Assembly: GCF_016862395.1 (NCBI RefSeq) | Contig: NZ_BOMW01000004.1 | Coordinates: forward strand, 1-64,000 | Origin: Actinoplanes siamensis | Lineage (GTDB): Bacteria > Actinomycetota > Actinomycetes > Mycobacteriales > Micromonosporaceae | Reading direction: 5' to 3' | Length of the DNA stretch: 64,000 bases | Part shown: positions 1 through 64,000 of the stretch, piece after piece | Numbering within the stretch: the stretch's first letter is position 1 | Layout: each line of letters begins with the position of its first letter | Program-made: the position numbers and the translations under genes | The notes under the pieces: generated by a model | The model's database searches: none | What the model was told of the DNA's origin: nothing | Seen by the model: the letters and a program-made list of their open reading frames with translations, nothing else

Positions 1-2
1 CG

Positions 3-239
3 CCGTCGGTGTCCGCGTCGCCCTCACCGTCGGTGTCCGCGTCGCATCGACCCAAACCGAGCCGGACCACACCGCACCGGGCCGCGCCCAGCGGGGCCAC
101 CCCGCCACCGGCCGCGCCCGTCACCGGGCCGAACGCGGCGGCTATGGCGCTGGCCGGCCTGTACGTCATCGCGTTCGGCGCCACGCTCTACCGGCTCGCC
201 AGCCGGCGCGCGGGGGAACCACCCGCCGACGGCGACTGA
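3..239 (+). CDS. C-terminal end of a Ser/Pro-rich, probably wall-anchored surface protein (partial)
   Basis: The frame is open at the left edge, so only the last 78 or so codons are visible. They encode a Ser/Pro/Ala repeat-like stretch typical of wall-spanning regions. An APVTG motif follows, then about 20 hydrophobic residues, then a basic SRR cluster and a short tail. This order (LPxTG-like motif, hydrophobic segment, positive tail) matches a sortase sorting signal, although the usual leucine is alanine here. If the motif is not functional, the segment would be a simple C-terminal membrane anchor. The globular part and its function lie outside the window. Confidence 0.6.
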   Translation, partial: PSVSASPSPSVSASHRPKPSRTTPHRAAPSGATPPPAAPVTGPNAAAMALAGLYVIAFGATLYRLASRRAGEPPADGD

Positions 240-384
240 CGTCGCGCGCCCTCTACCAACCGGCCTTGCACGACTCGGAGAAGCCCGGCCGCCTTGGCCC
301 AGGCCACCACGATCGCCAATCGGGGAGTTCGGCGCTGCCGCGGGTGCGGAACATCCGGGTACTCCTGCGGGCAGGCGCACCATC

Positions 385-1623
385 TCAGCCGCGAGCCGGC
401 CGGCCGCCGTCGTTCGCCGGGTGGGTCCGGTTGCGTGGCCACGCGGCGTCGGTCGCCGCCCGCAGCAGCCACTCGAGCGGCCCGTGGCGGTGGCGGCGCA
501 TCCACCAGTGGCAGGCCGCCAGCTGCACGACGAAGAGGGTGAGGGCGATGGCGAGCACCCACGGCGGCGACATCCGGCCGACCAGGCCGGCGCCGTATCC
601 GGTGAAGACGAGGGCGCAGACCAGCGACTGGGTGAGGTAGGCGGTGAGGGTCATCCGGCCGGCCGGTGACAGCGCGCGGGCCACCCGGCGGCCCCGGGCG
701 CCGGAGACCCAGCGCAGGAGCAGCGCGGCGTAGGCGGCCGTGAGCAGCGGCGCGGTGACCATGTCCACGCCGAGAGCGAGCAGTTGGTAGGCGGTGCCGG
801 GGTGCTCCAGGCTCGCGTGGGCGTAGACGATTCCACCGAGCAGCCCCACCGGCAGACCGAGCCGGACGATCCGGCGCAGTGTCCGTTCCCGGTGCGTGAG
901 CTCGACCAGGAGGTTGCCCTTGCCGGCGGCCAGGCCGAGCAGGAAGGCGGCCAGGACGGCCGGCGCCTGGAAGAACACCAGCAGCGCCAGGACGTCCGGC
1001 AGCTGCTCCAGATAGGTGGCGACGACCGAGCCGGGGCCGCCCCGCAGCCCCTCGGTGGTGTGCCGCGCCTGCGCGCCGACCGCGGCGACGTCGATGCCGC
1101 CGCCGGCCGACTGTTGGACGGCGGCCAGGATCAGGTAGGCGGCCGCGGTGACGATGAGCAGGGCGATCGCCGCGCGGACCGCGTTCGCCGGCCGCGTCCG
1201 GCGGGCGGCGAGCAGGATCAGCCCCAGGCACGCGTACGTGGTGAGGATGTCCCCCGGGAACAGCACGACGGCGTGGAGGACACCGATCGCGAACAGCGCC
1301 CCGAGGCGGCGGAGGAACCGGGGTACGAGGCGGCTGCCACCGCGCGCCGCCGAAGCCGCCTGCAGGGTGAAGCTGTAGCCGAAGAGGAAGGAGAACAGCA
1401 GGTAGAACTTCGTCTCGAACAGCACCGCCACCCCGTAGCGGACGCCGTCGTCGAGCGGGCTGCCGAACCCGGGATCCTCGAGGCCGGTGCCGTGGTAGGC
1501 GGACGCGAAGTACGTGATGTTGACCATCAGGATGCCCAGGAGCGCGAAGCCGCGCAGCGCGTCGACGGCCGGGATACGTACCGCCGCTCCGCCCGGTGCC
1601 GCCACGTGCCGAACCTCCACCAT
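385..1623 (-). CDS. DUF418 family (YeiB-like) polytopic membrane protein
   Basis: A 412-residue integral membrane protein with many hydrophobic segments. It opens with a soluble stretch and the motif DALRGFALLGI, the N-terminal hallmark of YeiB/DUF418 proteins, and has the family's typical length of about 400 residues. The C-terminal third carries the DUF418-type region with TAYLTQSL. The family resembles acyltransferase-3 membrane proteins, but its substrate is unknown. The ATG is supported by a GGAGG five bases upstream. It diverges from a GNAT-PaaX operon; two AACG/CGTT palindromes lie just upstream of its ribosome binding site, so the PaaX-type regulator may also control it. Confidence 0.85.
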   Translation of the reverse strand: MVEVRHVAAPGGAAVRIPAVDALRGFALLGILMVNITYFASAYHGTGLEDPGFGSPLDDGVRYGVAVLFETKFYLLFSFLFGYSFTLQAASAARGGSRLVPRFLRRLGALFAIGVLHAVVLFPGDILTTYACLGLILLAARRTRPANAVRAAIALLIVTAAAYLILAAVQQSAGGGIDVAAVGAQARHTTEGLRGGPGSVVATYLEQLPDVLALLVFFQAPAVLAAFLLGLAAGKGNLLVELTHRERTLRRIVRLGLPVGLLGGIVYAHASLEHPGTAYQLLALGVDMVTAPLLTAAYAALLLRWVSGARGRRVARALSPAGRMTLTAYLTQSLVCALVFTGYGAGLVGRMSPPWVLAIALTLFVVQLAACHWWMRRHRHGPLEWLLRAATDAAWPRNRTHPANDGGRPARG

Positions 1624-1635
1624 GCCGCCTCCAAA

Positions 1636-1686
1636 CTATCAATACTAAAACGATCGTTGCGCCGATGAACGTATCGTTGCTGATAG
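1636..1686. promoter_or_regulatory. Twin palindromic operator in the divergent promoter region
   Basis: Two related palindromes sit back to back: AACGATCGTT at 1649-1658 (perfect) and AACGTATCGTT at 1668-1678 (AACG and CGTT arms around three bases). Their centres are about two helical turns apart. An outer pair CTATCA (1636-1641) and TGATAG (1681-1686) frames them. The block is AT-rich compared with its surroundings and lies between the DUF418 gene and the GNAT-PaaX operon. The likely ligand is the PaaX-family protein encoded two genes away, which is an inference from position. Confidence 0.6.
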
Positions 1687-1725
1687 ACTTTGAGGAAGTC
1701 ACCTTGGCGGCAAGGAGAAGTGACA

Positions 1726-2349
1726 GTGGACACAGCAGAAAGCGGTTCGATCACCGTGCGACGGGGCGTTCCCGCGGGCGCCGAGCGCCGGGTGGCCGAG
1801 CTGTACTGGGAGGCGTTCGGCCGCAAACTGGGCGCGGCCCTGAACCCGCCGGAGACGGGACGGCGCTTCATCGCCACCCACCTACGACGTGACCGTGCGG
1901 TGGTCGCCCTCGCCAGGAACCGGGTGGTGGGCGTCGCCGGATTCAAGCTGGACGGCCGGGGGCTCACCGGTGGCGGCGCCACCGACGTCCTCAAGACCTA
2001 CGGCGCGGTCCGGGGCCTGCCTCGGCTGGCGCTTCTCGCCCTGCTGGAACGCGACCCGGCGGCTGGGCAGCTCGTCATGGACGGCATCGCCGTCGACGCG
2101 GACCATCGGGGCCGCGGTATCGGCGGCGTTCTGCTCGCGGAGATCGTCCGCGTCGCTGCCGAGAATCGCTGCGGCCAGGTGCGTCTGGACGTCATCGACG
2201 TCAACCCGCGCGCCCGGGCGTTGTACGAGCGGCACGGGTTCACGGCGGTCCGCACCGAGCAGACCCCCTTCCTGAGGCGGCTGATGGGCTTCGGCGCCGT
2301 CACCACCATGCACCGCGATGTCGGCACGGCACGGAACCAAGCCCGGTGA
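1726..2349 (+). CDS. GNAT family N-acetyltransferase
   Basis: A 207-residue cytoplasmic acetyltransferase of the GCN5-related superfamily, which moves acetyl from acetyl-CoA to an amine; the substrate is unknown. The acetyl-CoA binding motif A is clear in the second half: a beta strand (MDGIAVDADH), then RGRGIGG and a helix. Near the end, NPRARALYERHGF is the usual beta-bulge/helix segment before the C-terminal strand. The frame extends upstream to a TTG at 1690, but the GTG at 1726 has AAGGAG eight bases before it and is preferred. Its stop overlaps the start of the PaaX-type gene by four bases, so the two are translationally coupled. Confidence 0.85.
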   Translation: MDTAESGSITVRRGVPAGAERRVAELYWEAFGRKLGAALNPPETGRRFIATHLRRDRAVVALARNRVVGVAGFKLDGRGLTGGGATDVLKTYGAVRGLPRLALLALLERDPAAGQLVMDGIAVDADHRGRGIGGVLLAEIVRVAAENRCGQVRLDVIDVNPRARALYERHGFTAVRTEQTPFLRRLMGFGAVTTMHRDVGTARNQAR

Positions 2350-3206
2350 TCACCACCCGCCTGCTGGTCCATGCGATGGTGCGCGAGGACGGCACGGTCG
2401 ACGCGGACGAGCTGTACACCATCGCGGGTGCCCTCGGCATGACCGACCAGCAAGTGCGTCTGTGCATCAAACGGCTCGTGGCCGAGGGCCGATTCACCCA
2501 CGAGGGCCGCGGCCGGAGGGCGGTGCTGCGCACCACCGCCGACATCACCGGCGCCATCGCCCCGGAGACCGGTTACGTCCGGTACGCCTACCGCCAGGAT
2601 CGCGGCGAGGCCCCGTGGGACGGCACCTGGCACCTACTCGCGTTCGCGATCCCCGAATCGGCCCGCGCCGCCCGCGACTCCCTGCGCGACACCATCCTGC
2701 GGCTGGGTGCCGCCGCGATACAGGGCGGACTGTACGTGACCGCCAATCCCGTCGCGCCGCACGTCGAGGCCGCCGCCCGGCAGCTCGGCGTCCTCGGCTC
2801 CCTCACCGTGCTCACCACCCGGGACCTGCGACTGGGCGAGCACCGCGATCCCGCCACGCTCGCCGCCCGGCTGTGGCCCCTCGACGACATCGCCGAGCGC
2901 TACGACCGGCTCGCCGCCCTCGCCCGGGCCGGCCTCGACCGGCTCGGCGACACCGCCCCGCTCGCGGAGACCGACCAGCTCGTGATCGCCCTCGAACTCG
3001 CCGCCGAGTTCACCGACGCCATGAATCCCGATCCGCTCCTTCCGCCCGAGCTGCTTCCGCAGCCCTGGAGCGGCACCCACGCCCGCCACCTCGCGGCCCT
3101 GTGCTGGACCCGCCTGCTCGAACGCGGACCGGAGGCGACCGGCGGGGCACGGCCCCGGCTGTTCCGGCTCTACGCCGACGTCATCCGCGAGGCGGCCCAC
3201 CCCTGA
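2346..3206 (+). CDS. PaaX family transcriptional regulator
   Basis: A 286-residue protein of PaaX length and layout. The N-terminal 65 residues form a winged helix-turn-helix (ALGMTDQQVRLCIKRLVAEGRF). The central part has the PaaX hallmark WDGTWHLLAFAIPE followed by RAARDSLRDTILRLGAAAIQGGLYVT, here split by eye into LAFAIPE and LGAAAIQGGLYV. The C-terminal PaaX domain ends with a helical segment. PaaX proteins repress phenylacetate genes in enteric bacteria, but many actinobacterial members control unrelated neighbours. Here it is coupled to a GNAT gene and faces a DUF418 gene across a double palindrome, so local autoregulation is likely. Its effector is unknown. Confidence 0.85.
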   Translation: MITTRLLVHAMVREDGTVDADELYTIAGALGMTDQQVRLCIKRLVAEGRFTHEGRGRRAVLRTTADITGAIAPETGYVRYAYRQDRGEAPWDGTWHLLAFAIPESARAARDSLRDTILRLGAAAIQGGLYVTANPVAPHVEAAARQLGVLGSLTVLTTRDLRLGEHRDPATLAARLWPLDDIAERYDRLAALARAGLDRLGDTAPLAETDQLVIALELAAEFTDAMNPDPLLPPELLPQPWSGTHARHLAALCWTRLLERGPEATGGARPRLFRLYADVIREAAHP

Positions 3207-3235
3207 TGGCGAGGAGGGGGGTGGGCGCCTGCGAT

Positions 3236-3271
3236 CGGGCCGGGCCGCTCCCGCAGAAGCGGCCCGGCCCG
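3236..3271. terminator. Bidirectional GC hairpin terminator
   Basis: A perfect 14-bp stem (3236-3249 and 3258-3271) with an 8-base loop lies between the convergent PaaX-type gene and the DUF1648 gene. There is no T-run, as is common in high-GC actinobacteria. Confidence 0.75.
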
Positions 3272-3314
3272 CAGAGCTCGCCGCCGGAGGCGCAGGGCGG
3301 CGTCCGGCCGTGTC

Positions 3315-4283
3315 CTATGCCGCCCGGGAGCGCTCCGCCAGCGTGTTGAGCAGGGCCGCGCCGGTGGCCGCGTCGCCGACCGTGACCACGAACGAGCGAT
3401 CCGCGCTGCGCTCGACCAGCAGGCTCTCGCCGGCCCGAAGGACCACCCCGACCCGGCCCCGGCGTCCGACCCGCCAGCCCCAGCCGCCGAACTCACGAAT
3501 CGGCCGGACCTCGGCGACCGACGCCCGCTCGACCTCCTCCAGCGGGATGTGGGTGCCCGGCCAGCCCAGCACCGAGCGGACGGTCAGGCCTGTCGCGTCG
3601 ACCCGGACCGTGAAGGCGAACATCGCCGCGAACAGGGCGGCCAGCAGGACCGGCACGATCAGCAGCGCCCACTCGCGCAGCACGACGGCGAGCACGGCGA
3701 CGACGGCGATCGCGAGGGCGCCGGCGATCAGGCCGGGGCCGCCGTCGGCGCGGTGGATCCAGACGGCGCGCTCGTCGCCGCCCAGCGCCAGGCGTGGGGC
3801 GTCCGGCCCGACGGGTCCGCCGGCCGGCTCGCGCGGGTCCTTCCGGACCAGCAGCGCCGCGACGACCGCGGGCGCCAGCGGCAGCACCAGCAGGCCGGCG
3901 ACGGCCCAGCCGGGCAGTGTCGCCCGGCTCGCGTCGGTCAGCCCGCGCTGGACGCCGGCGGTGAACAGCAGCAGGCAGGCGCCGAAGCCACCGGCCCAGA
4001 CAGCGGACGCCGCGACGAGCCGGCGGGTGGTCGCGGTGCTCCCCCAGAACCAGCCGATCGCGGCGAACAGCGCGAGGAGCAGCACCACCAGGACGCCGGT
4101 GCTGAGCGTCAGCGCTTTCAGGGAGGAGAACCCATCCGGCACGGACGACCGGCCGCCCCAGTGCGAGGCGAGCGGGTCCGGCAGGTCGTCACGCCAGGAC
4201 CACACCACGGTGGCGGCGATCGCGACCAGCACGAGCGCGGTCAGTGACGAGAAAAGGACTGTCGTGCGGGACGGGGCGGTCAT
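3315..4283 (-). CDS. DUF1648-type membrane protein
   Basis: A 322-residue membrane protein. The first hydrophobic segment is followed by DDLPDPLASHWGG, the signature of DUF1648, the N-terminal domain also found in SdpI-type immunity proteins and extracytoplasmic regulators. Several more membrane segments follow (around residues 55-80, 95-115, 130-150 and 195-235), and the C-terminal 90 residues look soluble and PH-like. Its start overlaps the stop of the upstream YtrA-type GntR regulator by four bases, the usual coupling for this pair. A role in envelope stress or peptide-antibiotic protection is plausible from the family, but nothing here proves it. Confidence 0.75.
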   Translation of the reverse strand: MTAPSRTTVLFSSLTALVLVAIAATVVWSWRDDLPDPLASHWGGRSSVPDGFSSLKALTLSTGVLVVLLLALFAAIGWFWGSTATTRRLVAASAVWAGGFGACLLLFTAGVQRGLTDASRATLPGWAVAGLLVLPLAPAVVAALLVRKDPREPAGGPVGPDAPRLALGGDERAVWIHRADGGPGLIAGALAIAVVAVLAVVLREWALLIVPVLLAALFAAMFAFTVRVDATGLTVRSVLGWPGTHIPLEEVERASVAEVRPIREFGGWGWRVGRRGRVGVVLRAGESLLVERSADRSFVVTVGDAATGAALLNTLAERSRAA

Positions 4284-4636
4284 CGGCTCATCGCTTCCTT
4301 GAGCAGGGCGGTCAGGGTCTCGGCGGACAGGTTCGCGGCGCGGGCCGCGCGGACCAGGGCGGCCAGCGCGCTGTCGACCGGGGACAGATCGGCGGCCGCG
4401 CGGCTGGTGACCACCGCTCCCCGGCCCCGGCGCAACTCGATCAGGCCCTCGTCGCGCAGCTGCTGATACGCCTTGAGGACGGTGTGGACGTTGAGCTCCA
4501 GCGAGTCGGCGAGGTCCCGGGCGGCCGGCAGGCGGTCGCCGGGCACCAGGTCGCCGCGGGCCGCCGCGAGACGTGCCTGGGCGGCGAGCTGCGCGTAGAG
4601 CGGCTCGTCGCTGACGGGATCGATTCTCCAGAGCAT
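4280..4636 (-). CDS. GntR family regulator, YtrA subfamily
   Basis: A 118-residue repressor. The first 75 residues form the GntR winged helix (PLYAQLAAQ near the start, then ARDLADSLELNVHTVLKAY as the helix-turn-helix). The tail is a short helical region of about 40 residues instead of a ligand domain, which defines the YtrA subfamily. Such regulators usually control the membrane-protein or ABC-transporter operon they head, and this one is coupled by a four-base overlap to a DUF1648 membrane protein. A perfect inverted repeat 13-39 bases upstream of its ATG is the probable autoregulatory operator. Confidence 0.9.
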   Translation of the reverse strand: MLWRIDPVSDEPLYAQLAAQARLAAARGDLVPGDRLPAARDLADSLELNVHTVLKAYQQLRDEGLIELRRGRGAVVTSRAAADLSPVDSALAALVRAARAANLSAETLTALLKEAMSR

Positions 4637-4648
4637 GACTCGCAGACT

Positions 4649-4675
4649 ACTTGTTCTAGGCCAACTAGAACAAGT
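4649..4675. promoter_or_regulatory. GntR (YtrA-type) operator
   Basis: A perfect inverted repeat with 11-bp arms: ACTTGTTCTAG at 4649-4659 and CTAGAACAAGT at 4665-4675, with a 5-base spacer. It lies directly upstream of the GntR gene, within its expected promoter, so binding would block transcription of the GntR-DUF1648 operon. Confidence 0.8.
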
Positions 4676-4743
4676 TCATTTTGTGCCCGATCGGGCGCGG
4701 GCCGGTGAATCGATCAGGCCGGGCGCGGCATGCTGGAGACGGA

Positions 4744-5193
4744 ATGCGCATCTACTACCAGGACGCCGACATCACGGTGGCCGCCTCGGGCGTCGAGGTG
4801 GGTGGCCGGCGATACCCGTTGGCCGAGATCGAGGGCGCCTGGCGGCAGGCTCGGCGCGCGGTCGGCCGCCGGGTGCTGACCTCGCTCGCGGTGCTGCTCG
4901 TGGTGCTCGCCGCCGAGGTGCTGATCGTGCTGCTCACCCGGTGGGTGTGGGCCGGGCGCACGCTCGCGGTGGTCGCCGCGGCGCTGCTGGTCCGGGTGGT
5001 CGCGCAGCTCATGGCCGGCACGTCGGCGCTGCAGGCGGTGGAGGACATCCGGCGCTACGGGCGCTCGCGCGAGCTGTGGGTCAGCGTCGCCCACGCGCCG
5101 GTGCTGCTGATCTGCACCGACGACGCCATCCGGTACGGCCAGGTCTGCCGGGCACTGACCCGCGCCCTGGACGACCGGGACGACCGGGGCTGA
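4744..5193 (+). CDS. Small two-TM protein, DUF6232-like
   Basis: A 149-residue protein of unknown function. The first 35 residues look like a beta-rich PH-like start (YYQDADITV, then VGGRRYPLAEIEGAW). Two hydrophobic segments follow at about residues 40-62 and 70-90, then a soluble tail that includes HAPVLLICTDD. This layout matches actinobacterial proteins grouped as DUF6232. The ATG at 4744 has a GGAGACGGA sequence just upstream; an earlier in-frame TTG-type start (4681) would add an unlikely Arg/Gly leader. It is transcribed away from the GntR operon and may share the palindrome-containing promoter region. Confidence 0.7.
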   Translation: MRIYYQDADITVAASGVEVGGRRYPLAEIEGAWRQARRAVGRRVLTSLAVLLVVLAAEVLIVLLTRWVWAGRTLAVVAAALLVRVVAQLMAGTSALQAVEDIRRYGRSRELWVSVAHAPVLLICTDDAIRYGQVCRALTRALDDRDDRG

Positions 5194-5389
5194 AGCGCAT
5201 CGCACGATCGGGCCGACGCGACTGTCCACCACCCGCACGATCGGGACGACAGATACTGAAAACAACTACCGGTACGACCGGGGTTGAAAACGCCCCCTGC
5301 CGGGCAAGGTGGTCGTTACGGCGCCGCCCGGGTTCGAGTGGTCACGGTCCCCGTGCCCGGTCGTGACGGTCCGCCGGTCCCGCCCTGGA

Positions 5390-5890
5390 TCACGATCCGG
5401 GCGGGGCGAGCGGCGGGCGCTCCTCGTCCCCCGGCCGCCGCTCCACCAGCCGGGCCAGATTGGCCAGGGCCATCCGGGTACCCGCCTCGTTGTCGGCCGG
5501 CCGAACCCCGCCGGGCAGGCCCTCGTGCTCGACGAGCACCTCGGTGCCGCCGCCGGCGTCGGTGAGCGTCGTGGTCATCGTCATGACGCCGGCGAAGCCG
5601 GGATCCGCGGTCTCGAACTCGATCACCTCGACCACCTGCTCGTCCGGGACGAGCCTGCGGAAATGACCGTGGTACGTGTCGGTGTGCGCCTCGGACTTGC
5701 CGGAGTTCTCCGGCGCCCGGTAGGTGAGCGAGACCCGGAACGTGCCGCCCTCGCGGGGGTGGAACTCGTGCACGTGGCCGGTCATCCCGTCGGGCACCCG
5801 CCACGCGGCGATCGCGGCCGCGTCCAGGAGCGCGCGGTAGACGACCGGGCGCGGGGCGCGGACGAGGCGGGAGACCCGGGTCGCGCTCAT
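5390..5890 (-). CDS. SRPBCC / AHSA1 family protein
   Basis: A 166-residue single-domain protein of the START-like (SRPBCC) superfamily. The N-terminus (TRVSRLVRAPRPVVYRAL) is the first strand and helix. The core has the AHSA1 pattern: a W near residue 30, GGTFRVSLTY in the middle, and a C-terminal helix with the motif GTRMALANLARLVE. These proteins form a hydrophobic cavity; some help Hsp90, while many in actinobacteria have unknown ligands. The SPW gene lies just upstream on the same strand (31 bases apart), so the two may be co-transcribed, though no functional link is known. Confidence 0.85.
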   Translation of the reverse strand: MSATRVSRLVRAPRPVVYRALLDAAAIAAWRVPDGMTGHVHEFHPREGGTFRVSLTYRAPENSGKSEAHTDTYHGHFRRLVPDEQVVEVIEFETADPGFAGVMTMTTTLTDAGGGTEVLVEHEGLPGGVRPADNEAGTRMALANLARLVERRPGDEERPPLAPPGS

Positions 5891-5921
5891 CGGACGAGGG
5901 TACCGTGCCCCGGGCGTACGC

Positions 5922-6344
5922 CTAATCGGTCGATCTCGATCCGCCGCCGCGCGGAGACCGCATGCTGAGCGCGCTCAGCACGATGACGGCGAAGCCGGTC
6001 AGCAGGTCGTTCCAGAGGGCGGTGGTGGAGTCGGCGTAGCCGCGGACGAACGGCGAGGCCATCACCCAGGCGCCGACCAGGGCGGTGACCACGCTGACCG
6101 GGCCGGTGCCGGCCGGGTGGACGGCCCGCAGGTAGGCCAGCGCCACCAGGGCCAGGCCGGCGATCACGTCGCTCCACCCGGCGTACGGCACGGTCGCCAC
6201 GTTGTGGTCGAACAGCAACGGGGATGCGGTCAGCCAGGCGCCGAGCAACACGGTGAGCTCGCTCGGCGTGTGGGTGAGCTCGAAGATCACCCGCCGCCCG
6301 CCGCGGACCGGGTGCCAGTGCCGTAGAGGTGGGCTCAGGTGCAT
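5922..6344 (-). CDS. SPW-repeat membrane protein
   Basis: A 140-residue integral membrane protein of two similar halves, each with a pair of hydrophobic segments. The family hallmark is visible twice as LGAWLTASPLLF and VGAWVMASPFV, followed by a W-N/S-D stretch (GWSDVIAG and LWNDLLTG). SPW proteins are widespread in high-GC bacteria but have no assigned function. The ATG at 6344 has a GGGGGAG sequence upstream; the open frame continues 47 codons further with Arg-rich sequence that is unlikely to be coding. Confidence 0.85.
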   Translation of the reverse strand: MHLSPPLRHWHPVRGGRRVIFELTHTPSELTVLLGAWLTASPLLFDHNVATVPYAGWSDVIAGLALVALAYLRAVHPAGTGPVSVVTALVGAWVMASPFVRGYADSTTALWNDLLTGFAVIVLSALSMRSPRGGGSRSTD

Positions 6345-6573
6345 GGTTCTCCCCCGTTTCGGTTCGTCCCGGCTCTCGGTGCCCCGTTCACGATGCCACG
6401 TCCGGGCGGCCCGAACCCGCGCTCTCGGCATCCTGTGCCCGCTGACAGCCGGCCGGGCGACCTCGGCGCCGGCCCGAGGGATCATCGCGACGCGCCGGCG
6501 CCCGGGGGTCGGCCACCGGGCGTGGGCGACGGCGGCGGAGGGCCGGATGCCGCGACTGCTGGCGGACGCCTGC

Positions 6574-6834
6574 TCACCAGGTGACCGCCGGCGCCGGGGT
6601 GTACTCGAACCAGTCGAAGCGCACCGTGCCGGCCGCCGCGAACATGCCGATCACCCGGCCGGTGAAGCCACCGGTCACCTCGGTCGACAGGTAGCGACCG
6701 TCCAGCGTGGCCAGCGCGGTGAACGTGCCGTCCGGCTCCTCGACGCCGAGCGCGAGCGTGTCCGGCCCGTCGCACGGATCCCGCACCTCGCCGGCGAGCA
6801 CGTCGACCCGCAGGATTACCGGCCCGGACGGCAC
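6574..6834 (-). pseudogene. Remnant of a GH43-type xylosidase C-terminal domain
   Basis: The last 80 or so codons of an open frame read like the end of the concanavalin-like C-terminal domain of family-43 beta-xylosidases: an L-x-V strand, then DGRYLSTEVTGGFTG, a VIGMFA strand and the closing FDWFEY motif. The rest of the roughly 500-residue enzyme is absent: upstream codons turn into Pro/Arg-rich sequence and the next gene (WYL regulator) ends at 6987. This is a 5'-truncated fragment left by deletion. It could be mistaken for an intact small protein but has no start or ribosome binding site of its own. Confidence 0.65.
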
Positions 6835-6986
6835 ACCCGGCACCCGGGATGGCGGCGCTGGACACCCCCGACCCTGCGCCGGGCTGCTGCCCGCGCGGCG
6901 GTCCCCGGCGCCGGCGGTCTCGGGCTGTGGATGTGCCACCAGGTGTGCGCGTTCGTCGGCCTGCACCGCGGTCCGGACCGCTGCGG

Positions 6987-7952
6987 TCACCGGGGAGCCG
7001 GCCGCAGGGCGGCGGTGAACCGCGCCGCCACCGCCGCCACCGCCGCGCGCAGCTCCGGTCCCTCCTCGACGGTGAACCGGAACGGCACGGCCGCCAGCCA
7101 CTCCTGCGCGTACATCGCCGGGTTCCGCGTGCTGCCGGTCAGCACACAGCGGTCGCCGTCGGCCGCGAGCTGCCCCATCGGCCCCCGGATCCAGGGCGCC
7201 ACCTCGCCGAACGGCGCGTGGAACACCAGCCGGACCGGGAATTGCCACCCCAGGCCCAGATGCCGCTCCAGCATGGCGACCGGGTCCAGGCCGGCGGGTG
7301 CGACGAAGTCCGGACCGATGTCCCGTACGGCGTGCACACGGTCCACCCGGTACGTGCGGACCTCGCCGGCGCGGTGCGAGTGGCACAGCAGATACCACCG
7401 CCCGAAACGGACCACCACCGCCCACGGGTCCACCTCGGCGTCGTAGCGGTCGCCGCCCTCCCGACCGTAGGTGATCACCACGCGCCGGCGGGCGGCGACC
7501 GCGCCGACCAGGGCGCTGGTGAGAGCCGGGCTGGGCCGGGACGCCCGCGGGTCGGGGGCGGCCGCGGCGTACGCCCGGAGAGCCGCCGCCTGCCGGCCCA
7601 CGCCCTCCGGCAGCGCCCGGATCACCCGGCTCAGCGCGGCGCCCACCGGGTCCTCGGCGTCGATCGCGGCCGGCTGCCCGTCGAGGACCGCCATCACCAG
7701 GCCGAGCGCCTGCTCCTCGGTGAAGACCACAGGCGGCAGCCGGGTGCCGCGGCCGAGCCGGTACCCGCCGTACGGCCCGCGCACCGACTGGACCGGGACA
7801 CCTGCCTCCCGCAGGATCGCGATGTACCGCCTGGCGGCGCGCTCGGTGACCCCGAGCAGCCCGGCCAGCTGATCGGCTGTCGCCCCGGGGCGGTCGCGCA
7901 GGATCTCCAGGGTGCGCAGGGCGCGGGCGGTCGGGCTCGGTCCCGTCGGCAT
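6987..7952 (-). CDS. WYL domain transcriptional regulator (YafY-like)
   Basis: A 321-residue regulator. The N-terminal helix-turn-helix spans about residues 8-60 (DQLAGLLGVTERAARRYIA), with the usual wing PYGGYRLGRG. The WYL domain covers about residues 140-215, including VITYGRE and the name-giving RWYLLCH. The C-terminal WCX-like extension follows. WYL domains sense nucleic-acid or small ligands, and YafY-type members usually control the divergent neighbour. Here the neighbour is an alpha/beta hydrolase gene starting 54 bases away, so repression or activation of that gene is likely. The ATG was chosen because the sequence upstream loses family-like character. Confidence 0.9.
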   Translation of the reverse strand: MPTGPSPTARALRTLEILRDRPGATADQLAGLLGVTERAARRYIAILREAGVPVQSVRGPYGGYRLGRGTRLPPVVFTEEQALGLVMAVLDGQPAAIDAEDPVGAALSRVIRALPEGVGRQAAALRAYAAAAPDPRASRPSPALTSALVGAVAARRRVVITYGREGGDRYDAEVDPWAVVVRFGRWYLLCHSHRAGEVRTYRVDRVHAVRDIGPDFVAPAGLDPVAMLERHLGLGWQFPVRLVFHAPFGEVAPWIRGPMGQLAADGDRCVLTGSTRNPAMYAQEWLAAVPFRFTVEEGPELRAAVAAVAARFTAALRPAPR

Positions 7953-8006
7953 GACCCGCACGGTACCGGAAGCCGATCGTCCGGAATCCCCGCTACGTTG
8001 ATCTCC

Positions 8007-8669
8007 ATGAGTGGAGAACAGATCGTGCTCGTCGGCGGATTGTGGACCGACGCGGCCGTGTGGGACCGCGTCGTGCCGGAGCTGGAGGCCCGCGGCCGGC
8101 GGGCCGCGCCGGTCCGGCTGACCGGGCGGACGCTGGACGAGCAGGTGTCCGAGGTGCTGGCCGTGGTGGACGCGGCGCCCGGCCCGGCGGTGGTGGCCGG
8201 GCACTCGGCGGCCGCCGCGCTGGCCTGGATGGCGGCGGACGCCCGGCCCGGCCGGGTCGTCAAGGTGGTGCTGATCGGCGGCTGGCCGAAGCCGGACGGC
8301 ACCACGTACGCGGCCTTCTTCGAGATCACCGGCGGGGTGATGCCGTTCCCGGGCTGGGCCGCCTTCGAGGGCCCGGACTCCGCCGACCTGGACGAGCAGG
8401 CGCGGGCCGCCTTCGCCGCGGCGGCGGTGCCGGTCCCGGAGGGCGTGGCCCGCGGCGTGGTCCGGCTACGCGACGAGCGCCGGTACGACCTGCCGGTCAC
8501 CCTGGTCTGCCCGGAGTTCGACCCGGACGACGTACGGTCCTGGATCGCCGAGGGCGAGCTGCCCGAGCTGGCCCGGATCAAGCACCTCGACCTGGTCGAC
8601 ATCGACTCCGGCCACTGGCCGATGCTGACCCGCCCGGCCGAGCTGGCCGGCATCCTGGCCGCCGTGTGA
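8007..8669 (+). CDS. Alpha/beta hydrolase
   Basis: A 220-residue cytoplasmic hydrolase of the alpha/beta fold. It begins with a short strand (IVLVGGLWTDAAVW). The nucleophile elbow is AGHSAAA near residue 66, an aspartate follows in the VCPEFDPDD region, and the histidine is probably in DSGHWPM near residue 205. No lid domain is evident and the substrate is unknown. It diverges from the WYL regulator gene by 54 bases, the standard arrangement for a regulated single gene. The start ATG is the first in frame after the shared promoter gap. Confidence 0.85.
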   Translation: MSGEQIVLVGGLWTDAAVWDRVVPELEARGRRAAPVRLTGRTLDEQVSEVLAVVDAAPGPAVVAGHSAAAALAWMAADARPGRVVKVVLIGGWPKPDGTTYAAFFEITGGVMPFPGWAAFEGPDSADLDEQARAAFAAAAVPVPEGVARGVVRLRDERRYDLPVTLVCPEFDPDDVRSWIAEGELPELARIKHLDLVDIDSGHWPMLTRPAELAGILAAV

Positions 8670-8716
8670 CCGATCGACGACGGCGGCCTACCCGCCCTCC
8701 CGGGTTCTGACCCACC

Positions 8717-10345
8717 TCACCGCGGTGGCCGGCAGCCGCGCAGGGCGGCCGCCAACGGGTCCAGGCCCAGCGAGCCCAGCTCCAGCGCCGCGCGGTGGAA
8801 CGCGCGCCGATCCCCGGAAAAGGCCGAGCGGCCCGCCAGCCACACCCGCTCACCCGCCTTGTAGGCCAGCGCCTGCCCGGGCCGGCCCAGATAGCGGGCG
8901 AGCTCGGCGGACGCGTACGGCCCCTGGTGACAGCGGTCGCGCAGCAGCTCCAGCGCCGCGTCCGGCGTCCACGACGCCCGGTCGCCGGACGGCATCGGCA
9001 GGCGCAGGTGCAGGCCGATGTCGAGCACCACCCGGGCCGCCCGCAGCAGCCGCATGAACAGATATCCCAGGCGGGCGCCCGGCTGGTCGTAGCAGCCGAG
9101 CTCGTCCATGAGCCGCTCGGCGTACAACGCCCAGCCCTCCTGCCCGCCGGCGAGGCCGCCGAGCAGGTTCAGCCGCTGCCCCGGTCCGCCCCGGCAGACC
9201 TCGTGGCCGAGCTGCAGGTGGTGGCCGGGGACGCCCTCGTGATAGGCGGTGCTGTAGGCGTACCAGGTGGGGAAGCCCGTCGCGTCCTCGGGGAGCGACC
9301 ACCAGACCCGGCCCGGCCGGGTCAGGTCGCGCGACGGCCCGGTGTAGGCGATGCCTGACGACACGGTCAGCCGTGACTCGATGCGCCGCAGCGGGGCGGC
9401 GACGTCGAAACACACGCCGTCCAGCCGCTCCATGGTGGTCTCCAGCAGCTCCTGCAGCCAGGCGGCGAACGCCTCCCGGCTGGGCAGGACGCCGGGCGCG
9501 CCGGGGCTGTCGAGCCGGGCGATCACCTCCCGCACGCTGCCGCCCAGGGCCTTCGCCTCGGCGATCAGCTCCGCCTCGGTCGTCCGGAACTCGTCCCAGC
9601 CCCAGTCGTACAGCTCGCGCAGGTCGGGCTGGGCCGCGAGGAAGGAGCGCACCCAGAGCCCGTACCGCCGCGGACCGAACGCCTCCTGCTCGACGGCCCG
9701 CGGCGCCAGCTCCGCGGTCAGCGTCCCGGCCAGTTTCCGGTACGCCTCCCCGGCGCCCGCGGCCGCGGCACGCAACGACGCCCGCTGAGGTCCCTCGCCG
9801 TAACGGCCGGCCAGGGCGGCGTCGTCGCCGGCCCAGGTGTGGCAGCGCCGCGCGACCAGCTCCACCTGGCGCCGGGTCGGCAGGTGGCCACGGTCCGCGG
9901 CGAGCAGCAGGCTGCGCGCGTACCCGTCCAGGGCCGCGGGGATCGCGGCCATCCGGGCGCCGACCCGCGCCCAGCCGTCCTCGACGGCCACGCCCCCGGC
10001 GTCGCGGGCCGGCACCGCGGCCTCGACGGCCTGACGGACGAGCGCGAGCGGACCGGTGGCCGCCGCGTGCAGCTCGCGCAGGTCCTCCCCGGCGTCGTGG
10101 AACGCGATCCGGGTGCGCAGCCGCTCGGCGAGATGGGCGCGCAACGGGGCCACGACCGGCGGCGCGTCGCCCGCGGCCTCCAACTCGCGCAGGGCGCGGG
10201 CGGCGAGGCCGGCGCGGGCCTGGTGACCCTCCGGGCTGTAGTCGGTGAGCCGGTCGGCGTCCTGCTCGCCGGCCTCGACGACGGCGGTGCAGGGGTCGAG
10301 GGCGGCCAGGTCGCGCAGCAGCCGATCCGCGAACTCCTCGATCAT
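8717..10345 (-). CDS. DUF885 family protein, peptidase-like
   Basis: A 542-residue, mostly helical protein of the DUF885 family, which is related to zinc peptidases of the M32/carboxypeptidase Taq type. The metal site is visible around residues 367-377 as YHEGVPGHHLQ, an HExxxGHH-like motif, with a downstream glutamate in GWALYAERLMDELG. No signal peptide is present, so it should act in the cytoplasm. The ATG at 10345 begins a typical DUF885 start (MIEEFADRLL); the frame extends 14 codons further upstream but without homologous character. It converges with the hydrolase gene at 8669. The true substrate is unknown. Confidence 0.85.
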   Translation of the reverse strand: MIEEFADRLLRDLAALDPCTAVVEAGEQDADRLTDYSPEGHQARAGLAARALRELEAAGDAPPVVAPLRAHLAERLRTRIAFHDAGEDLRELHAAATGPLALVRQAVEAAVPARDAGGVAVEDGWARVGARMAAIPAALDGYARSLLLAADRGHLPTRRQVELVARRCHTWAGDDAALAGRYGEGPQRASLRAAAAGAGEAYRKLAGTLTAELAPRAVEQEAFGPRRYGLWVRSFLAAQPDLRELYDWGWDEFRTTEAELIAEAKALGGSVREVIARLDSPGAPGVLPSREAFAAWLQELLETTMERLDGVCFDVAAPLRRIESRLTVSSGIAYTGPSRDLTRPGRVWWSLPEDATGFPTWYAYSTAYHEGVPGHHLQLGHEVCRGGPGQRLNLLGGLAGGQEGWALYAERLMDELGCYDQPGARLGYLFMRLLRAARVVLDIGLHLRLPMPSGDRASWTPDAALELLRDRCHQGPYASAELARYLGRPGQALAYKAGERVWLAGRSAFSGDRRAFHRAALELGSLGLDPLAAALRGCRPPR

Positions 10346-10581
10346 GAGGGCCAGGCTAGACGGGTGGTCCGGCGGATGCGGCCTCACGGGCCGTATCGGG
10401 TAGCCCGACGGCTGCAGATCGGCACCTGGCTAATTAGCATGCCGGAATGGTCGAGCACGAGGACATGGGGCATCCATCGCCTCAGCGGCAGGACCGTTCA
10501 GCCCGGTCCCGAAGGAGGCTGGGTGGTGCGGAAACCGCGACAGTTGAATAGGCCGGCTCACCAATTGAGAAGAAGACCGTT

Positions 10582-10935
10582 ATGGACCTGACACTAATGA
10601 TCGGCCCTGCCGACCGGGGACAGAAGTTGAGAATGGCTGAGGTGGCCCAGGATCTTGCCGCGGTCCTCGGCTTCGACTTCGGGCCATCACCCGGCACGGA
10701 GGATCTGCATGGCGGCACCGAGGTGGCACAGGCCCGGCTGCAGTGGGAGTCCGGGGACAACGAGCCGTGGAACAGCCACCCGATCTTGCTCGACTTCGCT
10801 GTTACAGAGCCTCCCGAGCTGCCGTATGCGCATGCGTTGTTCGACCGGCTCGAAAGCCTGCGCCGCTATCGGCTCGTCCTATTGGTCGATCACGCTTGTG
10901 CCCGGTCAACACACTTTCCCTGTGCCAGCTGGTGA
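10582..10935 (+). CDS. Hypothetical protein
   Basis: A 117-residue protein that I do not recognise. The first 70 residues look like real coding sequence (a beta strand, a helix AEVAQDLAAVLGFDF, then acidic turns). The C-terminal part, from a strand RLVLLVD to HFPCASW, looks shorter than expected and may be frameshifted. The codon bias at third positions is less GC-rich than in most neighbours, hinting at foreign origin. An A/G-rich stretch (GAGAAGAAGA) lies upstream of the ATG. No neighbour suggests a function. Confidence 0.45.
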   Translation: MDLTLMIGPADRGQKLRMAEVAQDLAAVLGFDFGPSPGTEDLHGGTEVAQARLQWESGDNEPWNSHPILLDFAVTEPPELPYAHALFDRLESLRRYRLVLLVDHACARSTHFPCASW

Positions 10936-11247
10936 CGAGTGAACAGGGCGAAGCGGCGGAACCTGCTGGTCCCGCCGCGCCGCCTTCCGCGCCGCGCCCC
11001 TGCGCAAGCCCGCGTCGCCGCTGACCCACGAGCCCGCGTCCCGACCACCGCCAGCCGTACCACCGCGATCCGCCTGTCAGCGACATCATGAGCGATCACA
11101 GCCATGTTCGAACCCGACGCGCCTGACCGCCGACCCGCCCCCAGCAGTGCCGGAAGTGATCGACAAGACGTGACCGGCGGGCGAAACCCGCGACAATCGA
11201 ACAGGCGTCGAGCACCCCACCGACCAGCAAACGTTGTTCAGGGCCCG
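10936..11247. other. Gap with no recognisable gene
   Basis: About 310 bases with slightly lower GC and no convincing coding frame on either strand. It contains a 24-base stretch at 11183-11206 resembling one at 10531-10553 (one insertion, three transitions). The region sits between an unrecognised gene and a truncated acetyltransferase and looks like decayed sequence. Confidence 0.5.
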
Positions 11248-11427
11248 CTATCTCGGCGGCGTCCACTGGTAGTGCGTCGAGGTGGTGATGTCGTGGAAGC
11301 CGCACCGGCGCAGGATGGGTGCGCTGGCCGGGGACGCGTCGACGTGCAGCAGCCGGAAGCCGCGAGCGACGGCTTCGCGTGCCCGACCGGCGATCATGGC
11401 GCGGTAGAGTCCGCGCCGATCCGTTCA
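11248..11427 (-). pseudogene. C-terminal remnant of a GNAT acetyltransferase
   Basis: Read on the minus strand, about 56 codons encode a GNAT end: RRGLYRAMIAGRAREAVARG (the helix after motif A), a strand LLHVDAS, then SPASAPILRRCGFHDI and a closing TSTHYQW before a TAG. These are the second half of motif A, the beta strand and the alpha-4 region of the GCN5 fold. A TGA interrupts the frame just upstream of the glycine loop, and the N-terminal half is replaced by the neighbouring hydrolase gene. It is a 5'-truncated gene. Confidence 0.7.
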
Positions 11428-11455
11428 GTGAACCGGCTGGTCCACCCGCCGGTTG

Positions 11456-12136
11456 TCACAGCGATAGAAACGGTACGACCGCGTCCAGGAACCCGGCCGG
11501 CCGTTCCTGATGTACGTAATGACCCGCGGCGATCGTGACCAGCCGGGCGTTGGGCATCCGCGCCGCCGACGCCGCCAGGAACGCCTGCCGATCGTCGCTG
11601 CTGGCGCCGTCGACGATCAACGTCGGCGTCTTGACCGCGTCGGTGCCGTCCCACCACGCCGGATCCGGATGGGTCAGCTGAGCACGGATCGCATTGACCA
11701 CCGCGAAGTCGAACGGCGTCGGCTCGTCCGGCGCCGCCAGCGGCGGCCGGTACAGATCCCCGGGCCGCGGCACGGTCGCGTCCTCCAGCACCAGTCGAGT
11801 GACCCGGTCCGGGGCCGCCTGCGCCACCAACACCGCCACGACCGCCCCCATGGAATGCCCGACCAGCGCGACGCGCTCCAGCCGCATCGCGTCCAAGAAG
11901 CCGAGCACGTCGTCGCGCATCAGCTCGAACGAGTAGTCGCCGGGTCGGCCACTGTCCCCGTGCCCACGCAGATCGAGCACGAACACCCGGAATGCGGCCG
12001 CCAGACCGTCCAACACCGGCGACCAGTCCAGTCCACTGTCACCCAGCCCGTGCAACAGCACCACGGGTTGCCCGCCGGCCTCCCCGGCCACCCGGTAACC
12101 AATGCTGACATCACCGACGTCCACCGATTCGATCAC
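11456..12136 (-). CDS. Alpha/beta hydrolase
   Basis: A 226-residue alpha/beta hydrolase. The oxyanion-hole motif LLHGLGDSGLDW is near residue 30, DLRGHGDSGRP follows, and the nucleophile elbow is VGHSMGAV around residue 95. The acid is likely in LIVDGASSDD and the histidine in AAGHYVHQERP near residue 207, so the triad appears complete. The lid is short, fitting the small esterase/haloperoxidase-like branch; the substrate is unknown. It ends only 28 bases before the truncated acetyltransferase, suggesting that the recombination junction lies here. Confidence 0.9.
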   Translation of the reverse strand: MIESVDVGDVSIGYRVAGEAGGQPVVLLHGLGDSGLDWSPVLDGLAAAFRVFVLDLRGHGDSGRPGDYSFELMRDDVLGFLDAMRLERVALVGHSMGAVVAVLVAQAAPDRVTRLVLEDATVPRPGDLYRPPLAAPDEPTPFDFAVVNAIRAQLTHPDPAWWDGTDAVKTPTLIVDGASSDDRQAFLAASAARMPNARLVTIAAGHYVHQERPAGFLDAVVPFLSL

Positions 12137-12349
12137 AAGGTCACCTTAGCGCTGGGACCCGGTCCCCGGCCTTCGCCGCTGTACCCGTTCGGCGCGCTAC
12201 GCGAAGCTTGTCGGTCGAGTTCCGCTTGCCGGAGATCCGCCGGGCCTGCACCGCCGGCGGTGACCGGATAGTCGCCGCCGCGCTTGCCCGGCGAACGGCG
12301 CGTCACCGGCCGCCGAGGCCGCCGCCGGCGCCGCCGCGAACACGTGCGG

Positions 12350-13114
12350 TCAGTCCGCCACCAGCGGTGCGGCGACCTCCTCGGCGACGATCGCGGTGAA
12401 CGCCTCTAACGCCGCCACGTCGTCGTACGGGTTCACGACATACTCCTCGGCCCAGGCGGCCGCGTTCGGGTATCCGCTGCCAGCAATGCGCTCGGCAGCG
12501 GCTTGGAGGTCGTACGCCGTTCGCCGGAGCTCGACGGTGGGACCCAGCAACGCCCAGTAGGCGCCTCGCGGGCCGTACGCCATCCCGACGCTGCCCGGAT
12601 TGACGACCCGTCGCCGATTGACCAGGCGGTCGAACGGCATGTGCGTGTGCCCGCAGATCACCGTCCGCTCGGTAACGCCGCGCAACACCTGTTCCCATCG
12701 CTGGATCGGGGAATCGACCAGGATGAACTCGTCGTCGCGGCGCGGCGTCGCATGGCAGAACAGCGTCGGCCCCAGGCCGTCGACGTCGATGCTGACGGTC
12801 ATCGGCAGATCCGCCAGCAGAGCGCGGTGCCGCTGCTCGAGCATCGGCAGGCACCCTGCCACGACTTCGGCTGCGGGGCCGGTGACGGCCTCACCGTCGA
12901 AGCCTGCGACCAGTTCCCGCTCCCCGTTGCCGTGGACCCACACCGCTTTGTCTCCCAACGAGACGAGCCGATCAAGGGTTTGCGCTGGCATCGGTCCCCC
13001 GGCGATGTCCCCCAGCAGGACGATCCGATCCACGCCGATCTGATCGACCTCGTCCAGGACAGCCTCGAGCGCCGGTAGATTTCCATGTATATCGGCAAGG
13101 ACGGCGATTCGCAT
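12350..13114 (-). CDS. Metallophosphoesterase (YfcE/ApaH-like)
   Basis: A 254-residue calcineurin-like phosphoesterase. The five metal-binding motifs are present in order: DIHGN (residues 8-12), LLGDIAGG, VHGNGERE (the GNHE equivalent), a histidine in FCHATPR, and the closing CGHTHMPFD. After this comes NPGSVGMAYGPRGAYW, the end strand of the YfcE/YvnB-type fold, and a helical tail. Such enzymes hydrolyse phosphodiesters or phosphomonoesters with Mn or Fe; the natural substrate cannot be read from sequence. The ATG at 13114 begins the fold precisely (MRIAVLADIHGN). Confidence 0.9.
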   Translation of the reverse strand: MRIAVLADIHGNLPALEAVLDEVDQIGVDRIVLLGDIAGGPMPAQTLDRLVSLGDKAVWVHGNGERELVAGFDGEAVTGPAAEVVAGCLPMLEQRHRALLADLPMTVSIDVDGLGPTLFCHATPRRDDEFILVDSPIQRWEQVLRGVTERTVICGHTHMPFDRLVNRRRVVNPGSVGMAYGPRGAYWALLGPTVELRRTAYDLQAAAERIAGSGYPNAAAWAEEYVVNPYDDVAALEAFTAIVAEEVAAPLVAD

Positions 13115-13301
13115 CCGACCATCATGGCCATGCTTCCGAGCTTTGGCAGCCCCACACCGGATGCCTACGATCACGGTGCGGGGCGTGCGCCCGGTGTGCC
13201 GCCGTCCTGCTGCCTCCCCCGAGGCTCGGGCCACCGTCCCGCCAACGCTCGACACCGGCGTGGGCCTCACGGGCGGTGGAGCACGATCTACGCTGACGGC
13301 C

Positions 13302-13697
13302 ATGATGGAGAGGCCGACGCGGCGCTGGCAAGGTAAGGTGGCGGCCCAGGCGGCGGCCGTGGCCGCCGGAGATCTGGACCCGGCTGAGGCGTACGCCGCC
13401 GAACTGTGGCCGGCGGACTTCACGGCGGCCGTCGACGCCGCCCTGGACGCGTACGAACAGGACGTCGCGGGGCTGGACCCGGCGGCGGACGAAGCGCTCT
13501 GGGCCGCCGTGGAACGAGTTGTGCTGGGGTTGAACGCCGCCGATGAGCGCCATGGCGCCATCGAGACCGGGGAGCGCGAAGAGCTCGCCGAGTACGTCGA
13601 CGCCGTGCTGACAGCCGCCGGCGTGGATGTCGCCGCCCTCGCCGCCCGGCGCGGCCTCGACCGGGCGGAGCTGACCGACTCCTGGCGTGCCTGGTGA
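13302..13697 (+). CDS. Hypothetical helical protein
   Basis: A 131-residue, all-helical, acidic, alanine-rich protein with conserved-looking aromatic residues (ELWPADF, YEQDVAGL, REELAEYVDAVL). I do not recognise a family. It resembles the small helical proteins often found as orphan genes in actinobacteria, some of which are annotated as possible immunity proteins. It diverges from the phosphoesterase gene. Two adjacent ATGs (13302 and 13305) could start it. Confidence 0.6.
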   Translation: MMERPTRRWQGKVAAQAAAVAAGDLDPAEAYAAELWPADFTAAVDAALDAYEQDVAGLDPAADEALWAAVERVVLGLNAADERHGAIETGEREELAEYVDAVLTAAGVDVAALAARRGLDRAELTDSWRAW

Positions 13698-13873
13698 TCG
13701 TGCACTTCGACGGTGGCCGAGCTGGACGGTGCGCCGGATGCCGCCGGCGGCGAGCGCCGTCCGATGCCGGGCCGTCGCGCCTTTCGATGGACGCCCTTCA
13801 CCGGTGGTCAGCACCGTAGGACTCGCGCCGCGTCCGGGTGAGGGCCGGGTGAACGCCCGGCGGCGTCGCGGGA

Positions 13874-13905
13874 GGCGGCCCGGGACGGTGGGGTCCCGGG
13901 CCGCC
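13874..13905. terminator. GC hairpin terminator of the ThuA-lectin gene
   Basis: A perfect 13-bp stem (13874-13886 and 13893-13905) with a 6-base loop lies 8 bases beyond the stop of the minus-strand ThuA-lectin gene. It can also serve the convergent hypothetical gene. Confidence 0.8.
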
Positions 13906-13912
13906 GGGCGCG

Positions 13913-15190
13913 TCACTGCAGGCGGAAGCTCTGCGCCGCGGTGCCGTTGCAGGTGTACTGGACCAGCTGGACGCCGTCGGACAGGGCGGCGGCCGGGACG
14001 TCCAGGCACTTGCCGCTGTTGCGGTTGACGAAGTGGTAGTAGCCGCCGCCCTCGGCGACCGGCTGCCACTGCTGGTTGGCGCCACCGCCGTACGTCCAGG
14101 TCTGGATCTTGGCGTTGTCGGCGGTGGAGACGTCTGTCACGTCGAGCGCCTGCGTGGCGTTGCCGCGGTTGTTGATGCGCACGTAACCGCCGCCGGTGGT
14201 GGCGAACTGGTACTGCTGTGCGGTGGAGCCGTTGCAGGCGTACTGCTGGATGGCGGTGCCGTTGACGGTTCCGGCCGACTTGGCGTCGACGCACTTGGCG
14301 CTGTTCCTGTTGACCACCGAGTACCACGTGGCCGGGTCGATGGTGTCCGTGGGCGGCGGCGTGGTGGTGCTCTGGCCGCCCAGCCACTTGATGCCCTGGA
14401 TCAGCCACTGGTTCTGCTGGGCGCTGGCGAACGTCGACGAGGTCCGGGTGTTGGTGTCGTAGTTCATGCCGTTGTGCCCGAAGTTCGCGTACAACATCCT
14501 GTAGTTCTTGTTGGTCCAGGCGATCGGGTAGAAACCGCTGCGCCACTGCTGGTTCGGGTCGGTGCCGACCGGGAAGGTGGACGGGTCGAGCGAGGCCAGG
14601 ATGTCGATGTCCGGGTTCTGCCGCAGGTCCTTGCTCCACGAGTACCACTCGCTGACCGACGACGGGATGGTGGCCGGCAGGCCGGCTGTGGACGGGTGGG
14701 TGCGGTCGTCGATCCGCAGCGTCTCGGCGGTCGGTCCCCAGGTGTTGGAGACGAAGTTGCCGGAGCCGAGGAAGGTGTTGTAGTACCAGCTCCACGCGTT
14801 CGCGTCGGTGGTGAACGCGCTCACGTGGAAGCCGAGGAAGCCGCCGCCGTTCTGCATGTACTGCTGGAACGCGGCGCGGCGTTCGGCCGGCGGCGCGTCG
14901 TCCAGGAACATGACGACCTGGACGCCGGCCAGGCCGGTGGCGCTCAGCCGGCTCCAGTCGGTGGTGGCCTCCCAGGTGAAGCCGTTCTGGGCGGCGGCCT
15001 TCGGGAACCAGTCCCGGGCCTCCTTGTCGAAGTCGATGTGCGCCGCGTCCCAGGTGCCGTTGTAGAAGGCGAGCACCTTGAAGCCGGTGGCGGCGGACGC
15101 CTCGGCGGTCCGCGCCACAAGGCCGGTGGCGACCACGGTGAGCAGGGCGATTGTCGCCACAAGGGCGGGCTTGAGCAGTTTTCGAGCCAC
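13913..15190 (-). CDS. Secreted ThuA-like protein with ricin-type lectin domain
   Basis: A 425-residue exported protein. Residues 1-35 form a Sec signal peptide. Residues 36-275 are a ThuA-like (class I amidotransferase-type) domain: KVLAFYNGTWDAAHIDF, then GVQVVMFLDD and GGGFLGFHVSAF, followed by YRMLYANFGHN. A Thr/Pro linker leads to a ricin-type beta-trefoil (about residues 295-425) with repeats ending in QQW or QSF and CxD motifs (KCVDAKS, KCLDVPA). ThuA proteins are linked to disaccharide and keto-sugar use, and the lectin should tether it to polysaccharide. The GTG at 15190 has GAGGTG nearby, and the signal peptide starts cleanly there. It is related to the ThuA gene at 31398-33080. Confidence 0.9.
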   Translation of the reverse strand: MARKLLKPALVATIALLTVVATGLVARTAEASAATGFKVLAFYNGTWDAAHIDFDKEARDWFPKAAAQNGFTWEATTDWSRLSATGLAGVQVVMFLDDAPPAERRAAFQQYMQNGGGFLGFHVSAFTTDANAWSWYYNTFLGSGNFVSNTWGPTAETLRIDDRTHPSTAGLPATIPSSVSEWYSWSKDLRQNPDIDILASLDPSTFPVGTDPNQQWRSGFYPIAWTNKNYRMLYANFGHNGMNYDTNTRTSSTFASAQQNQWLIQGIKWLGGQSTTTPPPTDTIDPATWYSVVNRNSAKCVDAKSAGTVNGTAIQQYACNGSTAQQYQFATTGGGYVRINNRGNATQALDVTDVSTADNAKIQTWTYGGGANQQWQPVAEGGGYYHFVNRNSGKCLDVPAAALSDGVQLVQYTCNGTAAQSFRLQ

Positions 15191-15370
15191 GGGGGACACC
15201 TCGGGGAGGACGGGGGCGGAGGGGCGGCGCCGCTGGCGTTCATCCTCAGGTATCGATGACCGGGCCCGCAAGGTAAACACTCTTAATAGTTAATCTGACT
15301 GCCGGAAATCGTTGCGTCGTTACACTGCCTCGACCCCCGTTCGGCAACGCGATCCCCGGAATGGCTGCAC

Positions 15371-16546
15371 ATGTCCCTCTACAGCACCCAGCGCCTCAAG
15401 GCGCTCCGTATGATCGTCACCGGTGGCGGCACCGGCGGGCACACCTACCCGGCCCTCACCACCGTCAACGCCCTGCAGGCCCGGCTCGCCGAGACCGGCA
15501 CCGCGCCCGAGCTGCTCTGGGTCGGCGTCGCCACCGGCCTGGAAGCCAAGATCGCCGCCCGCAACGGCATCCCGTTCAAGGCCATCATCACCGGCAAGCT
15601 GCGCCGCTCGACCAGTCCCCGCGACATCGCCCGCAACCTCGTCGACGCGTTCCGCATCCCGCTCGGCATCCTGCAGGCCGCGTTCACCGTCGCCCGCAAC
15701 CGGCCCTCGGTGGTGCTCAGCACCGGCGGATTCGTCTCCGTCCCGATCGGGCTGGCCGCCTGGCTGTTCCGGGTGCCCTACCTGCTGCACGAGCAGACCC
15801 TGAGCCTCGGGCTGGCCAACCGGATCCTGGCCCGCGTGGCCACCCGCATCCTGCTCAGCCACGAGGCCTCGCTCGATCACCTGCCGGCCGGGGCCCGCAG
15901 CCGGGCGGTGGTCACCGGCAATCCGATCCGCCCGGCCGTCCTTTCCGGCGACCCCGGCAAAGGCCTTGCGGCGTACGGGCTGGACCCGGCCGTACCGCTC
16001 GTCCTGGTCACCGGCGGGGCGTCCGGAGCACAGCAGGTCAACCGGATGCTCGCCGGCGCGCTGCCCGACCTGCTGCCGTACTGCCAGATCGTGCACCAGT
16101 GCGGCGGCCTCAGCCTCACCGAGATGCACGAGGTGGCCCGCGGCCTGCCCGCCCACCTCGCCAACCGGTACCACGTGGTCGACTTCATCCACGACGAGCT
16201 GCCCGATCTGCTCGCCGCGGCCGCGGTCGTGGTGGCCCGCAGCGGGGCCGGCACGGTCGCCGAGCTGACCGCCCTCGGCAAGGCCTGCGTGCTGATCCCC
16301 TACCCGTACGCCGCCGGTGACGAACAGCGCATCACCGCCCGTCACCTCGCCCAGCACGGCGCGGCCCTGATGCTCGACGGCGACGAGGCCACCCCGGAAC
16401 GGCTCCGCGACGCCGTCGCCGGCCTGCTCGCCGACCCCGGCCGGCGCACCGCGCTGGCCCGCGCCGCCGCGGACCAGGGCCGGCCCGGCGCCGCCGACCA
16501 GGTGGTCACCGAGATCCTCACGGTGGCCGCGACCGGAGCCGCCTGA
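15371..16546 (+). CDS. MurG-type UDP-GlcNAc glycosyltransferase, orphan paralogue
   Basis: A 391-residue GT28 family protein. The N-terminal loop GGGTGGHTYPAL (about residues 17-28) is the MurG lipid-binding glycine loop, and STGGFVSVPIGLAAW is the second one. The C-terminal donor domain has VTGGASGAQQVNRML and ARSGAGTVAEL, the UDP-GlcNAc-binding signatures, followed by a PYPYAAGDEQ stretch. The canonical enzyme adds GlcNAc to lipid I in the dcw cluster; this copy stands alone, with no cell-division genes nearby. It may be a second MurG or act on another lipid-linked sugar. ATG 15371 or ATG 15410 could start it. Confidence 0.85.
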   Translation: MSLYSTQRLKALRMIVTGGGTGGHTYPALTTVNALQARLAETGTAPELLWVGVATGLEAKIAARNGIPFKAIITGKLRRSTSPRDIARNLVDAFRIPLGILQAAFTVARNRPSVVLSTGGFVSVPIGLAAWLFRVPYLLHEQTLSLGLANRILARVATRILLSHEASLDHLPAGARSRAVVTGNPIRPAVLSGDPGKGLAAYGLDPAVPLVLVTGGASGAQQVNRMLAGALPDLLPYCQIVHQCGGLSLTEMHEVARGLPAHLANRYHVVDFIHDELPDLLAAAAVVVARSGAGTVAELTALGKACVLIPYPYAAGDEQRITARHLAQHGAALMLDGDEATPERLRDAVAGLLADPGRRTALARAAADQGRPGAADQVVTEILTVAATGAA

Positions 16547-16593
16547 CCGGCGACGACATCGATTCATTTGCACCCGCCTACTAGAACGGCGGG

Positions 16594-19287
16594 ATGCGAC
16601 GAATCATGGTTGCCGCGGTCGCGGCGAGCGCACTGTTGCCGGGGGCGCCGGCGCCCGCCTGGGCGGATCCGCCGGCTCCCTCGGCGAGCGCGCCGCCACC
16701 CGGCTGGTCCGTGGACCACAAGACGCTGACCTGGACCAGCGACCGGCCGATCCCGCCCGGCGACGCGGCCGTCGAGTTCTGGTCCGGGGACCGGCTGCTG
16801 GGCCGGGCCGAGGGCGCCCCGGACCTGCGTACGTTCGTGCTGCCCGGGAGCCGCCCGGGCAAGCTGGCCGATCTGCGGGTCCGGATCGGCGGCAAGCGGG
16901 TCGACGCGGCGGCGCCGCGGCCCGCCCGGCGGCGCGCGGCGACTCCCCCGCCGGCCACGCCGGCGCTGCCACCCAACCCGGTGGACCCCGGCGTCAAGGG
17001 CCCCTACCGGACCACGAGCGGCGAGTACACGCTGCCCAGCGTGCAGCTCAAGGAGTACCCGGCCCCGGTCGAGATGCAGGCCGTGGTGGTCGCGCCGGTG
17101 AACGCGCCGGGCCGCCGGCCGCTGGCGCTGTTCCTGCACGGCCGGCACTGGACCTGCTACTCCGGAGACGACCTGAACTCGATCACGCTGGACTGGCCGT
17201 GCGCGGCCGGCGCCCGGGCCGTACCCAGTCATCGGGGTTATCTGCAGGCGCAGGAACTGCTGGCGTCGCAGGGCTACGTCACCGTGTCGATCTCGGCGAA
17301 CGGCATCAACGCGCAGGACAACGACGTTCCCGACCTCGGCGCCCAGGCCCGCTCCTCGCTGGTCCGGATGCACCTGGCGCACTGGGCCGACTGGTCCGGC
17401 AGCGGCCGCGGCAGCGCGCCGGCAGTGGTGCGGTCGGCACCGCGGGCCGACCTGTCCCAGGTCCTGCTGATGGGGCACTCCCGCGGCGGCGAGGGCGTCA
17501 GCCGGGCCGCGCTGGACAGCCTCACCCCGCCCCCGGCCGCGCAGGACGACTACCACGGCGCGGTGCGCTGGACGATCCGTGGGCTGCTGCTGATCGGGCC
17601 CACCGCGTTCGGCCAGAACCCGCACCCCGACGTGCCGTCGGCGACGATCCTGCCCGGCTGCGACGGCGACGTCGCCGACCTGCAGGGCCAGATGTACGTG
17701 GACGCCACCCGCGGCCTCGGCTCCGGCCGGGCGCTGCACAGCGCGTTGTACGTGGTCGGCGCCAACCACAACTACTTCAACACCGAGTGGACGCCGGGGC
17801 AGGCCGCCGGCCCGGCCGTCGACGACTTCTTCAGCGACGAGCCGGACCCGTTGTGCACGCCCGGCGTGGCGCCGGCCCGGCTCACCCCGGCGCAGGAGCA
17901 GACCGTCGGGGCGACCTACATCGCGGCCGCGGCACGCCTGTTCGTCGGCGGTGACGACCGGGCGCGCCCGCTGCTGGACGGCTCCGGCGTGCGCGCGCCG
18001 TCGGCCGGGCCGGCCCGGGTGCTGAGCCACGCGGTCGGCGGGAACCGCAGCCCGGTGATCGTTCCGGACCGGTCCACCAGCGTACGCGACGGCCGTGTCT
18101 GTGAAGAGGCTCCGGACGACCCGGAGAGCGCCTGCCTGAGCGGTGACCCCACGTCCGGCGGATCGCCGCACTTCGTGCCGTTCTCGGTGCCCGAACCCGG
18201 CAGGTACGCGGTGGCCTTCGGTGGCACGGCGACCGCCACGCTGCGACCCGCGAAGGCGATGCCGGTGGCCGGGGCGCGGGCGCTCGCGCTGCGGTTGGTC
18301 GTGCCGCCGAACGCGCCGGCCACCTCGTTCGGCGTCGCGGTCACCGACGACCGCGGGCGGCGCACCACGCTGGGCACGGCGACGGTCACCGGGGTGCCCG
18401 GCACCGGGTGGACGGCGTCGTACTGGGCTCAGGAGGTCCGCCTCCCGTTGCCGCGCGACATCCGGGCGGTGGCGCGGCTGGACGTCACCCCGCACACCGG
18501 TGGGCCCGCCTGGCTGATCGACGCCTGGGGCTGGCGGCCGGGCACACCCGCGCCGCGACCGGCCGCGCTCGACCGGGTGGACGTGGGCGGTGTGACCGTT
18601 GACGAGGGCGACTCGGGCACGCGCACGTACCGCGTTCCGGTCACGGCGTACGGCCGGCTGACCGCCCACGTCCGGCTGTTCCTGACCGACCCGGCGACGT
18701 ACGAGACGAAGTCCTGGGTGGCCGCGATCAAGCCGGGCAGCACCCGGCTGACCGTGCCGATCACGGTGGTGGGCGACGACACCTACGGCGGGGACAAGGC
18801 GTACGCGCTGACCGCGAAGGCGCTCCGCAACGCGGTGGTGGGCGACTACACCGGCGGCGTGTACGCGACGGAGGACGAGCCGATGCCCACGATCACGTTC
18901 ACCCCCGACTCCGCCTCGGCGGCCGAGGGGACGTCGCTCACCTGGACGGCGACCCTCTCGGAGGCCGCCGGCGACTCCCTCTACCTGCTCCTGGTGCCGC
19001 AGGCGCCGGCAAGCTCGCCGGAACTGTCCTCCACGGACGTCGACCCGGAGTGGTTCAGCGCGTTCTCCGGCGAGGAGCCCACCCCCTCGCGCCCGCTGTC
19101 CGGCACCGGCCTGCAACTGTTCACGGTGATCGAGCCGGGCACCACGTCGGCGACGATCGAGGTGCCGACCGTGAGCGACGGCGTGGCGGAAGGCTTCGAA
19201 CACGTACGCTTCCAGGCTTTCGTGTTCCCGCCGGACTTCGGCGACCAGATCCCGGTCGGCACGATCGACGGCACCGTGACCGACTGA
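16594..19287 (+). CDS. Large secreted alpha/beta hydrolase with Calx-beta-like modules
   Basis: An 897-residue exported protein. Residues 1-24 are a signal peptide ending AWA. A small beta domain and a Pro/Ala linker (to about residue 130) precede an alpha/beta hydrolase core: LALFLHGRHWTC, a long insertion, and the elbow LMGHSRGGEGVS with the serine near residue 295; a histidine candidate is in VGANHNYF. From about residue 480 a beta-rich module follows, ending at GGPAWLIDAWGW. Two Calx-beta-like repeats close the protein (about 650-755 and 765-897). The likely role is extracellular esterase or protease-like hydrolysis of a polymer. The gene starts 47 bases after the MurG-like gene. Confidence 0.8.
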   Translation: MRRIMVAAVAASALLPGAPAPAWADPPAPSASAPPPGWSVDHKTLTWTSDRPIPPGDAAVEFWSGDRLLGRAEGAPDLRTFVLPGSRPGKLADLRVRIGGKRVDAAAPRPARRRAATPPPATPALPPNPVDPGVKGPYRTTSGEYTLPSVQLKEYPAPVEMQAVVVAPVNAPGRRPLALFLHGRHWTCYSGDDLNSITLDWPCAAGARAVPSHRGYLQAQELLASQGYVTVSISANGINAQDNDVPDLGAQARSSLVRMHLAHWADWSGSGRGSAPAVVRSAPRADLSQVLLMGHSRGGEGVSRAALDSLTPPPAAQDDYHGAVRWTIRGLLLIGPTAFGQNPHPDVPSATILPGCDGDVADLQGQMYVDATRGLGSGRALHSALYVVGANHNYFNTEWTPGQAAGPAVDDFFSDEPDPLCTPGVAPARLTPAQEQTVGATYIAAAARLFVGGDDRARPLLDGSGVRAPSAGPARVLSHAVGGNRSPVIVPDRSTSVRDGRVCEEAPDDPESACLSGDPTSGGSPHFVPFSVPEPGRYAVAFGGTATATLRPAKAMPVAGARALALRLVVPPNAPATSFGVAVTDDRGRRTTLGTATVTGVPGTGWTASYWAQEVRLPLPRDIRAVARLDVTPHTGGPAWLIDAWGWRPGTPAPRPAALDRVDVGGVTVDEGDSGTRTYRVPVTAYGRLTAHVRLFLTDPATYETKSWVAAIKPGSTRLTVPITVVGDDTYGGDKAYALTAKALRNAVVGDYTGGVYATEDEPMPTITFTPDSASAAEGTSLTWTATLSEAAGDSLYLLLVPQAPASSPELSSTDVDPEWFSAFSGEEPTPSRPLSGTGLQLFTVIEPGTTSATIEVPTVSDGVAEGFEHVRFQAFVFPPDFGDQIPVGTIDGTVTD

Positions 19288-19295
19288 CCCGAGAC

Positions 19296-19322
19296 GCCCG
19301 GGGCCGCCGGCCGGCCCCGGGC
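19296..19322 (+). terminator. GC hairpin terminator
   Basis: A perfect 10-bp stem (19296-19305 and 19313-19322) with a 7-base loop begins 8 bases after the stop of the secreted hydrolase gene. Confidence 0.7.
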
Positions 19323-19370
19323 ACCGCCGGCGGCGCGGATAGGATCTGCCGGTCGAAGGGGTGGGCGGAC

Positions 19371-19673
19371 ATGACGGACGTGGTGCGGACACTGCGGTGG
19401 TACGGCGGGATCGCCGTGGTGCTGTTCGGCGTCGTCCCGGCGGTGATGCTGAGCATGCTGGTGGCTCGCGGCAACACCCCGCAGTCGGTCGGCCTGCTGC
19501 TCGTCCCCGGGATTCCGCTGGTCCTGGCCGCGCTGACGCTGGCCTGGCGGGGCATCACCGGCGCCGATCCGGAGGTGAGCGCCCGGTGCATGCGACGCAG
19601 CATGGCCTTCGTCGCCGGCGCCGACCTGCTCATGCTCGGCGGCAACGCCCTGATCCGGATGGCCGCCGGCTGA
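19371..19673 (+). CDS. Small three- or four-TM membrane protein
   Basis: A 100-residue protein with hydrophobic segments at about residues 12-32, 40-58 and 76-97 and a short basic middle stretch (SARCMRRS). I do not recognise the family. The ATG at 19371 follows a purine-rich stretch (GAAGGGGTGGG); the longer upstream frame overlaps the preceding gene's end and is not supported. It is followed by a convergent hairpin shared with lon. Confidence 0.6.
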   Translation: MTDVVRTLRWYGGIAVVLFGVVPAVMLSMLVARGNTPQSVGLLLVPGIPLVLAALTLAWRGITGADPEVSARCMRRSMAFVAGADLLMLGGNALIRMAAG

Positions 19674-19717
19674 CACGGTCCGCGCGTCCCGGACTCCGGC
19701 TACGCGCCGGCCCCGGA

Positions 19718-19781
19718 CCGGTCGCGCCCCGCCCCTGTTCGACCGGGTCATCCCGGAGGACGCGGGGCAGGGCGGGACCGG
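19718..19781. terminator. Convergent imperfect hairpin terminator
   Basis: Arms at 19718-19735 and 19764-19781 pair over about 16 of 18 positions, starting with CCGGTC/GACCGG. It sits between the small membrane protein gene and lon. Confidence 0.6.
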
Positions 19782-19785
19782 CCGG

Positions 19786-22095
<2,310 letters not shown>

Positions 22096-22110
22096 CGGTA
22101 CCTCCGAGGA

Positions 22111-22131
22111 GTTGAGTACGGTCGGCTCAAC
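22111..22131. promoter_or_regulatory. HAIR-like (HspR) operator of lon
   Basis: GTTGAGT, seven bases, GCTCAAC: this fits the HspR box consensus CTTGAGT-N7-ACTCAAG at the inner positions of both arms and has the exact spacing. It starts 16 bases upstream of the lon GTG. Lon is a known HspR target in streptomycetes. Confidence 0.75.
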
Positions 22132-22196
22132 CAGGGCGGGTCGGAGGATCTTCCGGCGTTCACTGCCAGCGAAACTGACGATAGCCGCCGGTCGAT

Positions 22197-23585
22197 ATGG
22201 TGAGCCCCGTGAAGTATCGACTCCTGGCTATCGCCACCTCGCTCCTCGTGGCCCTGTCCCCGGCCACCGTCGCGCACGCCGCGGACGACCCCCTGCTCGA
22301 CCAGCTGAGGGCCGTCCCCGGACTCTCCGTCGTCTCCGAGACCCAGGGCACCGGGTACCGGTTCTTCGTGCTGACCTACCGCCAGCCCGCCGACCACCGC
22401 CACCCCGGGGCCGGCGGCTTCGACCAGCGCCTGACCCTGCTGCACCGGTCGAACACCGCCCCCACCGTGCTCTACACCAACGGGTACGGTCTGGCCGCCA
22501 GCCCGCGCGCCACCCAGACCGAGCCGACGTCACTGCTCAACGGCAACCAGGTGTCGGTGGAGCACCGGTTCTTCACCCCGTCGCGCCCCGCCCCGGCGGA
22601 CTGGTCGGATCTGGACATCTGGCAGGAGGCGACGGACGAGCACCGGATCGTCACCGCGCTCAAAGGCGTCTACTCCGGCCGCTGGATCCAGACCGGCGCC
22701 AGCAAGGGCGGCATGACCTCGGTTTACCACAGGCGGTTCTACCCCGGCGACGTCGACGGGGTGGTGGCCTACGTCGCGCCGGACGACGTGATCAACCCGG
22801 CCGACGCGGCCTACGACACATTCTTCGACGCGGTCGGTACGCAGTCCTGCCGCACCGCCCTGGACGAGGTCCAGCGCGAGGCGCTGCGCCGCCGCGACCG
22901 CCTGGTCGCTCACCTGGAGGCGGACGCCGCCGCGAACGGCTGGACGTTCAGCCGCAGCATCGGCAGCGCCGACCGCTCGTTCGAGATGACCGTGCTCGAC
23001 TCGGTGTGGGCGTTCTGGCAGTACAGCACGGCCGCCGACTGCGCGGCGGTGCCCGCGGGCACCGCGACCGACGACGAGCTGTACGGCTGGATCGACACCG
23101 TGGCCGGCTGGAGCTTCTACACCGACCAGGGCCTGGAGCCGTACTTCCCGTACTACTACCAGGCCGCGAGCCAGCTCGGCTGGCCGAGCCTGCGCTTCGA
23201 GCACCTGCGCGGGCTCCGCCACTACCCGGACCTGTACACCGCGAACTCGTCGCTGCCGGCCGAGCTGCGCCGGGCGCACAACCCGCTGCCCATGCTCGAC
23301 GTCGACTTCTGGGTGCGTACCGCCGCGGAGCGCATGCTCTTCGTCTACGGCCAGAACGATCCGTGGAGCGCCGAGCGGTTCACGCCCAGCAAGCGCGACT
23401 CCGCCCTGTACGTCGCGCCCGGTGCCAACCACGGCGCGAACATCGCCCGGTTGAGCCCGGAGGACGCCGCCCAGGCGACGGCCGCGCTGCGCCGCTGGGC
23501 GGGCGTGCCGGCGAGCCTGACGTCCGTAGCATCGGCGGGTCCGCCCCTCGACGACATGCTGGGTGACCGCCGCCGCCTCCGCTGA
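22197..23585 (+). CDS. Secreted S37 family serine peptidase (PS-10 / tripeptidyl aminopeptidase type)
   Basis: A 462-residue exported peptidase. A signal peptide ends VAHA around residue 28. The alpha/beta hydrolase core has the nucleophile motif TGASKGGMTSVYH with the serine near residue 169, followed by RRFYPGDVDGVVAYVAPDD, which is characteristic of MEROPS family S37 from streptomycetes. The acid is likely in YGQNDPWSAE and the histidine in APGANHGANI near the end. Family members remove tripeptides from proteins outside the cell. It diverges from lon with about 100 bases between them. A perfect 18-bp hairpin follows the stop. Confidence 0.9.
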   Translation: MVSPVKYRLLAIATSLLVALSPATVAHAADDPLLDQLRAVPGLSVVSETQGTGYRFFVLTYRQPADHRHPGAGGFDQRLTLLHRSNTAPTVLYTNGYGLAASPRATQTEPTSLLNGNQVSVEHRFFTPSRPAPADWSDLDIWQEATDEHRIVTALKGVYSGRWIQTGASKGGMTSVYHRRFYPGDVDGVVAYVAPDDVINPADAAYDTFFDAVGTQSCRTALDEVQREALRRRDRLVAHLEADAAANGWTFSRSIGSADRSFEMTVLDSVWAFWQYSTAADCAAVPAGTATDDELYGWIDTVAGWSFYTDQGLEPYFPYYYQAASQLGWPSLRFEHLRGLRHYPDLYTANSSLPAELRRAHNPLPMLDVDFWVRTAAERMLFVYGQNDPWSAERFTPSKRDSALYVAPGANHGANIARLSPEDAAQATAALRRWAGVPASLTSVASAGPPLDDMLGDRRRLR

Positions 23586-23592
23586 CCGGCCG

Positions 23593-23631
23593 CGGGCGAC
23601 CGCGAGCCGCGGCGCGGCTCGCGGTCGCCCG
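23593..23631. terminator. Perfect 18-bp hairpin terminator
   Basis: Arms 23593-23610 and 23614-23631 pair perfectly around a 3-base loop. It lies between the convergent S37 peptidase and ZIP genes and can stop transcription from both sides. Confidence 0.85.
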
Positions 23632-23666
23632 GCGAAGACCGACGAGGAGTCCGCTCGGCCGTGCCG

Positions 23667-24422
23667 TCAGGCGCCCGCTTGGGACAGGCTGAACGCGACC
23701 AGGAACCCGGCCACCGTGACCAGCCCGATGAGCAGGTGCGCGTCCTCGAACGCCTCCGGGATCATGGTGTCGGCGACCATGGACAGGATCGCGCCGGCGG
23801 CCAGCGCCGTGATGCCGGCCAGCACCGTGGCCGGCGCGTCGCCCAACAGGGTGTACCCGGCGACGGCGGCCAGACCGCTGATCACCGCGATGGCGGTCCA
23901 CAGGCCGAAGACGAACCCCTTGCCGCGGCCGGCGGTGCGCATGCCGGCCGCGCTGGACAGGCCCTCCGGCACGTTGCTGATGAACACCGCGGCCACCGTG
24001 ACCACGCCGACGGAACCGCCGCCGAGCAGGCTCGCGCCGATCACTATCGACTCCGGGACGCCGTCGAGCAGCGCGCCCAGGGCGATGGCCGTACCCGAAC
24101 CGGACTGTTCCGTCTCGGACGGCTGCTGGGCGCCGGAGCGCTTGCGGTGCCGGGCGCCGCGCCGGGCCAGCAGCACGTTGCAGCCGGTGTAGACGATCGC
24201 GCCGGCGGCCGCGCCGAGAATGGTGGGCCGCAGGCCGCCGCGCTGGTTGGCCTCGTCGACCAGTTCGAACGCGACAGCCGACAGCAGCACCCCGGCGCCG
24301 AACGCCATCACCGACGCCACCACCCGCCGCGGCACCCGCACCAGGTACCCGACGGCCGCGCCGACCAGCAGCGCCGAGCCGGCGAGCAGCCCCCATCCGC
24401 CGGCTTGCAGCCACTGCGGCAT
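23667..24422 (-). CDS. ZIP family metal transporter
   Basis: A 251-residue polytopic protein. The metal-site helix IV appears as GALLDGVPESIVIGAS and helix V as VFISNVPEGLSSAAGM; these are the ZIP HNxPEG-type motifs, with the first histidine replaced by aspartate. A short basic loop (RRGARHRKRSG) separates the two halves. ZIP proteins import zinc, iron or manganese. It stands alone, with the DoxX gene upstream on the same strand, about 190 bases away. The metal cannot be read from sequence. Confidence 0.9.
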   Translation of the reverse strand: MPQWLQAGGWGLLAGSALLVGAAVGYLVRVPRRVVASVMAFGAGVLLSAVAFELVDEANQRGGLRPTILGAAAGAIVYTGCNVLLARRGARHRKRSGAQQPSETEQSGSGTAIALGALLDGVPESIVIGASLLGGGSVGVVTVAAVFISNVPEGLSSAAGMRTAGRGKGFVFGLWTAIAVISGLAAVAGYTLLGDAPATVLAGITALAAGAILSMVADTMIPEAFEDAHLLIGLVTVAGFLVAFSLSQAGA

Positions 24423-24613
24423 CCCGGCCCCCTTTCCGTCTCGGACAGCCAGCGAGCGTGGATGCCCCGCGGAGCCCGGCCGAAACCATCGCCACCGTCA
24501 CCAGCGCCGGTCACCTGCAGTCGCCGCAGTCCGCCATGGACGCCGCGCACCTGGGCTGACACCGGCTCGCGGCGCTGCCGGGGTGGCTCGGCGCCGGCAG
24601 CACGCGGGACCGC

Positions 24614-25105
24614 TCAGCGATCCGCGGCTCCGGAGGCGACAGCGCGGTGCAGCCGGGCGTCCAGTGACCACGTGCCGGCACCGACGATCAGCAGGAACAG
24701 GCTGCCGCACAACTGGGCCAGGTCGGTACGGGATTCGTGGACGAAGTCCCACCAGCCGGATGCGTCGCCGAACAGCGGGGCGGCACCCCACAGGATCGGC
24801 AGCTTGGTGATCAGCAGCGCGCCGATCATGTTCACGATCATCGGGACCGCGGCGAGCCGGGTGAGCAGTCCAGCCAGGATCAGCAGGCCGCACACGATCT
24901 CGAAGACGCCGTCGAGCGGCGCGAACAGGTCTGGCGCCGGGATGCCCGCCTTGTCGAAGCGGCCGGTGCCGAGCCGGTCCGGGTAGAGGAACTTCTGGAT
25001 GCCCTCGAAGAGGAAGACCGCCCCCACGTAGAAGCGGATGAGGATCACCGCGGCCGGCGCGTCGGCGCCGCTCAGTCGCGCCAGCAAGGCTCTGCGCTGC
25101 GTCAT
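24614..25105 (-). CDS. DoxX family membrane protein
   Basis: A 163-residue, four-TM protein. The DoxX signature is clear: LIRFYVGAVFLFEGIQKFLYP, here seen as GAVFLFEGIQKFLYP, then FEIVCGLLILAGLLTRLAA and a last segment (LCGSLFLLIVGAGTWSLDA). DoxX-like proteins act with redox or thiol-stress systems, but the role in this subfamily is unknown. The ATG has an A/G-rich GGAAAGGAGC sequence upstream. It may be co-transcribed with the DUF305 gene 138 bases upstream. Confidence 0.9.
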   Translation of the reverse strand: MTQRRALLARLSGADAPAAVILIRFYVGAVFLFEGIQKFLYPDRLGTGRFDKAGIPAPDLFAPLDGVFEIVCGLLILAGLLTRLAAVPMIVNMIGALLITKLPILWGAAPLFGDASGWWDFVHESRTDLAQLCGSLFLLIVGAGTWSLDARLHRAVASGAADR

Positions 25106-25243
25106 GGACCATGCTCCTTTCCCGTCGTGGGCGTGCCGGGTACCGACATCCTCCCGCGAGAGGGCGGGGCGCCGACAGTCTTTCGCCCCACCGGCGGGCG
25201 GCGCGTCCGCACGGCGGCATCACGACCAGCCGGGCTCGGCGGC

Positions 25244-25819
25244 TCAGGCGTTCAGCAGCGCGGCCATCGCGTCGTTCTCCGAGGTCTGTTCGTTGACGAC
25301 GTGCCTGGCCAGGCTGTGGATGTAGGCGTTGCCGGCCGGGCCGTCCAGCAGGGAACGGGACATGTCGACAGCGCCCCGGTGGTGCTCGATCATCAGGCGC
25401 AGGAAGACGGCGGGCGCCGTCCGCCGGTCGGCCCGGTCCAGTTCGGCCAGCTGGCCCGCGGAGAGCATGCCGTGGGCGGCCCCGTCGCCGGCCGGGCCGG
25501 GCGGCGGCTCGTTCCAGGCGGCCAGCCAGGCGTTGGTCTGGTCGATCTCGCGTTGCTGGTCGTGGATGACGAACTCGGCGATCAGCCGGATCCGCTCCGG
25601 GACGCCGCCCTTGGCGATCAGCGTGCGACTCATCCGGACCGCCTGTTCGTGGTGTTCGACCATCATCCGGGCGTAGTGGACGTCGATCCCGGACGGCCGG
25701 GCCGTTGCCGGCGCGGCGGCCGGCGCCGGCGGCGCCCCGCGGTCGCCGGTGTGCAGCAGGAAGACGGTCACGGCGGCGAGGGCCAGGACGAGCACGGCCG
25801 CGAGGCGGCGGACGATCAC
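25244..25819 (-). CDS. Exported DUF305 protein
   Basis: A 191-residue protein with an N-terminal hydrophobic anchor or signal peptide (LAAVLVLALAAVTVFLLHT). Two DUF305 repeats follow, each marked by an M-x-x-H-H motif: RMMVEHHEQAVRMS (about residue 55) and RLMIEHHRGAVDMS (about 145). These His/Met clusters resemble ferritin-like or copper-binding helical bundles, and DUF305 genes often sit in copper regions. That fits its place 72 bases downstream of the copper amine oxidase gene on the same strand. GTG 25819 has GGAGGAG upstream; the longer frame from 25870 does not. Confidence 0.85.
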   Translation of the reverse strand: MIVRRLAAVLVLALAAVTVFLLHTGDRGAPPAPAAAPATARPSGIDVHYARMMVEHHEQAVRMSRTLIAKGGVPERIRLIAEFVIHDQQREIDQTNAWLAAWNEPPPGPAGDGAAHGMLSAGQLAELDRADRRTAPAVFLRLMIEHHRGAVDMSRSLLDGPAGNAYIHSLARHVVNEQTSENDAMAALLNA

Positions 25820-25891
25820 GAGAGGTCTCCTCCGGAAACGAACGGGCAACGGGCCGGCCCGGTCCGTCACGACCGGGCCGGCGCTACGGGG

Positions 25892-27202
25892 TCAGCCCCG
25901 CGTCTCCTCGCCGCTCTGGTTGCCGTTCGCGCCCTCGCGACCGGCCGGGGTGAGCGGGTTCATCTCGGTGAAGTCCCGCGGCACCAGGTCGAAGCCCTGC
26001 CAGTGCATCGGCATCGGGCTCTGGTCCTCGTCGCGCGGCACGTGGTGGAAGCCGACCCGGACCCACATCACCGGGTCGGTCAGCTTCTCCTTGTTCTTGA
26101 CGAAGTCGACGACCGTCCTGGTGTCCAGCGGGCACTCGGGGTCGGCGGCGTTGTCGCTGGCCCACTTCTCGCACAGGTTCTTCTGGCTGAACGTGACGTC
26201 CGGCTTGGTCTCCGGGTGCCCCTCGTACTTGTCGCTCGCGCCGGGCGCCAGCTCGTAGGAGCGTGCGTGGCCGTCGGCGTTCTTGCTGGTCGGGCTGACC
26301 ACCCGCCAGAAGCGCTGGTTCACCTTGGAGAACGAGCCCTCGCTGGCGATCGTCTTGTGCGTGGTGGTCAGGGCCGCGGTCATGCTGCCCCGGCCGGTGG
26401 TCGTGGTGTCGTACTGCTCGACCTTCTCGCCGCCCTTGCCGGCGATGTTGAAGTCGACCCGCCAGAACGCGTTGTGGTAGTGCATGGTCGCGTAGTCCTT
26501 GGCCGCGCCGTTGCCGATCGGCCAGCCGTTGTCGCTGGTGGAGTACTCGCTCGGGGCCAGGTCGCCGGTGGCGCCGAGCCGGGCCGAGATCTGGCCGTCG
26601 TCGTGCAGCCGGTACTCGGTGACGTACTCGTACCAACCGAGCTTGCTGACCGTACGCAGGACCAGGTCGTGTCCCTGCTGAGAGTAGACCTTCTCGGTCG
26701 GCTCCTCGGACTCGTCGTCCCACTGGTAGTCGTGCAGCCGGTAGGCGAGGCCGCGCGGCTCGGCGCTGACGCAGAGCACGTCGCGCTGCTGCGGGTCGCT
26801 GCCGCCGTCGGAGCCGACCCGGATCGAGCCGCCCTTGCAGTCGTCGCCGGTCAGCGTCTCCAGGCCGTAGCCGCCGAGCCCGATCGCCGTGAGGTCGTCG
26901 TACTCGGTGTCGCCGTTGTCGTACGGCACGTTGAGCTGCGCCATCCGGATCGAGTCGAGCACCTGCACCGGCTCGGGATAGCGCTTCGTGGCGACGTAGA
27001 CGTGGTCCAGCACCAGACCGGCCTTGTCGTTGATGCGCCAGCACAACTGCCAGGTCGTACCGTTGGGCAGCGTCTCCTTGACCATCGCCGAGGCGCCGCA
27101 GGGCGTGGCCTCCGGGGCGGCCTGGGCGGCGGCGGGCACGGTCAGGCTCAGCGCGGCCGACGTCAGCAGGGCGACGGCTCCGGCGGTCTTTCGGTACCTC
27201 AT
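25892..27202 (-). CDS. Secreted copper amine oxidase catalytic-domain protein
   Basis: A 436-residue exported protein with a signal peptide ending AQA (about residue 29). By eye it aligns to the beta-sandwich catalytic domain of copper amine oxidases. Copper ligands fit H241 and H243 (MHYHNAFW) and H386/H387 (GFHHVPRDED), and the closing MPMHWQGFDLVPRDF matches the family. The cofactor tyrosine fits Y191 in GWYEYV, where the usual asparagine before it is tryptophan. The stretch matching FDxGEYG is IGLGGYG, so the catalytic base aspartate is glycine (G108). The N-terminal domains are encoded by the gene 17 bases upstream. It may be an inactive relative or a non-oxidase. Confidence 0.75.
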   Translation of the reverse strand: MRYRKTAGAVALLTSAALSLTVPAAAQAAPEATPCGASAMVKETLPNGTTWQLCWRINDKAGLVLDHVYVATKRYPEPVQVLDSIRMAQLNVPYDNGDTEYDDLTAIGLGGYGLETLTGDDCKGGSIRVGSDGGSDPQQRDVLCVSAEPRGLAYRLHDYQWDDESEEPTEKVYSQQGHDLVLRTVSKLGWYEYVTEYRLHDDGQISARLGATGDLAPSEYSTSDNGWPIGNGAAKDYATMHYHNAFWRVDFNIAGKGGEKVEQYDTTTTGRGSMTAALTTTHKTIASEGSFSKVNQRFWRVVSPTSKNADGHARSYELAPGASDKYEGHPETKPDVTFSQKNLCEKWASDNAADPECPLDTRTVVDFVKNKEKLTDPVMWVRVGFHHVPRDEDQSPMPMHWQGFDLVPRDFTEMNPLTPAGREGANGNQSGEETRG

Positions 27203-27219
27203 GCTGCTGGGTTCTCCGC

Positions 27220-27954
27220 TCACTTGAGGCGGGCGACCTGGCGCCCGGACAGATCGACGACGATGTCTGTGACGTTGATGAAGTGACCGTCGGCGGTCTT
27301 CACGATCAGCTGGACGCAGCGGCTCTTGCCGCACTGGGTGGCGCCCCGGTCGGCGGGCTTGGACGTGTAGATGTGCGCGGTGGGGACGAGTCCCGCCGTA
27401 CCGCTGAGGTCCTGTCCGGTCGCCTTGCGGTAGGCCGCCTTGAAGTCCGCGCCCAGCGGGTCGGCGACCAGCAGGTCGAGGGCGGCCTTGGCCTCCTGCG
27501 CGGACGCCGGCGGCTGCATGCCGGCGGCCGAGAACGACTTGGCCAGCTTGCCCGTGGTCAGGTCGACGACCTGCTTGAACAGCTTCTCGCTGGCGTAGTC
27601 GTAGTAGTACAGCTCCGCCTGCCGGCCGGTGCCGTCGGCGTCCAACTCGGCGGCCAGGTACTCCGGGCCCGGCTTGCCGTTCACGTCCTTGGCGCCCGCG
27701 GCCAGTTCCGGGGTGAGCGCGGCCGCGCGGGCGCGGTCCACCTCGGTGCCGGTCAGCGGGTCGCTGCCGGTTCCGCTGGCGGGCTCGGGGACGGGGCTCG
27801 GGTGCGAGACCCGCGGCTGCTCGGCCGCCACGCCGGGCGCCGGCGGCGGCGTGCCCGGCGCGGCGTTCGCCTGCCACGACGCCAGCCCGAAGGCGCTCAC
27901 CGCGCTGACTGTCGCGATGCCGAGGCCCCAGCCCCATTTTCGAAAACGATCCAC
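27220..27954 (-). CDS. Secreted N-terminal (N2/N3-like) part of a copper amine oxidase
   Basis: A 244-residue exported protein: signal peptide to about residue 31, a Pro-rich linker, then two small alpha/beta domains. SDPLTGTEVDRARAAAL resembles the N2 start (HPLDPLT-type) of amine oxidases. VVDLTTGKL, followed by GMQPPASAQEAKAAL and VADP, matches the N3 pattern VVDLxxG...QPP...DP. It ends with a strand IVVDLSGRQVARLK. In normal amine oxidases these domains precede the catalytic domain in one chain; here they form a separate gene 17 bases upstream of it. GTG 27954 follows GGGAGGA. The two products probably associate outside the membrane. Confidence 0.75.
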   Translation of the reverse strand: MDRFRKWGWGLGIATVSAVSAFGLASWQANAAPGTPPPAPGVAAEQPRVSHPSPVPEPASGTGSDPLTGTEVDRARAAALTPELAAGAKDVNGKPGPEYLAAELDADGTGRQAELYYYDYASEKLFKQVVDLTTGKLAKSFSAAGMQPPASAQEAKAALDLLVADPLGADFKAAYRKATGQDLSGTAGLVPTAHIYTSKPADRGATQCGKSRCVQLIVKTADGHFINVTDIVVDLSGRQVARLK

Positions 27955-28318
27955 TGTCGGCGTTCCTCCCCGTCGCTTGGGCAGTGCGCCGTGAACGATC
28001 GCGACAGGCGGGTGAAATCCATGTGAGCCGCATCGGCCCGGCCGGCGCCGCCACTCCCCGTGACAGTCCAATGTGCCTGCTCAGCTCACGGATCGGTGAC
28101 GAACGGCGGAAACAAATATTTCATCGCCAGTTCTCCGTTCGCCGACCCCTGGAAGGAAGCGGGCTCCCGGAAGGAAGCGGACGGGGCAGCCCTGACCGGG
28201 CGGCGGCACCCGCCATGGCGTCGCGCCGGCCGGGCCGGACGCTGTCCGGTGAGCACCCGCCGTCGCCGTCGGGGCCGGGGGAAGGCGAACGCGGGGCGGA
28301 TGCCGCGCGCTCAGGGGC
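27955..28318. other. Intergenic region, promoter of the amine oxidase operon
   Basis: About 360 bases without a gene. It has an AT-rich patch (AACAAATATTT, 28110-28120) and inverted arms CGAACGG (28100-28106) and CCGTTCG (28135-28141) around it, which could be an operator or a terminator for the membrane-protein gene ending at 28319. The 12-mer GGAAGGAAGCGG occurs twice near 28151 and 28170. Confidence 0.45.
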
Positions 28319-29935
28319 TCACGGCCGCGAGCGGGACGACAACGAGCGGGTCGGGCACGGGGTGCCGCGGTCCAGGGCGTACCTCGCCTCGATGGTGAAC
28401 GTGCCGGCGGTCTGCGCCACCAGCTCGGTCCAGGAGCCGCTCCGGGTCAGACAGGCCCGCGGCGTCGCCCCGGTCACGGCCAGCCACGGCGACCAGGCGA
28501 TACGCAGCAGCGTCGAACCCGGGCGGGGCAGGTGGACGGTGACCGCCGCCGGCCCGGCGTAGGTCACCGTCGCCGGGGTCGAGGCGAGCGGGTCGGAGCC
28601 CTCCACCTGGTACACCCGCCAGTTGGCGTCGCTCCAGACGAGTGGCAGCCACGGCTGGCCGGCGGTGATGATCTGCGCCTCGGCGACGCCGGCGTTGTCC
28701 GGTTCCGCGGTGGGCAGCACGACGAATCCGACGCTCCACTCGTGCAGCCAGTCGCGGTAGGTCCGCGCGGTCAGCGTGCCGTCGTAGAACAGCGGATTGC
28801 GGTGGACGTCGGCCTGGCGGTTCCAGCCACGGGCGAGATTGACGTACGGCGCGAGGCCGACCGCCTCCCAGTGTGAGCGCAGCGGTACCACCTCGACCCG
28901 GCCCTGCCCGGAGTTGAGGCGCTGGAGCTCGGCGATCAGCGGCTGGGCGTCGGCGACGACGGCGGGCGCGGCCGAGGTGCGGGCGTAGTCGGCGAGCGGC
29001 TGGATGACCGTCCAGGCGGCCAGGGCGGTGGCCGCGCCGTACGTCACCATCGTCCTGAGGTTCTTGATCTTGCGAAGTTCCGCGGCGCAGATCAGGAAGG
29101 CCGCGCTGACCAGGACGGCGAGCCGTTCGACGTTGCTGCCGATCGGGGTGGGCAGGATCCAGCACAGTACGACGCCGGCGGCGTACACCCAGGCCCCGGC
29201 ACGCACGGTCCGCCAGGTGGCCGGGGTCAGCACCGCGACGGCCACCGCGGCGGCGGCCGTGAACAGGGCGGCGTACCACGGGAACGGCTGCACGCCGGAG
29301 AACGGGAACAGCACCGAGGTCACGCCGATGACCACCGGCGGCCCGGCCGCCAGCCAGACCGCGTCGCGCCGCCGGCCGGTCAGGAACAGGGCCGCGGCCA
29401 GCACCTCGATGAACAGCCCGGCCACCGGGCTGCACAGGGTGGCCACGGTGCCGAAGACCGCCGCCAGCACCGGCCGGGGACGGTTTTGTCCGTTTCCGGT
29501 CAGCAGACAGAGGGCCGCGGCCAAGGCGAAGACCAGACCGAGGAGGTACGTGACGCGGCCGGCGGCCAGGTTGCCCCAGACCGCCACCGACAGCCACAGG
29601 GCCGGCAGCAGGGGCCGCGGGATGCCCGAACGCATCAGCACCAGGCCGGCCAGCACCGCGGTGCCGGTGCAGGCCAGCACGCCTGTGGTGCGCACGCCGA
29701 GCCAGGCCATCAGGTACGGCGAGAGGACGCTGTACGAGGCCGGGTGGATGCCGCCGTACCAGGAGAGGTTGTACGCCGACCCGGGGTGCTGGCGGACGAA
29801 CGCGGTCCACGCGTACTGGGCGGCCAGGTCGCCGGCGTCACGGGCCAGCCACAGCCCCCAGGCCAGGCTCAGCACGCCGGCGAGCAGCCCCGCGAGCAGG
29901 TCGGGCCGGGCACGCACGCGGTCCAGGAGTGCCAT
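28319..29935 (-). CDS. Polytopic membrane protein, GT-C-like layout
   Basis: A 538-residue protein with about 10 hydrophobic segments in the first 330 residues and a soluble C-terminal domain of about 200 residues containing beta strands (VEVVPLRSHWEAV, TLLRIAWSPWLAVTG). The first extracytoplasmic loop holds polar and aromatic residues (SAYNLSWYGGIHPASYS). This layout resembles GT-C glycosyltransferases or membrane mannosyltransferase-like proteins, but no clear DD or DE motif was found, so that role is speculative. I do not recognise the exact family. Confidence 0.65.
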   Translation of the reverse strand: MALLDRVRARPDLLAGLLAGVLSLAWGLWLARDAGDLAAQYAWTAFVRQHPGSAYNLSWYGGIHPASYSVLSPYLMAWLGVRTTGVLACTGTAVLAGLVLMRSGIPRPLLPALWLSVAVWGNLAAGRVTYLLGLVFALAAALCLLTGNGQNRPRPVLAAVFGTVATLCSPVAGLFIEVLAAALFLTGRRRDAVWLAAGPPVVIGVTSVLFPFSGVQPFPWYAALFTAAAAVAVAVLTPATWRTVRAGAWVYAAGVVLCWILPTPIGSNVERLAVLVSAAFLICAAELRKIKNLRTMVTYGAATALAAWTVIQPLADYARTSAAPAVVADAQPLIAELQRLNSGQGRVEVVPLRSHWEAVGLAPYVNLARGWNRQADVHRNPLFYDGTLTARTYRDWLHEWSVGFVVLPTAEPDNAGVAEAQIITAGQPWLPLVWSDANWRVYQVEGSDPLASTPATVTYAGPAAVTVHLPRPGSTLLRIAWSPWLAVTGATPRACLTRSGSWTELVAQTAGTFTIEARYALDRGTPCPTRSLSSRSRP

Positions 29936-30052
29936 GAGGTCGTCTCTGATCCGTTCGTCCGATCCGCCGTCGGCCGGAGCAGCGCGGGCCCGGCGGCAGA
30001 CCGTAACATCCGGCGTCTGAAAAAGGTCAGCGGGTGCCGGGGGAGAGACGAT

Positions 30053-30517
30053 TCACCTGGTGGTGGGCTGTGGCCGAGCGTCCGTCCGGGCTTGATCGCC
30101 GAACGTGGCCCAGATGTGCTTGGTCTGTTCGGTGGCGTACCAGCCGACCTCGACCGCGAAGCTCTGCGCCAGCAGCAGGCCCCGCCCGCCCGCGTCGATC
30201 GGCCGGGTGTCGGCCAGCTCCGGGATCGTGGTGAGGTCGTGGTCGGCGACGTCGAGGACGAAGAGCTCACCGGTGTGCAGCAGGCGCACCTCGGTCGGCG
30301 GGCGGCCGTGCCGGATGGCGTTGGTGGCCAGTTCCGTGGCGACCAGCACCATCCGGTCGGGAATGTCGTCGAGCGGCCCGCTGCGCGCGTCGCTGTGCTC
30401 GGCCAGCGCCGCCTGCAGTGCCGCGCGCAGGCTGCGCAGCTCGGCGCTGGTGTCGAGAACCCACAGGTGCAGTAGTTCGGCGTCCGGAGGTGGCGGTGAC
30501 GTGCGGAGCTGGGTCAT
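30053..30517 (-). CDS. ATP-binding (anti-sigma-type HATPase) protein
   Basis: A 154-residue HATPase_c protein of the RsbW/SpoIIAB class. The N box is LVATELATNAIRHG, and the G1 box is IDAGGRGLLLAQSFA. Between them lies the strand FVLDVADHD. These stand-alone kinase-like domains inhibit or phosphorylate anti-sigma antagonists in actinobacteria, or act as light switches for PP2C pathways. No sigma factor or antagonist is adjacent, so the partner is unknown. It diverges from the DinB gene. Confidence 0.85.
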   Translation of the reverse strand: MTQLRTSPPPPDAELLHLWVLDTSAELRSLRAALQAALAEHSDARSGPLDDIPDRMVLVATELATNAIRHGRPPTEVRLLHTGELFVLDVADHDLTTIPELADTRPIDAGGRGLLLAQSFAVEVGWYATEQTKHIWATFGDQARTDARPQPTTR

Positions 30518-30703
30518 GGACGCGGGATGCCCGAACGGATGCGTTTCGACACCGGTCCGGCGTCACAGACGGCCGAGATGTGGCCCACGTCGTCCGGCCG
30601 GATCCGCGACGCCCCTGGACAGCGGCGGCGATCCGCCACGACCCCGGGACGGTGACAGCCGGTGGGCCACGCCGGGTGAAGCCGCTCGGGCAGACTGGCG
30701 GCC

Positions 30704-31291
30704 ATGGCTGACCTGACCGATCCGAAGACCGCGCTGCGTCACTACCTCCAGGAGGCCCGCGACGGCCTGATCTGGAAGCTCGACGGGCTGAGCGAACGCG
30801 AGGCGCGACTGCCCCGCTCGTCGACCGGCAACAACCTGCTCGGCGTCCTCAAGCACTGCCTCAACGTCGAGGCCGGCTACTTCGGGCCCACCTTCGGGCG
30901 TGCGTTCCCGACGCCGCACGAGCTGGTGCCTCTGGAGGCGTATGACGATGACCCGCAGGCGGACTGGTACGCGCGGGAGGACGAGACGAAGGACGGGCTG
31001 ATCGACCTCTACCGTCGCGTCGGGGCCTTCGCGGACCAGACGATCGAGCAGCTGCCGCTCGACGCCCGGGGGCGCGTGCCGTGGTGGCCGGACCGCCCGG
31101 ACGTGACCCTGCACCACATCATCGTCCGGGTGACCTGCGACCTGGCCCGTCACGCGGGCCAGGCCGACATCATGCGCGAGCAGCACGACGGTGCGATCGG
31201 CTGGCATCCGGAGAACACCAACGTCACCGACGGCTACGACTGGCCGGCGTATGTCGCAAGGCTGACCGCGCTCGCCGACCGGTTCGCGTAG
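30704..31291 (+). CDS. DinB family protein (DUF664-like)
   Basis: A 195-residue four-helix-bundle protein. A typical DinB-like set of metal histidines is visible: KHCLNVEAGYFG (about residue 49), LHHIIVRVTCDLARHAGQAD (about 138-155), ending with WPAYVARLTALADRF. Related enzymes use bacillithiol, mycothiol or glutathione or are mycothiol-dependent isomerases, so a thiol-linked transferase role is possible but unproven. The ATG follows a short purine-poor leader. Confidence 0.85.
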   Translation: MADLTDPKTALRHYLQEARDGLIWKLDGLSEREARLPRSSTGNNLLGVLKHCLNVEAGYFGPTFGRAFPTPHELVPLEAYDDDPQADWYAREDETKDGLIDLYRRVGAFADQTIEQLPLDARGRVPWWPDRPDVTLHHIIVRVTCDLARHAGQADIMREQHDGAIGWHPENTNVTDGYDWPAYVARLTALADRFA

Positions 31292-31346
31292 GCGCCCGCT
31301 CGTGGCGCGCCGCGACGGCCCGGCCCGGTGACGGCCCCGCCCGGAC

Positions 31347-31374
31347 CGGGCCGCCGGCGATCGCCGGTGGCCCG
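31347..31374. terminator. 28-bp near-perfect palindrome between convergent genes
   Basis: CGGGCC, then CCGGCGATCGCCGG at 31354-31367 (perfect), then GGCCCG, with one mismatched pair. It lies between the convergent DinB and ThuA-type genes and can act as a two-way terminator. Confidence 0.6.
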
Positions 31375-31397
31375 CAAGAGCCGGTCCCGCCGTCGGA

Positions 31398-33080
31398 TCA
31401 GGCCGGTGGCGTCCAGAGTTGGTTGGCGGCGGCCAGGCAGTCCCAGATGTGGATCTGCTGGCCGTCGTCGGGCTTGACCTCGGAGACGTCCAGGCACCGC
31501 CCGGACTGCGGGTTGCGGACCGTCCGGTCGCTCTGGACGACCCAGTTCTGCGCGGCGCTGCCGTTGCACGTGTACAGCTGCACCTTCGTGCCGTTGGCGG
31601 TGGCGCCGCCGGCCACGTCCAGGCACTTGCCCGACTGCGGGTTGCGCCAGACCTGCCCGGTGATCGCCCACGTCTGCGCGCCCGAGCCGTTGCACGTCCA
31701 GAGCTGGATCTTCGTGCCGTCGGCGGTCCCGCCGTTGTCGACGTCCAGGCACTTGTTCGCGAACCCGCGGACCGGGCCGGTGCCGCCGGTGGAGCCGCCG
31801 AGCTCCTTGATCCGGATGTCGCGGAACGACACGTGGTCGGCGTCGCCGTGGTTCTGGATGCCGATGTGGCCGGCCAGCGACCGTACCGGATCGGGGTTGG
31901 TGAAGTCGTTGATCCTCACCCCGTTCAGGAAGATTTGCAGATGCTCGCCCTCGACCCGGATCTCGTAGGCGTTCCACTCCCCCGGCGGGTTCAGCGCGGC
32001 GTCCCGGGCCGCCGCGTCGGCGCCCTGGAACGTGTAGACGCTGCCGGTGGTGCGGTCGGGCGTGTCCGTCGCGTCGATCTGGATCTCGTAGCCGTTGTTC
32101 ACCGCGGACCACGGGTCGGTGGAGGGCGGGAAACCGATGAAGACGCCGGAGTTGTCGTCGCCTGCCAGTTTCCAGTCGAGCTTCAGCGAATAGTTGACGA
32201 ACTGCTTCGCCGAATACCAGTAGAGGCCCATGCCGCCGTACGACGAAAGGGTGTTGTCGGCGCTGGTGAAACCTCCCGGACCGGCCTGCGACCAGCCGGT
32301 GCTCAGCGGGGTGTAGCCGGCCTCCGGGCGGCAGTCGGCGTGCGACCGGCCGGCCGCGTAACGGATGCCGCCGAGCAGGTGGGCCCGGAAGGCGGGATCG
32401 GTGTACGACTCGACGGTGTGCCCGCCACCGGTGTAGAACGACCGGCCCGCGCTGAGCGTCTTGCACCACGCGTGCGGGTGGTCCGCGCCCATCCCGCCGC
32501 CGGAGTAGGAGCTCTCGTCGAGGGTGGCCAGCACGTGCGCCGTGTCGCGCGGATTGGTGCGGTAGTTGTACCACTCGTCGGTACGCGGCCAGGTCTGCGG
32601 CAGGTGCGCGGTGGCCGCCTGCGCGCGGTCTTCGACCTTGACGTTCGCCTGCTGGATCGCCGGGTGCGAGGCGAACCAGGCGCCGACCAGGTCGCCGTAG
32701 AACGGCCAGTCGTACTCGGTGTCGGCGGCGGCGTGCACCCCGAGGTAGCCGCCACCGGCGCGGATGTACGACTCGAACGCCGTCTGCTGGGTGGCGTCGA
32801 GCACGTCGCCCGTGGTGTTCAGGAACACCACGGCCTCGTACCGGGAAAGGTTCGTGGGGTTGAAGTCGGCGGCGTTCTCGGTGGCGGTGACCGTGAAGCT
32901 GTTGGCGGCGCCGAGCTCCCGGACGGCCTGGATGCCGGCCGCGATCGAGTCGTGCCGGAAGCCCGCGGTCTTCGAGAAGACGAGTACGTCGTAGGGGGCG
33001 TCGGCGGCCGCGGCCGCGGGCGCGGGCGCGGGGAGGAAGGCCGTGGCCAGCACCGCGCCGAGCAGGATTCTTCTGATCAT
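31398..33080 (-). CDS. Secreted ThuA domain / 3-keto-disaccharide hydrolase (DUF1080) / ricin-lectin fusion
   Basis: A 560-residue exported protein with four parts: signal peptide (1-25); a ThuA domain (about 27-255; VLVFSKTAGFRHDSI, then GGGYLGVHAAADTEYDW and a GGMGADHPHAW stretch); a DUF1080/3-keto-disaccharide-hydrolase domain (about 257-430; NSGVFIGFP, GYEIQIDATD, WNAYEIRVEG, GHIGIQNHGD); and a ricin-type trefoil (430-560). DUF1080 domains hydrolyse 3-keto-glycosides in other bacteria. The ATG overlaps the stop of the upstream PQQ dehydrogenase gene by four bases, so the two are translated together. The lectin domain is nearly identical in DNA to that of the neighbour. Confidence 0.9.
   Translation of the reverse strand: MIRRILLGAVLATAFLPAPAPAAAAADAPYDVLVFSKTAGFRHDSIAAGIQAVRELGAANSFTVTATENAADFNPTNLSRYEAVVFLNTTGDVLDATQQTAFESYIRAGGGYLGVHAAADTEYDWPFYGDLVGAWFASHPAIQQANVKVEDRAQAATAHLPQTWPRTDEWYNYRTNPRDTAHVLATLDESSYSGGGMGADHPHAWCKTLSAGRSFYTGGGHTVESYTDPAFRAHLLGGIRYAAGRSHADCRPEAGYTPLSTGWSQAGPGGFTSADNTLSSYGGMGLYWYSAKQFVNYSLKLDWKLAGDDNSGVFIGFPPSTDPWSAVNNGYEIQIDATDTPDRTTGSVYTFQGADAAARDAALNPPGEWNAYEIRVEGEHLQIFLNGVRINDFTNPDPVRSLAGHIGIQNHGDADHVSFRDIRIKELGGSTGGTGPVRGFANKCLDVDNGGTADGTKIQLWTCNGSGAQTWAITGQVWRNPQSGKCLDVAGGATANGTKVQLYTCNGSAAQNWVVQSDRTVRNPQSGRCLDVSEVKPDDGQQIHIWDCLAAANQLWTPPA
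31411..31792. repeat. Near-identical 382-bp lectin-domain repeat, copy A
   Basis: This stretch encodes the ricin-type lectin of the ThuA fusion gene and matches 33087-33468 in the same orientation with one difference seen (31458 C versus 33134 T). The match stops abruptly on both sides, at GTCCAGAG and after GCCGGTGG. Confidence 0.95.
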
Positions 33081-35857
33081 GGCAACGTCCAGAGTTGGTT
33101 GGCGGCGGCCAGGCAGTCCCAGATGTGGATCTGTTGGCCGTCGTCGGGCTTGACCTCGGAGACGTCCAGGCACCGCCCGGACTGCGGGTTGCGGACCGTC
33201 CGGTCGCTCTGGACGACCCAGTTCTGCGCGGCGCTGCCGTTGCACGTGTACAGCTGCACCTTCGTGCCGTTGGCGGTGGCGCCGCCGGCCACGTCCAGGC
33301 ACTTGCCCGACTGCGGGTTGCGCCAGACCTGCCCGGTGATCGCCCACGTCTGCGCGCCCGAGCCGTTGCACGTCCAGAGCTGGATCTTCGTGCCGTCGGC
33401 GGTCCCGCCGTTGTCGACGTCCAGGCACTTGTTCGCGAACCCGCGGACCGGGCCGGTGCCGCCGGTGGTGAACGTGAACGCGTCCACGTCGAACAGCGCC
33501 CCGGCGCCGCCGGAGAACGTCAGGTACAGCGTGGTGGTGCCGGCCGGCGGGTTGGTGATCGGGGTGCTGACGTCGGTGAACACGTTCCACGCTCCGGTCA
33601 CCGGCACGGTCGCCGAGCCGAGCACGGTCCCCGTCGCCGAGCCGGCGCGGACCTGCAGGGTGCCGCCGGCCCCGCCGGAGGAGACCCGGGCGCTGAAGGT
33701 CTTGGCGTTCGCCAGGTGGTACGTGTCGAACGCGATCCAGTCGCCGTTGTCGATGTTGCCGACCGTCCTGCCGCCCTCAGCCTCCGGCTTGTCGATGGCG
33801 GTGACGCCGGCCGAGGTCCGGAAGTGCTCGGCCTGCCGGTGCCGCGGCTGCAGGATGTGCTGCTCGTGGGTGACCAGGCCGCCGTTGTCGGCGTACTCGG
33901 CGTCGAAGATCGGGAAGATGTTCGCCGCCGCGTCGTGCTCGCCGTCGACCGGGATGGTGATCGTGCCGGTGCAGCCGTTCGCCGAGGTGATCTGATGCCC
34001 GTGCTGGTCGTGTCCCAGCACGTAGGTCATCTTCGCCCGCGCGCAGGTGACCGTCCCGTCCTCCGGGTCGCTGATGCTCAGGCGGTACGGCACGGTGTCG
34101 CCGAAGCTGACCAGCTGGCCGTCGACCGGTGCGTCGATGGTGACCGCCGGCGCGGTGTTGCCGACCCCGACCTGCACGCCGCCGGTGCCGGTGGCGCCCT
34201 GCGGGTCGGTCACGGTGAGCGTGACGTTGTAGGTTCCGTTGCTGGTGTACGTGTGCGCCGGGTTCGCGGCGGCCGACGTGCCGCCGTCACCGAAGTTCCA
34301 CGCGTAGGTGAGCGCGCCGCCCTCCGGGTCGGAGGAGCCGGCCGAGGAGAAGTTCACTGTCAGCGGGGCCTGCCCGGACGTCCGGTCGGCCGAGGCGACG
34401 GCGGTCGGCGCCTTGTTGCCGCCGCCCACGTAGTCGTACCGGTAGAGCGCCGAGTTGGCGTCGCCGTTGAAGTACCCGGTGCCGTAGTCGAGCACGTAGA
34501 GGGCGCCGTCCGGGCCGAACGCCAGGTCCATGACCTGCTTGCCGTTCCACGCGAAGTTCGCGATCTCGTTGATCGACCCGTCGGCGTTCAGGTGGATCGG
34601 CTTGATCCAGCCCCGGCCGAACTCGGCGGCGAAGAAGTGACCGTCCAGATCCTGCGGGAACTTGGTGGCCGACGGGTTGGCGGCGTTGTAGCGGTAGACC
34701 GGGCCGGCCATCGGCGATTCCGAGCCGCCGGCGCCGAACTCCGGCGGGGTGCCGGCCTCACCGCCGTACCGGATCCAGGCGGCCTTGGCCGGCGGCAGCT
34801 TGCTCAGCCCGGTGTTGCGCGGAGAGTTGTTGACCGGCCCGCCGGCACAGTCGAACCTGGCGCCGGTCGTGCCGGTCGCGAAGTCGAAGTCGGCGTACGT
34901 CTCGGCGGTGGTGTTGGTGCCGGTGCAGTACGGCCAGCCGAAGTTGCCCGGCCCGGTGATCCGGTCGAACTCGACCTGGCCGCCCGGTCCCCGCGCGGAG
35001 GCGGCGCCCGCGTCGGGGCCGTAGTCGCCCACGTAGACGACGCCGGTCGCCTTGTCCACGCTGAGCCGGAACGGGTTGCGGAAGCCCATCGCGTAGATCT
35101 CCGCCCGGGTCCCGGCGGTGCCCGGCGCGAACAGGTTGCCGGCCGGCACCGAGTACGACCCGTCCGCGTTCACCTTGATCCGCAGGATCTTCCCGCGCAG
35201 GTCGTTGGTGTTGCCGGCGGTGCGCTGCGCGTCGAAGGCGGGGTTCCGGTCGGCCCGCTCGTCCAGCGGCGAGTATCCGTCGGACTGGAACGGGTTGCTG
35301 TCGTCCCCGGTGGAAAGGTAGAGGTTGCCCGCCGCGTCGAAGTCGATGTCACCGCCGACGTGGCAGCAGATGCCGCGGGAGGCGGGCACGTCCAGGATGG
35401 TCTTCTCGGCGCTGAGCTTCCAGTCCGCGGTCAGCGTGAACCGGGACAGCCGGTTGACGCCCTGCCAGGCGGAGAAGTCGGTGCCGGTGTCGGGCGAGTC
35501 GCCGGCCGGGGTGCTCAGCGGCGGCGCGTAGTAGAGGTAGATGAACCGGTTGCCGGCGAAACCCGGATCGACGCCGACCCCCTGCAGTCCTTCCTCGTCG
35601 TGGTTGTACACCGGGAGCGTGCCCACCACGGTGGTGAATCCGGCGGCGTCGGTACGGCGCAGCGTGCCGTTGCGGGCGGTGTGCAGCACCGACCGGTCCG
35701 GAAGCACCGCGAGGCTCATCGGCTCGCCCACCTCCGGTTCCCCTTTGGCGAGCGTCACCTGCTGGAAGTTGCTGGGATCGATGTCGTGCGCGGTGGCCGG
35801 GGCGGGCGCCACGAGGAGTGCGGCGGCCAGGAGAGCCGCGAAGGCGGCAGCTCGCAT
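33077..35857 (-). CDS. Secreted PQQ-dependent sugar dehydrogenase with PKD, CBM6-like and ricin-lectin domains
   Basis: A 926-residue exported protein: signal peptide (1-24); glucose/sorbosone-dehydrogenase-type beta propeller (about 28-470; GVGVDPGFAGNRFIYLYY, CCHVGGDIDFDAAGNLYLS, EIYAMGFRNPFRLSVD, GPDGALYVLDYGTGYF); a PKD domain (about 478-565; VDGxx type, YAWNFGDGGTS); a further beta domain; a CBM6-like module (about 672-795; NGDWIAFDTYHL, DVDAFTF); and a ricin trefoil (797-926). It should oxidise sugars using PQQ outside the cell. No PQQ synthesis genes are in the window. The stop overlaps the ThuA-hydrolase start by four bases. GAAGGGA precedes the ATG. Confidence 0.9.
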   Translation of the reverse strand: MRAAAFAALLAAALLVAPAPATAHDIDPSNFQQVTLAKGEPEVGEPMSLAVLPDRSVLHTARNGTLRRTDAAGFTTVVGTLPVYNHDEEGLQGVGVDPGFAGNRFIYLYYAPPLSTPAGDSPDTGTDFSAWQGVNRLSRFTLTADWKLSAEKTILDVPASRGICCHVGGDIDFDAAGNLYLSTGDDSNPFQSDGYSPLDERADRNPAFDAQRTAGNTNDLRGKILRIKVNADGSYSVPAGNLFAPGTAGTRAEIYAMGFRNPFRLSVDKATGVVYVGDYGPDAGAASARGPGGQVEFDRITGPGNFGWPYCTGTNTTAETYADFDFATGTTGARFDCAGGPVNNSPRNTGLSKLPPAKAAWIRYGGEAGTPPEFGAGGSESPMAGPVYRYNAANPSATKFPQDLDGHFFAAEFGRGWIKPIHLNADGSINEIANFAWNGKQVMDLAFGPDGALYVLDYGTGYFNGDANSALYRYDYVGGGNKAPTAVASADRTSGQAPLTVNFSSAGSSDPEGGALTYAWNFGDGGTSAAANPAHTYTSNGTYNVTLTVTDPQGATGTGGVQVGVGNTAPAVTIDAPVDGQLVSFGDTVPYRLSISDPEDGTVTCARAKMTYVLGHDQHGHQITSANGCTGTITIPVDGEHDAAANIFPIFDAEYADNGGLVTHEQHILQPRHRQAEHFRTSAGVTAIDKPEAEGGRTVGNIDNGDWIAFDTYHLANAKTFSARVSSGGAGGTLQVRAGSATGTVLGSATVPVTGAWNVFTDVSTPITNPPAGTTTLYLTFSGGAGALFDVDAFTFTTGGTGPVRGFANKCLDVDNGGTADGTKIQLWTCNGSGAQTWAITGQVWRNPQSGKCLDVAGGATANGTKVQLYTCNGSAAQNWVVQSDRTVRNPQSGRCLDVSEVKPDDGQQIHIWDCLAAANQLWTLP
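33087..33468. repeat. Near-identical 382-bp lectin-domain repeat, copy B
   Basis: Second copy of the ricin-lectin segment, at the 3' end of the PQQ dehydrogenase gene. It is 381/382 identical by eye to 31411-31792 and 1,676 bases away in direct orientation. Confidence 0.95.
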
Positions 35858-36031
35858 AGTCAGTCCCTTCCTGATCGGGACATTCCGGTGTACGACGTTG
35901 TCGCACCCGAGGCCCTACGGATCGATGAACGCGCGTGCCGATCGGCCCGGTTCCGCGGACAGCTGGGCCGTTGTTAACGGGACATTAAAAGTTCTGAATG
36001 CCTCTGTCCATCTTTCCCATCGACACTCATC

Positions 36032-36057
36032 AACTTTTGTCACAACCAGCAAAAGTT
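36032..36057. promoter_or_regulatory. Inverted repeat AACTTTTG / CAAAAGTT
   Basis: Perfect 8-bp arms (36032-36039 and 36050-36057) separated by 10 bases. A half-site-like AAAAGTT occurs again at 35987-35993, closer to the PQQ dehydrogenase gene. Candidate operator for a sugar-responsive regulator; the regulator is unknown. Confidence 0.45.
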
Positions 36058-36239
36058 CGGGTCCGGCTCACTCGTGGCGCGGTCGTGACTCGGTGCGAGG
36101 CTCGTCGATCCTCTGGTGCCCGATACAGCGGTGGGAGATCACGTGTTCTCCTGGCGGCGGCACGGGATGCGCACGGTTGCGGCTGGGTTCCAGCGCTGCC
36201 ACGGCCCTGCGATGACCACCGCGGAGGCCAGCTGAGAAA

Positions 36240-36290
36240 GCCGGGCTGGTGCTCATGGCGGCAAAAGCCGCCGATGAGCACCAGCCCGGC
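36240..36290. terminator. Long hairpin terminator of the esterase gene
   Basis: Arms 36240-36262 and 36267-36290 pair over 23 bp with one bulged G, around an AAAA loop. It lies 95 bases past the stop of the minus-strand esterase gene; one side continues into a T-rich stretch on the minus strand. Confidence 0.75.
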
Positions 36291-36384
36291 GGGGGAAGCC
36301 GGCTCTCCGCTGCACCCAGCCGCGGGAACGCCCACCCGGGAGCCGTCGTCCGATCCGGCCGATGGCGGGTGAGCGCCGCCGGTG

Positions 36385-37674
36385 CTAGCTCACCGCGCAG
36401 GCCGCGCCGTTGAGCGTGAACGACGTGGGCTTCGCGGCGTTTCCGGTATGGGTCGCCTGGAAGCCGATGGAGACCGAGCCGTTCGGGGCGATGACCGCGT
36501 TGTAGGCGGCGTTGCGCGCCGTCACCTGTCCGGACGGCGCGGAGTAGGTGGCGCTCCACCCGGACGTGATGGTCTGCCCGGCCGGCAGGGTGAAAACCAG
36601 GGACCAGCCGTCGATGCTCCCGGCGCCACTGTTGACGATGGTGATCGTCGAGGTGAGGCCGTTGTTCCAGGCGTTGACGGTGTCGGTGACCCGGCACGCC
36701 CCGGTGACCGGAGGCGACGACGACGGCGGGACCGACGGCTCGGCGGTGATCCCGAAGAAGGCGATGGCCGCGGCGGCCATGCCGCTGGAGGGCAGGGTGT
36801 GCCCGGCGCCCTGGACGCTGTACGCCTCGACCTGGACGGCGCCCGTGGCGTCGGCGTACCGGCGGCGGTTCCAGCCGGGCTGCGGGGTGTCGCTGGACGT
36901 GGGCGTCTGGCTGAGCCCGAACACGTTGGTCCACTGCTCGATGGACTCCTGGAGCAGCTGGTACGGCACCAGCGTGTCGGCGGTGCCGTGCCAGAGCTGC
37001 ACCCGCGGGCGTGGACCGCTGTAGCCGGGGACGACCCGGCGGACCGCGTCGCCCCACTGCTGCGGCGTACGGTTCATCGCACCGCCGGTGCACCGGCTCG
37101 TGCCGGGCGGATAGTCGGCGGCGCCGGCGAAGCAGTCGAACGGCACGCCCATGAAGGCCGCTCCCGCCTTGAACAGGTCGGGGTAGAGCGCGAGCAGGTG
37201 CTGGGTCATCATGCCGCCGGACGAGCTGCCGGTGGCGTACACCCGGTTCAGGTCGCCGCCGTACTGCCGCCCGGCGTAGGAGACCATCGACGCGATGGAG
37301 ACCGGGTCGCTGCCGCCGTCGCGTGTCTTCGCGGCCGTCGACCAGGTGTCGAAGCACCTGCCGAAGCCGGCCTCCTGCATCGCGGACGGGTAGATCACGA
37401 TGAACCCGTACCGGTCGGCGAGCGAGGCGAACTCGCTGCCGGAGTAGAAGCCGGGACCGGAGCCGCCGCAGCCGTGCATGGCCACCACGATCGGCGGGCT
37501 GGCCGGGCGGACGTCCGGCACGTAGACGTGCATGCGCATGCCGCCGGGGTTGCTGCCGAACGCGGTGACCTCGGTCAACGAGGCCGCGAACGCCGGTCGT
37601 GCCGCCGGGACGGCCAACCCGGCCACGGCCAGCGCGCCGGCCACGGCCAGCAGCACCTTCCGTCTGATCTTCAT
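36385..37674 (-). CDS. Secreted PHB-depolymerase/CE1-type esterase with CBM2
   Basis: A 429-residue exported protein. The signal peptide (1-30) ends AFA. The esterase domain (about 31-315) belongs to the PHB depolymerase/feruloyl-acetylxylan esterase group: VVAMHGCGGSGPGF (oxyanion loop), ATGSSSGGMMTQHL with the serine near residue 151, HGTADTLVPY (acid), and QGAGHTLPSSG (histidine). After a Ser/Pro linker (PSSSPPV) a CBM2 domain (about 330-429) with WNNGLTSTITIVNSG and NGAACAVS binds cellulose or xylan. It probably removes acetyl or feruloyl groups from plant wall polymers. A good GAGGAG precedes the ATG. Confidence 0.9.
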   Translation of the reverse strand: MKIRRKVLLAVAGALAVAGLAVPAARPAFAASLTEVTAFGSNPGGMRMHVYVPDVRPASPPIVVAMHGCGGSGPGFYSGSEFASLADRYGFIVIYPSAMQEAGFGRCFDTWSTAAKTRDGGSDPVSIASMVSYAGRQYGGDLNRVYATGSSSGGMMTQHLLALYPDLFKAGAAFMGVPFDCFAGAADYPPGTSRCTGGAMNRTPQQWGDAVRRVVPGYSGPRPRVQLWHGTADTLVPYQLLQESIEQWTNVFGLSQTPTSSDTPQPGWNRRRYADATGAVQVEAYSVQGAGHTLPSSGMAAAAIAFFGITAEPSVPPSSSPPVTGACRVTDTVNAWNNGLTSTITIVNSGAGSIDGWSLVFTLPAGQTITSGWSATYSAPSGQVTARNAAYNAVIAPNGSVSIGFQATHTGNAAKPTSFTLNGAACAVS

Positions 37675-37805
37675 CCTCGTGACTCCTCGGGGAAGAGGCG
37701 CGGGCAGCGGGCGCCGGCGCACACCGCTGTGCCCGGCCGTCTCGCGTGACCCGGCGCCACAGGCGTCGAATGTCACTTAGCTTCCTCGGCGGTCACAAAA
37801 CTGTC

Positions 37806-37823
37806 AATCGAAGTTGATCGATT
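37806..37823. promoter_or_regulatory. Inverted repeat AATCGA / TCGATT in the divergent gap
   Basis: Six-bp arms (37806-37811, 37818-37823) with a 6-base spacer in an AT-rich patch between the esterase and PaaX-type genes. It may be the PaaX-type autoregulatory site, but the arms are short. Confidence 0.35.
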
Positions 37824-37897
37824 CAGCCGGTGGCGCGGCTCGATCGGCGGTCTACAGTCGGGAGTCGACACCACCGAGATCTTGCGGAGCGCCGCCC

Positions 37898-38860
37898 TTG
37901 ACCAGCCCGTACGACATCGAGGAGATCTTTCCCGACGACGCCGCGGACCCGGTGCGGCTGCCGCGCCGGCAGGCCGGCAGCTCGTCCCAGGAACTGGCGG
38001 TGACGTTGCTGGCGGACTACACCCTGCGCACCAGGGCCTGGATGCCGTCGGCCGCGGTCGTCGCCCTGCTGTCGGAGAGCCGCGTGAGCACCGCGGCGGC
38101 CCGCGCCGCCATCAGCCGGCTCGCCCGCCGCGGGGTGCTCGAGGGCCGCCGGGACGGCAGGCAGAGCTCGTACCGGCTGACCGTGGCCGCCGCCACGTTC
38201 CTTGCCGTCGGCGGAAGCGCCATCGTCTCGCCCGCCGACGGCGATCCGCCGTGGGACGAGCATTGGACGCTTGTCGCCTTCTCGTTGCCGCAGACCGAAA
38301 GCGCCCAACGGCGAGGGCTGCGCGCGCAGCTGCGGTGGATGGGCTTCGCGCCGTTGTACGACGGCCTGTGGGTTTCGCCGCGTGATCGCACCGACAAGGT
38401 CCGGGCGCAACTGGCCCCCTTCGCCCCCGGCGCCGTCACCGTGTTCCGTGCCCGGCACGTCGACGTGCGGGCCGCCGGCGGGCGGGCCCCCATCGACGCC
38501 TGGGACACGGCGGCGATCGCCGCGGAGTACGAGTCGTTCGTCCGGCGCTGGAGCCCGACGCCGCCCCGGATGGAGGCCGGGGAGGTCGCCGGCGCGGAAG
38601 CGGTTCGCGTCCGTACCGACGTCATGGACACGTACCGGCGTCTACCCATCCTCGACCCCCAGCTGCCCGGCCGCCTGCTGCCGCCGGGCTGGCTGCGCGG
38701 ACCGGCCCGCAAGCTGTTCGTCGCCATCTACGACGGGCTCGCGGAGACCGCCGAGGGTCATGTCCGCGCCGTCGCCGCCCGCTTCGCCGTCGCGCCCCCG
38801 CCCGGCATCCGTGCGCACACCGTGGCGCAACTGGCAGCCGGTCTGCCGCGGTCCGGGTGA
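37898..38860 (+). CDS. PaaX family transcriptional regulator
   Basis: A 320-residue PaaX-type protein, the second in this window. The N-terminal winged helix spans about residues 35-95 (RAAISRLARRGVLEGRR). The central PaaX domain has WDEHWTLVAFSLPQ and RGLRAQLRWMGFAPLYDGLWVSP, partly quoted here as LRWMGFAPLYDGLWV. The C-terminal domain holds DPQLPGRLLPPGWLRGPAR. It lies 0.7 kb from a phenylacetate-CoA ligase gene, the classical PaaX target, so control by phenylacetyl-CoA is a reasonable guess. The TTG at 37898 has GGAG upstream; the open frame runs 28 codons further without support. Confidence 0.85.
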   Translation: MTSPYDIEEIFPDDAADPVRLPRRQAGSSSQELAVTLLADYTLRTRAWMPSAAVVALLSESRVSTAAARAAISRLARRGVLEGRRDGRQSSYRLTVAAATFLAVGGSAIVSPADGDPPWDEHWTLVAFSLPQTESAQRRGLRAQLRWMGFAPLYDGLWVSPRDRTDKVRAQLAPFAPGAVTVFRARHVDVRAAGGRAPIDAWDTAAIAAEYESFVRRWSPTPPRMEAGEVAGAEAVRVRTDVMDTYRRLPILDPQLPGRLLPPGWLRGPARKLFVAIYDGLAETAEGHVRAVAARFAVAPPPGIRAHTVAQLAAGLPRSG

Positions 38861-38896
38861 CCGTCCGACGGGGTACGGGCCGGGCGCCGGCTCGAG

Positions 38897-39066
38897 GTGA
38901 CCAGCCAGCACAGCCACCCGGAACAGACGGTCGCCCTGCCGGGCGAGAAGACCATCGGCCGGTTCATCCCGGTCAGCTGCCCGAGCGGCTCACCGGCGGC
39001 GGCCTGGCCCAGGCGACCACCGCGAACGGCATGGTCACCGGGATGGCCGACGTCTACACGCCCTGA
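38897..39066 (+). pseudogene. Possible frameshifted small gene
   Basis: From GTG 38897 one frame gives a sensible-looking start (MTSQHSHPEQTVALPGEKTI, then GRFIPVS), and near 38985 the neighbouring frame takes over with LTGGGLAQATTANGMVTGM and ends ADVYTP before a TGA at 39064. Neither frame alone looks coding along its whole length. This fits a short gene broken by a one-base shift, or a sequencing error. I do not recognise the product. Confidence 0.25.
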
Positions 39067-39530
39067 GCGCCGGCGGCGGCCGCCACGGTCAGCGCCCGCG
39101 CCGCGTGGTGGTTCATGTCCAGCTCGCTGTGGATCACGTCGAGGACCGTCCGGTCCGTCCCGATCACGAACGTCATCCGCCGGGTGCCGAGCGCGCCCGG
39201 GCCCAGCTTGCGCTTCACGCCGTACGCCGCGATGGTCTCCGAGCCCGGGTCGGACAGCAGCGGATAGTCGAAGGTGTAGGTCTCCGCGAACTGCTTCTGC
39301 TTCTCCACCGGATCCCGGCTGATGCCGACCCGCTGCACGCCTGCCGCGCGGTACTCCGCCGCCAGGTCGCGGAAGTGGCAGGCCTCCGCGGTGCACCCCC
39401 TGGTCATCGCCCCGGGGTAGAAGAACAGGACGACGGGCCCCTCCGCGAGCAGGTCGGTCAACCGCCGCGGCGTGCCGTCCTGGTCGGGCAGTGCGAAGTC
39501 GGGCGCGAGGTCGCCCTTGCCGATGCTCAT
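39054..39530 (-). CDS. bcp: Peroxiredoxin, Bcp/PrxQ type
   Basis: A 158-residue cytoplasmic peroxidase. The PrxQ active site is GCTAEACHFRD around residues 44-54, with the peroxidatic cysteine in GCT and the resolving cysteine five residues later. The start (GDLAPDFALPDQDG) and LLSDPGSETIAAYGV are standard. It reduces peroxides using thioredoxin-type donors. It diverges from the paaK gene by about 60 bases. The ATG at 39530 is the only sensible start; the open frame upstream is antisense to paaK. Confidence 0.95.
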   Translation of the reverse strand: MSIGKGDLAPDFALPDQDGTPRRLTDLLAEGPVVLFFYPGAMTRGCTAEACHFRDLAAEYRAAGVQRVGISRDPVEKQKQFAETYTFDYPLLSDPGSETIAAYGVKRKLGPGALGTRRMTFVIGTDRTVLDVIHSELDMNHHAARALTVAAAAGAQGV

Positions 39531-39593
39531 CCGATCAAGGGTACGCAAGCTGTAATACCGTGGCACGAGGACGGCATCCGCGCCGGCGAAGGA

Positions 39594-40895
39594 GTGGCAC
39601 GTGTCGACCTGACCCCGCGCCCCGAGGACCTCGACCCGATCGAGACCGCCTCCGCCGACGAGCTGCGCGCCCTGCAACTGGACCGGCTGCGGTGGACGCT
39701 GCGCCACGCGTACGAGAACGTGCCCTTCTACCGCCGCACGTTCGAAGCGGCAGGCGTCCACCCGGACGATTGCCGCAGCCTCGCGGATCTGACCCGCTTC
39801 CCTTACACCACCAAACAAGACCTGCGGGACAACTATCCGTACGGGATGTTCGCCGTCCCCCGCGACCGTGTCGCCCGCATCCACGCCTCCAGCGGCACCA
39901 CCGGCCGGCCCACCGTCGTCGGCTACACCCGCCGCGACCTCGACACCTGGTCCGGCGTGATGGCCCGGTCGATCCGCGCGGCCGGCGGGCGCCCCGGGCA
40001 CCGGGTGCACGTGGCGTACGGATACGGGCTGTTCACCGGCGGGCTCGGCGCCCACTACGGCGCCGAGCGCCTGGGCTGCACTGTCATCCCGGTCTCCGGC
40101 GGCATGACCGAACGACAGGTCCGCCTGATCGCCGACTTCGAGCCGGACGTCATCATGGCCACCCCGTCCTACCTGCTGACCATCCTGGACGAGATCGAGC
40201 GCCAGGGCCTCGACCCGAGGAGCACCAGCCTCAAGGTCGGCATCCTGGGCGCCGAGCCGTGGACCGAGGACATGCGCCGCGAGGTGGAGAGCCGCCTGGA
40301 CATGCACGCCGTCGACCTCTACGGGCTGTCCGAGGTGATCGGCCCCGGCGTCGGCCAGGAGTGCGTCGAGACAAAGGACGGCCTGCACGTCTGGGAGGAC
40401 CACTTCTACCCGGAGGTGATCGACCCGTCGTCCGAGCGGCCACTGCCCGACGGCGAGACCGGCGAGCTGGTGTTCACCTCGCTCACCAAGGAGGCGATGC
40501 CGATCGTCCGGTACCGCACCCGCGACCTGACCCGGCTGCTGCCCGGCACCGCCCGGCCGATGCGCCGGATGGAGCGGGTGACCGGCCGCAGCGACGACAT
40601 GATGATCCTGCGCGGGGTCAACGTGTTCCCCACCCAGATCGAGGAGCTGATCCTGCGGGTGCCCGGCCTGGCGCCGCACTACCAGTGCGTGCTGGACCGG
40701 CCGGGGCGGCTTGACGAGCTGACCGTCCGGGTGGAGGCGCGCTCCGGGGCGGCCGGGGACAGCCCCGGCCGTACCCTCGAAGAACTGATCAAGAACACCG
40801 TCGGGGTTTCCGCGCGGGTCGAGGTGGTGCCGCCGACCGTCCTGGAACGCTCGATCGGCAAGGCCCGCCGTATCGTGGACAACCGCCCCCGCTGA
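39594..40895 (+). CDS. paaK: Phenylacetate-CoA ligase
   Basis: A 433-residue ANL-superfamily ligase, the normal length of PaaK. It activates phenylacetate (or a related aryl acid) with ATP and CoA. The phosphate loop is HASSGTTGRPTVVGYT (about residue 98), the core motif is DLYGLSEVIGPGVGQEC, and the hinge/C-terminal part has GRSDDMMILRGVNVFPTQIE, quoted here in pieces: RSDDMMILRG and VNVFPTQIE. The final lysine loop is SIGKARRIVDNR. GTG 39594 is the best start in frame. No other paa genes are nearby, so the product may enter a pathway encoded elsewhere. A PaaX-type gene lies upstream. Confidence 0.92.
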   Translation: MARVDLTPRPEDLDPIETASADELRALQLDRLRWTLRHAYENVPFYRRTFEAAGVHPDDCRSLADLTRFPYTTKQDLRDNYPYGMFAVPRDRVARIHASSGTTGRPTVVGYTRRDLDTWSGVMARSIRAAGGRPGHRVHVAYGYGLFTGGLGAHYGAERLGCTVIPVSGGMTERQVRLIADFEPDVIMATPSYLLTILDEIERQGLDPRSTSLKVGILGAEPWTEDMRREVESRLDMHAVDLYGLSEVIGPGVGQECVETKDGLHVWEDHFYPEVIDPSSERPLPDGETGELVFTSLTKEAMPIVRYRTRDLTRLLPGTARPMRRMERVTGRSDDMMILRGVNVFPTQIEELILRVPGLAPHYQCVLDRPGRLDELTVRVEARSGAAGDSPGRTLEELIKNTVGVSARVEVVPPTVLERSIGKARRIVDNRPR

Positions 40896-40905
40896 TCACC
40901 GCCGA

Positions 40906-40979
40906 CCTCCCGGCGACGCCGCGCGGACGGCGACCGGCGCCGCTCGGAACCCGCCGCCTGCCTCCCGGCGACGCCGCGC
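40906..40979. repeat. 19-base direct repeat in a GC-rich gap
   Basis: CCTCCCGGCGACGCCGCGC occurs at 40906-40924 and again at 40961-40979 between paaK and the convergent F420-type gene. No known element is recognised. Confidence 0.7.
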
Positions 40980-41011
40980 CGAGCCGACGGCGGCCGACCG
41001 CCCCGCCCGGG

Positions 41012-41401
41012 TCACCTCGCCCGGGAGCCGAAGGTGACCTCGACGAGCGGGCTGTTCGCCACCCAGACCTCCAGCTCCTGGCCCGGCTTGCTGGTGAACT
41101 CGCTGAGCGGGGCGAGCAGCCCGGCCAGGACCTTCTCCCGCTCGACCGGGTCGGTGACCGGGCGGGCGGTCGCCGGCAGGTCGGCGGTCGCCGACTCCTT
41201 GAGGTGGAACGTGAATTCCGGGTGTGCGACGAGATTGGCGTACCAGTCGCGGGGGCGGCCGGGGGTGCCGGAAATGTAGTAACGGCCGTCCACCCGGTGG
41301 AACCAGATTTCGATCCGGCGCGGTTCGCCGGTCCGGCGGCCGACGGTGGTGATGTCGATGACCCGGTCCTGCGCCAGCGCCGTGGCGACCTCGTCGCTCA
41401 T
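41012..41401 (-). CDS. F420-type nitroreductase/deazaflavin family (DUF385) protein
   Basis: A 129-residue split-barrel protein. The start DRVIDITTVGRRTGEPRRIE, quoted within 20 residues, is the glycine/arginine cofactor-binding segment of Ddn/DUF385 proteins. Next come WFHRVDGRYYISGTPGRPRDW and WYANLVAHPEF, whose NLxxNP-type stretch is LVAHPE here. These proteins bind F420 and reduce various acceptors, though many have unknown substrates. It stands alone, converging with paaK. The ATG is immediately followed by the fold. Confidence 0.85.
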   Translation of the reverse strand: MSDEVATALAQDRVIDITTVGRRTGEPRRIEIWFHRVDGRYYISGTPGRPRDWYANLVAHPEFTFHLKESATADLPATARPVTDPVEREKVLAGLLAPLSEFTSKPGQELEVWVANSPLVEVTFGSRAR

Positions 41402-41848
41402 GCTCGCTGCTCCCCTCGTGCGGTGCCGATAGCCTAGTGAGCCTATCGATATTCCCGCCTTATGGCGACCGGCCGACGCGGCCCGACCCGGTCACCGTCG
41501 CCGGACCGGTCGCGAGCCGTTCCTCCGCCGGCCCGAGCGACCGCCGCCGGCCAGCTGACCGCCGCCGGCTGACGCCAGGCGTGTCTCCGACGGCCCGAGG
41601 GACCCCTGACCGCCGGCCCACCGCCGTCGGCCTGTCCGTCGACACACCCCGCGCCCGGCCGCGACCCGGCGGCCGCCGGTCAGGGACGTCTCATGCTCTT
41701 GCCGGGCCCCGGCGCCCGCGGGCGTCGGGCGACACGACGTTTCCGGCGCAAGGGCATTCCGATTGATTGTCTGTAATATCACGCAGAGTTGCTATTCAGT
41801 CACAGATTCACTACAGCTGAGGTATCGATCGGTGTAGGGAGGTCGCTT
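41402..41848. other. Intergenic region with the asnB promoter
   Basis: About 450 bases. The first two thirds are very GC-rich with repeated GGCCGACC-like words and no convincing gene. The last 90 bases are AT-rich (TTGTCTGTAATATCACG and TTGCTATTCAGTCACAG), where the asnB promoter should lie. Confidence 0.5.
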
Positions 41849-43702
41849 GTGTGCGGAATCGTGGGCTGGGTCGACTACCAGCGGGACCTGCGGCGTGAGG
41901 GCGCGGTGCTGCGCGCCATGACCGCGACGATGAGTCTGCGCGGCCCCGACGCGGAGGGCATCTGGCTGGATCAGCACGTCGGCCTCGGCCATCGCCGGCT
42001 CGCCGTGATCGACCTGAACACCGGCGCGCAGCCGATGACTGTCGAGCACGACGGGGCGACGATCGCCGCGGTCACCTACAGCGGCGAGATCTACAACTAC
42101 CGGGAGCTACGGGCCGAGCTGCGCGGCCTGGGGCACGAGTTCCGCACCGAGAGCGACACCGAGGTGCTGCTGCACGCGTACCTGCAGTGGGGGTCCGCGT
42201 TCGCCGAGCGACTCAACGGGATGTACGCCTTCGGGCTCTGGGACCCGCGCGAGCAGGCGCTGCTGCTGGTCCGCGACCGGATGGGGATCAAGCCGCTCTA
42301 CTACCGCCGGATGGCCGATGGCGTGATCTTCGCCTCCGAGCCGAAGGGGGTGCTGGCCCATCCGCAGGTGCCGGCCGTGGTCGACAGCGACGGACTGCGT
42401 GAGCTGATCGCCATGGTGAAGACCCCCGGCCACGGCGTCTACCGGGACCTGCGGGAGGTCCGGCCGGGCGAGCTGATCCGGGTCGACCGTTCCGGGCTGC
42501 GCGCGACCCGGTACTGGACGCTCACCGCCCGGGAGCACACCGACGATCAGGCGACCACCGTCCGGACCGTCCGGGAACTGCTCGACGACATCGTCGGGCG
42601 GCAGCTGATCGCCGACGTGCCGCTGGGTGTGCTGCTCTCCGGCGGCCTCGACTCCTCGGCCATCACCGCGCTGGCCGCGAAGGCGCTCGGCGCCGCCGGG
42701 GCGGGACCGGTGCGCTCGTTCGCCGTGGACTTCGCCGGCCAGGCCGAGAACTTCCGGGCCGACGAGATGCGCGAGACCCCCGACACCCCGTTCGTGCACG
42801 ACGTGGCGCGGCACGTCGGCGCCGACCACAGCGACATCGTCCTCGACTCGCCGGCCCTGATGGATCCGCTGTACCGCGGCGCGGTCCTGACGGCGACCGA
42901 CCTGCCGTCCCCGCTCGGCGACATGTACACCTCGTTGTACCTGCTGTTCCGCGCGGTCCGGGAACGGTCGACCGTCGCCCTGTCCGGCGAGTCCGCCGAC
43001 GAGGTGTTCGGTGGCTACCGCTGGTTCCACGACCCGCAGGTGGTGGCCGCCGACACGTTCCCCTGGGTCGCCGCGTTGCAGGCCCTCTCGCCCGGCCCCC
43101 AGGTGCAGCTGTTCGCCCCGGACGTGGCCGGCAAGCTGGATCTGCCCGGCTATCAGGACGCGGCGTACCGGCAGGCGCTGACCGAGGTCGAACACGTGGA
43201 CGGCGAGTCCCCGGCCGAGCACCGGATGCGCGAGGTGAGCCATCTGCACCTGACCCGGTTCGTGCAGATCCTGCTGGACCGCAAGGACCGGATGAGCATG
43301 GCACACGGCCTGGAGGTACGGGTGCCGTTCTGCGACCACCGCCTGGTCGAGTACGTCTACAACGCGCCGTGGCGGTTGAAGACCTTCGACGGCCGCGAGA
43401 AGAGCCTGCTGCGGGCGGCCACCGCGGACGTGCTGCCGGCCTCGGTGGTGGCCCGGCGCAAGAGCCCGTACCCGTCCACCCAGGACCCCGCCTACGAGCA
43501 GATGCTGCGCACGCAGACCCGCGCGGTGCTGGCCGACCCGGACTCGCCGCTGCGTCCCCTGATCGACGACAAGCTCGCCGGCCAGCTGACCGGCGGCGAG
43601 TACGAGGGCAGCTCGCTCGCGCCGCTGCGGCACAGCATGGAGATGGTGCTGAGCCTCAACGAGTGGCTGACGCGCTACCCGGTGAGTCTGCGGCTCGACT
43701 GA
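41849..43702 (+). CDS. asnB: Asparagine synthase (glutamine-hydrolysing), AsnB type
   Basis: A 617-residue enzyme. GTG 41849 is immediately followed by the nucleophilic cysteine (CGIVGWVDY), which fixes the start; GGGAGG lies upstream. The class II glutaminase domain (1-210) has MSLRGPDAEG and SGEIYNYRELR. The synthetase domain has the PP-loop LSGGLDSSAI near residue 260 and SGESADEVFGGY. It makes asparagine from aspartate, glutamine and ATP. Some actinobacterial relatives amidate other substrates; no biosynthetic cluster surrounds this one, so a housekeeping or cell-wall amidating role is most likely. Confidence 0.95.
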   Translation: MCGIVGWVDYQRDLRREGAVLRAMTATMSLRGPDAEGIWLDQHVGLGHRRLAVIDLNTGAQPMTVEHDGATIAAVTYSGEIYNYRELRAELRGLGHEFRTESDTEVLLHAYLQWGSAFAERLNGMYAFGLWDPREQALLLVRDRMGIKPLYYRRMADGVIFASEPKGVLAHPQVPAVVDSDGLRELIAMVKTPGHGVYRDLREVRPGELIRVDRSGLRATRYWTLTAREHTDDQATTVRTVRELLDDIVGRQLIADVPLGVLLSGGLDSSAITALAAKALGAAGAGPVRSFAVDFAGQAENFRADEMRETPDTPFVHDVARHVGADHSDIVLDSPALMDPLYRGAVLTATDLPSPLGDMYTSLYLLFRAVRERSTVALSGESADEVFGGYRWFHDPQVVAADTFPWVAALQALSPGPQVQLFAPDVAGKLDLPGYQDAAYRQALTEVEHVDGESPAEHRMREVSHLHLTRFVQILLDRKDRMSMAHGLEVRVPFCDHRLVEYVYNAPWRLKTFDGREKSLLRAATADVLPASVVARRKSPYPSTQDPAYEQMLRTQTRAVLADPDSPLRPLIDDKLAGQLTGGEYEGSSLAPLRHSMEMVLSLNEWLTRYPVSLRLD

Positions 43703-43831
43703 TCCCCGGTGCTGGCGGTGCCGTCAGAAGTGCACGCGGCAACGTGTAGCACCCCTCGGCATCCGCATGGATTCTCTGGACATATCCGGCGAAGAGCCGG
43801 GTATGCCGCGTTCCCCTCAGAAGGGAGCGTC

Positions 43832-45799
43832 ATGTCGGACGCCGCACCGGCGCCACGCCCGTCGCTGGGCTACCACCCCGCCCTGGACGGCATCCGGGCG
43901 CTCGCCGTCACAGCGGTCCTGCTCTTCCACGGCGGGGTCACCGCCGTGGCCGGAGGCTTCCTCGGCGTGGACACCTTCTTCGTGCTGTCCGGATTCCTGA
44001 TCACCGCGCTGCTGCTCGGCGAACACGCCCGCACCGGCCGGATCGATCTGGCCGGGTTCTGGACCCGGCGGGCCCGGCGGCTGCTGCCGGCCCTGCTGGT
44101 GATGCTCACGGCGACCGTGCTGGCCGGCCGGGCCCGGCTCGACCCGGACGCGCTCGGGCTGCTGCGCGCCGACGCGTACGCCGCTCTGGCCTACCTCGCC
44201 AACTGGCGGATGATCTTCCGGGGCAGCGGTTACGTGGCGGTCACCGCGGCCCCCTCGCCGCTGCAGCACACCTGGTCGCTCGGCATCGAGGAGCAGTTCT
44301 ACCTGCTCTGGCCGCTGTTGCTGGCCGCCCTGACCGTCCGGCTGACCGCCCGGCGCGCCCGCGCGGCGCTGCTGATCGTCTGCGGCGCGGGGATCGTCGC
44401 CTCGCAGCTGCTGTGCGCCCGCCTGGGCGGGCCGCCGTCGATCGCCCGCGCCTACTACGGCACCGACACACGCGCGCAGGCCCTGCTGATCGGCGCCGCC
44501 CTCGCCGCCGTCCTGGCGCGGGGGCACGCCACGACGCCGCGCCGGTGGCCGGGCGTGCTCTGCGCGGCCGGCGTGCTCGTCACCGGACTGCTGTGGCACT
44601 TCGCCGACGAGCAGGCGGCCTGGCTGTACCACGGCGGCCTGACCCTCGCGGCCGTGGCCGGCGCCCTGGTGATCGCCCACGTGGTGACCGGCCCGGACTC
44701 GCTGCCGGCACGCCTGCTGGGCCTGGCCCCCCTGGTCCGGCTCGGCCGGGTCTCCTACGGCGTCTACCTCTGGCACTGGCCGCTGTTCACCTTCGTCACC
44801 GCCGACGCCACCGGACTGTCCCGCTGGCCGCTGCTGGCCGTCCGCCTCGCCGGGACGCTCGCGGTCGCCGTTCTCGGCTACCACCTCGTCGAGCGGCCGA
44901 TCCGGCACGGCGCTCTGGGCCGGATCCTGCCCCGACGGGCGCCGGCCCTGGTCACCGCGTCCGCCGTGGCCCTCACCGCCGTCATAATCAACTGGCCGGC
45001 CGCGCCGCGACCGGTCACCGCGGCGCCGGCCGTCGTGATCCCGGCCGTCGCGCCGCCCGGCGCCACGGGGCGGGCCGGGCCGCCGGCGCCGGTCGACCGG
45101 GCCGGCCGGCCACCCGGCGCCGGACGGCAGCCCCGGGTCACCTTCCTCGGCGACTCCGTGACCTGGACCATCGGCACCTACCTGCCGGAACACCCGGGCC
45201 TGTGGACCAGCGTCCGCGCGATCCAGGGCTGCGGCATCGCCACCCTGCCCGACCTGCGGCAACTCGGCACGCCGCACACCAACTATCCCGGCTGCGCCAC
45301 CTGGCGGCGGCGCTGGCGCGGCGCGATCGCCAAGGACAACCCGGACGTGGCGGTCATCGGGCTCAACCGCTGGGAACTCATGGACCGCCGTTACCACGGC
45401 CGCTACCAGCACGTCGGTGAGCCGGACTACGACAGCTACCTGACCGCGCTGCTGAACGAGGCGGTCGCCCTGGCCGGTGCCGGGGGCGCCGCGGTCGTCC
45501 TGCTCACCGCCGCCTACACCCGGCGCGCGGAGCGACCCGACGGCGGGCTCTACCCCGAGGACCAGCCGGAACGCGTGGACGCCTGGAACCGGCTGCTGCG
45601 CGCGGTGGCCGCCGCGCACCCCGGGAAGGTCACCGTCCTGGACCTCAACCCGGTCGTCTGCCCGCGCGGCGCGTTCACCTGGACCGTCGGCGGGCTGCGG
45701 GTGCGCAGCGACGGCCTGCACTACACCCCCGCGGGCGTCCAGCGGCTGATCGCGCCCTGGCTGCTGCCCCGGCTCGCCGCCATCGCCACCGGCCGGTGA
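43832..45799 (+). CDS. OafA/YrhL-type acyltransferase with SGNH domain
   Basis: A 655-residue membrane protein. The first 380 residues are an acyltransferase-3 domain with about 10-11 TM segments: PALDGIRALAVTAVLLFHGG (with the catalytic histidine), FVLSGFLITALLL, TWSLGIEEQFYLLWP and LVERPIRHG. After a Pro/Ala-rich linker comes an SGNH hydrolase domain (about 450-655) with VTFLGDSVTW (the GDS serine) and SDGLHYTPAGVQRL (the DxxH motif). Such fusions O-acetylate wall or exported glycans. The ATG follows AAGGGAG. It is downstream of asnB by 129 bases. Confidence 0.92.
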   Translation: MSDAAPAPRPSLGYHPALDGIRALAVTAVLLFHGGVTAVAGGFLGVDTFFVLSGFLITALLLGEHARTGRIDLAGFWTRRARRLLPALLVMLTATVLAGRARLDPDALGLLRADAYAALAYLANWRMIFRGSGYVAVTAAPSPLQHTWSLGIEEQFYLLWPLLLAALTVRLTARRARAALLIVCGAGIVASQLLCARLGGPPSIARAYYGTDTRAQALLIGAALAAVLARGHATTPRRWPGVLCAAGVLVTGLLWHFADEQAAWLYHGGLTLAAVAGALVIAHVVTGPDSLPARLLGLAPLVRLGRVSYGVYLWHWPLFTFVTADATGLSRWPLLAVRLAGTLAVAVLGYHLVERPIRHGALGRILPRRAPALVTASAVALTAVIINWPAAPRPVTAAPAVVIPAVAPPGATGRAGPPAPVDRAGRPPGAGRQPRVTFLGDSVTWTIGTYLPEHPGLWTSVRAIQGCGIATLPDLRQLGTPHTNYPGCATWRRRWRGAIAKDNPDVAVIGLNRWELMDRRYHGRYQHVGEPDYDSYLTALLNEAVALAGAGGAAVVLLTAAYTRRAERPDGGLYPEDQPERVDAWNRLLRAVAAAHPGKVTVLDLNPVVCPRGAFTWTVGGLRVRSDGLHYTPAGVQRLIAPWLLPRLAAIATGR

Positions 45800-45816
45800 A
45801 CCTGTTCCGGCCGGTG
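45787..45816 (+). terminator. Hairpin overlapping the acyltransferase stop codon
   Basis: A perfect 10-bp stem (45787-45796 and 45807-45816) whose 10-base loop contains the TGA stop at 45797-45799. Confidence 0.65.
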
Positions 45817-45877
45817 TGAAAGCCGGCAGCGGGGGGATCCGACAGGCTGGGCCCGACGGGGCGGCAGGGAAGATGTC

Positions 45878-46612
45878 ATGGCAGAAGCGCGGGAAGCGGA
45901 CGTACGACCGCGGAAGCGGCCGCTGGCGGACGCCATCGTGACCTTGGCGGAGACGCCCGACCACGTCGCCGGCATCGACGCCCGGTTCAAGCAGATCGCC
46001 CGCCTCGCCGCGGACCGGGTGGGCGCCGCCGACTACGCCTCGGTGACCACCCTGCGCGGGCGGGAGTACACCATTGTCGCCGCCAGCAGCGAGGTGGCCA
46101 TCGCCGTCGACGAGGCACAGATCAGCGACCGGGTCGGTCCGTCCCTGCAGGCCCTCGACACCGGCGAGCCGGTCGGCGTGCCGGATGTCGCGGCGACCAT
46201 GGACTGGCCCGGCTTCCACGCGCTGGCGCCCACCCTGGGGCTGCAGGCGTCGGTGTCGGTCCCGCTGCACATGGGCCGGGGAGCGCCGGGCGCCGTGCTC
46301 AACCTGTACGGCCGCGACGACGTCGCGATGCAGCCGCTGATCTTCGGGGTGGCCCAGTTGTACGCCGTCCGCCACGAGCTGACGATCGGGACCACACCGG
46401 CGGCGCCCGCCGACCCCGGCGCCGAGGAGCTGCTCGGCGGGTACGCGGAAGCGCTTGCCGTGCGGGCCACCATCCAGCTGGCGATCACCCTGCTCGCCGC
46501 CGGGCGCGGCAGCTCGCCGGGCGACGCCTACGCCCACCTGTGCCTGCGGGCGGCGGCCGCCGGGACGCTGCTGGGCGAAGCCGCGACCACCGTGGTCGAG
46601 CAGCATCTGTGA
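45878..46612 (+). CDS. GAF domain protein with ANTAR-like C-terminus
   Basis: A 244-residue cytoplasmic protein. A GAF domain covers about residues 35-170 ([56 protein letters not shown]). The last 60 residues ([19 protein letters not shown], then a three-helix stretch) resemble the ANTAR RNA-binding fold but lack some usual aromatic residues. GAF-ANTAR proteins act as anti-terminators in actinobacteria. The target is unknown. It is 73 bases before a chemoreceptor gene on the same strand. Confidence 0.8.
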
Positions 46613-46685
46613 GAAACCGCGGCGCACCGGCGGCCACGCGGGTGCTCAGTCCGGCCGGTTCTCCGCCGATGCGCAGGACGTGAAG

Positions 46686-48773
46686 ATGAGTCATCGTTTG
46701 TTGGCGCTGGGTACCGGAGGCGTGGTGAGCACCGCCGTCGTGCTCGTCGCGGTCGGCTCCTGGCAGAGCGACGCCTTCGCCGACCACACCGAGGCCAAGG
46801 TCGTCGCCCAGAACACCGAGAACCTGAACCGGATCACCGCCGACGTCACCACGCTGGTGCACTCGGTCGGCGACCAGGTGCAGGGCGCCGTCAACCAGCA
46901 GATGACCGCCGCCGACACGTTCCTGGCCCAGCACGGCGGCGCCCGCCTCGCCGCGGCGACCACCCGGTGGACGGCCACCAACCAGGTCACCAAGGCGAAG
47001 AAGGCGGTCACCCTGCCGCGGATGGCCGTCGAGGGCGACTGGCTGGGCCGCGAGACCTCCTCCGCCCAGCGCTTCGTCGCGCAGACGAAGGATCTGGTCG
47101 GTGCTGAGATCACCGTCTTCCAGCGGATGAACGAGGCCGGCGACCTGCTGCGCGTCGACACCACGATCAAGGGCAACGTCGGCACGTACATCCCGGCCGT
47201 CGGCGCGGACGGCAAGCCCACCGCCGTGGTGAGCGCGATCGTGTCGGGCAAGGGTTACCGCGGCGTCGCCCAGGTGGTCGGCGTCCCGTACATCACCGGC
47301 TACGACCCGATCAAGGACGCGTCCGGGAAGGTGATCGGCGCGCTGTTCACCGGCGTGCCGCAGTCCACCGCGCTGGCCGGCCTGACGTCGGCGATCGCCA
47401 CCGAGAAGGTCGGGGCGAACGGCTGGACCTCGGTCTACAGCACCGCCGCCGTGGACGCCGGCCGGGTGGTCGCCTCCAGCCTCGACGGGGAGACCGGACA
47501 GACCCGGCTGGACGCCACCGACGCGAACGGCGCCGAGTACGTCCGGCAGATCCTGGCCAAGGCGCCGAAACTCTCCGGCGACGACACCTGGCGGACCACG
47601 TACCAGCTGCCGGGCGCCTCGAACGGCACGACCGGCGCCACCACGACGACCGTCACCTACTACCAGCCGTACCAGTGGGCGATCGCCGTGGGCGGCTACG
47701 ACGCCGACGCGCAGGGCGCGATCGAGGCGGTACGCACCGGCCGGCGCGACATGCTGTTCTCGTTCGTCCTGGCCGCGGTGCTGCTGGCGGTGGCCGGCGC
47801 CGTGCTGGCGGTGGTGCAGGCCCGCGTCATCGGGCGGCGGCTGCGCGGGCTGACCGACGCGATGAGCCGGCTGGCGCACCGCGATCTGACCGTCCAGGTG
47901 GACGTGCAGGGCTCCGACGAGATCGCGGTGGCCGCGCAGGGGCTGAACAGCGCCGTGACCGAACTGCGCGAGGTGGTGACCGAGGTGACCAGCGCGGCGC
48001 ACGAGGTCTCGGCGTCGGCGCAGCAGGTGGCCGCGAACGGCGGTGCCCTCGCCAGCTCGGCGGACGCGGCGGCGAACCGGGCCGGGTCGGTCAACACGGC
48101 CGCCGAGGGCGTCTCCAGCGCGGTGCAGACCGTCGCGTCCGGCGCCGAGGAGATGGGCGCGTCGATCGCTGAGATCTCCAGCAACGCGCAGGACGCCGCG
48201 TCGGCCGGCCGCGACGGCGTTCAGCTGACCGCCGCGGCCGCGGGCGTCATCGCCGAGCTGCGCGGGTCGACCGCGGAGATCGCCGGCGTGGTCCGGCTGA
48301 TCGCCGGCATCGCCGAGCAGACCAACCTGCTGGCGCTCAACGCCACGATCGAGGCGGCCCGGGCCGGCGACTCCGGCAAGGGCTTCGCCGTGGTCGCCGG
48401 CGAGGTCAAGGAACTGGCCCAGGAGACGGCGCGGGCGACCGACGACGTCACCGCGCGGGTCGCCGCGATCGAGGCCGACACCACTCGGGCGGTGGCCGCC
48501 ATCGAAGCGATCACCGGCCGGATCGCGCAGGTCAACGACTACCAGACGGCGATCGCCGCGGCCGTGGAGGAGCAGGCCGCGACCACCGCCGAGATGGCCC
48601 GCAACATCGCCGAGGTGGCAGCCGGCAGCCGGGACATCGCCGAGGGCATCGGGGTGGTCAGTGGCGCGGTCGACGGCACCCGGCGGACGGTGGCCGCCTC
48701 GCACGAGGCGGCCGGTGAGCTGAACGCCACCGCGGGCCGCCTGACCGGGCTGGTGGGCCGCTTCACGGTCTGA
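46686..48773 (+). CDS. Methyl-accepting chemotaxis protein with Cache sensor
   Basis: A 695-residue transmembrane receptor. TM1 is at about residues 5-25. A large periplasmic Cache domain of about 320 residues follows ([36 protein letters not shown]). TM2 is near 352-376, then HAMP (about 378-430) and the signalling domain with the conserved hairpin tip [19 protein letters not shown] and [17 protein letters not shown]. No methyl-receptor tethering pentapeptide is at the C-terminus. ATG 46686 (or GTG 46680) starts it. No cheA/cheW genes lie in the window. Confidence 0.93.
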
Positions 48774-48807
48774 GACCGGCGCCCTCACGGCGCCAGGACG
48801 CCGCGGT

Positions 48808-48838
48808 CGCCGGCCGGGTGGTCCACGCCCGGCCGGCG
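48808..48838 (+). terminator. GC hairpin terminator
   Basis: A perfect 11-bp stem (48808-48818, 48828-48838) with a 9-base loop, 35 bases after the chemoreceptor stop. Confidence 0.7.
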
Positions 48839-48955
48839 CCGAGCGCGGGTGGCGCGGCCAGCCAGCCGGGGGTCGCGAGAATGGTTGGTATTACGGCGCA
48901 CCCCGGCAGTGACCGGCCGCCCTCAACGCCGTCGGGACCTTGCCGATGAGTTCGG

Positions 48956-50299
48956 ATGAGACGTTGGGCGGAGGTGACGGCCCGCATGGTTCCGGACCAG
49001 GTCGGCGACTGGGTGCTGCACGATCTGCCCCGGCTCAACACCGCGATCCTGGACGGCCGGGCTCCACCCGGCCTGCTGGTCACCGAGGCGGACCAGCGCG
49101 TCCTGCGCCACCTGCCGGACCCGGGCCGGCTGGCGCCCGGGCCGGCGCGGCGGCTCGTGGTGCAGCTCGGGCTCCTCGGCGCCTCGGTCGCACGCCACTA
49201 CCAGGAGCGGACCCCGGACGGCCGGCGGCATCCGGAACGCGCCTTCGAGCCGCTCCTCACCGGCGAGCAGCGGATACCCTTCCGGCGCTACTTCGCCGCC
49301 CTGGCCGGCCGGACCGGCACCGGCCACTACGGCCGGGACAGCTACGCGTCGCTGGTGCGGTGGAACGTCGGCACGGTCCGGGTGCGGCTGCGTGGCGAGG
49401 TGGTGGCCGAGCTGCCCGGTGTCTTTGACGACGGGCGCATCCGCAGCTACACCGGCACGCCGGGCGAGGAAAGCTTCTTCCTGCTGGTCAAACAGGGTGA
49501 GGCGATCGAGTCGGCGGTCAACCGCGAGCTGCTGCCCCTGACCGGCGCCGGGGCGGGGCCGCTCGGCGAGGAGGCGGGTCACCGGGTACGGCAGGCCACC
49601 GCGCTGCTCGACGGGCTGCGCCGCCTGCTCGTCGAGTTCGCCACGCGCCCGGCTGGGCAGACCATGACCGCCGAGGCGTTCATGGACGTCTTCCGCCAGT
49701 TCGCCGCGCACTGGGCACCGGACGACATCCCGCCCAGCGGGGCGCTGGATCCGGAGGCGCTGAAACGCGACTTCCTGCTCGGCATCGCCCTACCCGGCTA
49801 CGACCAGCAGGCCAGGCGGCTGTTCCCGGCGCTGCTCGACCAGGAGCGCGCCGAGATCGGCGCGCTGATGGAGGCGCCGCCACTGCCGGACCGGCTGCTC
49901 GCCGACCTCGGGTCCGGAGACTCCGGCCTGGCGCTGCCCGCCGAGCAACTGCGGCGGCTCGTGGCCCGCCGGCCGGTCCTGGCCGACTGGTACCGGCTGC
50001 TCGCCATGCACGCCCAGGTCTCCGGGGCACACCTCATGCTGAGCAGGAAATTCCTGTTCAAGCCCCAGGAGCGGCGGGAGGCGGCCGGCCTCGGTGATCC
50101 CGGGGTGGTGTCGAACCGGACCGGCACGACAGGCATGACACAGACGCACCTGGAACGTCTCACCCGGGCCCGGCAACGGCACGCCCTGGCCGCGCTGCGC
50201 CCGGTGCTGATCGGGCGAAATCCGGAAACCGCAGGTCACCCGGGAGTACGTTGCCCACGGGAGGCGGCCGCACCGGTCACGGTGGAACTGGTCGGCTGA
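48956..50299 (+). CDS. PrnB-like protein (heme dioxygenase superfamily, tentative)
   Basis: A 447-residue helical protein that I cannot place firmly. Two stretches look like monodechloroaminopyrrolnitrin synthase PrnB, an IDO/TDO-fold heme protein: IRSYTGTPGEESFF near residue 165 (RSYTGxPxE type) and VSGAHLMLSRKFLF near 356-370, where H359 fits the proximal heme histidine. The middle (FRQFAAHWAPDDIPPSGALD) matches the helix-loop region after the active-site helix. No biosynthetic neighbours support antibiotic production. The hybrid kinase gene follows after only 22 bases, so they are likely co-transcribed. ATG 48956 is used; ATG 48986 has a better GGAGG but wide spacing. Confidence 0.5.
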   Translation: MRRWAEVTARMVPDQVGDWVLHDLPRLNTAILDGRAPPGLLVTEADQRVLRHLPDPGRLAPGPARRLVVQLGLLGASVARHYQERTPDGRRHPERAFEPLLTGEQRIPFRRYFAALAGRTGTGHYGRDSYASLVRWNVGTVRVRLRGEVVAELPGVFDDGRIRSYTGTPGEESFFLLVKQGEAIESAVNRELLPLTGAGAGPLGEEAGHRVRQATALLDGLRRLLVEFATRPAGQTMTAEAFMDVFRQFAAHWAPDDIPPSGALDPEALKRDFLLGIALPGYDQQARRLFPALLDQERAEIGALMEAPPLPDRLLADLGSGDSGLALPAEQLRRLVARRPVLADWYRLLAMHAQVSGAHLMLSRKFLFKPQERREAAGLGDPGVVSNRTGTTGMTQTHLERLTRARQRHALAALRPVLIGRNPETAGHPGVRCPREAAAPVTVELVG

Positions 50300-50321
50300 C
50301 TGCGACAGAGCCGGGGGCGGG

Positions 50322-52265
50322 GTGGAGACCGAAATCGACGCCGAGGGCCGCCGGGGCATGCGCCGGCCGATGCCCGAACTCGGGCGCGACCAGTTGATGG
50401 CCCTGATCGACCACACCTCCGCGGTGATCTACATGCGCGGCGCCGACGGCCGGTACCTGCTGGTCAACAAGGAGTACGAGCGCCGATTCAAGCTGCGCCG
50501 CGAGGAGATCGTGGGGCTCACCGACCACGACCTATTCCCGCCGGAGGTGGCCGACGCGTTCCGGGACAACGACCTGCAGGCGCTGACCGGGGGTGTGCCG
50601 ATCCAGATGGAGGAGCACGCGCCTGGCGACGACGGCGTGCGCACCTACCTGACCGTCAAGTTCCCGCTGACCGACGACGCGGGCCGCTCGTACGCGGTGG
50701 CCGGCATCTCCACCGACATCACCGAACACAGCCAGGCCGTGGCCGCCCTGCGGGACAGCGAGAAACGGTTCCGCCTGCTCACCGAGCAAGCTCAGGACAT
50801 CATCTTCCGGTACCGGCTGGCCCCGGCCCCGGCGATGGAGTACCTGAGCCGGGCCGTGGAACCGATCACCGGATTCACCGCCGAGGACTTCTACGCCGAC
50901 CCGGACCTGATCCGGGACCTGGTCGAGCCGGAGGACCTGCCGGTCTTCGAGAAGTCGTGGCAGGCGGCCTCGTCTCCGGCCACCGTCACGTACCGCCTGC
51001 GCCGCCGCGACGGCGAGGTGGTCTGGATCGAGCAGCGGGCCGGCCCGGCCACCGGCGGAACCGGCGAGCCGGTGGCCGTGGAGGGCATCCTGCGCGACGT
51101 CAGCGAGCGGATCGCCGCCGAGCGCCGGCGCGCCCAGCTGGAACAGCAACTGCGCCAGTCCGAGCGGCTGGACTCGCTCGGACAGCTCGCCGGTGGCATC
51201 GCCCACGACTTCAACAACATCCTCGCGGTGATCTCCGGCTACGCCGACATGCTGATCGACGAGCTCGGCGACAGCCATCCCGGGCAGCCGGACGCCGTGG
51301 GGATCAAGCAGGCCGCCGGCCGGGGCGCCGCGCTGACCCGCCAGCTGCTGCTGTTCAGCCGCTCCGAGCCGTCGAAGTCGGAGCTGCTCGATCTCAACGC
51401 GGTCGCCTCGGACATGCTGCGGCTGCTCGGCCGGACCCTGGGCGAGGACATCGAGCTGGGCACGGCGCTGACCCCTGGCCTGCCGCCGGTGGTGCTCGAC
51501 CGCGGCAAGTTCGAGCAGGTCGTGATGAACGCGGTGCTCAACGCCCGGGCCGCGATGCCGTCCGGTGGCCGGCTGACCATCAGCACCGGCCTGGAACACG
51601 ACGGCGGAGGCGCCGACCTGGTCTGCCTCGCGGTCACCGACACCGGCTGCGGGATGACGCCGGACGTCCTGGCCCGCGCCTTCGAGCCGTTCTTCACCAC
51701 CAAGGGCCGGGGCAGCGGTACGGGGCTGGGCCTGGCCACCGCGTACGGCGTGATCACCGACGCGGGCGGCACCATCACCCTGGAGTCGGAGCCGGGTCGC
51801 GGTACCACCCTGCGGGTCCGCCTGCCCGCCGGCGCCGCGGCGGCCTCCGGCACCGGCCCGAGCGGCCCGGCCGGTTCCACCGGGCCCGGGGACGGCCGGC
51901 GGGTCCTGGTGGTCGAGGACGAGGCAGCGGTCCGCGACATCGTCTCCCGGCTGTTGATGAAGGCCGGCTACCAGGTCTTCTCGGCGCCCCACCCGGCCGA
52001 GGCGCTGCGTCTGTGCCGGGACGAGGCGCTCGCCTTCGACGTGCTGCTCACCGACGTCATCATGCCGGGCATGTCGGGCACCCAGCTGGCCGCGGAACTC
52101 CGGCGGGACCGCCCCGGGCTGCCGGTGCTGTTCATGTCGGGCTACACCAGCGGCCCGGCGCCCGGTGGTCAGGAGCTGCCCGCCGACGCGCCGCTGCTGC
52201 GCAAGCCGTTCGAGAGACAGGCCCTGCTCGACGAGGTGCACCGGCTGGTCACCGGGCGCACCTGA
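50322..52265 (+). CDS. PAS-PAS hybrid histidine kinase with receiver domain
   Basis: A 647-residue soluble signalling protein. Two PAS domains (about 22-145 and 146-265) precede a HisKA domain with the phospho-accepting histidine in GGIAHDFNNILAV (near residue 295). The HATPase has the N box NAVLNARAAM, GCGMTPDVLARAFEPFFTTK and GSGTGLGLATAYGV. A receiver domain (about 525-645) has the aspartate in LLTDVIMPGMSG (near 578) and a closing LRKPFE. It has no TM segment. No separate regulator is adjacent, so output may go through the receiver or a histidine phosphotransferase elsewhere. It is 22 bases after the PrnB-like gene, which could supply the sensed ligand. Confidence 0.92.
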   Translation: METEIDAEGRRGMRRPMPELGRDQLMALIDHTSAVIYMRGADGRYLLVNKEYERRFKLRREEIVGLTDHDLFPPEVADAFRDNDLQALTGGVPIQMEEHAPGDDGVRTYLTVKFPLTDDAGRSYAVAGISTDITEHSQAVAALRDSEKRFRLLTEQAQDIIFRYRLAPAPAMEYLSRAVEPITGFTAEDFYADPDLIRDLVEPEDLPVFEKSWQAASSPATVTYRLRRRDGEVVWIEQRAGPATGGTGEPVAVEGILRDVSERIAAERRRAQLEQQLRQSERLDSLGQLAGGIAHDFNNILAVISGYADMLIDELGDSHPGQPDAVGIKQAAGRGAALTRQLLLFSRSEPSKSELLDLNAVASDMLRLLGRTLGEDIELGTALTPGLPPVVLDRGKFEQVVMNAVLNARAAMPSGGRLTISTGLEHDGGGADLVCLAVTDTGCGMTPDVLARAFEPFFTTKGRGSGTGLGLATAYGVITDAGGTITLESEPGRGTTLRVRLPAGAAAASGTGPSGPAGSTGPGDGRRVLVVEDEAAVRDIVSRLLMKAGYQVFSAPHPAEALRLCRDEALAFDVLLTDVIMPGMSGTQLAAELRRDRPGLPVLFMSGYTSGPAPGGQELPADAPLLRKPFERQALLDEVHRLVTGRT

Positions 52266-52284
52266 GCACCGGCGACGAGGCACT

Positions 52285-52317
52285 GGGCGGCGCGGGCTGG
52301 GCGGGCCCGCGCCGCCC
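52285..52317. terminator. Bidirectional GC hairpin terminator
   Basis: A perfect 13-bp stem (52285-52297 and 52305-52317) with a 7-base loop sits between the convergent kinase and GH2 genes. Confidence 0.8.
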
Positions 52318-52322
52318 CGGGC

Positions 52323-55300
52323 TCAGCGGGCCTCCGCCGCGTACAGCGAACCGATCTCCTCGTCGGTCAGCGCCCGGCCGAAGGCATGGACCTGATCGAC
52401 GGCGCCGGACCAGTAGTCGGTCCGGTTGCCGGCATACTTGGCCCGGCCGACCGACAGCGGCCCGGTGCTGACCACGCCCGGCCCGGCCGTCGTGGTCGCG
52501 ACCCGCTTGCCGTCCACGAACAGCCGGATCTCGCCGGTGGCGTGGTCACGGACACCCACCAGGTGGTACCACCGGTTCAGATCGGGGGTGACGGCCAGCC
52601 GGGCCCGGTTGCCGCCCGGCGTGCTGAACGCGAACGCGCCCTGCCCGTACTGCAGGTAGAACGGGTTCTCCACCCGGCGGCCGTCCTGGCTGACCGCTGT
52701 GGCGTAGTTGCCCGGCAGCTTGTCCAGGGTGACCCAGGCCGCGATCGTGTAGTCCTTCGTGGTGTCGACGACCGGCGCGGCGGTGTCCGCGTAGTCCCCG
52801 TCGCCGTCGAAGCGCAGCGCGGAGCCGGTCACCCCGGGCGTCCACGCGGTGTTCCCGGTCAGCGTCAGGTCGCTGCCGCCACCACTGTCCTTCGCCACCG
52901 TGCCGGCGCCCTCGTCCAGGCTCCAGTCGCCGTGACCCGGGAAGTCCGCGGGCGAGGTGGGATTCGCGCCGGCCGCGATGACCTTGCGGTTGACCGCCCG
53001 TACCGCCGCGGGGTCGACCTTGATCTCCCGCCGGTCGTACGTCCACAGGCCGTTCAGCTCGGTCTCCAGGTCGGTGATCTGGGTGTAGACCGAACCGGAC
53101 AGCTCCGCGCCGGCAGCCTCCAGGTAGAACCGCTCGGTGTTGTCGACGTACTTGGCGGTGAGCGCGGCCTTGTCCGCGACGCCGCTGTAGATCACCGCGG
53201 GCGTGCCCGGCCACATGTGCCCGGGAGTGCGCAGGGTGAACCCGCCGTGCTCGCCGTCCATGGCGATCCGGGTCGCGTCCGGGTAGGCCGGGTCGGTGTT
53301 GTTGTAGTCGTGATGGTCGATGACGTCACCCTTGCCGGAGTCCCCCTTGGAGGCGCAGCAGTTGACGCCGCTGTGCGCGTTCACGATCCGGGACGGGTCG
53401 GCGGCCTTGACCTGCTCGGTGATCTGGCCGGTCGCGGTGCGGTCCCACTCGCCCCAGCCCTCGTTGAACACCACCCAGCCGATCACCGACGGGCTGTCGT
53501 GCAACTGGTCCATCATCTCCCGGCCCTGGTTGTACCAGGCCTGCTGCCCGGCCGTGCCGGTGATGTCGGCGGACACGAAGTCCTGCCAGACCAGCAGGCC
53601 GAGCTCGTCGGCGTGCCGGTACCAGCGGGCCGGTTCCACCTTGATGTGCTTGCGGACCGCGTTGAAGCCGAGCTTCTTCGTCTCCACCAGGTCGAACCTG
53701 AGCGCGGAGTCACTCGGCGCGGTGTAGAGACCGTCCGGGAAGAAGCCCTGATCCAGGGTGGCCAGGGAGAAGATCGGTTTTCCGTTCAGGACCAGCTTCG
53801 GGAAACCACCGACATCGCGTACGGCGACCGACCGCATCCCGAAGTAGCTGCCCACCGAGTCCCGGCCGAGTGTCACGTCCAGGTCGTACAGGTAGGGGTC
53901 GTCCGGGGTCCACAGATGCGGCCTGGCGATGGGCAGGCTCAGCTGCGTCCCCACGCCCCCGGACACCGTGCCCACCTTGCGGCCGGTGGAGTCCCGGGCC
54001 ACCGCGGTGACCCTGGCGCCGGCCTTCGCGGACGCCGACGTGACGGTCACCTTCAGCGAGCTGGTCGCCAGGTCCGGCGTGGTGACGACGGCGTCGATCC
54101 CGGCGTCGGCGACCGGCTCCAGCCAGACCGTCTGCCAGATGCCCGACGACGGGGTGTAGACGATGCCGCCCGGGTTCAGCGACTGCTTGCCCTTCGGCTG
54201 GTCCGGCCCGGTCACGTCGGTGACCTCGACCAGGATCTCCTGCTGTCCACGACCGCGCAGCGCGTCCGTGATGTCCGCGGTGAACGCGGTGTAGCCGCCG
54301 GTGTGCTCGGTGACCAGGGTCCCGTTGACGTACACCTCGGCCTGGTAGTCCACGGCGCCGAAGTTGAGCTTGAGCCGCTGGCCGGAACCGATCCTCCAGC
54401 TCTTCGGCACGGTGACGAGCTTGCGGTAGAACATGTGCGACTCGCGGCGCTCGATGCCGGACAGCTGCGACTCGACCGGGAACGGCACGATGATCTGCTC
54501 GCCCAGCTTCCTGCCGAACACCGGCTGCTCGGCCGCGGTGGCGCCGGCGAACTCCCACGGGCCGTTCAGGTTCAGCCAGTCGTCGCGGACCAGCTGCGGG
54601 CGCGGATACTCCGGCAGCGGGTGCCGCTCGTCGAGCTTGTCGGCCCACGGGGTGGTCAGCCGGTGGCTGGAGCGGTTCGTCGCGGAGCGGACGATCTGTG
54701 GAACGGTCTCCCCGCCGACGGCCAGGCCGCCGTTGCCGTCGTAGCTGATCCGCACCTTCTGACCGGCCTGGATGGGCTGGGCGAGGGTGACGGTCAGCTT
54801 CGTGCCGCTCCTGGTGACCGACGAGACCGGCATCGGCGTGGTGTCGGCCTCGACGACCAGGTGCGCGGTGGTCTGGGCGACCGCGGTGACCGGCGCGTCG
54901 AAGGTCGCGGCCACCTTGCGGCCGTCCGCGCCGACCTCGAAGGACACCGGGAACACCGGGAAGTCGTCCGGCGGGGTGAAAGCGCTCTCCGGGACGATCT
55001 GCCTCGCGAGCCCGGCGGCCGACCAGCGCAGGAACAGGTTCGCGCCGCCCACGTCCTGGAACATCTCGACGCGCACGTCGTGGCTCTCGCCGGCGACCAG
55101 GTGCACCGGCGCGCTGGTCTGCTCCACGTCCCAGTCACCGACCCAGTGGTCGATCACCGGCTTCTCGTCCAGAGAGAACCGGAACCCGTTGTCGCCGATC
55201 ATCGAGAACGTGTAGTCCCCGGTCGCCGGGGCGGTGAGCTTGCCGGTCCAGCGGGCGGTGGTGTGCTCGGTGCGTCCGAGGAACGACTGGAAGCTGCCGG

Positions 55301-55544
55301 TCAGATCGGACAGGTCGATGTTCGGGTCCAGCGAGACGCCGCCCAGCTGGGCGAAGTCGCGGGCGCCCGGGGCGGACATCCGGAAGTACTCACCCTTGAG
55401 GCCGTGCACGGTGACGGCGGCCTGTGCGCCAGCCCGCGCGGCCCGCGCCTCGGACGGCGCCGCCTGTGCCGCGGCCGGCACGACGAGGAGGGACAGGACC
55501 AACAGGACGGCCAGGAGCGGTGCTCTCCACGGCGATCGTGGCAT
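52323..55544 (-). CDS. Secreted GH2 glycosidase with PA14 and LamG domains
   Basis: A 1,073-residue exported protein: signal peptide (1-29, ending AQA); PA14 domain (about 45-190; [27 protein letters not shown]); a beta domain; GH2 sugar-binding domain (about 310-480; [38 protein letters not shown]); an Ig-like domain; the TIM barrel (about 585-850) with the acid/base glutamate in [10 protein letters not shown] near residue 696 and the nucleophile probably in MDGEHGGF near 762; and a C-terminal LamG-like domain (about 890-1070). GH2 enzymes are beta-galactosidases, mannosidases or glucuronidases; the specificity is not readable. PA14 and LamG should bind glycan. Confidence 0.9.
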
Positions 55545-55805
55545 CGAGTGTTTCCTTTCGACCGACGATGTAACACGTTCACATTGAGGCAGTTACATGT
55601 GTCATGTCAACGAAAAGAAACAGGAACAAACGCGTTCGTACGACCGGAAGCACGCTCGCGGGAGGCGAGAAGTCTGATGCTGCGGGGCTCGCAAACCAGG
55701 AACCGGCGCTGCCGCCAGCTCTTACGGTGGACCTGTTCCGTCGCTCTCCCGGGCGGCGTGCCTCTCGCCTCGCTCGCTCTGTCCGTGAAGGGTTGTGGTG
55801 ACGCC
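55545..55805. promoter_or_regulatory. Divergent promoter region of the GH2 and chemoreceptor genes
   Basis: The AT-rich part near the GH2 start contains TGTAACACGTTCACA (55570-55584) and a small palindrome ACATG-TGT-CATGT (55595-55607). Both are candidate sites for a LacI-type sugar repressor, but no regulator gene is nearby. Confidence 0.35.
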
Positions 55806-56993
55806 ATGTCGTCCCTCGGCAATCGCCTGAGCATGCGTTCGGGCCTGCTGCTGGCCGCGACGGCCGGCCTGCTCGTCGCCGTCGCCGTCGGCGTCATCGG
55901 CATCGTCCGGATGTCGGGCATCGCGGATCGGAAGGACAACGCGCCCTCGGTCGCGGCGGCCGCCGCGAGCGCCCGGACCGCCATCGTCGTGACGCTGCTC
56001 GCCGGCATCCTGCTGGTCGCTGGGTTGACCTCGCTGACGGCCCGGATGGTCGCCCGCCGGCTGGCCGCGCTGGAGGCGATGATGTCCGCGATGGCCGCCG
56101 GAGATCTGCGTCCCCGCCCGGCGGACAGCGGCGCGGACGAGATCGGCCGGATGTCCCGCTCGGCGGGCGCCGCTGTCGATCACCTGCGCACCGTGCTGCG
56201 GACCCTCGCGGAGGCCAGCTCCGGGCTGGCCCGCCGGTCCGAGGACATGCAGGCGGCCAGCCGCAACCTGTCCGACGGCGTGGAGCGGATCTCCAGCCGG
56301 GTCACCTGGATCGACCAGGCCGCCGGGGCGGTGACGGCTGGCGTGCAGGCGGTCGCCGGCGGCGCGCAGCAGATGGGCGCGGCGATCCGGGAGATCGCGG
56401 TCAGTGCCGGCCAGGCGGCCGAGGTGGCGTCCAGCGCGGTCGGCGCCGCCGCTGACGCGGAAATCCTGATGACCAAACTCGACGCCTCCTCCGCGGAGGT
56501 CGACAGCGTGGTGAAGACGGTCACCGCGATCGCCGAGCAGACCAACCTGCTGGCGCTCAACGCCACCATCGAGGCGGTCGGCGCCGGCGAGCCGGGCAAG
56601 GGCTTCGCCGTGGTGGCCTCGGAGGTAAGAGACCTGGCCCAGGAGACCGCGCGGGCCATCGAGGACATCTCCCGAAGGGTCGAGGCGATCCAGCGCGACG
56701 CCAAGGAGGCGGTCGGGTCGATCGCCGGCATCGGGCAGATCGTCGGCGACATCACCGACCTCCAGAACACCATCGCCTCGGCCGTGGAGCAGCAGAGCGC
56801 CACCACCCGGGGGATGACCGACGACCTGGAGCGAGCCGCCGACGGCACCTCGGACATCAGCACCCAGCTCGCCGAGGTCGTGCACGTCACGTCGAGCACC
56901 CAGGACGCCGTGGACGCCAGCGAGACCGCCGCCACCGACCTGTCCCGGATATCGGCCCAGCTCCAGGACATCATCGGCACGTTGCGCTACTGA
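55806..56993 (+). CDS. Short methyl-accepting chemotaxis protein lacking a sensor domain
   Basis: A 395-residue receptor. Two TM segments (about 12-36 and 56-78) enclose a loop of only about 20 residues, so there is no periplasmic ligand domain. HAMP (about 80-130) and a signalling domain follow. The tip reads [19 protein letters not shown] instead of the usual EAARAGE, then [19 protein letters not shown]. It may respond to membrane state or partner receptors. It diverges from the GH2 gene. ATG 55806 is used. Confidence 0.9.
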
Positions 56994-57303
56994 CAGGACA
57001 CCCATACCGCGGCGGTGATCGGTGGGCGGCCCTGCCCGCCGGTCGCTGAACTCGAGCCGGCGCCGGTCCGGTCCTGGCGATCAGGGTTGGTCGCCAGGAC
57101 CGCTCCAGCACCATCCGATCTCCACACCCTCGCCCGTGTCGCACCCGTCAACACATGCGCGTCGCTGTTCGCTCGTCCACTGCCCTTACCACTCGGCTAC
57201 GGCCGGATCGCGGTAGAGCGCCAGCAGGTCATCCGCATGCTGTGCGCCAACAGGCTCCAGGCGGAGGCGGTCCGTCGTGCGGACACCGACGTCTGACATT
57301 GCC
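56994..57303. other. Gap after the chemoreceptor gene with a hairpin
   Basis: No convincing gene. A hairpin with perfect 12-bp arms (57069-57080 and 57091-57102) and a 10-base loop is a probable terminator of the chemoreceptor gene. The rest has weak codon structure. Confidence 0.5.
57069..57102 (+). terminator. Hairpin terminator
   Basis: Perfect 12-bp arms CGGTCCTGGCGA and TCGCCAGGACCG around a 10-base loop, 75 bases after the chemoreceptor stop. Confidence 0.7.
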
Positions 57304-57504
57304 CTATCTCACTGCGCGACGGCTGATGCCGCATCCTCTTTTGCCGCGGACAGCGCCCGCTCCCCGAAGATCTGACAACCGTCGGTGGGGGCGCCTTTCC
57401 CGTACCAGACGTCGTGGACCGCCCGCAGACCGTCGTCCCCCGCTTCTGTCCCCGAGCATCTCGTCCCGCGGGTACAGCCGTACCAACAGGTGGTGGCCTC
57501 TCAT
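57304..57504 (-). pseudogene. Decayed partner gene of the PadR regulator
   Basis: An open frame of 66 codons starts with an ATG overlapping the PadR stop. Its first residues, LLVRLYPRD then EMLGDRSGG, look like a shortened version of the LLRLYPRxxRxRYGEEML start seen in proteins commonly encoded after PadR genes. The middle residues are missing and the rest becomes Arg-rich and unlike protein. It is probably a broken remnant. Confidence 0.45.
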
Positions 57505-57803
57505 GCCGGCCTCGCCCGCAGCACGACCCGGGCGGCCTCGGCCATCCGGACCGCCTCGGCCCGCAGCGCCTGGCGTCCCTCCGGGGTGAGCGCGTAGTGC
57601 CGCCGGGCCCGGCCGTTGACGACCTCGTCGCGGACCACCTCGATCAGGTGCTCCCGGGCCAGCCGGTCGAGCGCCTGGTAGAGCGTGCCGGTGGCGAGCG
57701 TGACGCGTTGCCGGGACAGCTCGGCCACGCGCGCCATGATCGCGTAACCGTGGCGGGGCTTGTCCTGGAGCGCGGCCAGGATGAAGTACGTCGGCTCCCT
57801 CAC
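57501..57803 (-). CDS. PadR family transcriptional regulator
   Basis: A 100-residue single-domain repressor with the PadR winged helix: EPTYFILAALQDKPRHGYAI, quoted to 20 residues, then LATGTLYQALDRLAREHLIE and the wing RRHYALTPEGRQAL. A helix at the C-terminus provides dimerisation. It usually controls an adjacent membrane or transport gene; here that partner appears decayed (57304-57504). The GTG at 57803 has no ribosome binding site but lies 6 bases after a TATAGT box, so the mRNA is probably leaderless. The ORF extends upstream to 57836 but without support. Confidence 0.9.
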   Translation of the reverse strand: MREPTYFILAALQDKPRHGYAIMARVAELSRQRVTLATGTLYQALDRLAREHLIEVVRDEVVNGRARRHYALTPEGRQALRAEAVRMAEAARVVLRARPA

Positions 57804-57832
57804 GGTTCCACTATATACAACTGAACTACCTA

Positions 57833-58043
57833 TCACGGCGTCCCGCCACCGTCACCTCTCGGCCGACCTGTCCCGTCCGGAGCGTCGGAAGTGCCCGATC
57901 GCACTGGCGGAGATCCGCTCCGGGTCGACGGTCGGGCGCGGTCGTAGCGGATGGTGGTGCGCGGGTCGGCGCGGCGGGCGACGATCTGGACGTCGCGGAG
58001 GCGGACGCGGGCGTCGAGCACGGTGGTCGCCCGGCGTTCAGGC
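57833..58043 (-). pseudogene. C-terminal remnant of a tyrosine recombinase (phage-type integrase)
   Basis: On the minus strand, sequence reads TTVLDARVRLRDVQIVARRA, then DPRTTIRYDRARP. This closely fits the end of actinobacterial phage-type integrases (GVPLRDVQIAARHADPRTT followed by YD), including the catalytic tyrosine position (codon at 57944-57946). The frame is not open upstream for the rest of the 350-400-residue enzyme, and the R-H-R region is absent. It marks a lost mobile element. Confidence 0.65.
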
Positions 58044-58095
58044 GGGGTCCGGACGCGCGGCGACCTCCATCGCCGATCGGCTAGCCTGGCCGGTG

Positions 58096-58872
58096 ATGAA
58101 CCGAGATCTCCTCGCGGCCCGCGACCTCGTCGCCGGCCTGGCCGAGCGCGCCGGGCGGCTGCAGCTGGAACGCCGCGACACCCTGCGGGTCGGCGCCCCC
58201 AAGGCGCACGTCAACGACGTCGTCTCGGACGTGGACATCGCCAGCGAACGCCTCATCGTCGACGCGATCGGCGCGGCCTGGCCGGACGACGCGGTGCAGG
58301 CCGAGGAGGGTCACGGCCACGCCGGCGCCAGCGGGTGGACCTGGGTCGTCGACCCGTTGGACGGCACCCGCAACTACATCAGCCGGACCGGGCCGTGGTC
58401 GGTGTGCATCGCGCTGTACCACCAGGACCGGGCCCGGATGGCGGTCGTGCACGAGCCGGTGGCCGGGGAGACGTTCAGCGCGGTCGACGGCGGTGGCGCG
58501 CTGCTCAACGGCGAGCCGTTGGCGGTGACCGGCGGGCCGTCACTGGAACGGGCGCTGGTGGGGGTCAGTTTCCAGCCGAACCCGGCGACCAAGGCCCGTG
58601 CCGGCCGGGTGATCCGCGAGCTGCTGCCGCTGGTCGGCGACATCCGGCGGGTGCCGGCGGCGCTGAACCTGGTGTACCAGGCGGCCGGGCGCCTCGACGG
58701 CGGGCTGGCCTTGGACACGAACCTGTGGGACATCGCGGCCGGCGCTCTCGTCGCCCGGGAGGCCGGAGTTGTCCTCGGCGGGCACGGCCCGGACTTCTCC
58801 ACCGAGCTCACCATCGGCGCCGCGCCGCTGCTCTGGCCGGCGCTGTCCGAGCAGGTCCGCGCGACCGCCTGA
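58096..58872 (+). CDS. Inositol monophosphatase family protein
   Basis: A 258-residue metal-dependent phosphatase. The metal motifs are a glutamate pair in VQAEEGHGH (about residue 70) and DPLDGTRNYI (about 86-95), plus the second aspartate in TNLWDIAAGAL (about 213-222). The family hydrolyses inositol phosphates, 3'-phosphoadenosine or fructose 1,6-bisphosphate. In actinobacteria it may feed inositol for mycothiol and phosphatidylinositol. It converges with the Imm5-like genes only 5 bases from its stop. Confidence 0.93.
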   Translation: MNRDLLAARDLVAGLAERAGRLQLERRDTLRVGAPKAHVNDVVSDVDIASERLIVDAIGAAWPDDAVQAEEGHGHAGASGWTWVVDPLDGTRNYISRTGPWSVCIALYHQDRARMAVVHEPVAGETFSAVDGGGALLNGEPLAVTGGPSLERALVGVSFQPNPATKARAGRVIRELLPLVGDIRRVPAALNLVYQAAGRLDGGLALDTNLWDIAAGALVAREAGVVLGGHGPDFSTELTIGAAPLLWPALSEQVRATA

Positions 58873-58877
58873 GCAGG

Positions 58878-59381
58878 TCAGCAGTCGAACACCGACCAGC
58901 AGATGTCGTTGCGCAGCCGCTGGTCGTCGAGGACCAGCTCGCGGATCGGCGCGGGCAGCCGGTCGCGCTGCCACCGGCACTCCAGGCGCCCGGCGGCCTC
59001 GCCGCCGCCCGCCCGAGCCGCCTTGATCGCGTACGCAGCGGCGCCGAGCTCGTGCGCGGCGACGTGGGCGACGACCGCGGCCTGCCCGGCGGCGTAGGCG
59101 GCGAACCGGGCCGCGCCGCGCAGGTCCCGGGCCGCGCCCATGGCATGGCCCCCGGCCGCGCGCGCCCGCATCATCCCGACCTCGCCCCGGGTCCAGGCCC
59201 GGGCCTGCTCGATCGCGTGCCGCGGCCGCGGGTCGCCGGGCCGCACCGATGCGAACAGGCCGAGGACGTGCTCGGCACATGCGGCGGCCCAGAGCGCGAG
59301 CAGGTGGTGATCGTCGTCGGTGAGCGTCCCGCCCCGGCGGATGGTCACGAAGCGGGGATCACGAACCCCGGGCAGGATCAT
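58878..59381 (-). CDS. Imm5-like putative immunity protein (copy 1)
   Basis: A 167-residue alanine-rich helical protein. The start DHHLLALWAAACAEHVLGLF and DPRPRHAIEQARAWTRGEVG, each within 20 residues, match the Imm5-type immunity pattern (WAxxCAEHVLPLF, RPRxAIEAARAW). Helical repeats follow (AARFAAYAAGQAAV, HELGAAAYAIKAA). Family members protect against polymorphic toxins. No toxin gene is visible. Its start overlaps the stop of the paralogue upstream by four bases. Confidence 0.7.
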   Translation of the reverse strand: MILPGVRDPRFVTIRRGGTLTDDDHHLLALWAAACAEHVLGLFASVRPGDPRPRHAIEQARAWTRGEVGMMRARAAGGHAMGAARDLRGAARFAAYAAGQAAVVAHVAAHELGAAAYAIKAARAGGGEAAGRLECRWQRDRLPAPIRELVLDDQRLRNDICWSVFDC

Positions 59382-59938
59382 CGCGCCGTACCAGGGCAGG
59401 CGGCGGTCCCACGCAGCGAACCGTCGAGTGTGCTCATCAATCGAGCGACCCGCCCGCCCCCGCCCGGCGCCGGCGGATAGCGGCGGAGCACGCCGACGAG
59501 CACCGGAGTCGCGCGCCGCCGCGACCGGTCCAGCAGCGCCTCCCCGGCCGCGGGGTCGCCGCCGGCCTGGATCTCCCCGACCCGCGCGGCGCTCGCGGCG
59601 GCCCGCAGGATGTGGCCGACCTGGGTGGCCCGGGCGATGGGGTGCAGGTAGGCGGCCGACGCGGCGTCACCGGCCGCTCGCGCGGCCAGGCGCGCGGCTT
59701 CGCCCGGCGCGGCGCGGGCGGCCCGATGCGCGTCGAGCGAGGTGACGCGCTGCAGGTTCGTCCGCCTCGCCCCGTCGACGAACGCCCGGGCCGCGGCGAT
59801 CGCGGCCCGGGGGCGTGGATCGTCCGGCACGGCGTGCTCGAAGACCGGCAGCACGTCCTCGGCGTGCTGGGCCGCGTAGTGCGCCACGGCGCGCAGCTCG
59901 TCCATGGTCAGGTGGAAATCCCCGGGTGCCATGCCCAT
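59378..59938 (-). CDS. Imm5-like putative immunity protein (copy 2)
   Basis: A 186-residue paralogue of the downstream gene: ELRAVAHYAAQHAEDVLPVF and DPRPRAAIAAARAF repeat the same pattern, followed by similar Ala-rich helices (AARLAARAAGDAASAAYLH). It is translationally coupled to copy 1 by four overlapping bases. Several ATGs lie near the start (59938, 59932); the first is used. The two diverge enough that they may target different toxins. Confidence 0.7.
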   Translation of the reverse strand: MGMAPGDFHLTMDELRAVAHYAAQHAEDVLPVFEHAVPDDPRPRAAIAAARAFVDGARRTNLQRVTSLDAHRAARAAPGEAARLAARAAGDAASAAYLHPIARATQVGHILRAAASAARVGEIQAGGDPAAGEALLDRSRRRATPVLVGVLRRYPPAPGGGGRVARLMSTLDGSLRGTAACPGTAR

Positions 59939-60083
59939 GAATCGTATCGCTGAAATCTCGGTGGAGACTTTCGTCGTCGAACAGCAGAAGAGTGCCGTAC
60001 AACCCTCAATCCCCGCGCGGACCGACGGGCGGTCGGCCGGCTTTCGCCGGCATTGCCCGGCCCGGCGCGGTGGTCGCGTACCG

Positions 60084-60284
60084 CTAACTGCCGGTTTCGA
60101 TCGTCTCCTGGCGCGCCAGGCGGTTGTTGCGGCGGCCGTATCCGAGATAGACCGCCAGGCCGACCGCCATCCAGGCGAGGAAGCGCAGCCAGGTCTCGAC
60201 CGACAGGTTGGTCATCAGGTAGAGGCAGGCCAACGCAGACAGCACGGGCAGCGTCGGCAATCCGGACGCCTGGGTCGAATCGGC
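60084..60284 (-). pseudogene. C-terminal remnant of an APC-family amino acid permease
   Basis: On the minus strand, LPTLPVLSALACLYLMTNLS, then VETWLRFLAWMAVGLAVYLG and YGRRNNRLA, read like the last two TM helices of a cationic amino acid transporter. A TAG follows. An in-frame TGA stands just upstream (60285-60287) and the other ten helices are absent. It is a 5'-truncated gene. Confidence 0.7.
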
Positions 60285-60350
60285 TCACCCGGGCCACCGG
60301 GATGATTAACCCCGGGCGGTGTCGTTGGAATGGTCGAGACGGAGGAACAG

Positions 60351-61058
60351 ATGATCACGCACCCGGGTGAACCGCACGACACCGCCCTGAGCGGCCGGCT
60401 GAACTGGCTGCGCGCCGGGGTGCTCGGCGCGAACGACGGCATCATCTCCACCGCGGGCCTGGTGATCGGCGTGGCCGCGGCGACCGCCTCGGCCGCCCCG
60501 GTGCTGACCGCCGGCATCGCCGGCCTGGTCTCCGGGGCGGTGTCGATGGCGCTGGGCGAGTACGTGTCGGTGAGCAGCCAGCGTGACACCGAGCGGGCTC
60601 TGCTGGAGAAGGAGCGCGGCGAGCTGGCCCAGTTCCCCGATCAGGAGCTGGAGGAGCTGGTCAAGCTGTACGAGGCCAAGGGGCTCAGCCCGGCGACCGC
60701 TCGGCAGGTGGCCCGGGAGCTGACCGAGAGGGACGCCTTCACCGCGCACGCGGACATCGAGCTGCACCTGGACCCGGAGGCGCTGACCAACCCGTGGCAG
60801 GCGGCCGGCGCCTCGGCTGTCGCGTTCACCACCGGCTCGCTGCTGCCGCTGGCGGCGATCGTGCTGTCCCCGCCGGGGATCCGGATCCCTGTCACGTTCC
60901 TGGTGGTCGTGCTCGCGCTGGCGGTGACGGGCGGGCTGAGCGCCTGGCTGGGAGGCGCCCGGCGCCGGCGCGCGGCGGTGCGGCTGGTGGCCGGCGGGTC
61001 GCTCGCGATGGCCGTCACGTTCGGCGTCGGCGAGCTGGTGGGGGCAGCCGTCGGATGA
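60351..61058 (+). CDS. VIT1/CCC1 family metal transporter
   Basis: A 235-residue membrane protein. The first half has LRAGVLGANDGIISTAGLVI, the VIT1 helix-1 signature, and SGAVSMALGEYVSVSSQRD. A cytoplasmic metal-binding stretch rich in Glu follows (EKERGELAQFPDQELEELVK), then two or three TM segments. The family exports iron or manganese from the cytoplasm. ATG 60351 has GGAGG seven bases upstream, better than ATG 60330. The gene opens the stress-type block. Confidence 0.9.
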   Translation: MITHPGEPHDTALSGRLNWLRAGVLGANDGIISTAGLVIGVAAATASAAPVLTAGIAGLVSGAVSMALGEYVSVSSQRDTERALLEKERGELAQFPDQELEELVKLYEAKGLSPATARQVARELTERDAFTAHADIELHLDPEALTNPWQAAGASAVAFTTGSLLPLAAIVLSPPGIRIPVTFLVVVLALAVTGGLSAWLGGARRRRAAVRLVAGGSLAMAVTFGVGELVGAAVG

Positions 61059-61159
61059 CTGCCGGCCGAGCCCGGTGACTACGTCCGACCATCCGCGCAC
61101 AGGCGCCGGATCGCACCGTTCCGGGCACCGGTCCGGTCGCCGGGGTGTAGACCCGAGGT

Positions 61160-61840
61160 GTGGGCACCGAGCTCGGCACCAGAGATCCCACACGGCAGCC
61201 GATCAACCGCCTCGTCCAGGCGGTCGCCGACACCACCGACTCCCCGATGGCGATGGCCTACCTGGTCGTCGGCAGCGCCCTGCGGGTGATCGCCTGCCGC
61301 GGCCTGGATCCGATCGCCGTCGGTGACCAGCTGTCGCTGGACGGGTCGCTGTCCGGCGTGGTGGTCCATACCGGGCTGCCGCTGATCATCAACGACGTCG
61401 GCGCCGACGTCGGTCTCGCCGGCCGGGACCTGGTACGCAGCCACGACCTCAAGGCGTACGCCGGATTCCCGGTCCGGGACGAGGGTGGCGCGGTGATCGC
61501 GGTCCTGGCGGTCGCGGCGCATCAGCCGCGGCACTGGACGGTCCGGCAGTTGCGCTGCCTCGACGACGACGCGCAGATGCTGGCGGACGTGCTCTCCTGC
61601 GGCGTCCGGCAGACCCGGGCGCGGGCCGGCGCCGCGAGCGCGACCCGCGACCTCGTCGACCTGCTCGCGGTGATCGGCAGCTACGCCGAACTCGCCCTGG
61701 GTGTGCTCAACGGGCCGGCGCCCAGCCGCTCCGAGATCAGCGCCGCCCGCGACGATCTCGAACAGATCATCCGCGCCGCCGAGCAGGCCGCCCGCCTGGC
61801 GCGGCGCCATCCGCCGGCCGGCCTCACGGACCCGCGCTGA
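61160..61840 (+). CDS. GAF domain protein
   Basis: A 226-residue cytoplasmic protein with a GAF domain over about residues 15-155: AYLVVGSALRVIACRGLDP, LSGVVVHTGLPLIINDVG, DLKAYAGFPVRDEGGAVIAV quoted to 20 residues. The C-terminal 65 residues form a helical pair (LVDLLAVIGSYAELALGVL), possibly a remnant of a histidine-kinase dimerisation helix. The ligand is unknown. The 3' end overlaps the convergent small membrane gene by 17 bases. Confidence 0.85.
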   Translation: MGTELGTRDPTRQPINRLVQAVADTTDSPMAMAYLVVGSALRVIACRGLDPIAVGDQLSLDGSLSGVVVHTGLPLIINDVGADVGLAGRDLVRSHDLKAYAGFPVRDEGGAVIAVLAVAAHQPRHWTVRQLRCLDDDAQMLADVLSCGVRQTRARAGAASATRDLVDLLAVIGSYAELALGVLNGPAPSRSEISAARDDLEQIIRAAEQAARLARRHPPAGLTDPR

Positions 61841-62114
61841 AATCACCCTTCTCCGGCGCCGCGAGCGGGTACTCCTCGTCGTCGCGGGCGGCCAGCAGTT
61901 CCAGGGTGTGGCGGTACCGCTGGACGGTGATCTCGCCGTGGAGCAACTGGGCGGCCATCGCGCCCTCCAGGGTGGTCGGCGGCTGCGCCGCGGAATCCGG
62001 GCCGGGACGGTCGGGTTCCGCGCCGGACGCCTCCTGCGCCGGCTCGGTGTCGGGCCAGACGGCGACGATCACGCTGACCAGCAGCACCGCGGTGAACAGC
62101 AGCAGCGCGAGCAT
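61824..62114 (-). CDS. Small membrane protein with SHOCT-like tail
   Basis: A 96-residue protein with one N-terminal TM segment (MLALLLFTAVLLVSVIVAV) and a cytoplasmic acidic, Pro-rich linker. The end, QLLHGEITVQRYRHTLELL, resembles the SHOCT oligomerisation motif (short C-terminal domain). ATG 62114 has GGAGGTGG upstream. The DevR/DosR-type box lies 52 bases upstream, so hypoxia or stress induction is likely. Confidence 0.7.
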   Translation of the reverse strand: MLALLLFTAVLLVSVIVAVWPDTEPAQEASGAEPDRPGPDSAAQPPTTLEGAMAAQLLHGEITVQRYRHTLELLAARDDEEYPLAAPEKGDFSAGP

Positions 62115-62165
62115 GGCTACCACCTCCATGGTGTCCACCCTGCTCCGGCGGCGCCCCGAGGGGCA

Positions 62166-62179
62166 GGGACGAAAGTCCC
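62166..62179. promoter_or_regulatory. DevR/DosR-type box
   Basis: GGGACGAAAGTCCC, a perfect GGGAC/GTCCC palindrome with four central bases, matches the core of the mycobacterial and actinobacterial DevR consensus GGGACTnnnGTCCC. It lies 52 bases upstream of the small membrane protein gene on its promoter side. Confidence 0.65.
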
Positions 62180-62408
62180 GGACACCCCCCTCTTCCTGGA
62201 GTCCGGTGCGGCACCGCCGCCGGATGCGGGCCGATCGGCCCTGCCCGGTACGCCCGGATCATCCGATCGTGGAGGGTGAGCGGAAGGGAGAAACGCGATG
62301 ATCACGCGACCGCGGCTGTCGCAGCGCGGTCGGCTACCTCGTACCAGTACCACCCCAGCCACTGAAGCGGCCATCCCCGCCGAACCCGGCGGTCCGGCCG
62401 TCGCGCCC

Positions 62409-63302
62409 TCACCCGACCAGGAAGACCGGGCAGTGCGCGTGGTGCAGCAACGCCCGGCTCACCGGTCCCAGCCTCGTCCGTCCCGGCGCACGCCCCACCA
62501 CGATCGCCGCGGCGTGCGCCGACGCGGAGACCAGTTCCTCGGCCGGGTTGCCGGCCACCGTCCGGTTCCGCACCCGGACCGCCCCGACCAGCTCGGTCCG
62601 GTCCGGCGTCTCCCCCGGCTGCGCGGCGACCCGCAGCTGCACCACGTCGCAGCCCCGGACACCGGCCTCCCGCACGGCGAACTCGGCCGCCCGGCGGGAC
62701 GCCGCCGATCCCTCCACGCCGGCCACCAGGGGCCGGGCCGCCAGCTCCGGACCGGGGGGCCAGCCCGCCTCGCGCACCACCAGGACCGGGCCGGGATGCC
62801 GGGCCGCGACCCGGTCGGCCACACTGCGGCCCAGCACACCGCGGGCGGCGCCGTGCCGGTGCCCCACCACGAGCAGGTCGGTGGCGGCGGCCTCGGCGAG
62901 CAACACCTCCACCGCGCCAGCCCCGGCCGTGACACGCCCGGAGACCGGCACCTCGGGGGCGAACTCGTGCACCCGGCCGGTGAGCCGCCGCAGCAGCCGG
63001 TCGTCGCGGGCCGGGACGCCCGCGTGCACGATCAGCAGGGCGGCCCCACTCAGCTCGGCCTCGATCGCCGCCAGGTCGGTCACGACGTGGCTGTTGGGCA
63101 GGTCGTCCACCCCGACGACCACGGTCCCCGCCGGTGGGGCCGGGGCCGGCGGGACGTGCGGTGCGGGCGGGGCGTACGGATCCGCGTACGAGAAGGAGCC
63201 GAGGTAGCGGTTGATCACCTCACCGTAGGCATTGGTCCGGTCCGATCCGCCGGCCCGGTGCCGGGCCTGCTGTTGTGCTCGGTAGTTGCCGAGGTCGCTC
63301 AT
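62409..63302 (-). CDS. Tandem universal stress protein
   Basis: A 297-residue protein with an unusual N-terminal segment of about 58 residues, then two USP domains (about 59-195 and 205-297). The first has the ATP-binding pattern VVGHRHGAARGVLGRSVADRV, quoted here as GHRHGAARGVLGRS, followed by HPGPVLVV; the second has GRAPGRTRLGPVSRALLHHA and CPVFLV. Such tandem USPs are typical hypoxia or DevR-regulon members in actinobacteria. It is transcribed on the minus strand, upstream of the small membrane gene. A possible DevR site near its own start was not clear. Confidence 0.92.
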   Translation of the reverse strand: MSDLGNYRAQQQARHRAGGSDRTNAYGEVINRYLGSFSYADPYAPPAPHVPPAPAPPAGTVVVGVDDLPNSHVVTDLAAIEAELSGAALLIVHAGVPARDDRLLRRLTGRVHEFAPEVPVSGRVTAGAGAVEVLLAEAAATDLLVVGHRHGAARGVLGRSVADRVAARHPGPVLVVREAGWPPGPELAARPLVAGVEGSAASRRAAEFAVREAGVRGCDVVQLRVAAQPGETPDRTELVGAVRVRNRTVAGNPAEELVSASAHAAAIVVGRAPGRTRLGPVSRALLHHAHCPVFLVG

Positions 63303-63680
63303 GGCTGCCTCCCGACCTCATCGGTGCTCTGCGCGCCGGGACCGACCGGCGCTCCCTCCTTCCATGTCAGCGCGAAAGTGCCGGCGCGCACAGTGCGATT
63401 GGTCCTGTCCTTCCCGCAGCGGCCGCAACTCGTCGCGGGCCGGCTCCCGCGACCAGGGCGCGAGGTCCCGCCCCTGGTTCCGGGGCCTTCTGGCACGCCT
63501 TCCGGCACACGCGAGGTGTCGCCTGCCCGGATGCGGCAGCATGATGCCGATGACGCACCGCGCCCCGGGCACCGGCATCGAGCCGGTGGCGATCCGCCGC
63601 CACCGGCGGGCCGGCCGGATCGGCCGCAACGGGATCTCACAGCACGCCGCCGCCTTGCCGCCCCAGTCGGCCGGTGCGGC
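63303..63680. other. Gap between the USP and debranching-enzyme genes
   Basis: About 380 bases of high-GC sequence holding the divergent promoters of the USP gene and the right-edge gene. No clear operator or gene was recognised. A CGAAAGTGCC stretch (63371-63380) resembles only half of a DevR box. Confidence 0.45.
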
Positions 63681-64000
63681 ATGACGGGTCCGCGCGACGC
63701 GGGCGAGCCGGCGCCCGTGGGCCAGACTGTCACGTTGGTGGAGGGGTCGACGTTCTGTCTGTCCGACGCGGCCGGCGATGTCGATCCGGGTAACCGGCAC
63801 GGCTTGTTCGTCCGGGACGCGCGGGTGCTGTCGCGGTGGCTGCTGCGGCTGGACGGGCACCGGCCGCAGCCGCTGAGCGTCCTGGCGCCGGACGCGTACG
63901 CGGCCCGGTTCGTCCTGCGACGTCCGCCACCGGCCGGGTCGGCCGACAGCACGGTGCTGCTCACCCGGGAACGCCTGGTCGGTGACGGCCTGCGCGAGAC
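63681..64000 (+). CDS. Glycogen-debranching-enzyme-type protein, N-terminal part (partial)
   Basis: The first 106 codons of a gene that runs off the right edge. VTLVEGSTFCLSDAAGDV, RHGLFVRDARVLSRWLLRLD and HRPQPLSVLAPDAYAARFVL, each within 20 residues, match the N-terminal domain of bacterial amylo-1,6-glucosidase-like enzymes (GDE_N). These enzymes remove glucose side branches from glycogen or trehalose-related polymers. The ATG at 63681 gives the usual family start; the frame is open further upstream but runs antisense to the USP gene. Confidence 0.85.
   Translation, partial: MTGPRDAGEPAPVGQTVTLVEGSTFCLSDAAGDVDPGNRHGLFVRDARVLSRWLLRLDGHRPQPLSVLAPDAYAARFVLRRPPPAGSADSTVLLTRERLVGDGLRE

What the first reader, a model, noticed from the sequence alone, without database searches (positions are those of the whole stretch)
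31398..35857. Extracellular sugar-oxidation / keto-sugar-hydrolysis operon with shared lectin tags
A secreted PQQ sugar dehydrogenase (with PKD, CBM6-like and ricin domains) is translationally coupled (4-base ATGA overlap) to a secreted ThuA/DUF1080 fusion that ends in the same ricin domain. DUF1080 proteins hydrolyse 3-keto-glycosides elsewhere, and ThuA proteins are linked to keto-sugar metabolism. Together they suggest that a bound glycoside is oxidised and then cleaved outside the cell, an oxidative glycosidase route, with both enzymes held on the same glycan. A third ThuA-lectin protein lies at 13913-15190.
Basis: partly seen in the sequence, partly recalled or inferred. Interest (0 to 1): 0.72.

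Follow-up and report, generated by a model that had tools for sequence, protein, structure and literature searches.

The report
Secreted keto-sugar cleavage pair with regulon
Soil actinomycetes secrete a matched pair of glycan-binding proteins (sometimes fused into one) that probably takes sugars off glycans by oxidation and elimination instead of ordinary hydrolysis, and in this genome the same DNA palindrome marks both this pair and a keto-sugar uptake operon.

Summary
A secreted GSDH-propeller/PKD/CBM6/ricin protein overlaps by 4 bases (ATGA) a secreted ThuA/DUF1080/ricin protein; their ricin domains differ at 1 of 381 bases. It is conserved: of 80 named actinomycete loci, 40 have the pair and 21 encode GSDH-ThuA-DUF1080 as one polypeptide; tags match in 39 of 40 pairs.

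In Streptomycetaceae the core typically follows ROK, sugar-ABC, Gfo/Idh/MocA and TIM-barrel genes. The TIM barrel resembles a solved 2-hydroxy-3-keto-glucal hydratase, the Gfo protein levoglucosan dehydrogenase. This genome carries that operon on another contig. The palindrome ACTTTYG-N10-CRAAAGT occurs exactly at only two places in the 8.2-Mb draft: before this pair and before that operon.

The PQQ claim is weak: His144, Arg228 and Asn229 equivalents are kept, but Arg408 and Lys377 equivalents are absent in 136 of 136 readable relatives and Arg406 in 134; the genome lacks pqqC and pqqE. C3 regiochemistry is untested. Best reading: an extracellular oxidation-elimination system feeding an intracellular keto-sugar pathway; a new variant of a known kind.

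The parts
33077..35857 (-). Gene A (P0002, 926 aa): signal sequence, GSDH six-bladed propeller, PKD, CBM6, ricin lectin
   Evidence: fold
34433..35725 (-). GSDH-like propeller domain (residues about 45-475); keeps His144/Arg228/Asn229 equivalents, lacks Lys377/Arg406/Arg408 equivalents
34184..34417 (-). PKD domain of gene A
33467..33835 (-). CBM6 of gene A
33089..33454 (-). ricin-type lectin tag of gene A
   Evidence: near-identical copy at 31413-31778
31398..33080 (-). Gene B (P0001, 560 aa): signal sequence, ThuA, DUF1080 (3keto-disac_hyd), ricin lectin; ATGA overlap with gene A
32355..32987 (-). ThuA domain
   Evidence: fold
31806..32300 (-). DUF1080 / 3-keto-disaccharide hydrolase family domain
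   Evidence: fold (9fbe, 8rr2, 8v31, 8tda, 3osd)
31413..31778 (-). ricin-type lectin tag of gene B
31410..31790 (-). 381-base repeat, 1 mismatch to 33086-33466 (homogenised lectin tags)
   Evidence: tree of 56 pairs
36032..36057 (.). palindromic operator-like site AACTTTTG-N10-CAAAAGTT, 174 bases before the start of gene A; the same site precedes the ROK-ABC-Gfo-TIM operon on contig C24

Best explanation
The pair is the secreted half of a two-compartment, non-hydrolytic glycoside degradation system. Outside the cell, gene A's GSDH-type propeller oxidises a hydroxyl of a glycan-bound sugar (C3 most likely, inferred), with a cofactor and electron acceptor that are not known. Gene B's DUF1080 domain then breaks the activated glycosidic bond by elimination (with or without re-hydration), with ThuA assisting in an unknown way. 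CBM6 and the near-identical ricin tags hold both proteins on the same glycan; in other lineages fusion into one chain does the same. The freed keto-sugar or keto-glycal is imported by an RbsABC-type transporter, hydrated by a TIM-barrel enzyme and reduced by a Gfo/Idh/MocA oxidoreductase. A ROK regulator, encoded with the intracellular operon, probably controls both halves through AACTTTTG-N10-CAAAAGTT. Shown here: architecture, conservation, fusion, matched tags, gene linkage in Streptomycetaceae, the shared palindrome. Inferred: every enzymatic step, the direction of the Gfo step, regulator binding, and the substrate.
Against: Arg408 and Lys377 equivalents are missing in all 136 readable relatives and Arg406 in 134. 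PMC6881789 passages name Lys377 as an ion pair to PQQ and Arg408 beside the PQQ-binding arginines; [quoted passage not shown] PqqE (over cut-off) and PqqC (E<=0.001) are absent here and in 26 of 28 same-genus genomes, own included, that carry a P0001 homologue. Characterised GSDH-fold enzymes oxidise C1 (recalled). The ROK gene with its palindrome occurs in genomes without a detected P0001 homologue (G004, G032, G036), so the operon does not depend on the pair. A DUF1080 protein is reported as an endo-xanthanase (PMC10881899 passages). The Gfo protein scores 354 bits against a 650-bit levoglucosan dehydrogenase cut-off. 5 of 80 propeller loci have no ThuA found nearby. Outside the genus the palindrome precedes gene A in 12 of 78 named loci at up to 2 mismatches, none of them Streptomyces.
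Confidence: 0.5

Rival explanations
1. The propeller is an ordinary PQQ (C1) sugar dehydrogenase using scavenged PQQ that makes lactones from reducing ends; ThuA/DUF1080 acts on something else and the two are only co-secreted.
Against: Arg408, Lys377 and (134 of 136) Arg406 equivalents missing, whereas the three canonical relatives keep an R-L-R motif there (translations, read by eye). Repeated fusion with ThuA-DUF1080 argues against independent roles.
Confidence: 0.17
2. The propeller is not a redox enzyme: like hedgehog-interacting protein it is a binding scaffold, and DUF1080 is a plain endo-glycanase.
Against: The catalytic His equivalent is kept in 136 of 137, 1 gap. Solved DUF1080 relatives are titled as complexes with 3-keto-glucose and 2-hydroxy-3-keto-glucal. 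Linked keto-sugar-like genes.
Confidence: 0.17
3. Oxidation happens inside the cell (Gfo/Idh/MocA first, as in levoglucosan use); the secreted pair only frees a small glycoside or anhydrosugar for import.
For: The Gfo protein is close to a C3-oxidising levoglucosan dehydrogenase. The ROK gene with its site exists in some genomes without a P0001 homologue.
Against: It leaves a secreted DUF1080 domain, whose solved relatives act on keto-sugars by their titles, without a keto substrate.
Confidence: 0.16

Closest known systems
Caulobacter LacABC + DUF1080 lactose route (PMC9007349, passages)
   Same: An extracytoplasmic oxidant, a DUF1080 protein proposed to cleave the keto-glycoside outside the cytoplasm, and linked transporter, epimerase and reductase genes.
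   Different: The oxidant is a membrane-bound dehydrogenase; here a secreted propeller with CBM6/ricin tags would stand in that place, ThuA is added, and PF13618 is absent.
Levoglucosan pathway LgdA-LgdB1-LgdB2-LgdC (PMC7676230 abstract and passages, PMC10066097 passages)
   Same: Gfo/Idh/MocA and PF01261 proteins and an ABC importer; ROK regulators among reported neighbours.
   Different: No secreted enzymes were seen in what I read of it; here the operon is linked by position or palindrome to a secreted pair. The Gfo protein is below the levoglucosan dehydrogenase cut-off.
Agrobacterium O-glycoside eliminase route (PMC10628242, passages)
   Same: 3-keto-glycoside elimination to 2-hydroxy-3-keto-glycal; a putative hydratase and a Gfo oxidoreductase are among the proteins it expressed.
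   Different: Its eliminase is a TIM barrel, not DUF1080; no tag-bearing secreted pair.
BT2157-type DUF1080 proteins (3osd, 8tda, 8rr2, 9fbe)
   Different: Here fused to ThuA and a lectin and coupled to a propeller.
Asd/sGDH PQQ sugar dehydrogenases (3a9g, 3das, 1c9u)
   Same: Six-bladed fold, His and Arg-Asn of the active site.
   Different: The basic residues of the last blades (Lys377, Arg406, Arg408 positions) are missing.

Membership tests
PQQ-dependent sugar dehydrogenase (sGDH/Asd, PF07995) | six-bladed GSDH fold | tested here: met
PQQ-dependent sugar dehydrogenase (sGDH/Asd, PF07995) | catalytic His144 and Arg228/Asn229 equivalents | tested here: met
   136 of 137 relatives, 1 gap; alignment to sGDH
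PQQ-dependent sugar dehydrogenase (sGDH/Asd, PF07995) | Arg408 and Lys377 (and Arg406) of the sGDH active site | tested here: not met
   Arg408 position M 130, I 6; Arg406 position Q 116, K 6, N 6, H 3, A 3, R 2; Lys377 position G 116, K 0, of 137 with 1 gap. PMC6881789 passages: Lys377 is also absent in the PQQ-binding AA12 domain, so that residue alone is not decisive
PQQ-dependent sugar dehydrogenase (sGDH/Asd, PF07995) | PQQ made by the host (supporting, not defining) | tested here: not met
   own genome: no PqqE over cut-off, no PqqC at E<=0.001. 4 of 36 same-genus genomes (own included) have PqqE over cut-off and a PqqC match at E<=0.001; only 1 of these PqqC is over its cut-off
PQQ-dependent sugar dehydrogenase (sGDH/Asd, PF07995) | PQQ-dependent sugar oxidation | not testable with these tools
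   needs purified protein
DUF1080 / 3-keto-disaccharide hydrolase (PF06439) | profile match over cut-off and fold | tested here: met
DUF1080 / 3-keto-disaccharide hydrolase (PF06439) | cleavage of 3-keto-glycosides | not testable with these tools
   A2 positions Asn284, Glu306, Gln308, Trp343, Asn344, Asn384 invariant in 28 of 28 (add 26 for P0001 numbering); which residues are catalytic was not established
ThuA (PF06283) | profile match and fold | tested here: met
Ricin-type lectin (PF00652) | profile match | tested here: met
   95.7 and 96.5 bits vs 29; glycan bound unknown
Levoglucosan dehydrogenase (NF052479), linked Gfo protein | score over the equivalog cut-off | tested here: not met
   354 bits vs 650
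2-hydroxy-3-keto-glucal hydratase (8ro4), linked TIM barrel | same family as the solved enzyme | tested here: inconclusive
   phmmer 9.9e-44, 153.6 bits (query from L078); function not tested
LacABC lactose 3-dehydrogenase system | LacC-type subunit (PF13618) in the genome | tested here: not met
   0 matches; the control rings in Caulobacter

The most novel reading that the evidence does not exclude
The ThuA-linked propellers are a separate family of extracellular glycoside oxidases (probably C3, with an altered or different cofactor site), and with DUF1080 they form a secreted oxidation-elimination glycosidase, in one chain in many Streptomyces, whose keto-sugar product is taken up by an operon under the same ROK switch: a two-compartment, non-hydrolytic route of glycan breakdown in actinomycetes.
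Probability: 0.4. Interest if true: 0.78.

Novelty: new variant of a known kind. Interest (0 to 1): 0.63.

Why it matters
Actinomycetes are major degraders of plant and microbial glycans, and their secreted enzymes are read mostly as hydrolases and LPMOs. If this holds, a set of proteins annotated as glucose/sorbosone dehydrogenase, ThuA or DUF1080 is one oxidative-elimination system that could open linkages classical glycosidases cannot. The palindrome gives a handle for finding its inducer and substrate, and the single-chain form in Streptomyces makes the question directly testable.

Tried and rejected
PQQ dependence from the family name was tested and found doubtful. In the scripted alignment the C-terminal motif of the three canonical paralogues was misplaced (kept-length alignment); their R-L-R motif was read by eye from the printed translations. 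The third ThuA-lectin gene as part of the system: no evidence. Absence of GSDH upstream in L071 is a contig end; L072 and L082 have about 6 kb upstream and none was found. A wider regulon from the palindrome: with up to 3 mismatches one more site at C16:82065, while the reversed control gives 3 sites, so it is at chance level. Of the 30 palindrome loci looked at in relatives, 5 lie near none of the genes searched for; the other 39 of 69 sites were not looked at one by one. One recurrent 'gene' (19 loci, opposite strand) reads as a shadow of the permease gene and was dropped. One search used a crude ORF filter and flanks of unequal length, so its counts are lower bounds; the names RbsA and RbsC rest on reading the translations, not on a Pfam run, unlike TIM barrel, Gfo, RbsB, ROK, Ino1 and the phosphodiesterase. 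Whether S. scabiei C9Z5L1, an abundant secreted 'glucose/sorbosone dehydrogenase' (PMC4098958, PMC4567563 passages), belongs to this family was not established; PMC4567563 marks it NF in its CAZy column. The S. lividans 'soluble quinoprotein' of PMC6833217 (passage) was not identified further. No report of the coupled GSDH-ThuA-DUF1080 set was seen in the listings of searches of the held open-access library (51 and 82 matched over 1,200 papers each, of which 12 and 20 were listed); subscription papers are not covered. The 2024 Nature and Angewandte papers on such pathways are recalled only; look-ups found them not held.

Full report
Check of the observation. Both proteins open with a signal-like sequence (direct reading). 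The lectin tags are a 381-base repeat with one mismatch.

Recurrence. A P0001 search of 100 genomes (own, 59 same-genus, 40 of other families) gave matches in 52 at E<=1e-40; 49 of the 60 same-genus genomes, own included, are among them, some by one domain only. I fetched 40 regions. Of these, 34 hold a separate adjacent pair, 2 (L066, L081) a single fused ORF, L071 is cut by a contig end, L072 and L082 show no GSDH upstream, and L084 has DUF1080 without ThuA. With the window there are 35 separate pairs, 26 with a 4-base and 1 with a 1-base overlap, 8 other. Of the 80: 40 pairs with ThuA-DUF1080, 5 pairs scored as ThuA only (one of them, L166, has ThuA split over two frames with DUF1080 in the second), 21 fusions GSDH-ThuA-DUF1080, 1 fusion without DUF1080, 1 ThuA-first fusion, 4 with ThuA upstream, 5 without ThuA found, 3 at contig ends. 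ThuA-first fusions with GSDH also occur in L085-L093, of which 7 of 9 were checked as single ORFs; those regions had been chosen because one search showed long open frames. Fusion in both orders is strong evidence of joint function.

Tags. In the 40 pairs the C-terminal tags agree in 39: ricin/ricin 22, none/none 14, extra CBM6 on both 3, ricin/none 1; fused forms carry ricin in 1 of 22. In the genus set 34 of 35 pairs are ricin/ricin and 1 has none on either. Across 56 pairs (112 domains; the fused L066 was dropped) identity within a pair averages 85.0%, against 62.4 (A-A), 63.4 (B-B) and 62.3 (A-B) between loci. By identity the nearest domain is the operon partner for 49 of 112, the same position of another locus for 55, and the other position for 8. 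In the tree 25 of 40 cherries join the two copies of one operon and 15 join the same position of different loci. Position labels change 38 times, as in shuffles (mean 37.1). The tags are therefore repeatedly homogenised within the operon. The loci are related to each other, so these counts are not independent events.

Intracellular half. Around 98 loci (37 genus, window included; 61 named) recurrent neighbours are a PF01261 TIM barrel (31), an RbsA-type ATPase (26), a Gfo/Idh/MocA protein (21), ROK (15, three of them divergent), RbsC-type (15), RbsB-type (13) and an Ino1-like protein (13), all lower bounds (RbsA and RbsC named by reading). In Streptomycetaceae the typical order is ROK - ABC - Gfo - TIM barrel - core, often followed by Ino1. 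The TIM barrel's nearest solved relatives are 2zds (1.6e-179; that this is SCO6571 is recalled) and 8ro4, 2-hydroxy-3-keto-glucal hydratase (9.9e-44). The Gfo protein's are 4h3v (3.7e-166) and the levoglucosan dehydrogenase entries 6a3f-6a3j (9.5e-92) (6A3I named in PMC10066097). The levoglucosan route runs by oxidation, elimination, hydration and reduction (PMC7676230 abstract).

Link in the window's genome. The TIM barrel (80% identity) and Gfo (65%) sit together on contig C24, with ROK, RbsA, RbsC and RbsB genes (Pfam for ROK, RbsB, Gfo and TIM). A palindrome noticed before gene A, AACTTTTG-N10-CAAAAGTT (window 36032-36057), is also before that ROK gene. In the whole draft genome ACTTTYG-N10-CRAAAGT occurs at these two places only, the reversed pattern nowhere. 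Of 100 genomes searched, 48 have it (69 sites); the reversed control appears in 1. The tool returned 30 of those sites as loci: 23 lie just before a ROK gene 80-96% identical to this one, 2 before a GSDH gene, 5 near neither (2 of the 5 in other families). Upstream of gene A, 29 of 37 genus stretches have the site with at most 2 mismatches, against 0 of 115 reversed upstream stretches and 24 of 1150 random windows, which can include true sites. Among named loci 12 of 78 do, all Micromonosporaceae and none Streptomyces (names). Some genomes have the ROK site without a P0001 homologue (G004, G032, G036).

Mechanism. I commit to a secreted oxidation-elimination pair that feeds the linked keto-sugar pathway (confidence 0.5). 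Shown: architecture, fusion, tags, linkage, palindrome. Inferred: each reaction, C3 regiochemistry, cofactor, regulator binding, substrate. PF13618, the LacC-type subunit of the known extracytoplasmic 3-dehydrogenase, is absent here; other oxidants were not searched.

Verdict. It is a new variant of known non-hydrolytic keto-glycoside pathways, distinguished by a secreted propeller of doubtful PQQ dependence, the ThuA partner, matched lectin tags or fusion, and a shared palindrome.

Noticed in passing
window 31410-31790 and 33086-33466: Lectin tags of the two genes are homogenised (1 mismatch in 381 bases); in 25 of 56 pairs the two copies are sisters in a tree.
   Followed up: yes
L182 (contig C24:49000-66000 of the window's genome), 6915-13778: Unlinked ROK-RbsA-RbsC-RbsB-Gfo/Idh/MocA-TIM barrel operon carrying the same palindrome.
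   Followed up: yes
L040 (contig C16) about 1362 onward: Second propeller of the same clade, also without the Arg406/Arg408 motif; a 3-mismatch palindrome lies about 1 kb upstream (chance level).
   Followed up: partly
Streptomyces loci, e.g. L124, L141, L157: An Ino1-like (myo-inositol-1-phosphate synthase family) gene directly follows the core in 13 of 98 loci; its role here is unexplained.
   Followed up: no
L050-L052, L077-L080, L121: A PF01663 phosphodiesterase and a second small PF01261 protein precede the core in several loci.
   Followed up: no
L084:5096-10648: 1851-aa protein with PA14, DUF7133, CBM35, DUF1080 and SLH domains in another family of the order: possibly a surface-anchored relative.
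   Followed up: no
window 36385-37671 (-): PHB-depolymerase-type esterase with CBM2, upstream of the palindrome on the same strand.
   Followed up: no
window 25892-28054 (-): Copper amine oxidase domain protein.
   Followed up: no
window 52323-55544 (-): 1073-aa protein with PA14, GH2-type domains and a LamG-like domain.
   Followed up: no
window 13913-15280 (-): ThuA plus ricin protein, distant paralogue (29% over the ThuA part) next to a metallophosphoesterase gene.
   Followed up: partly
literature: S. scabiei C9Z5L1 / SCAB_42951: A 'glucose/sorbosone dehydrogenase' is among the most abundant secreted proteins with suberin (PMC4098958, PMC4567563 passages); whether it belongs to this clade was not established.
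   Followed up: partly
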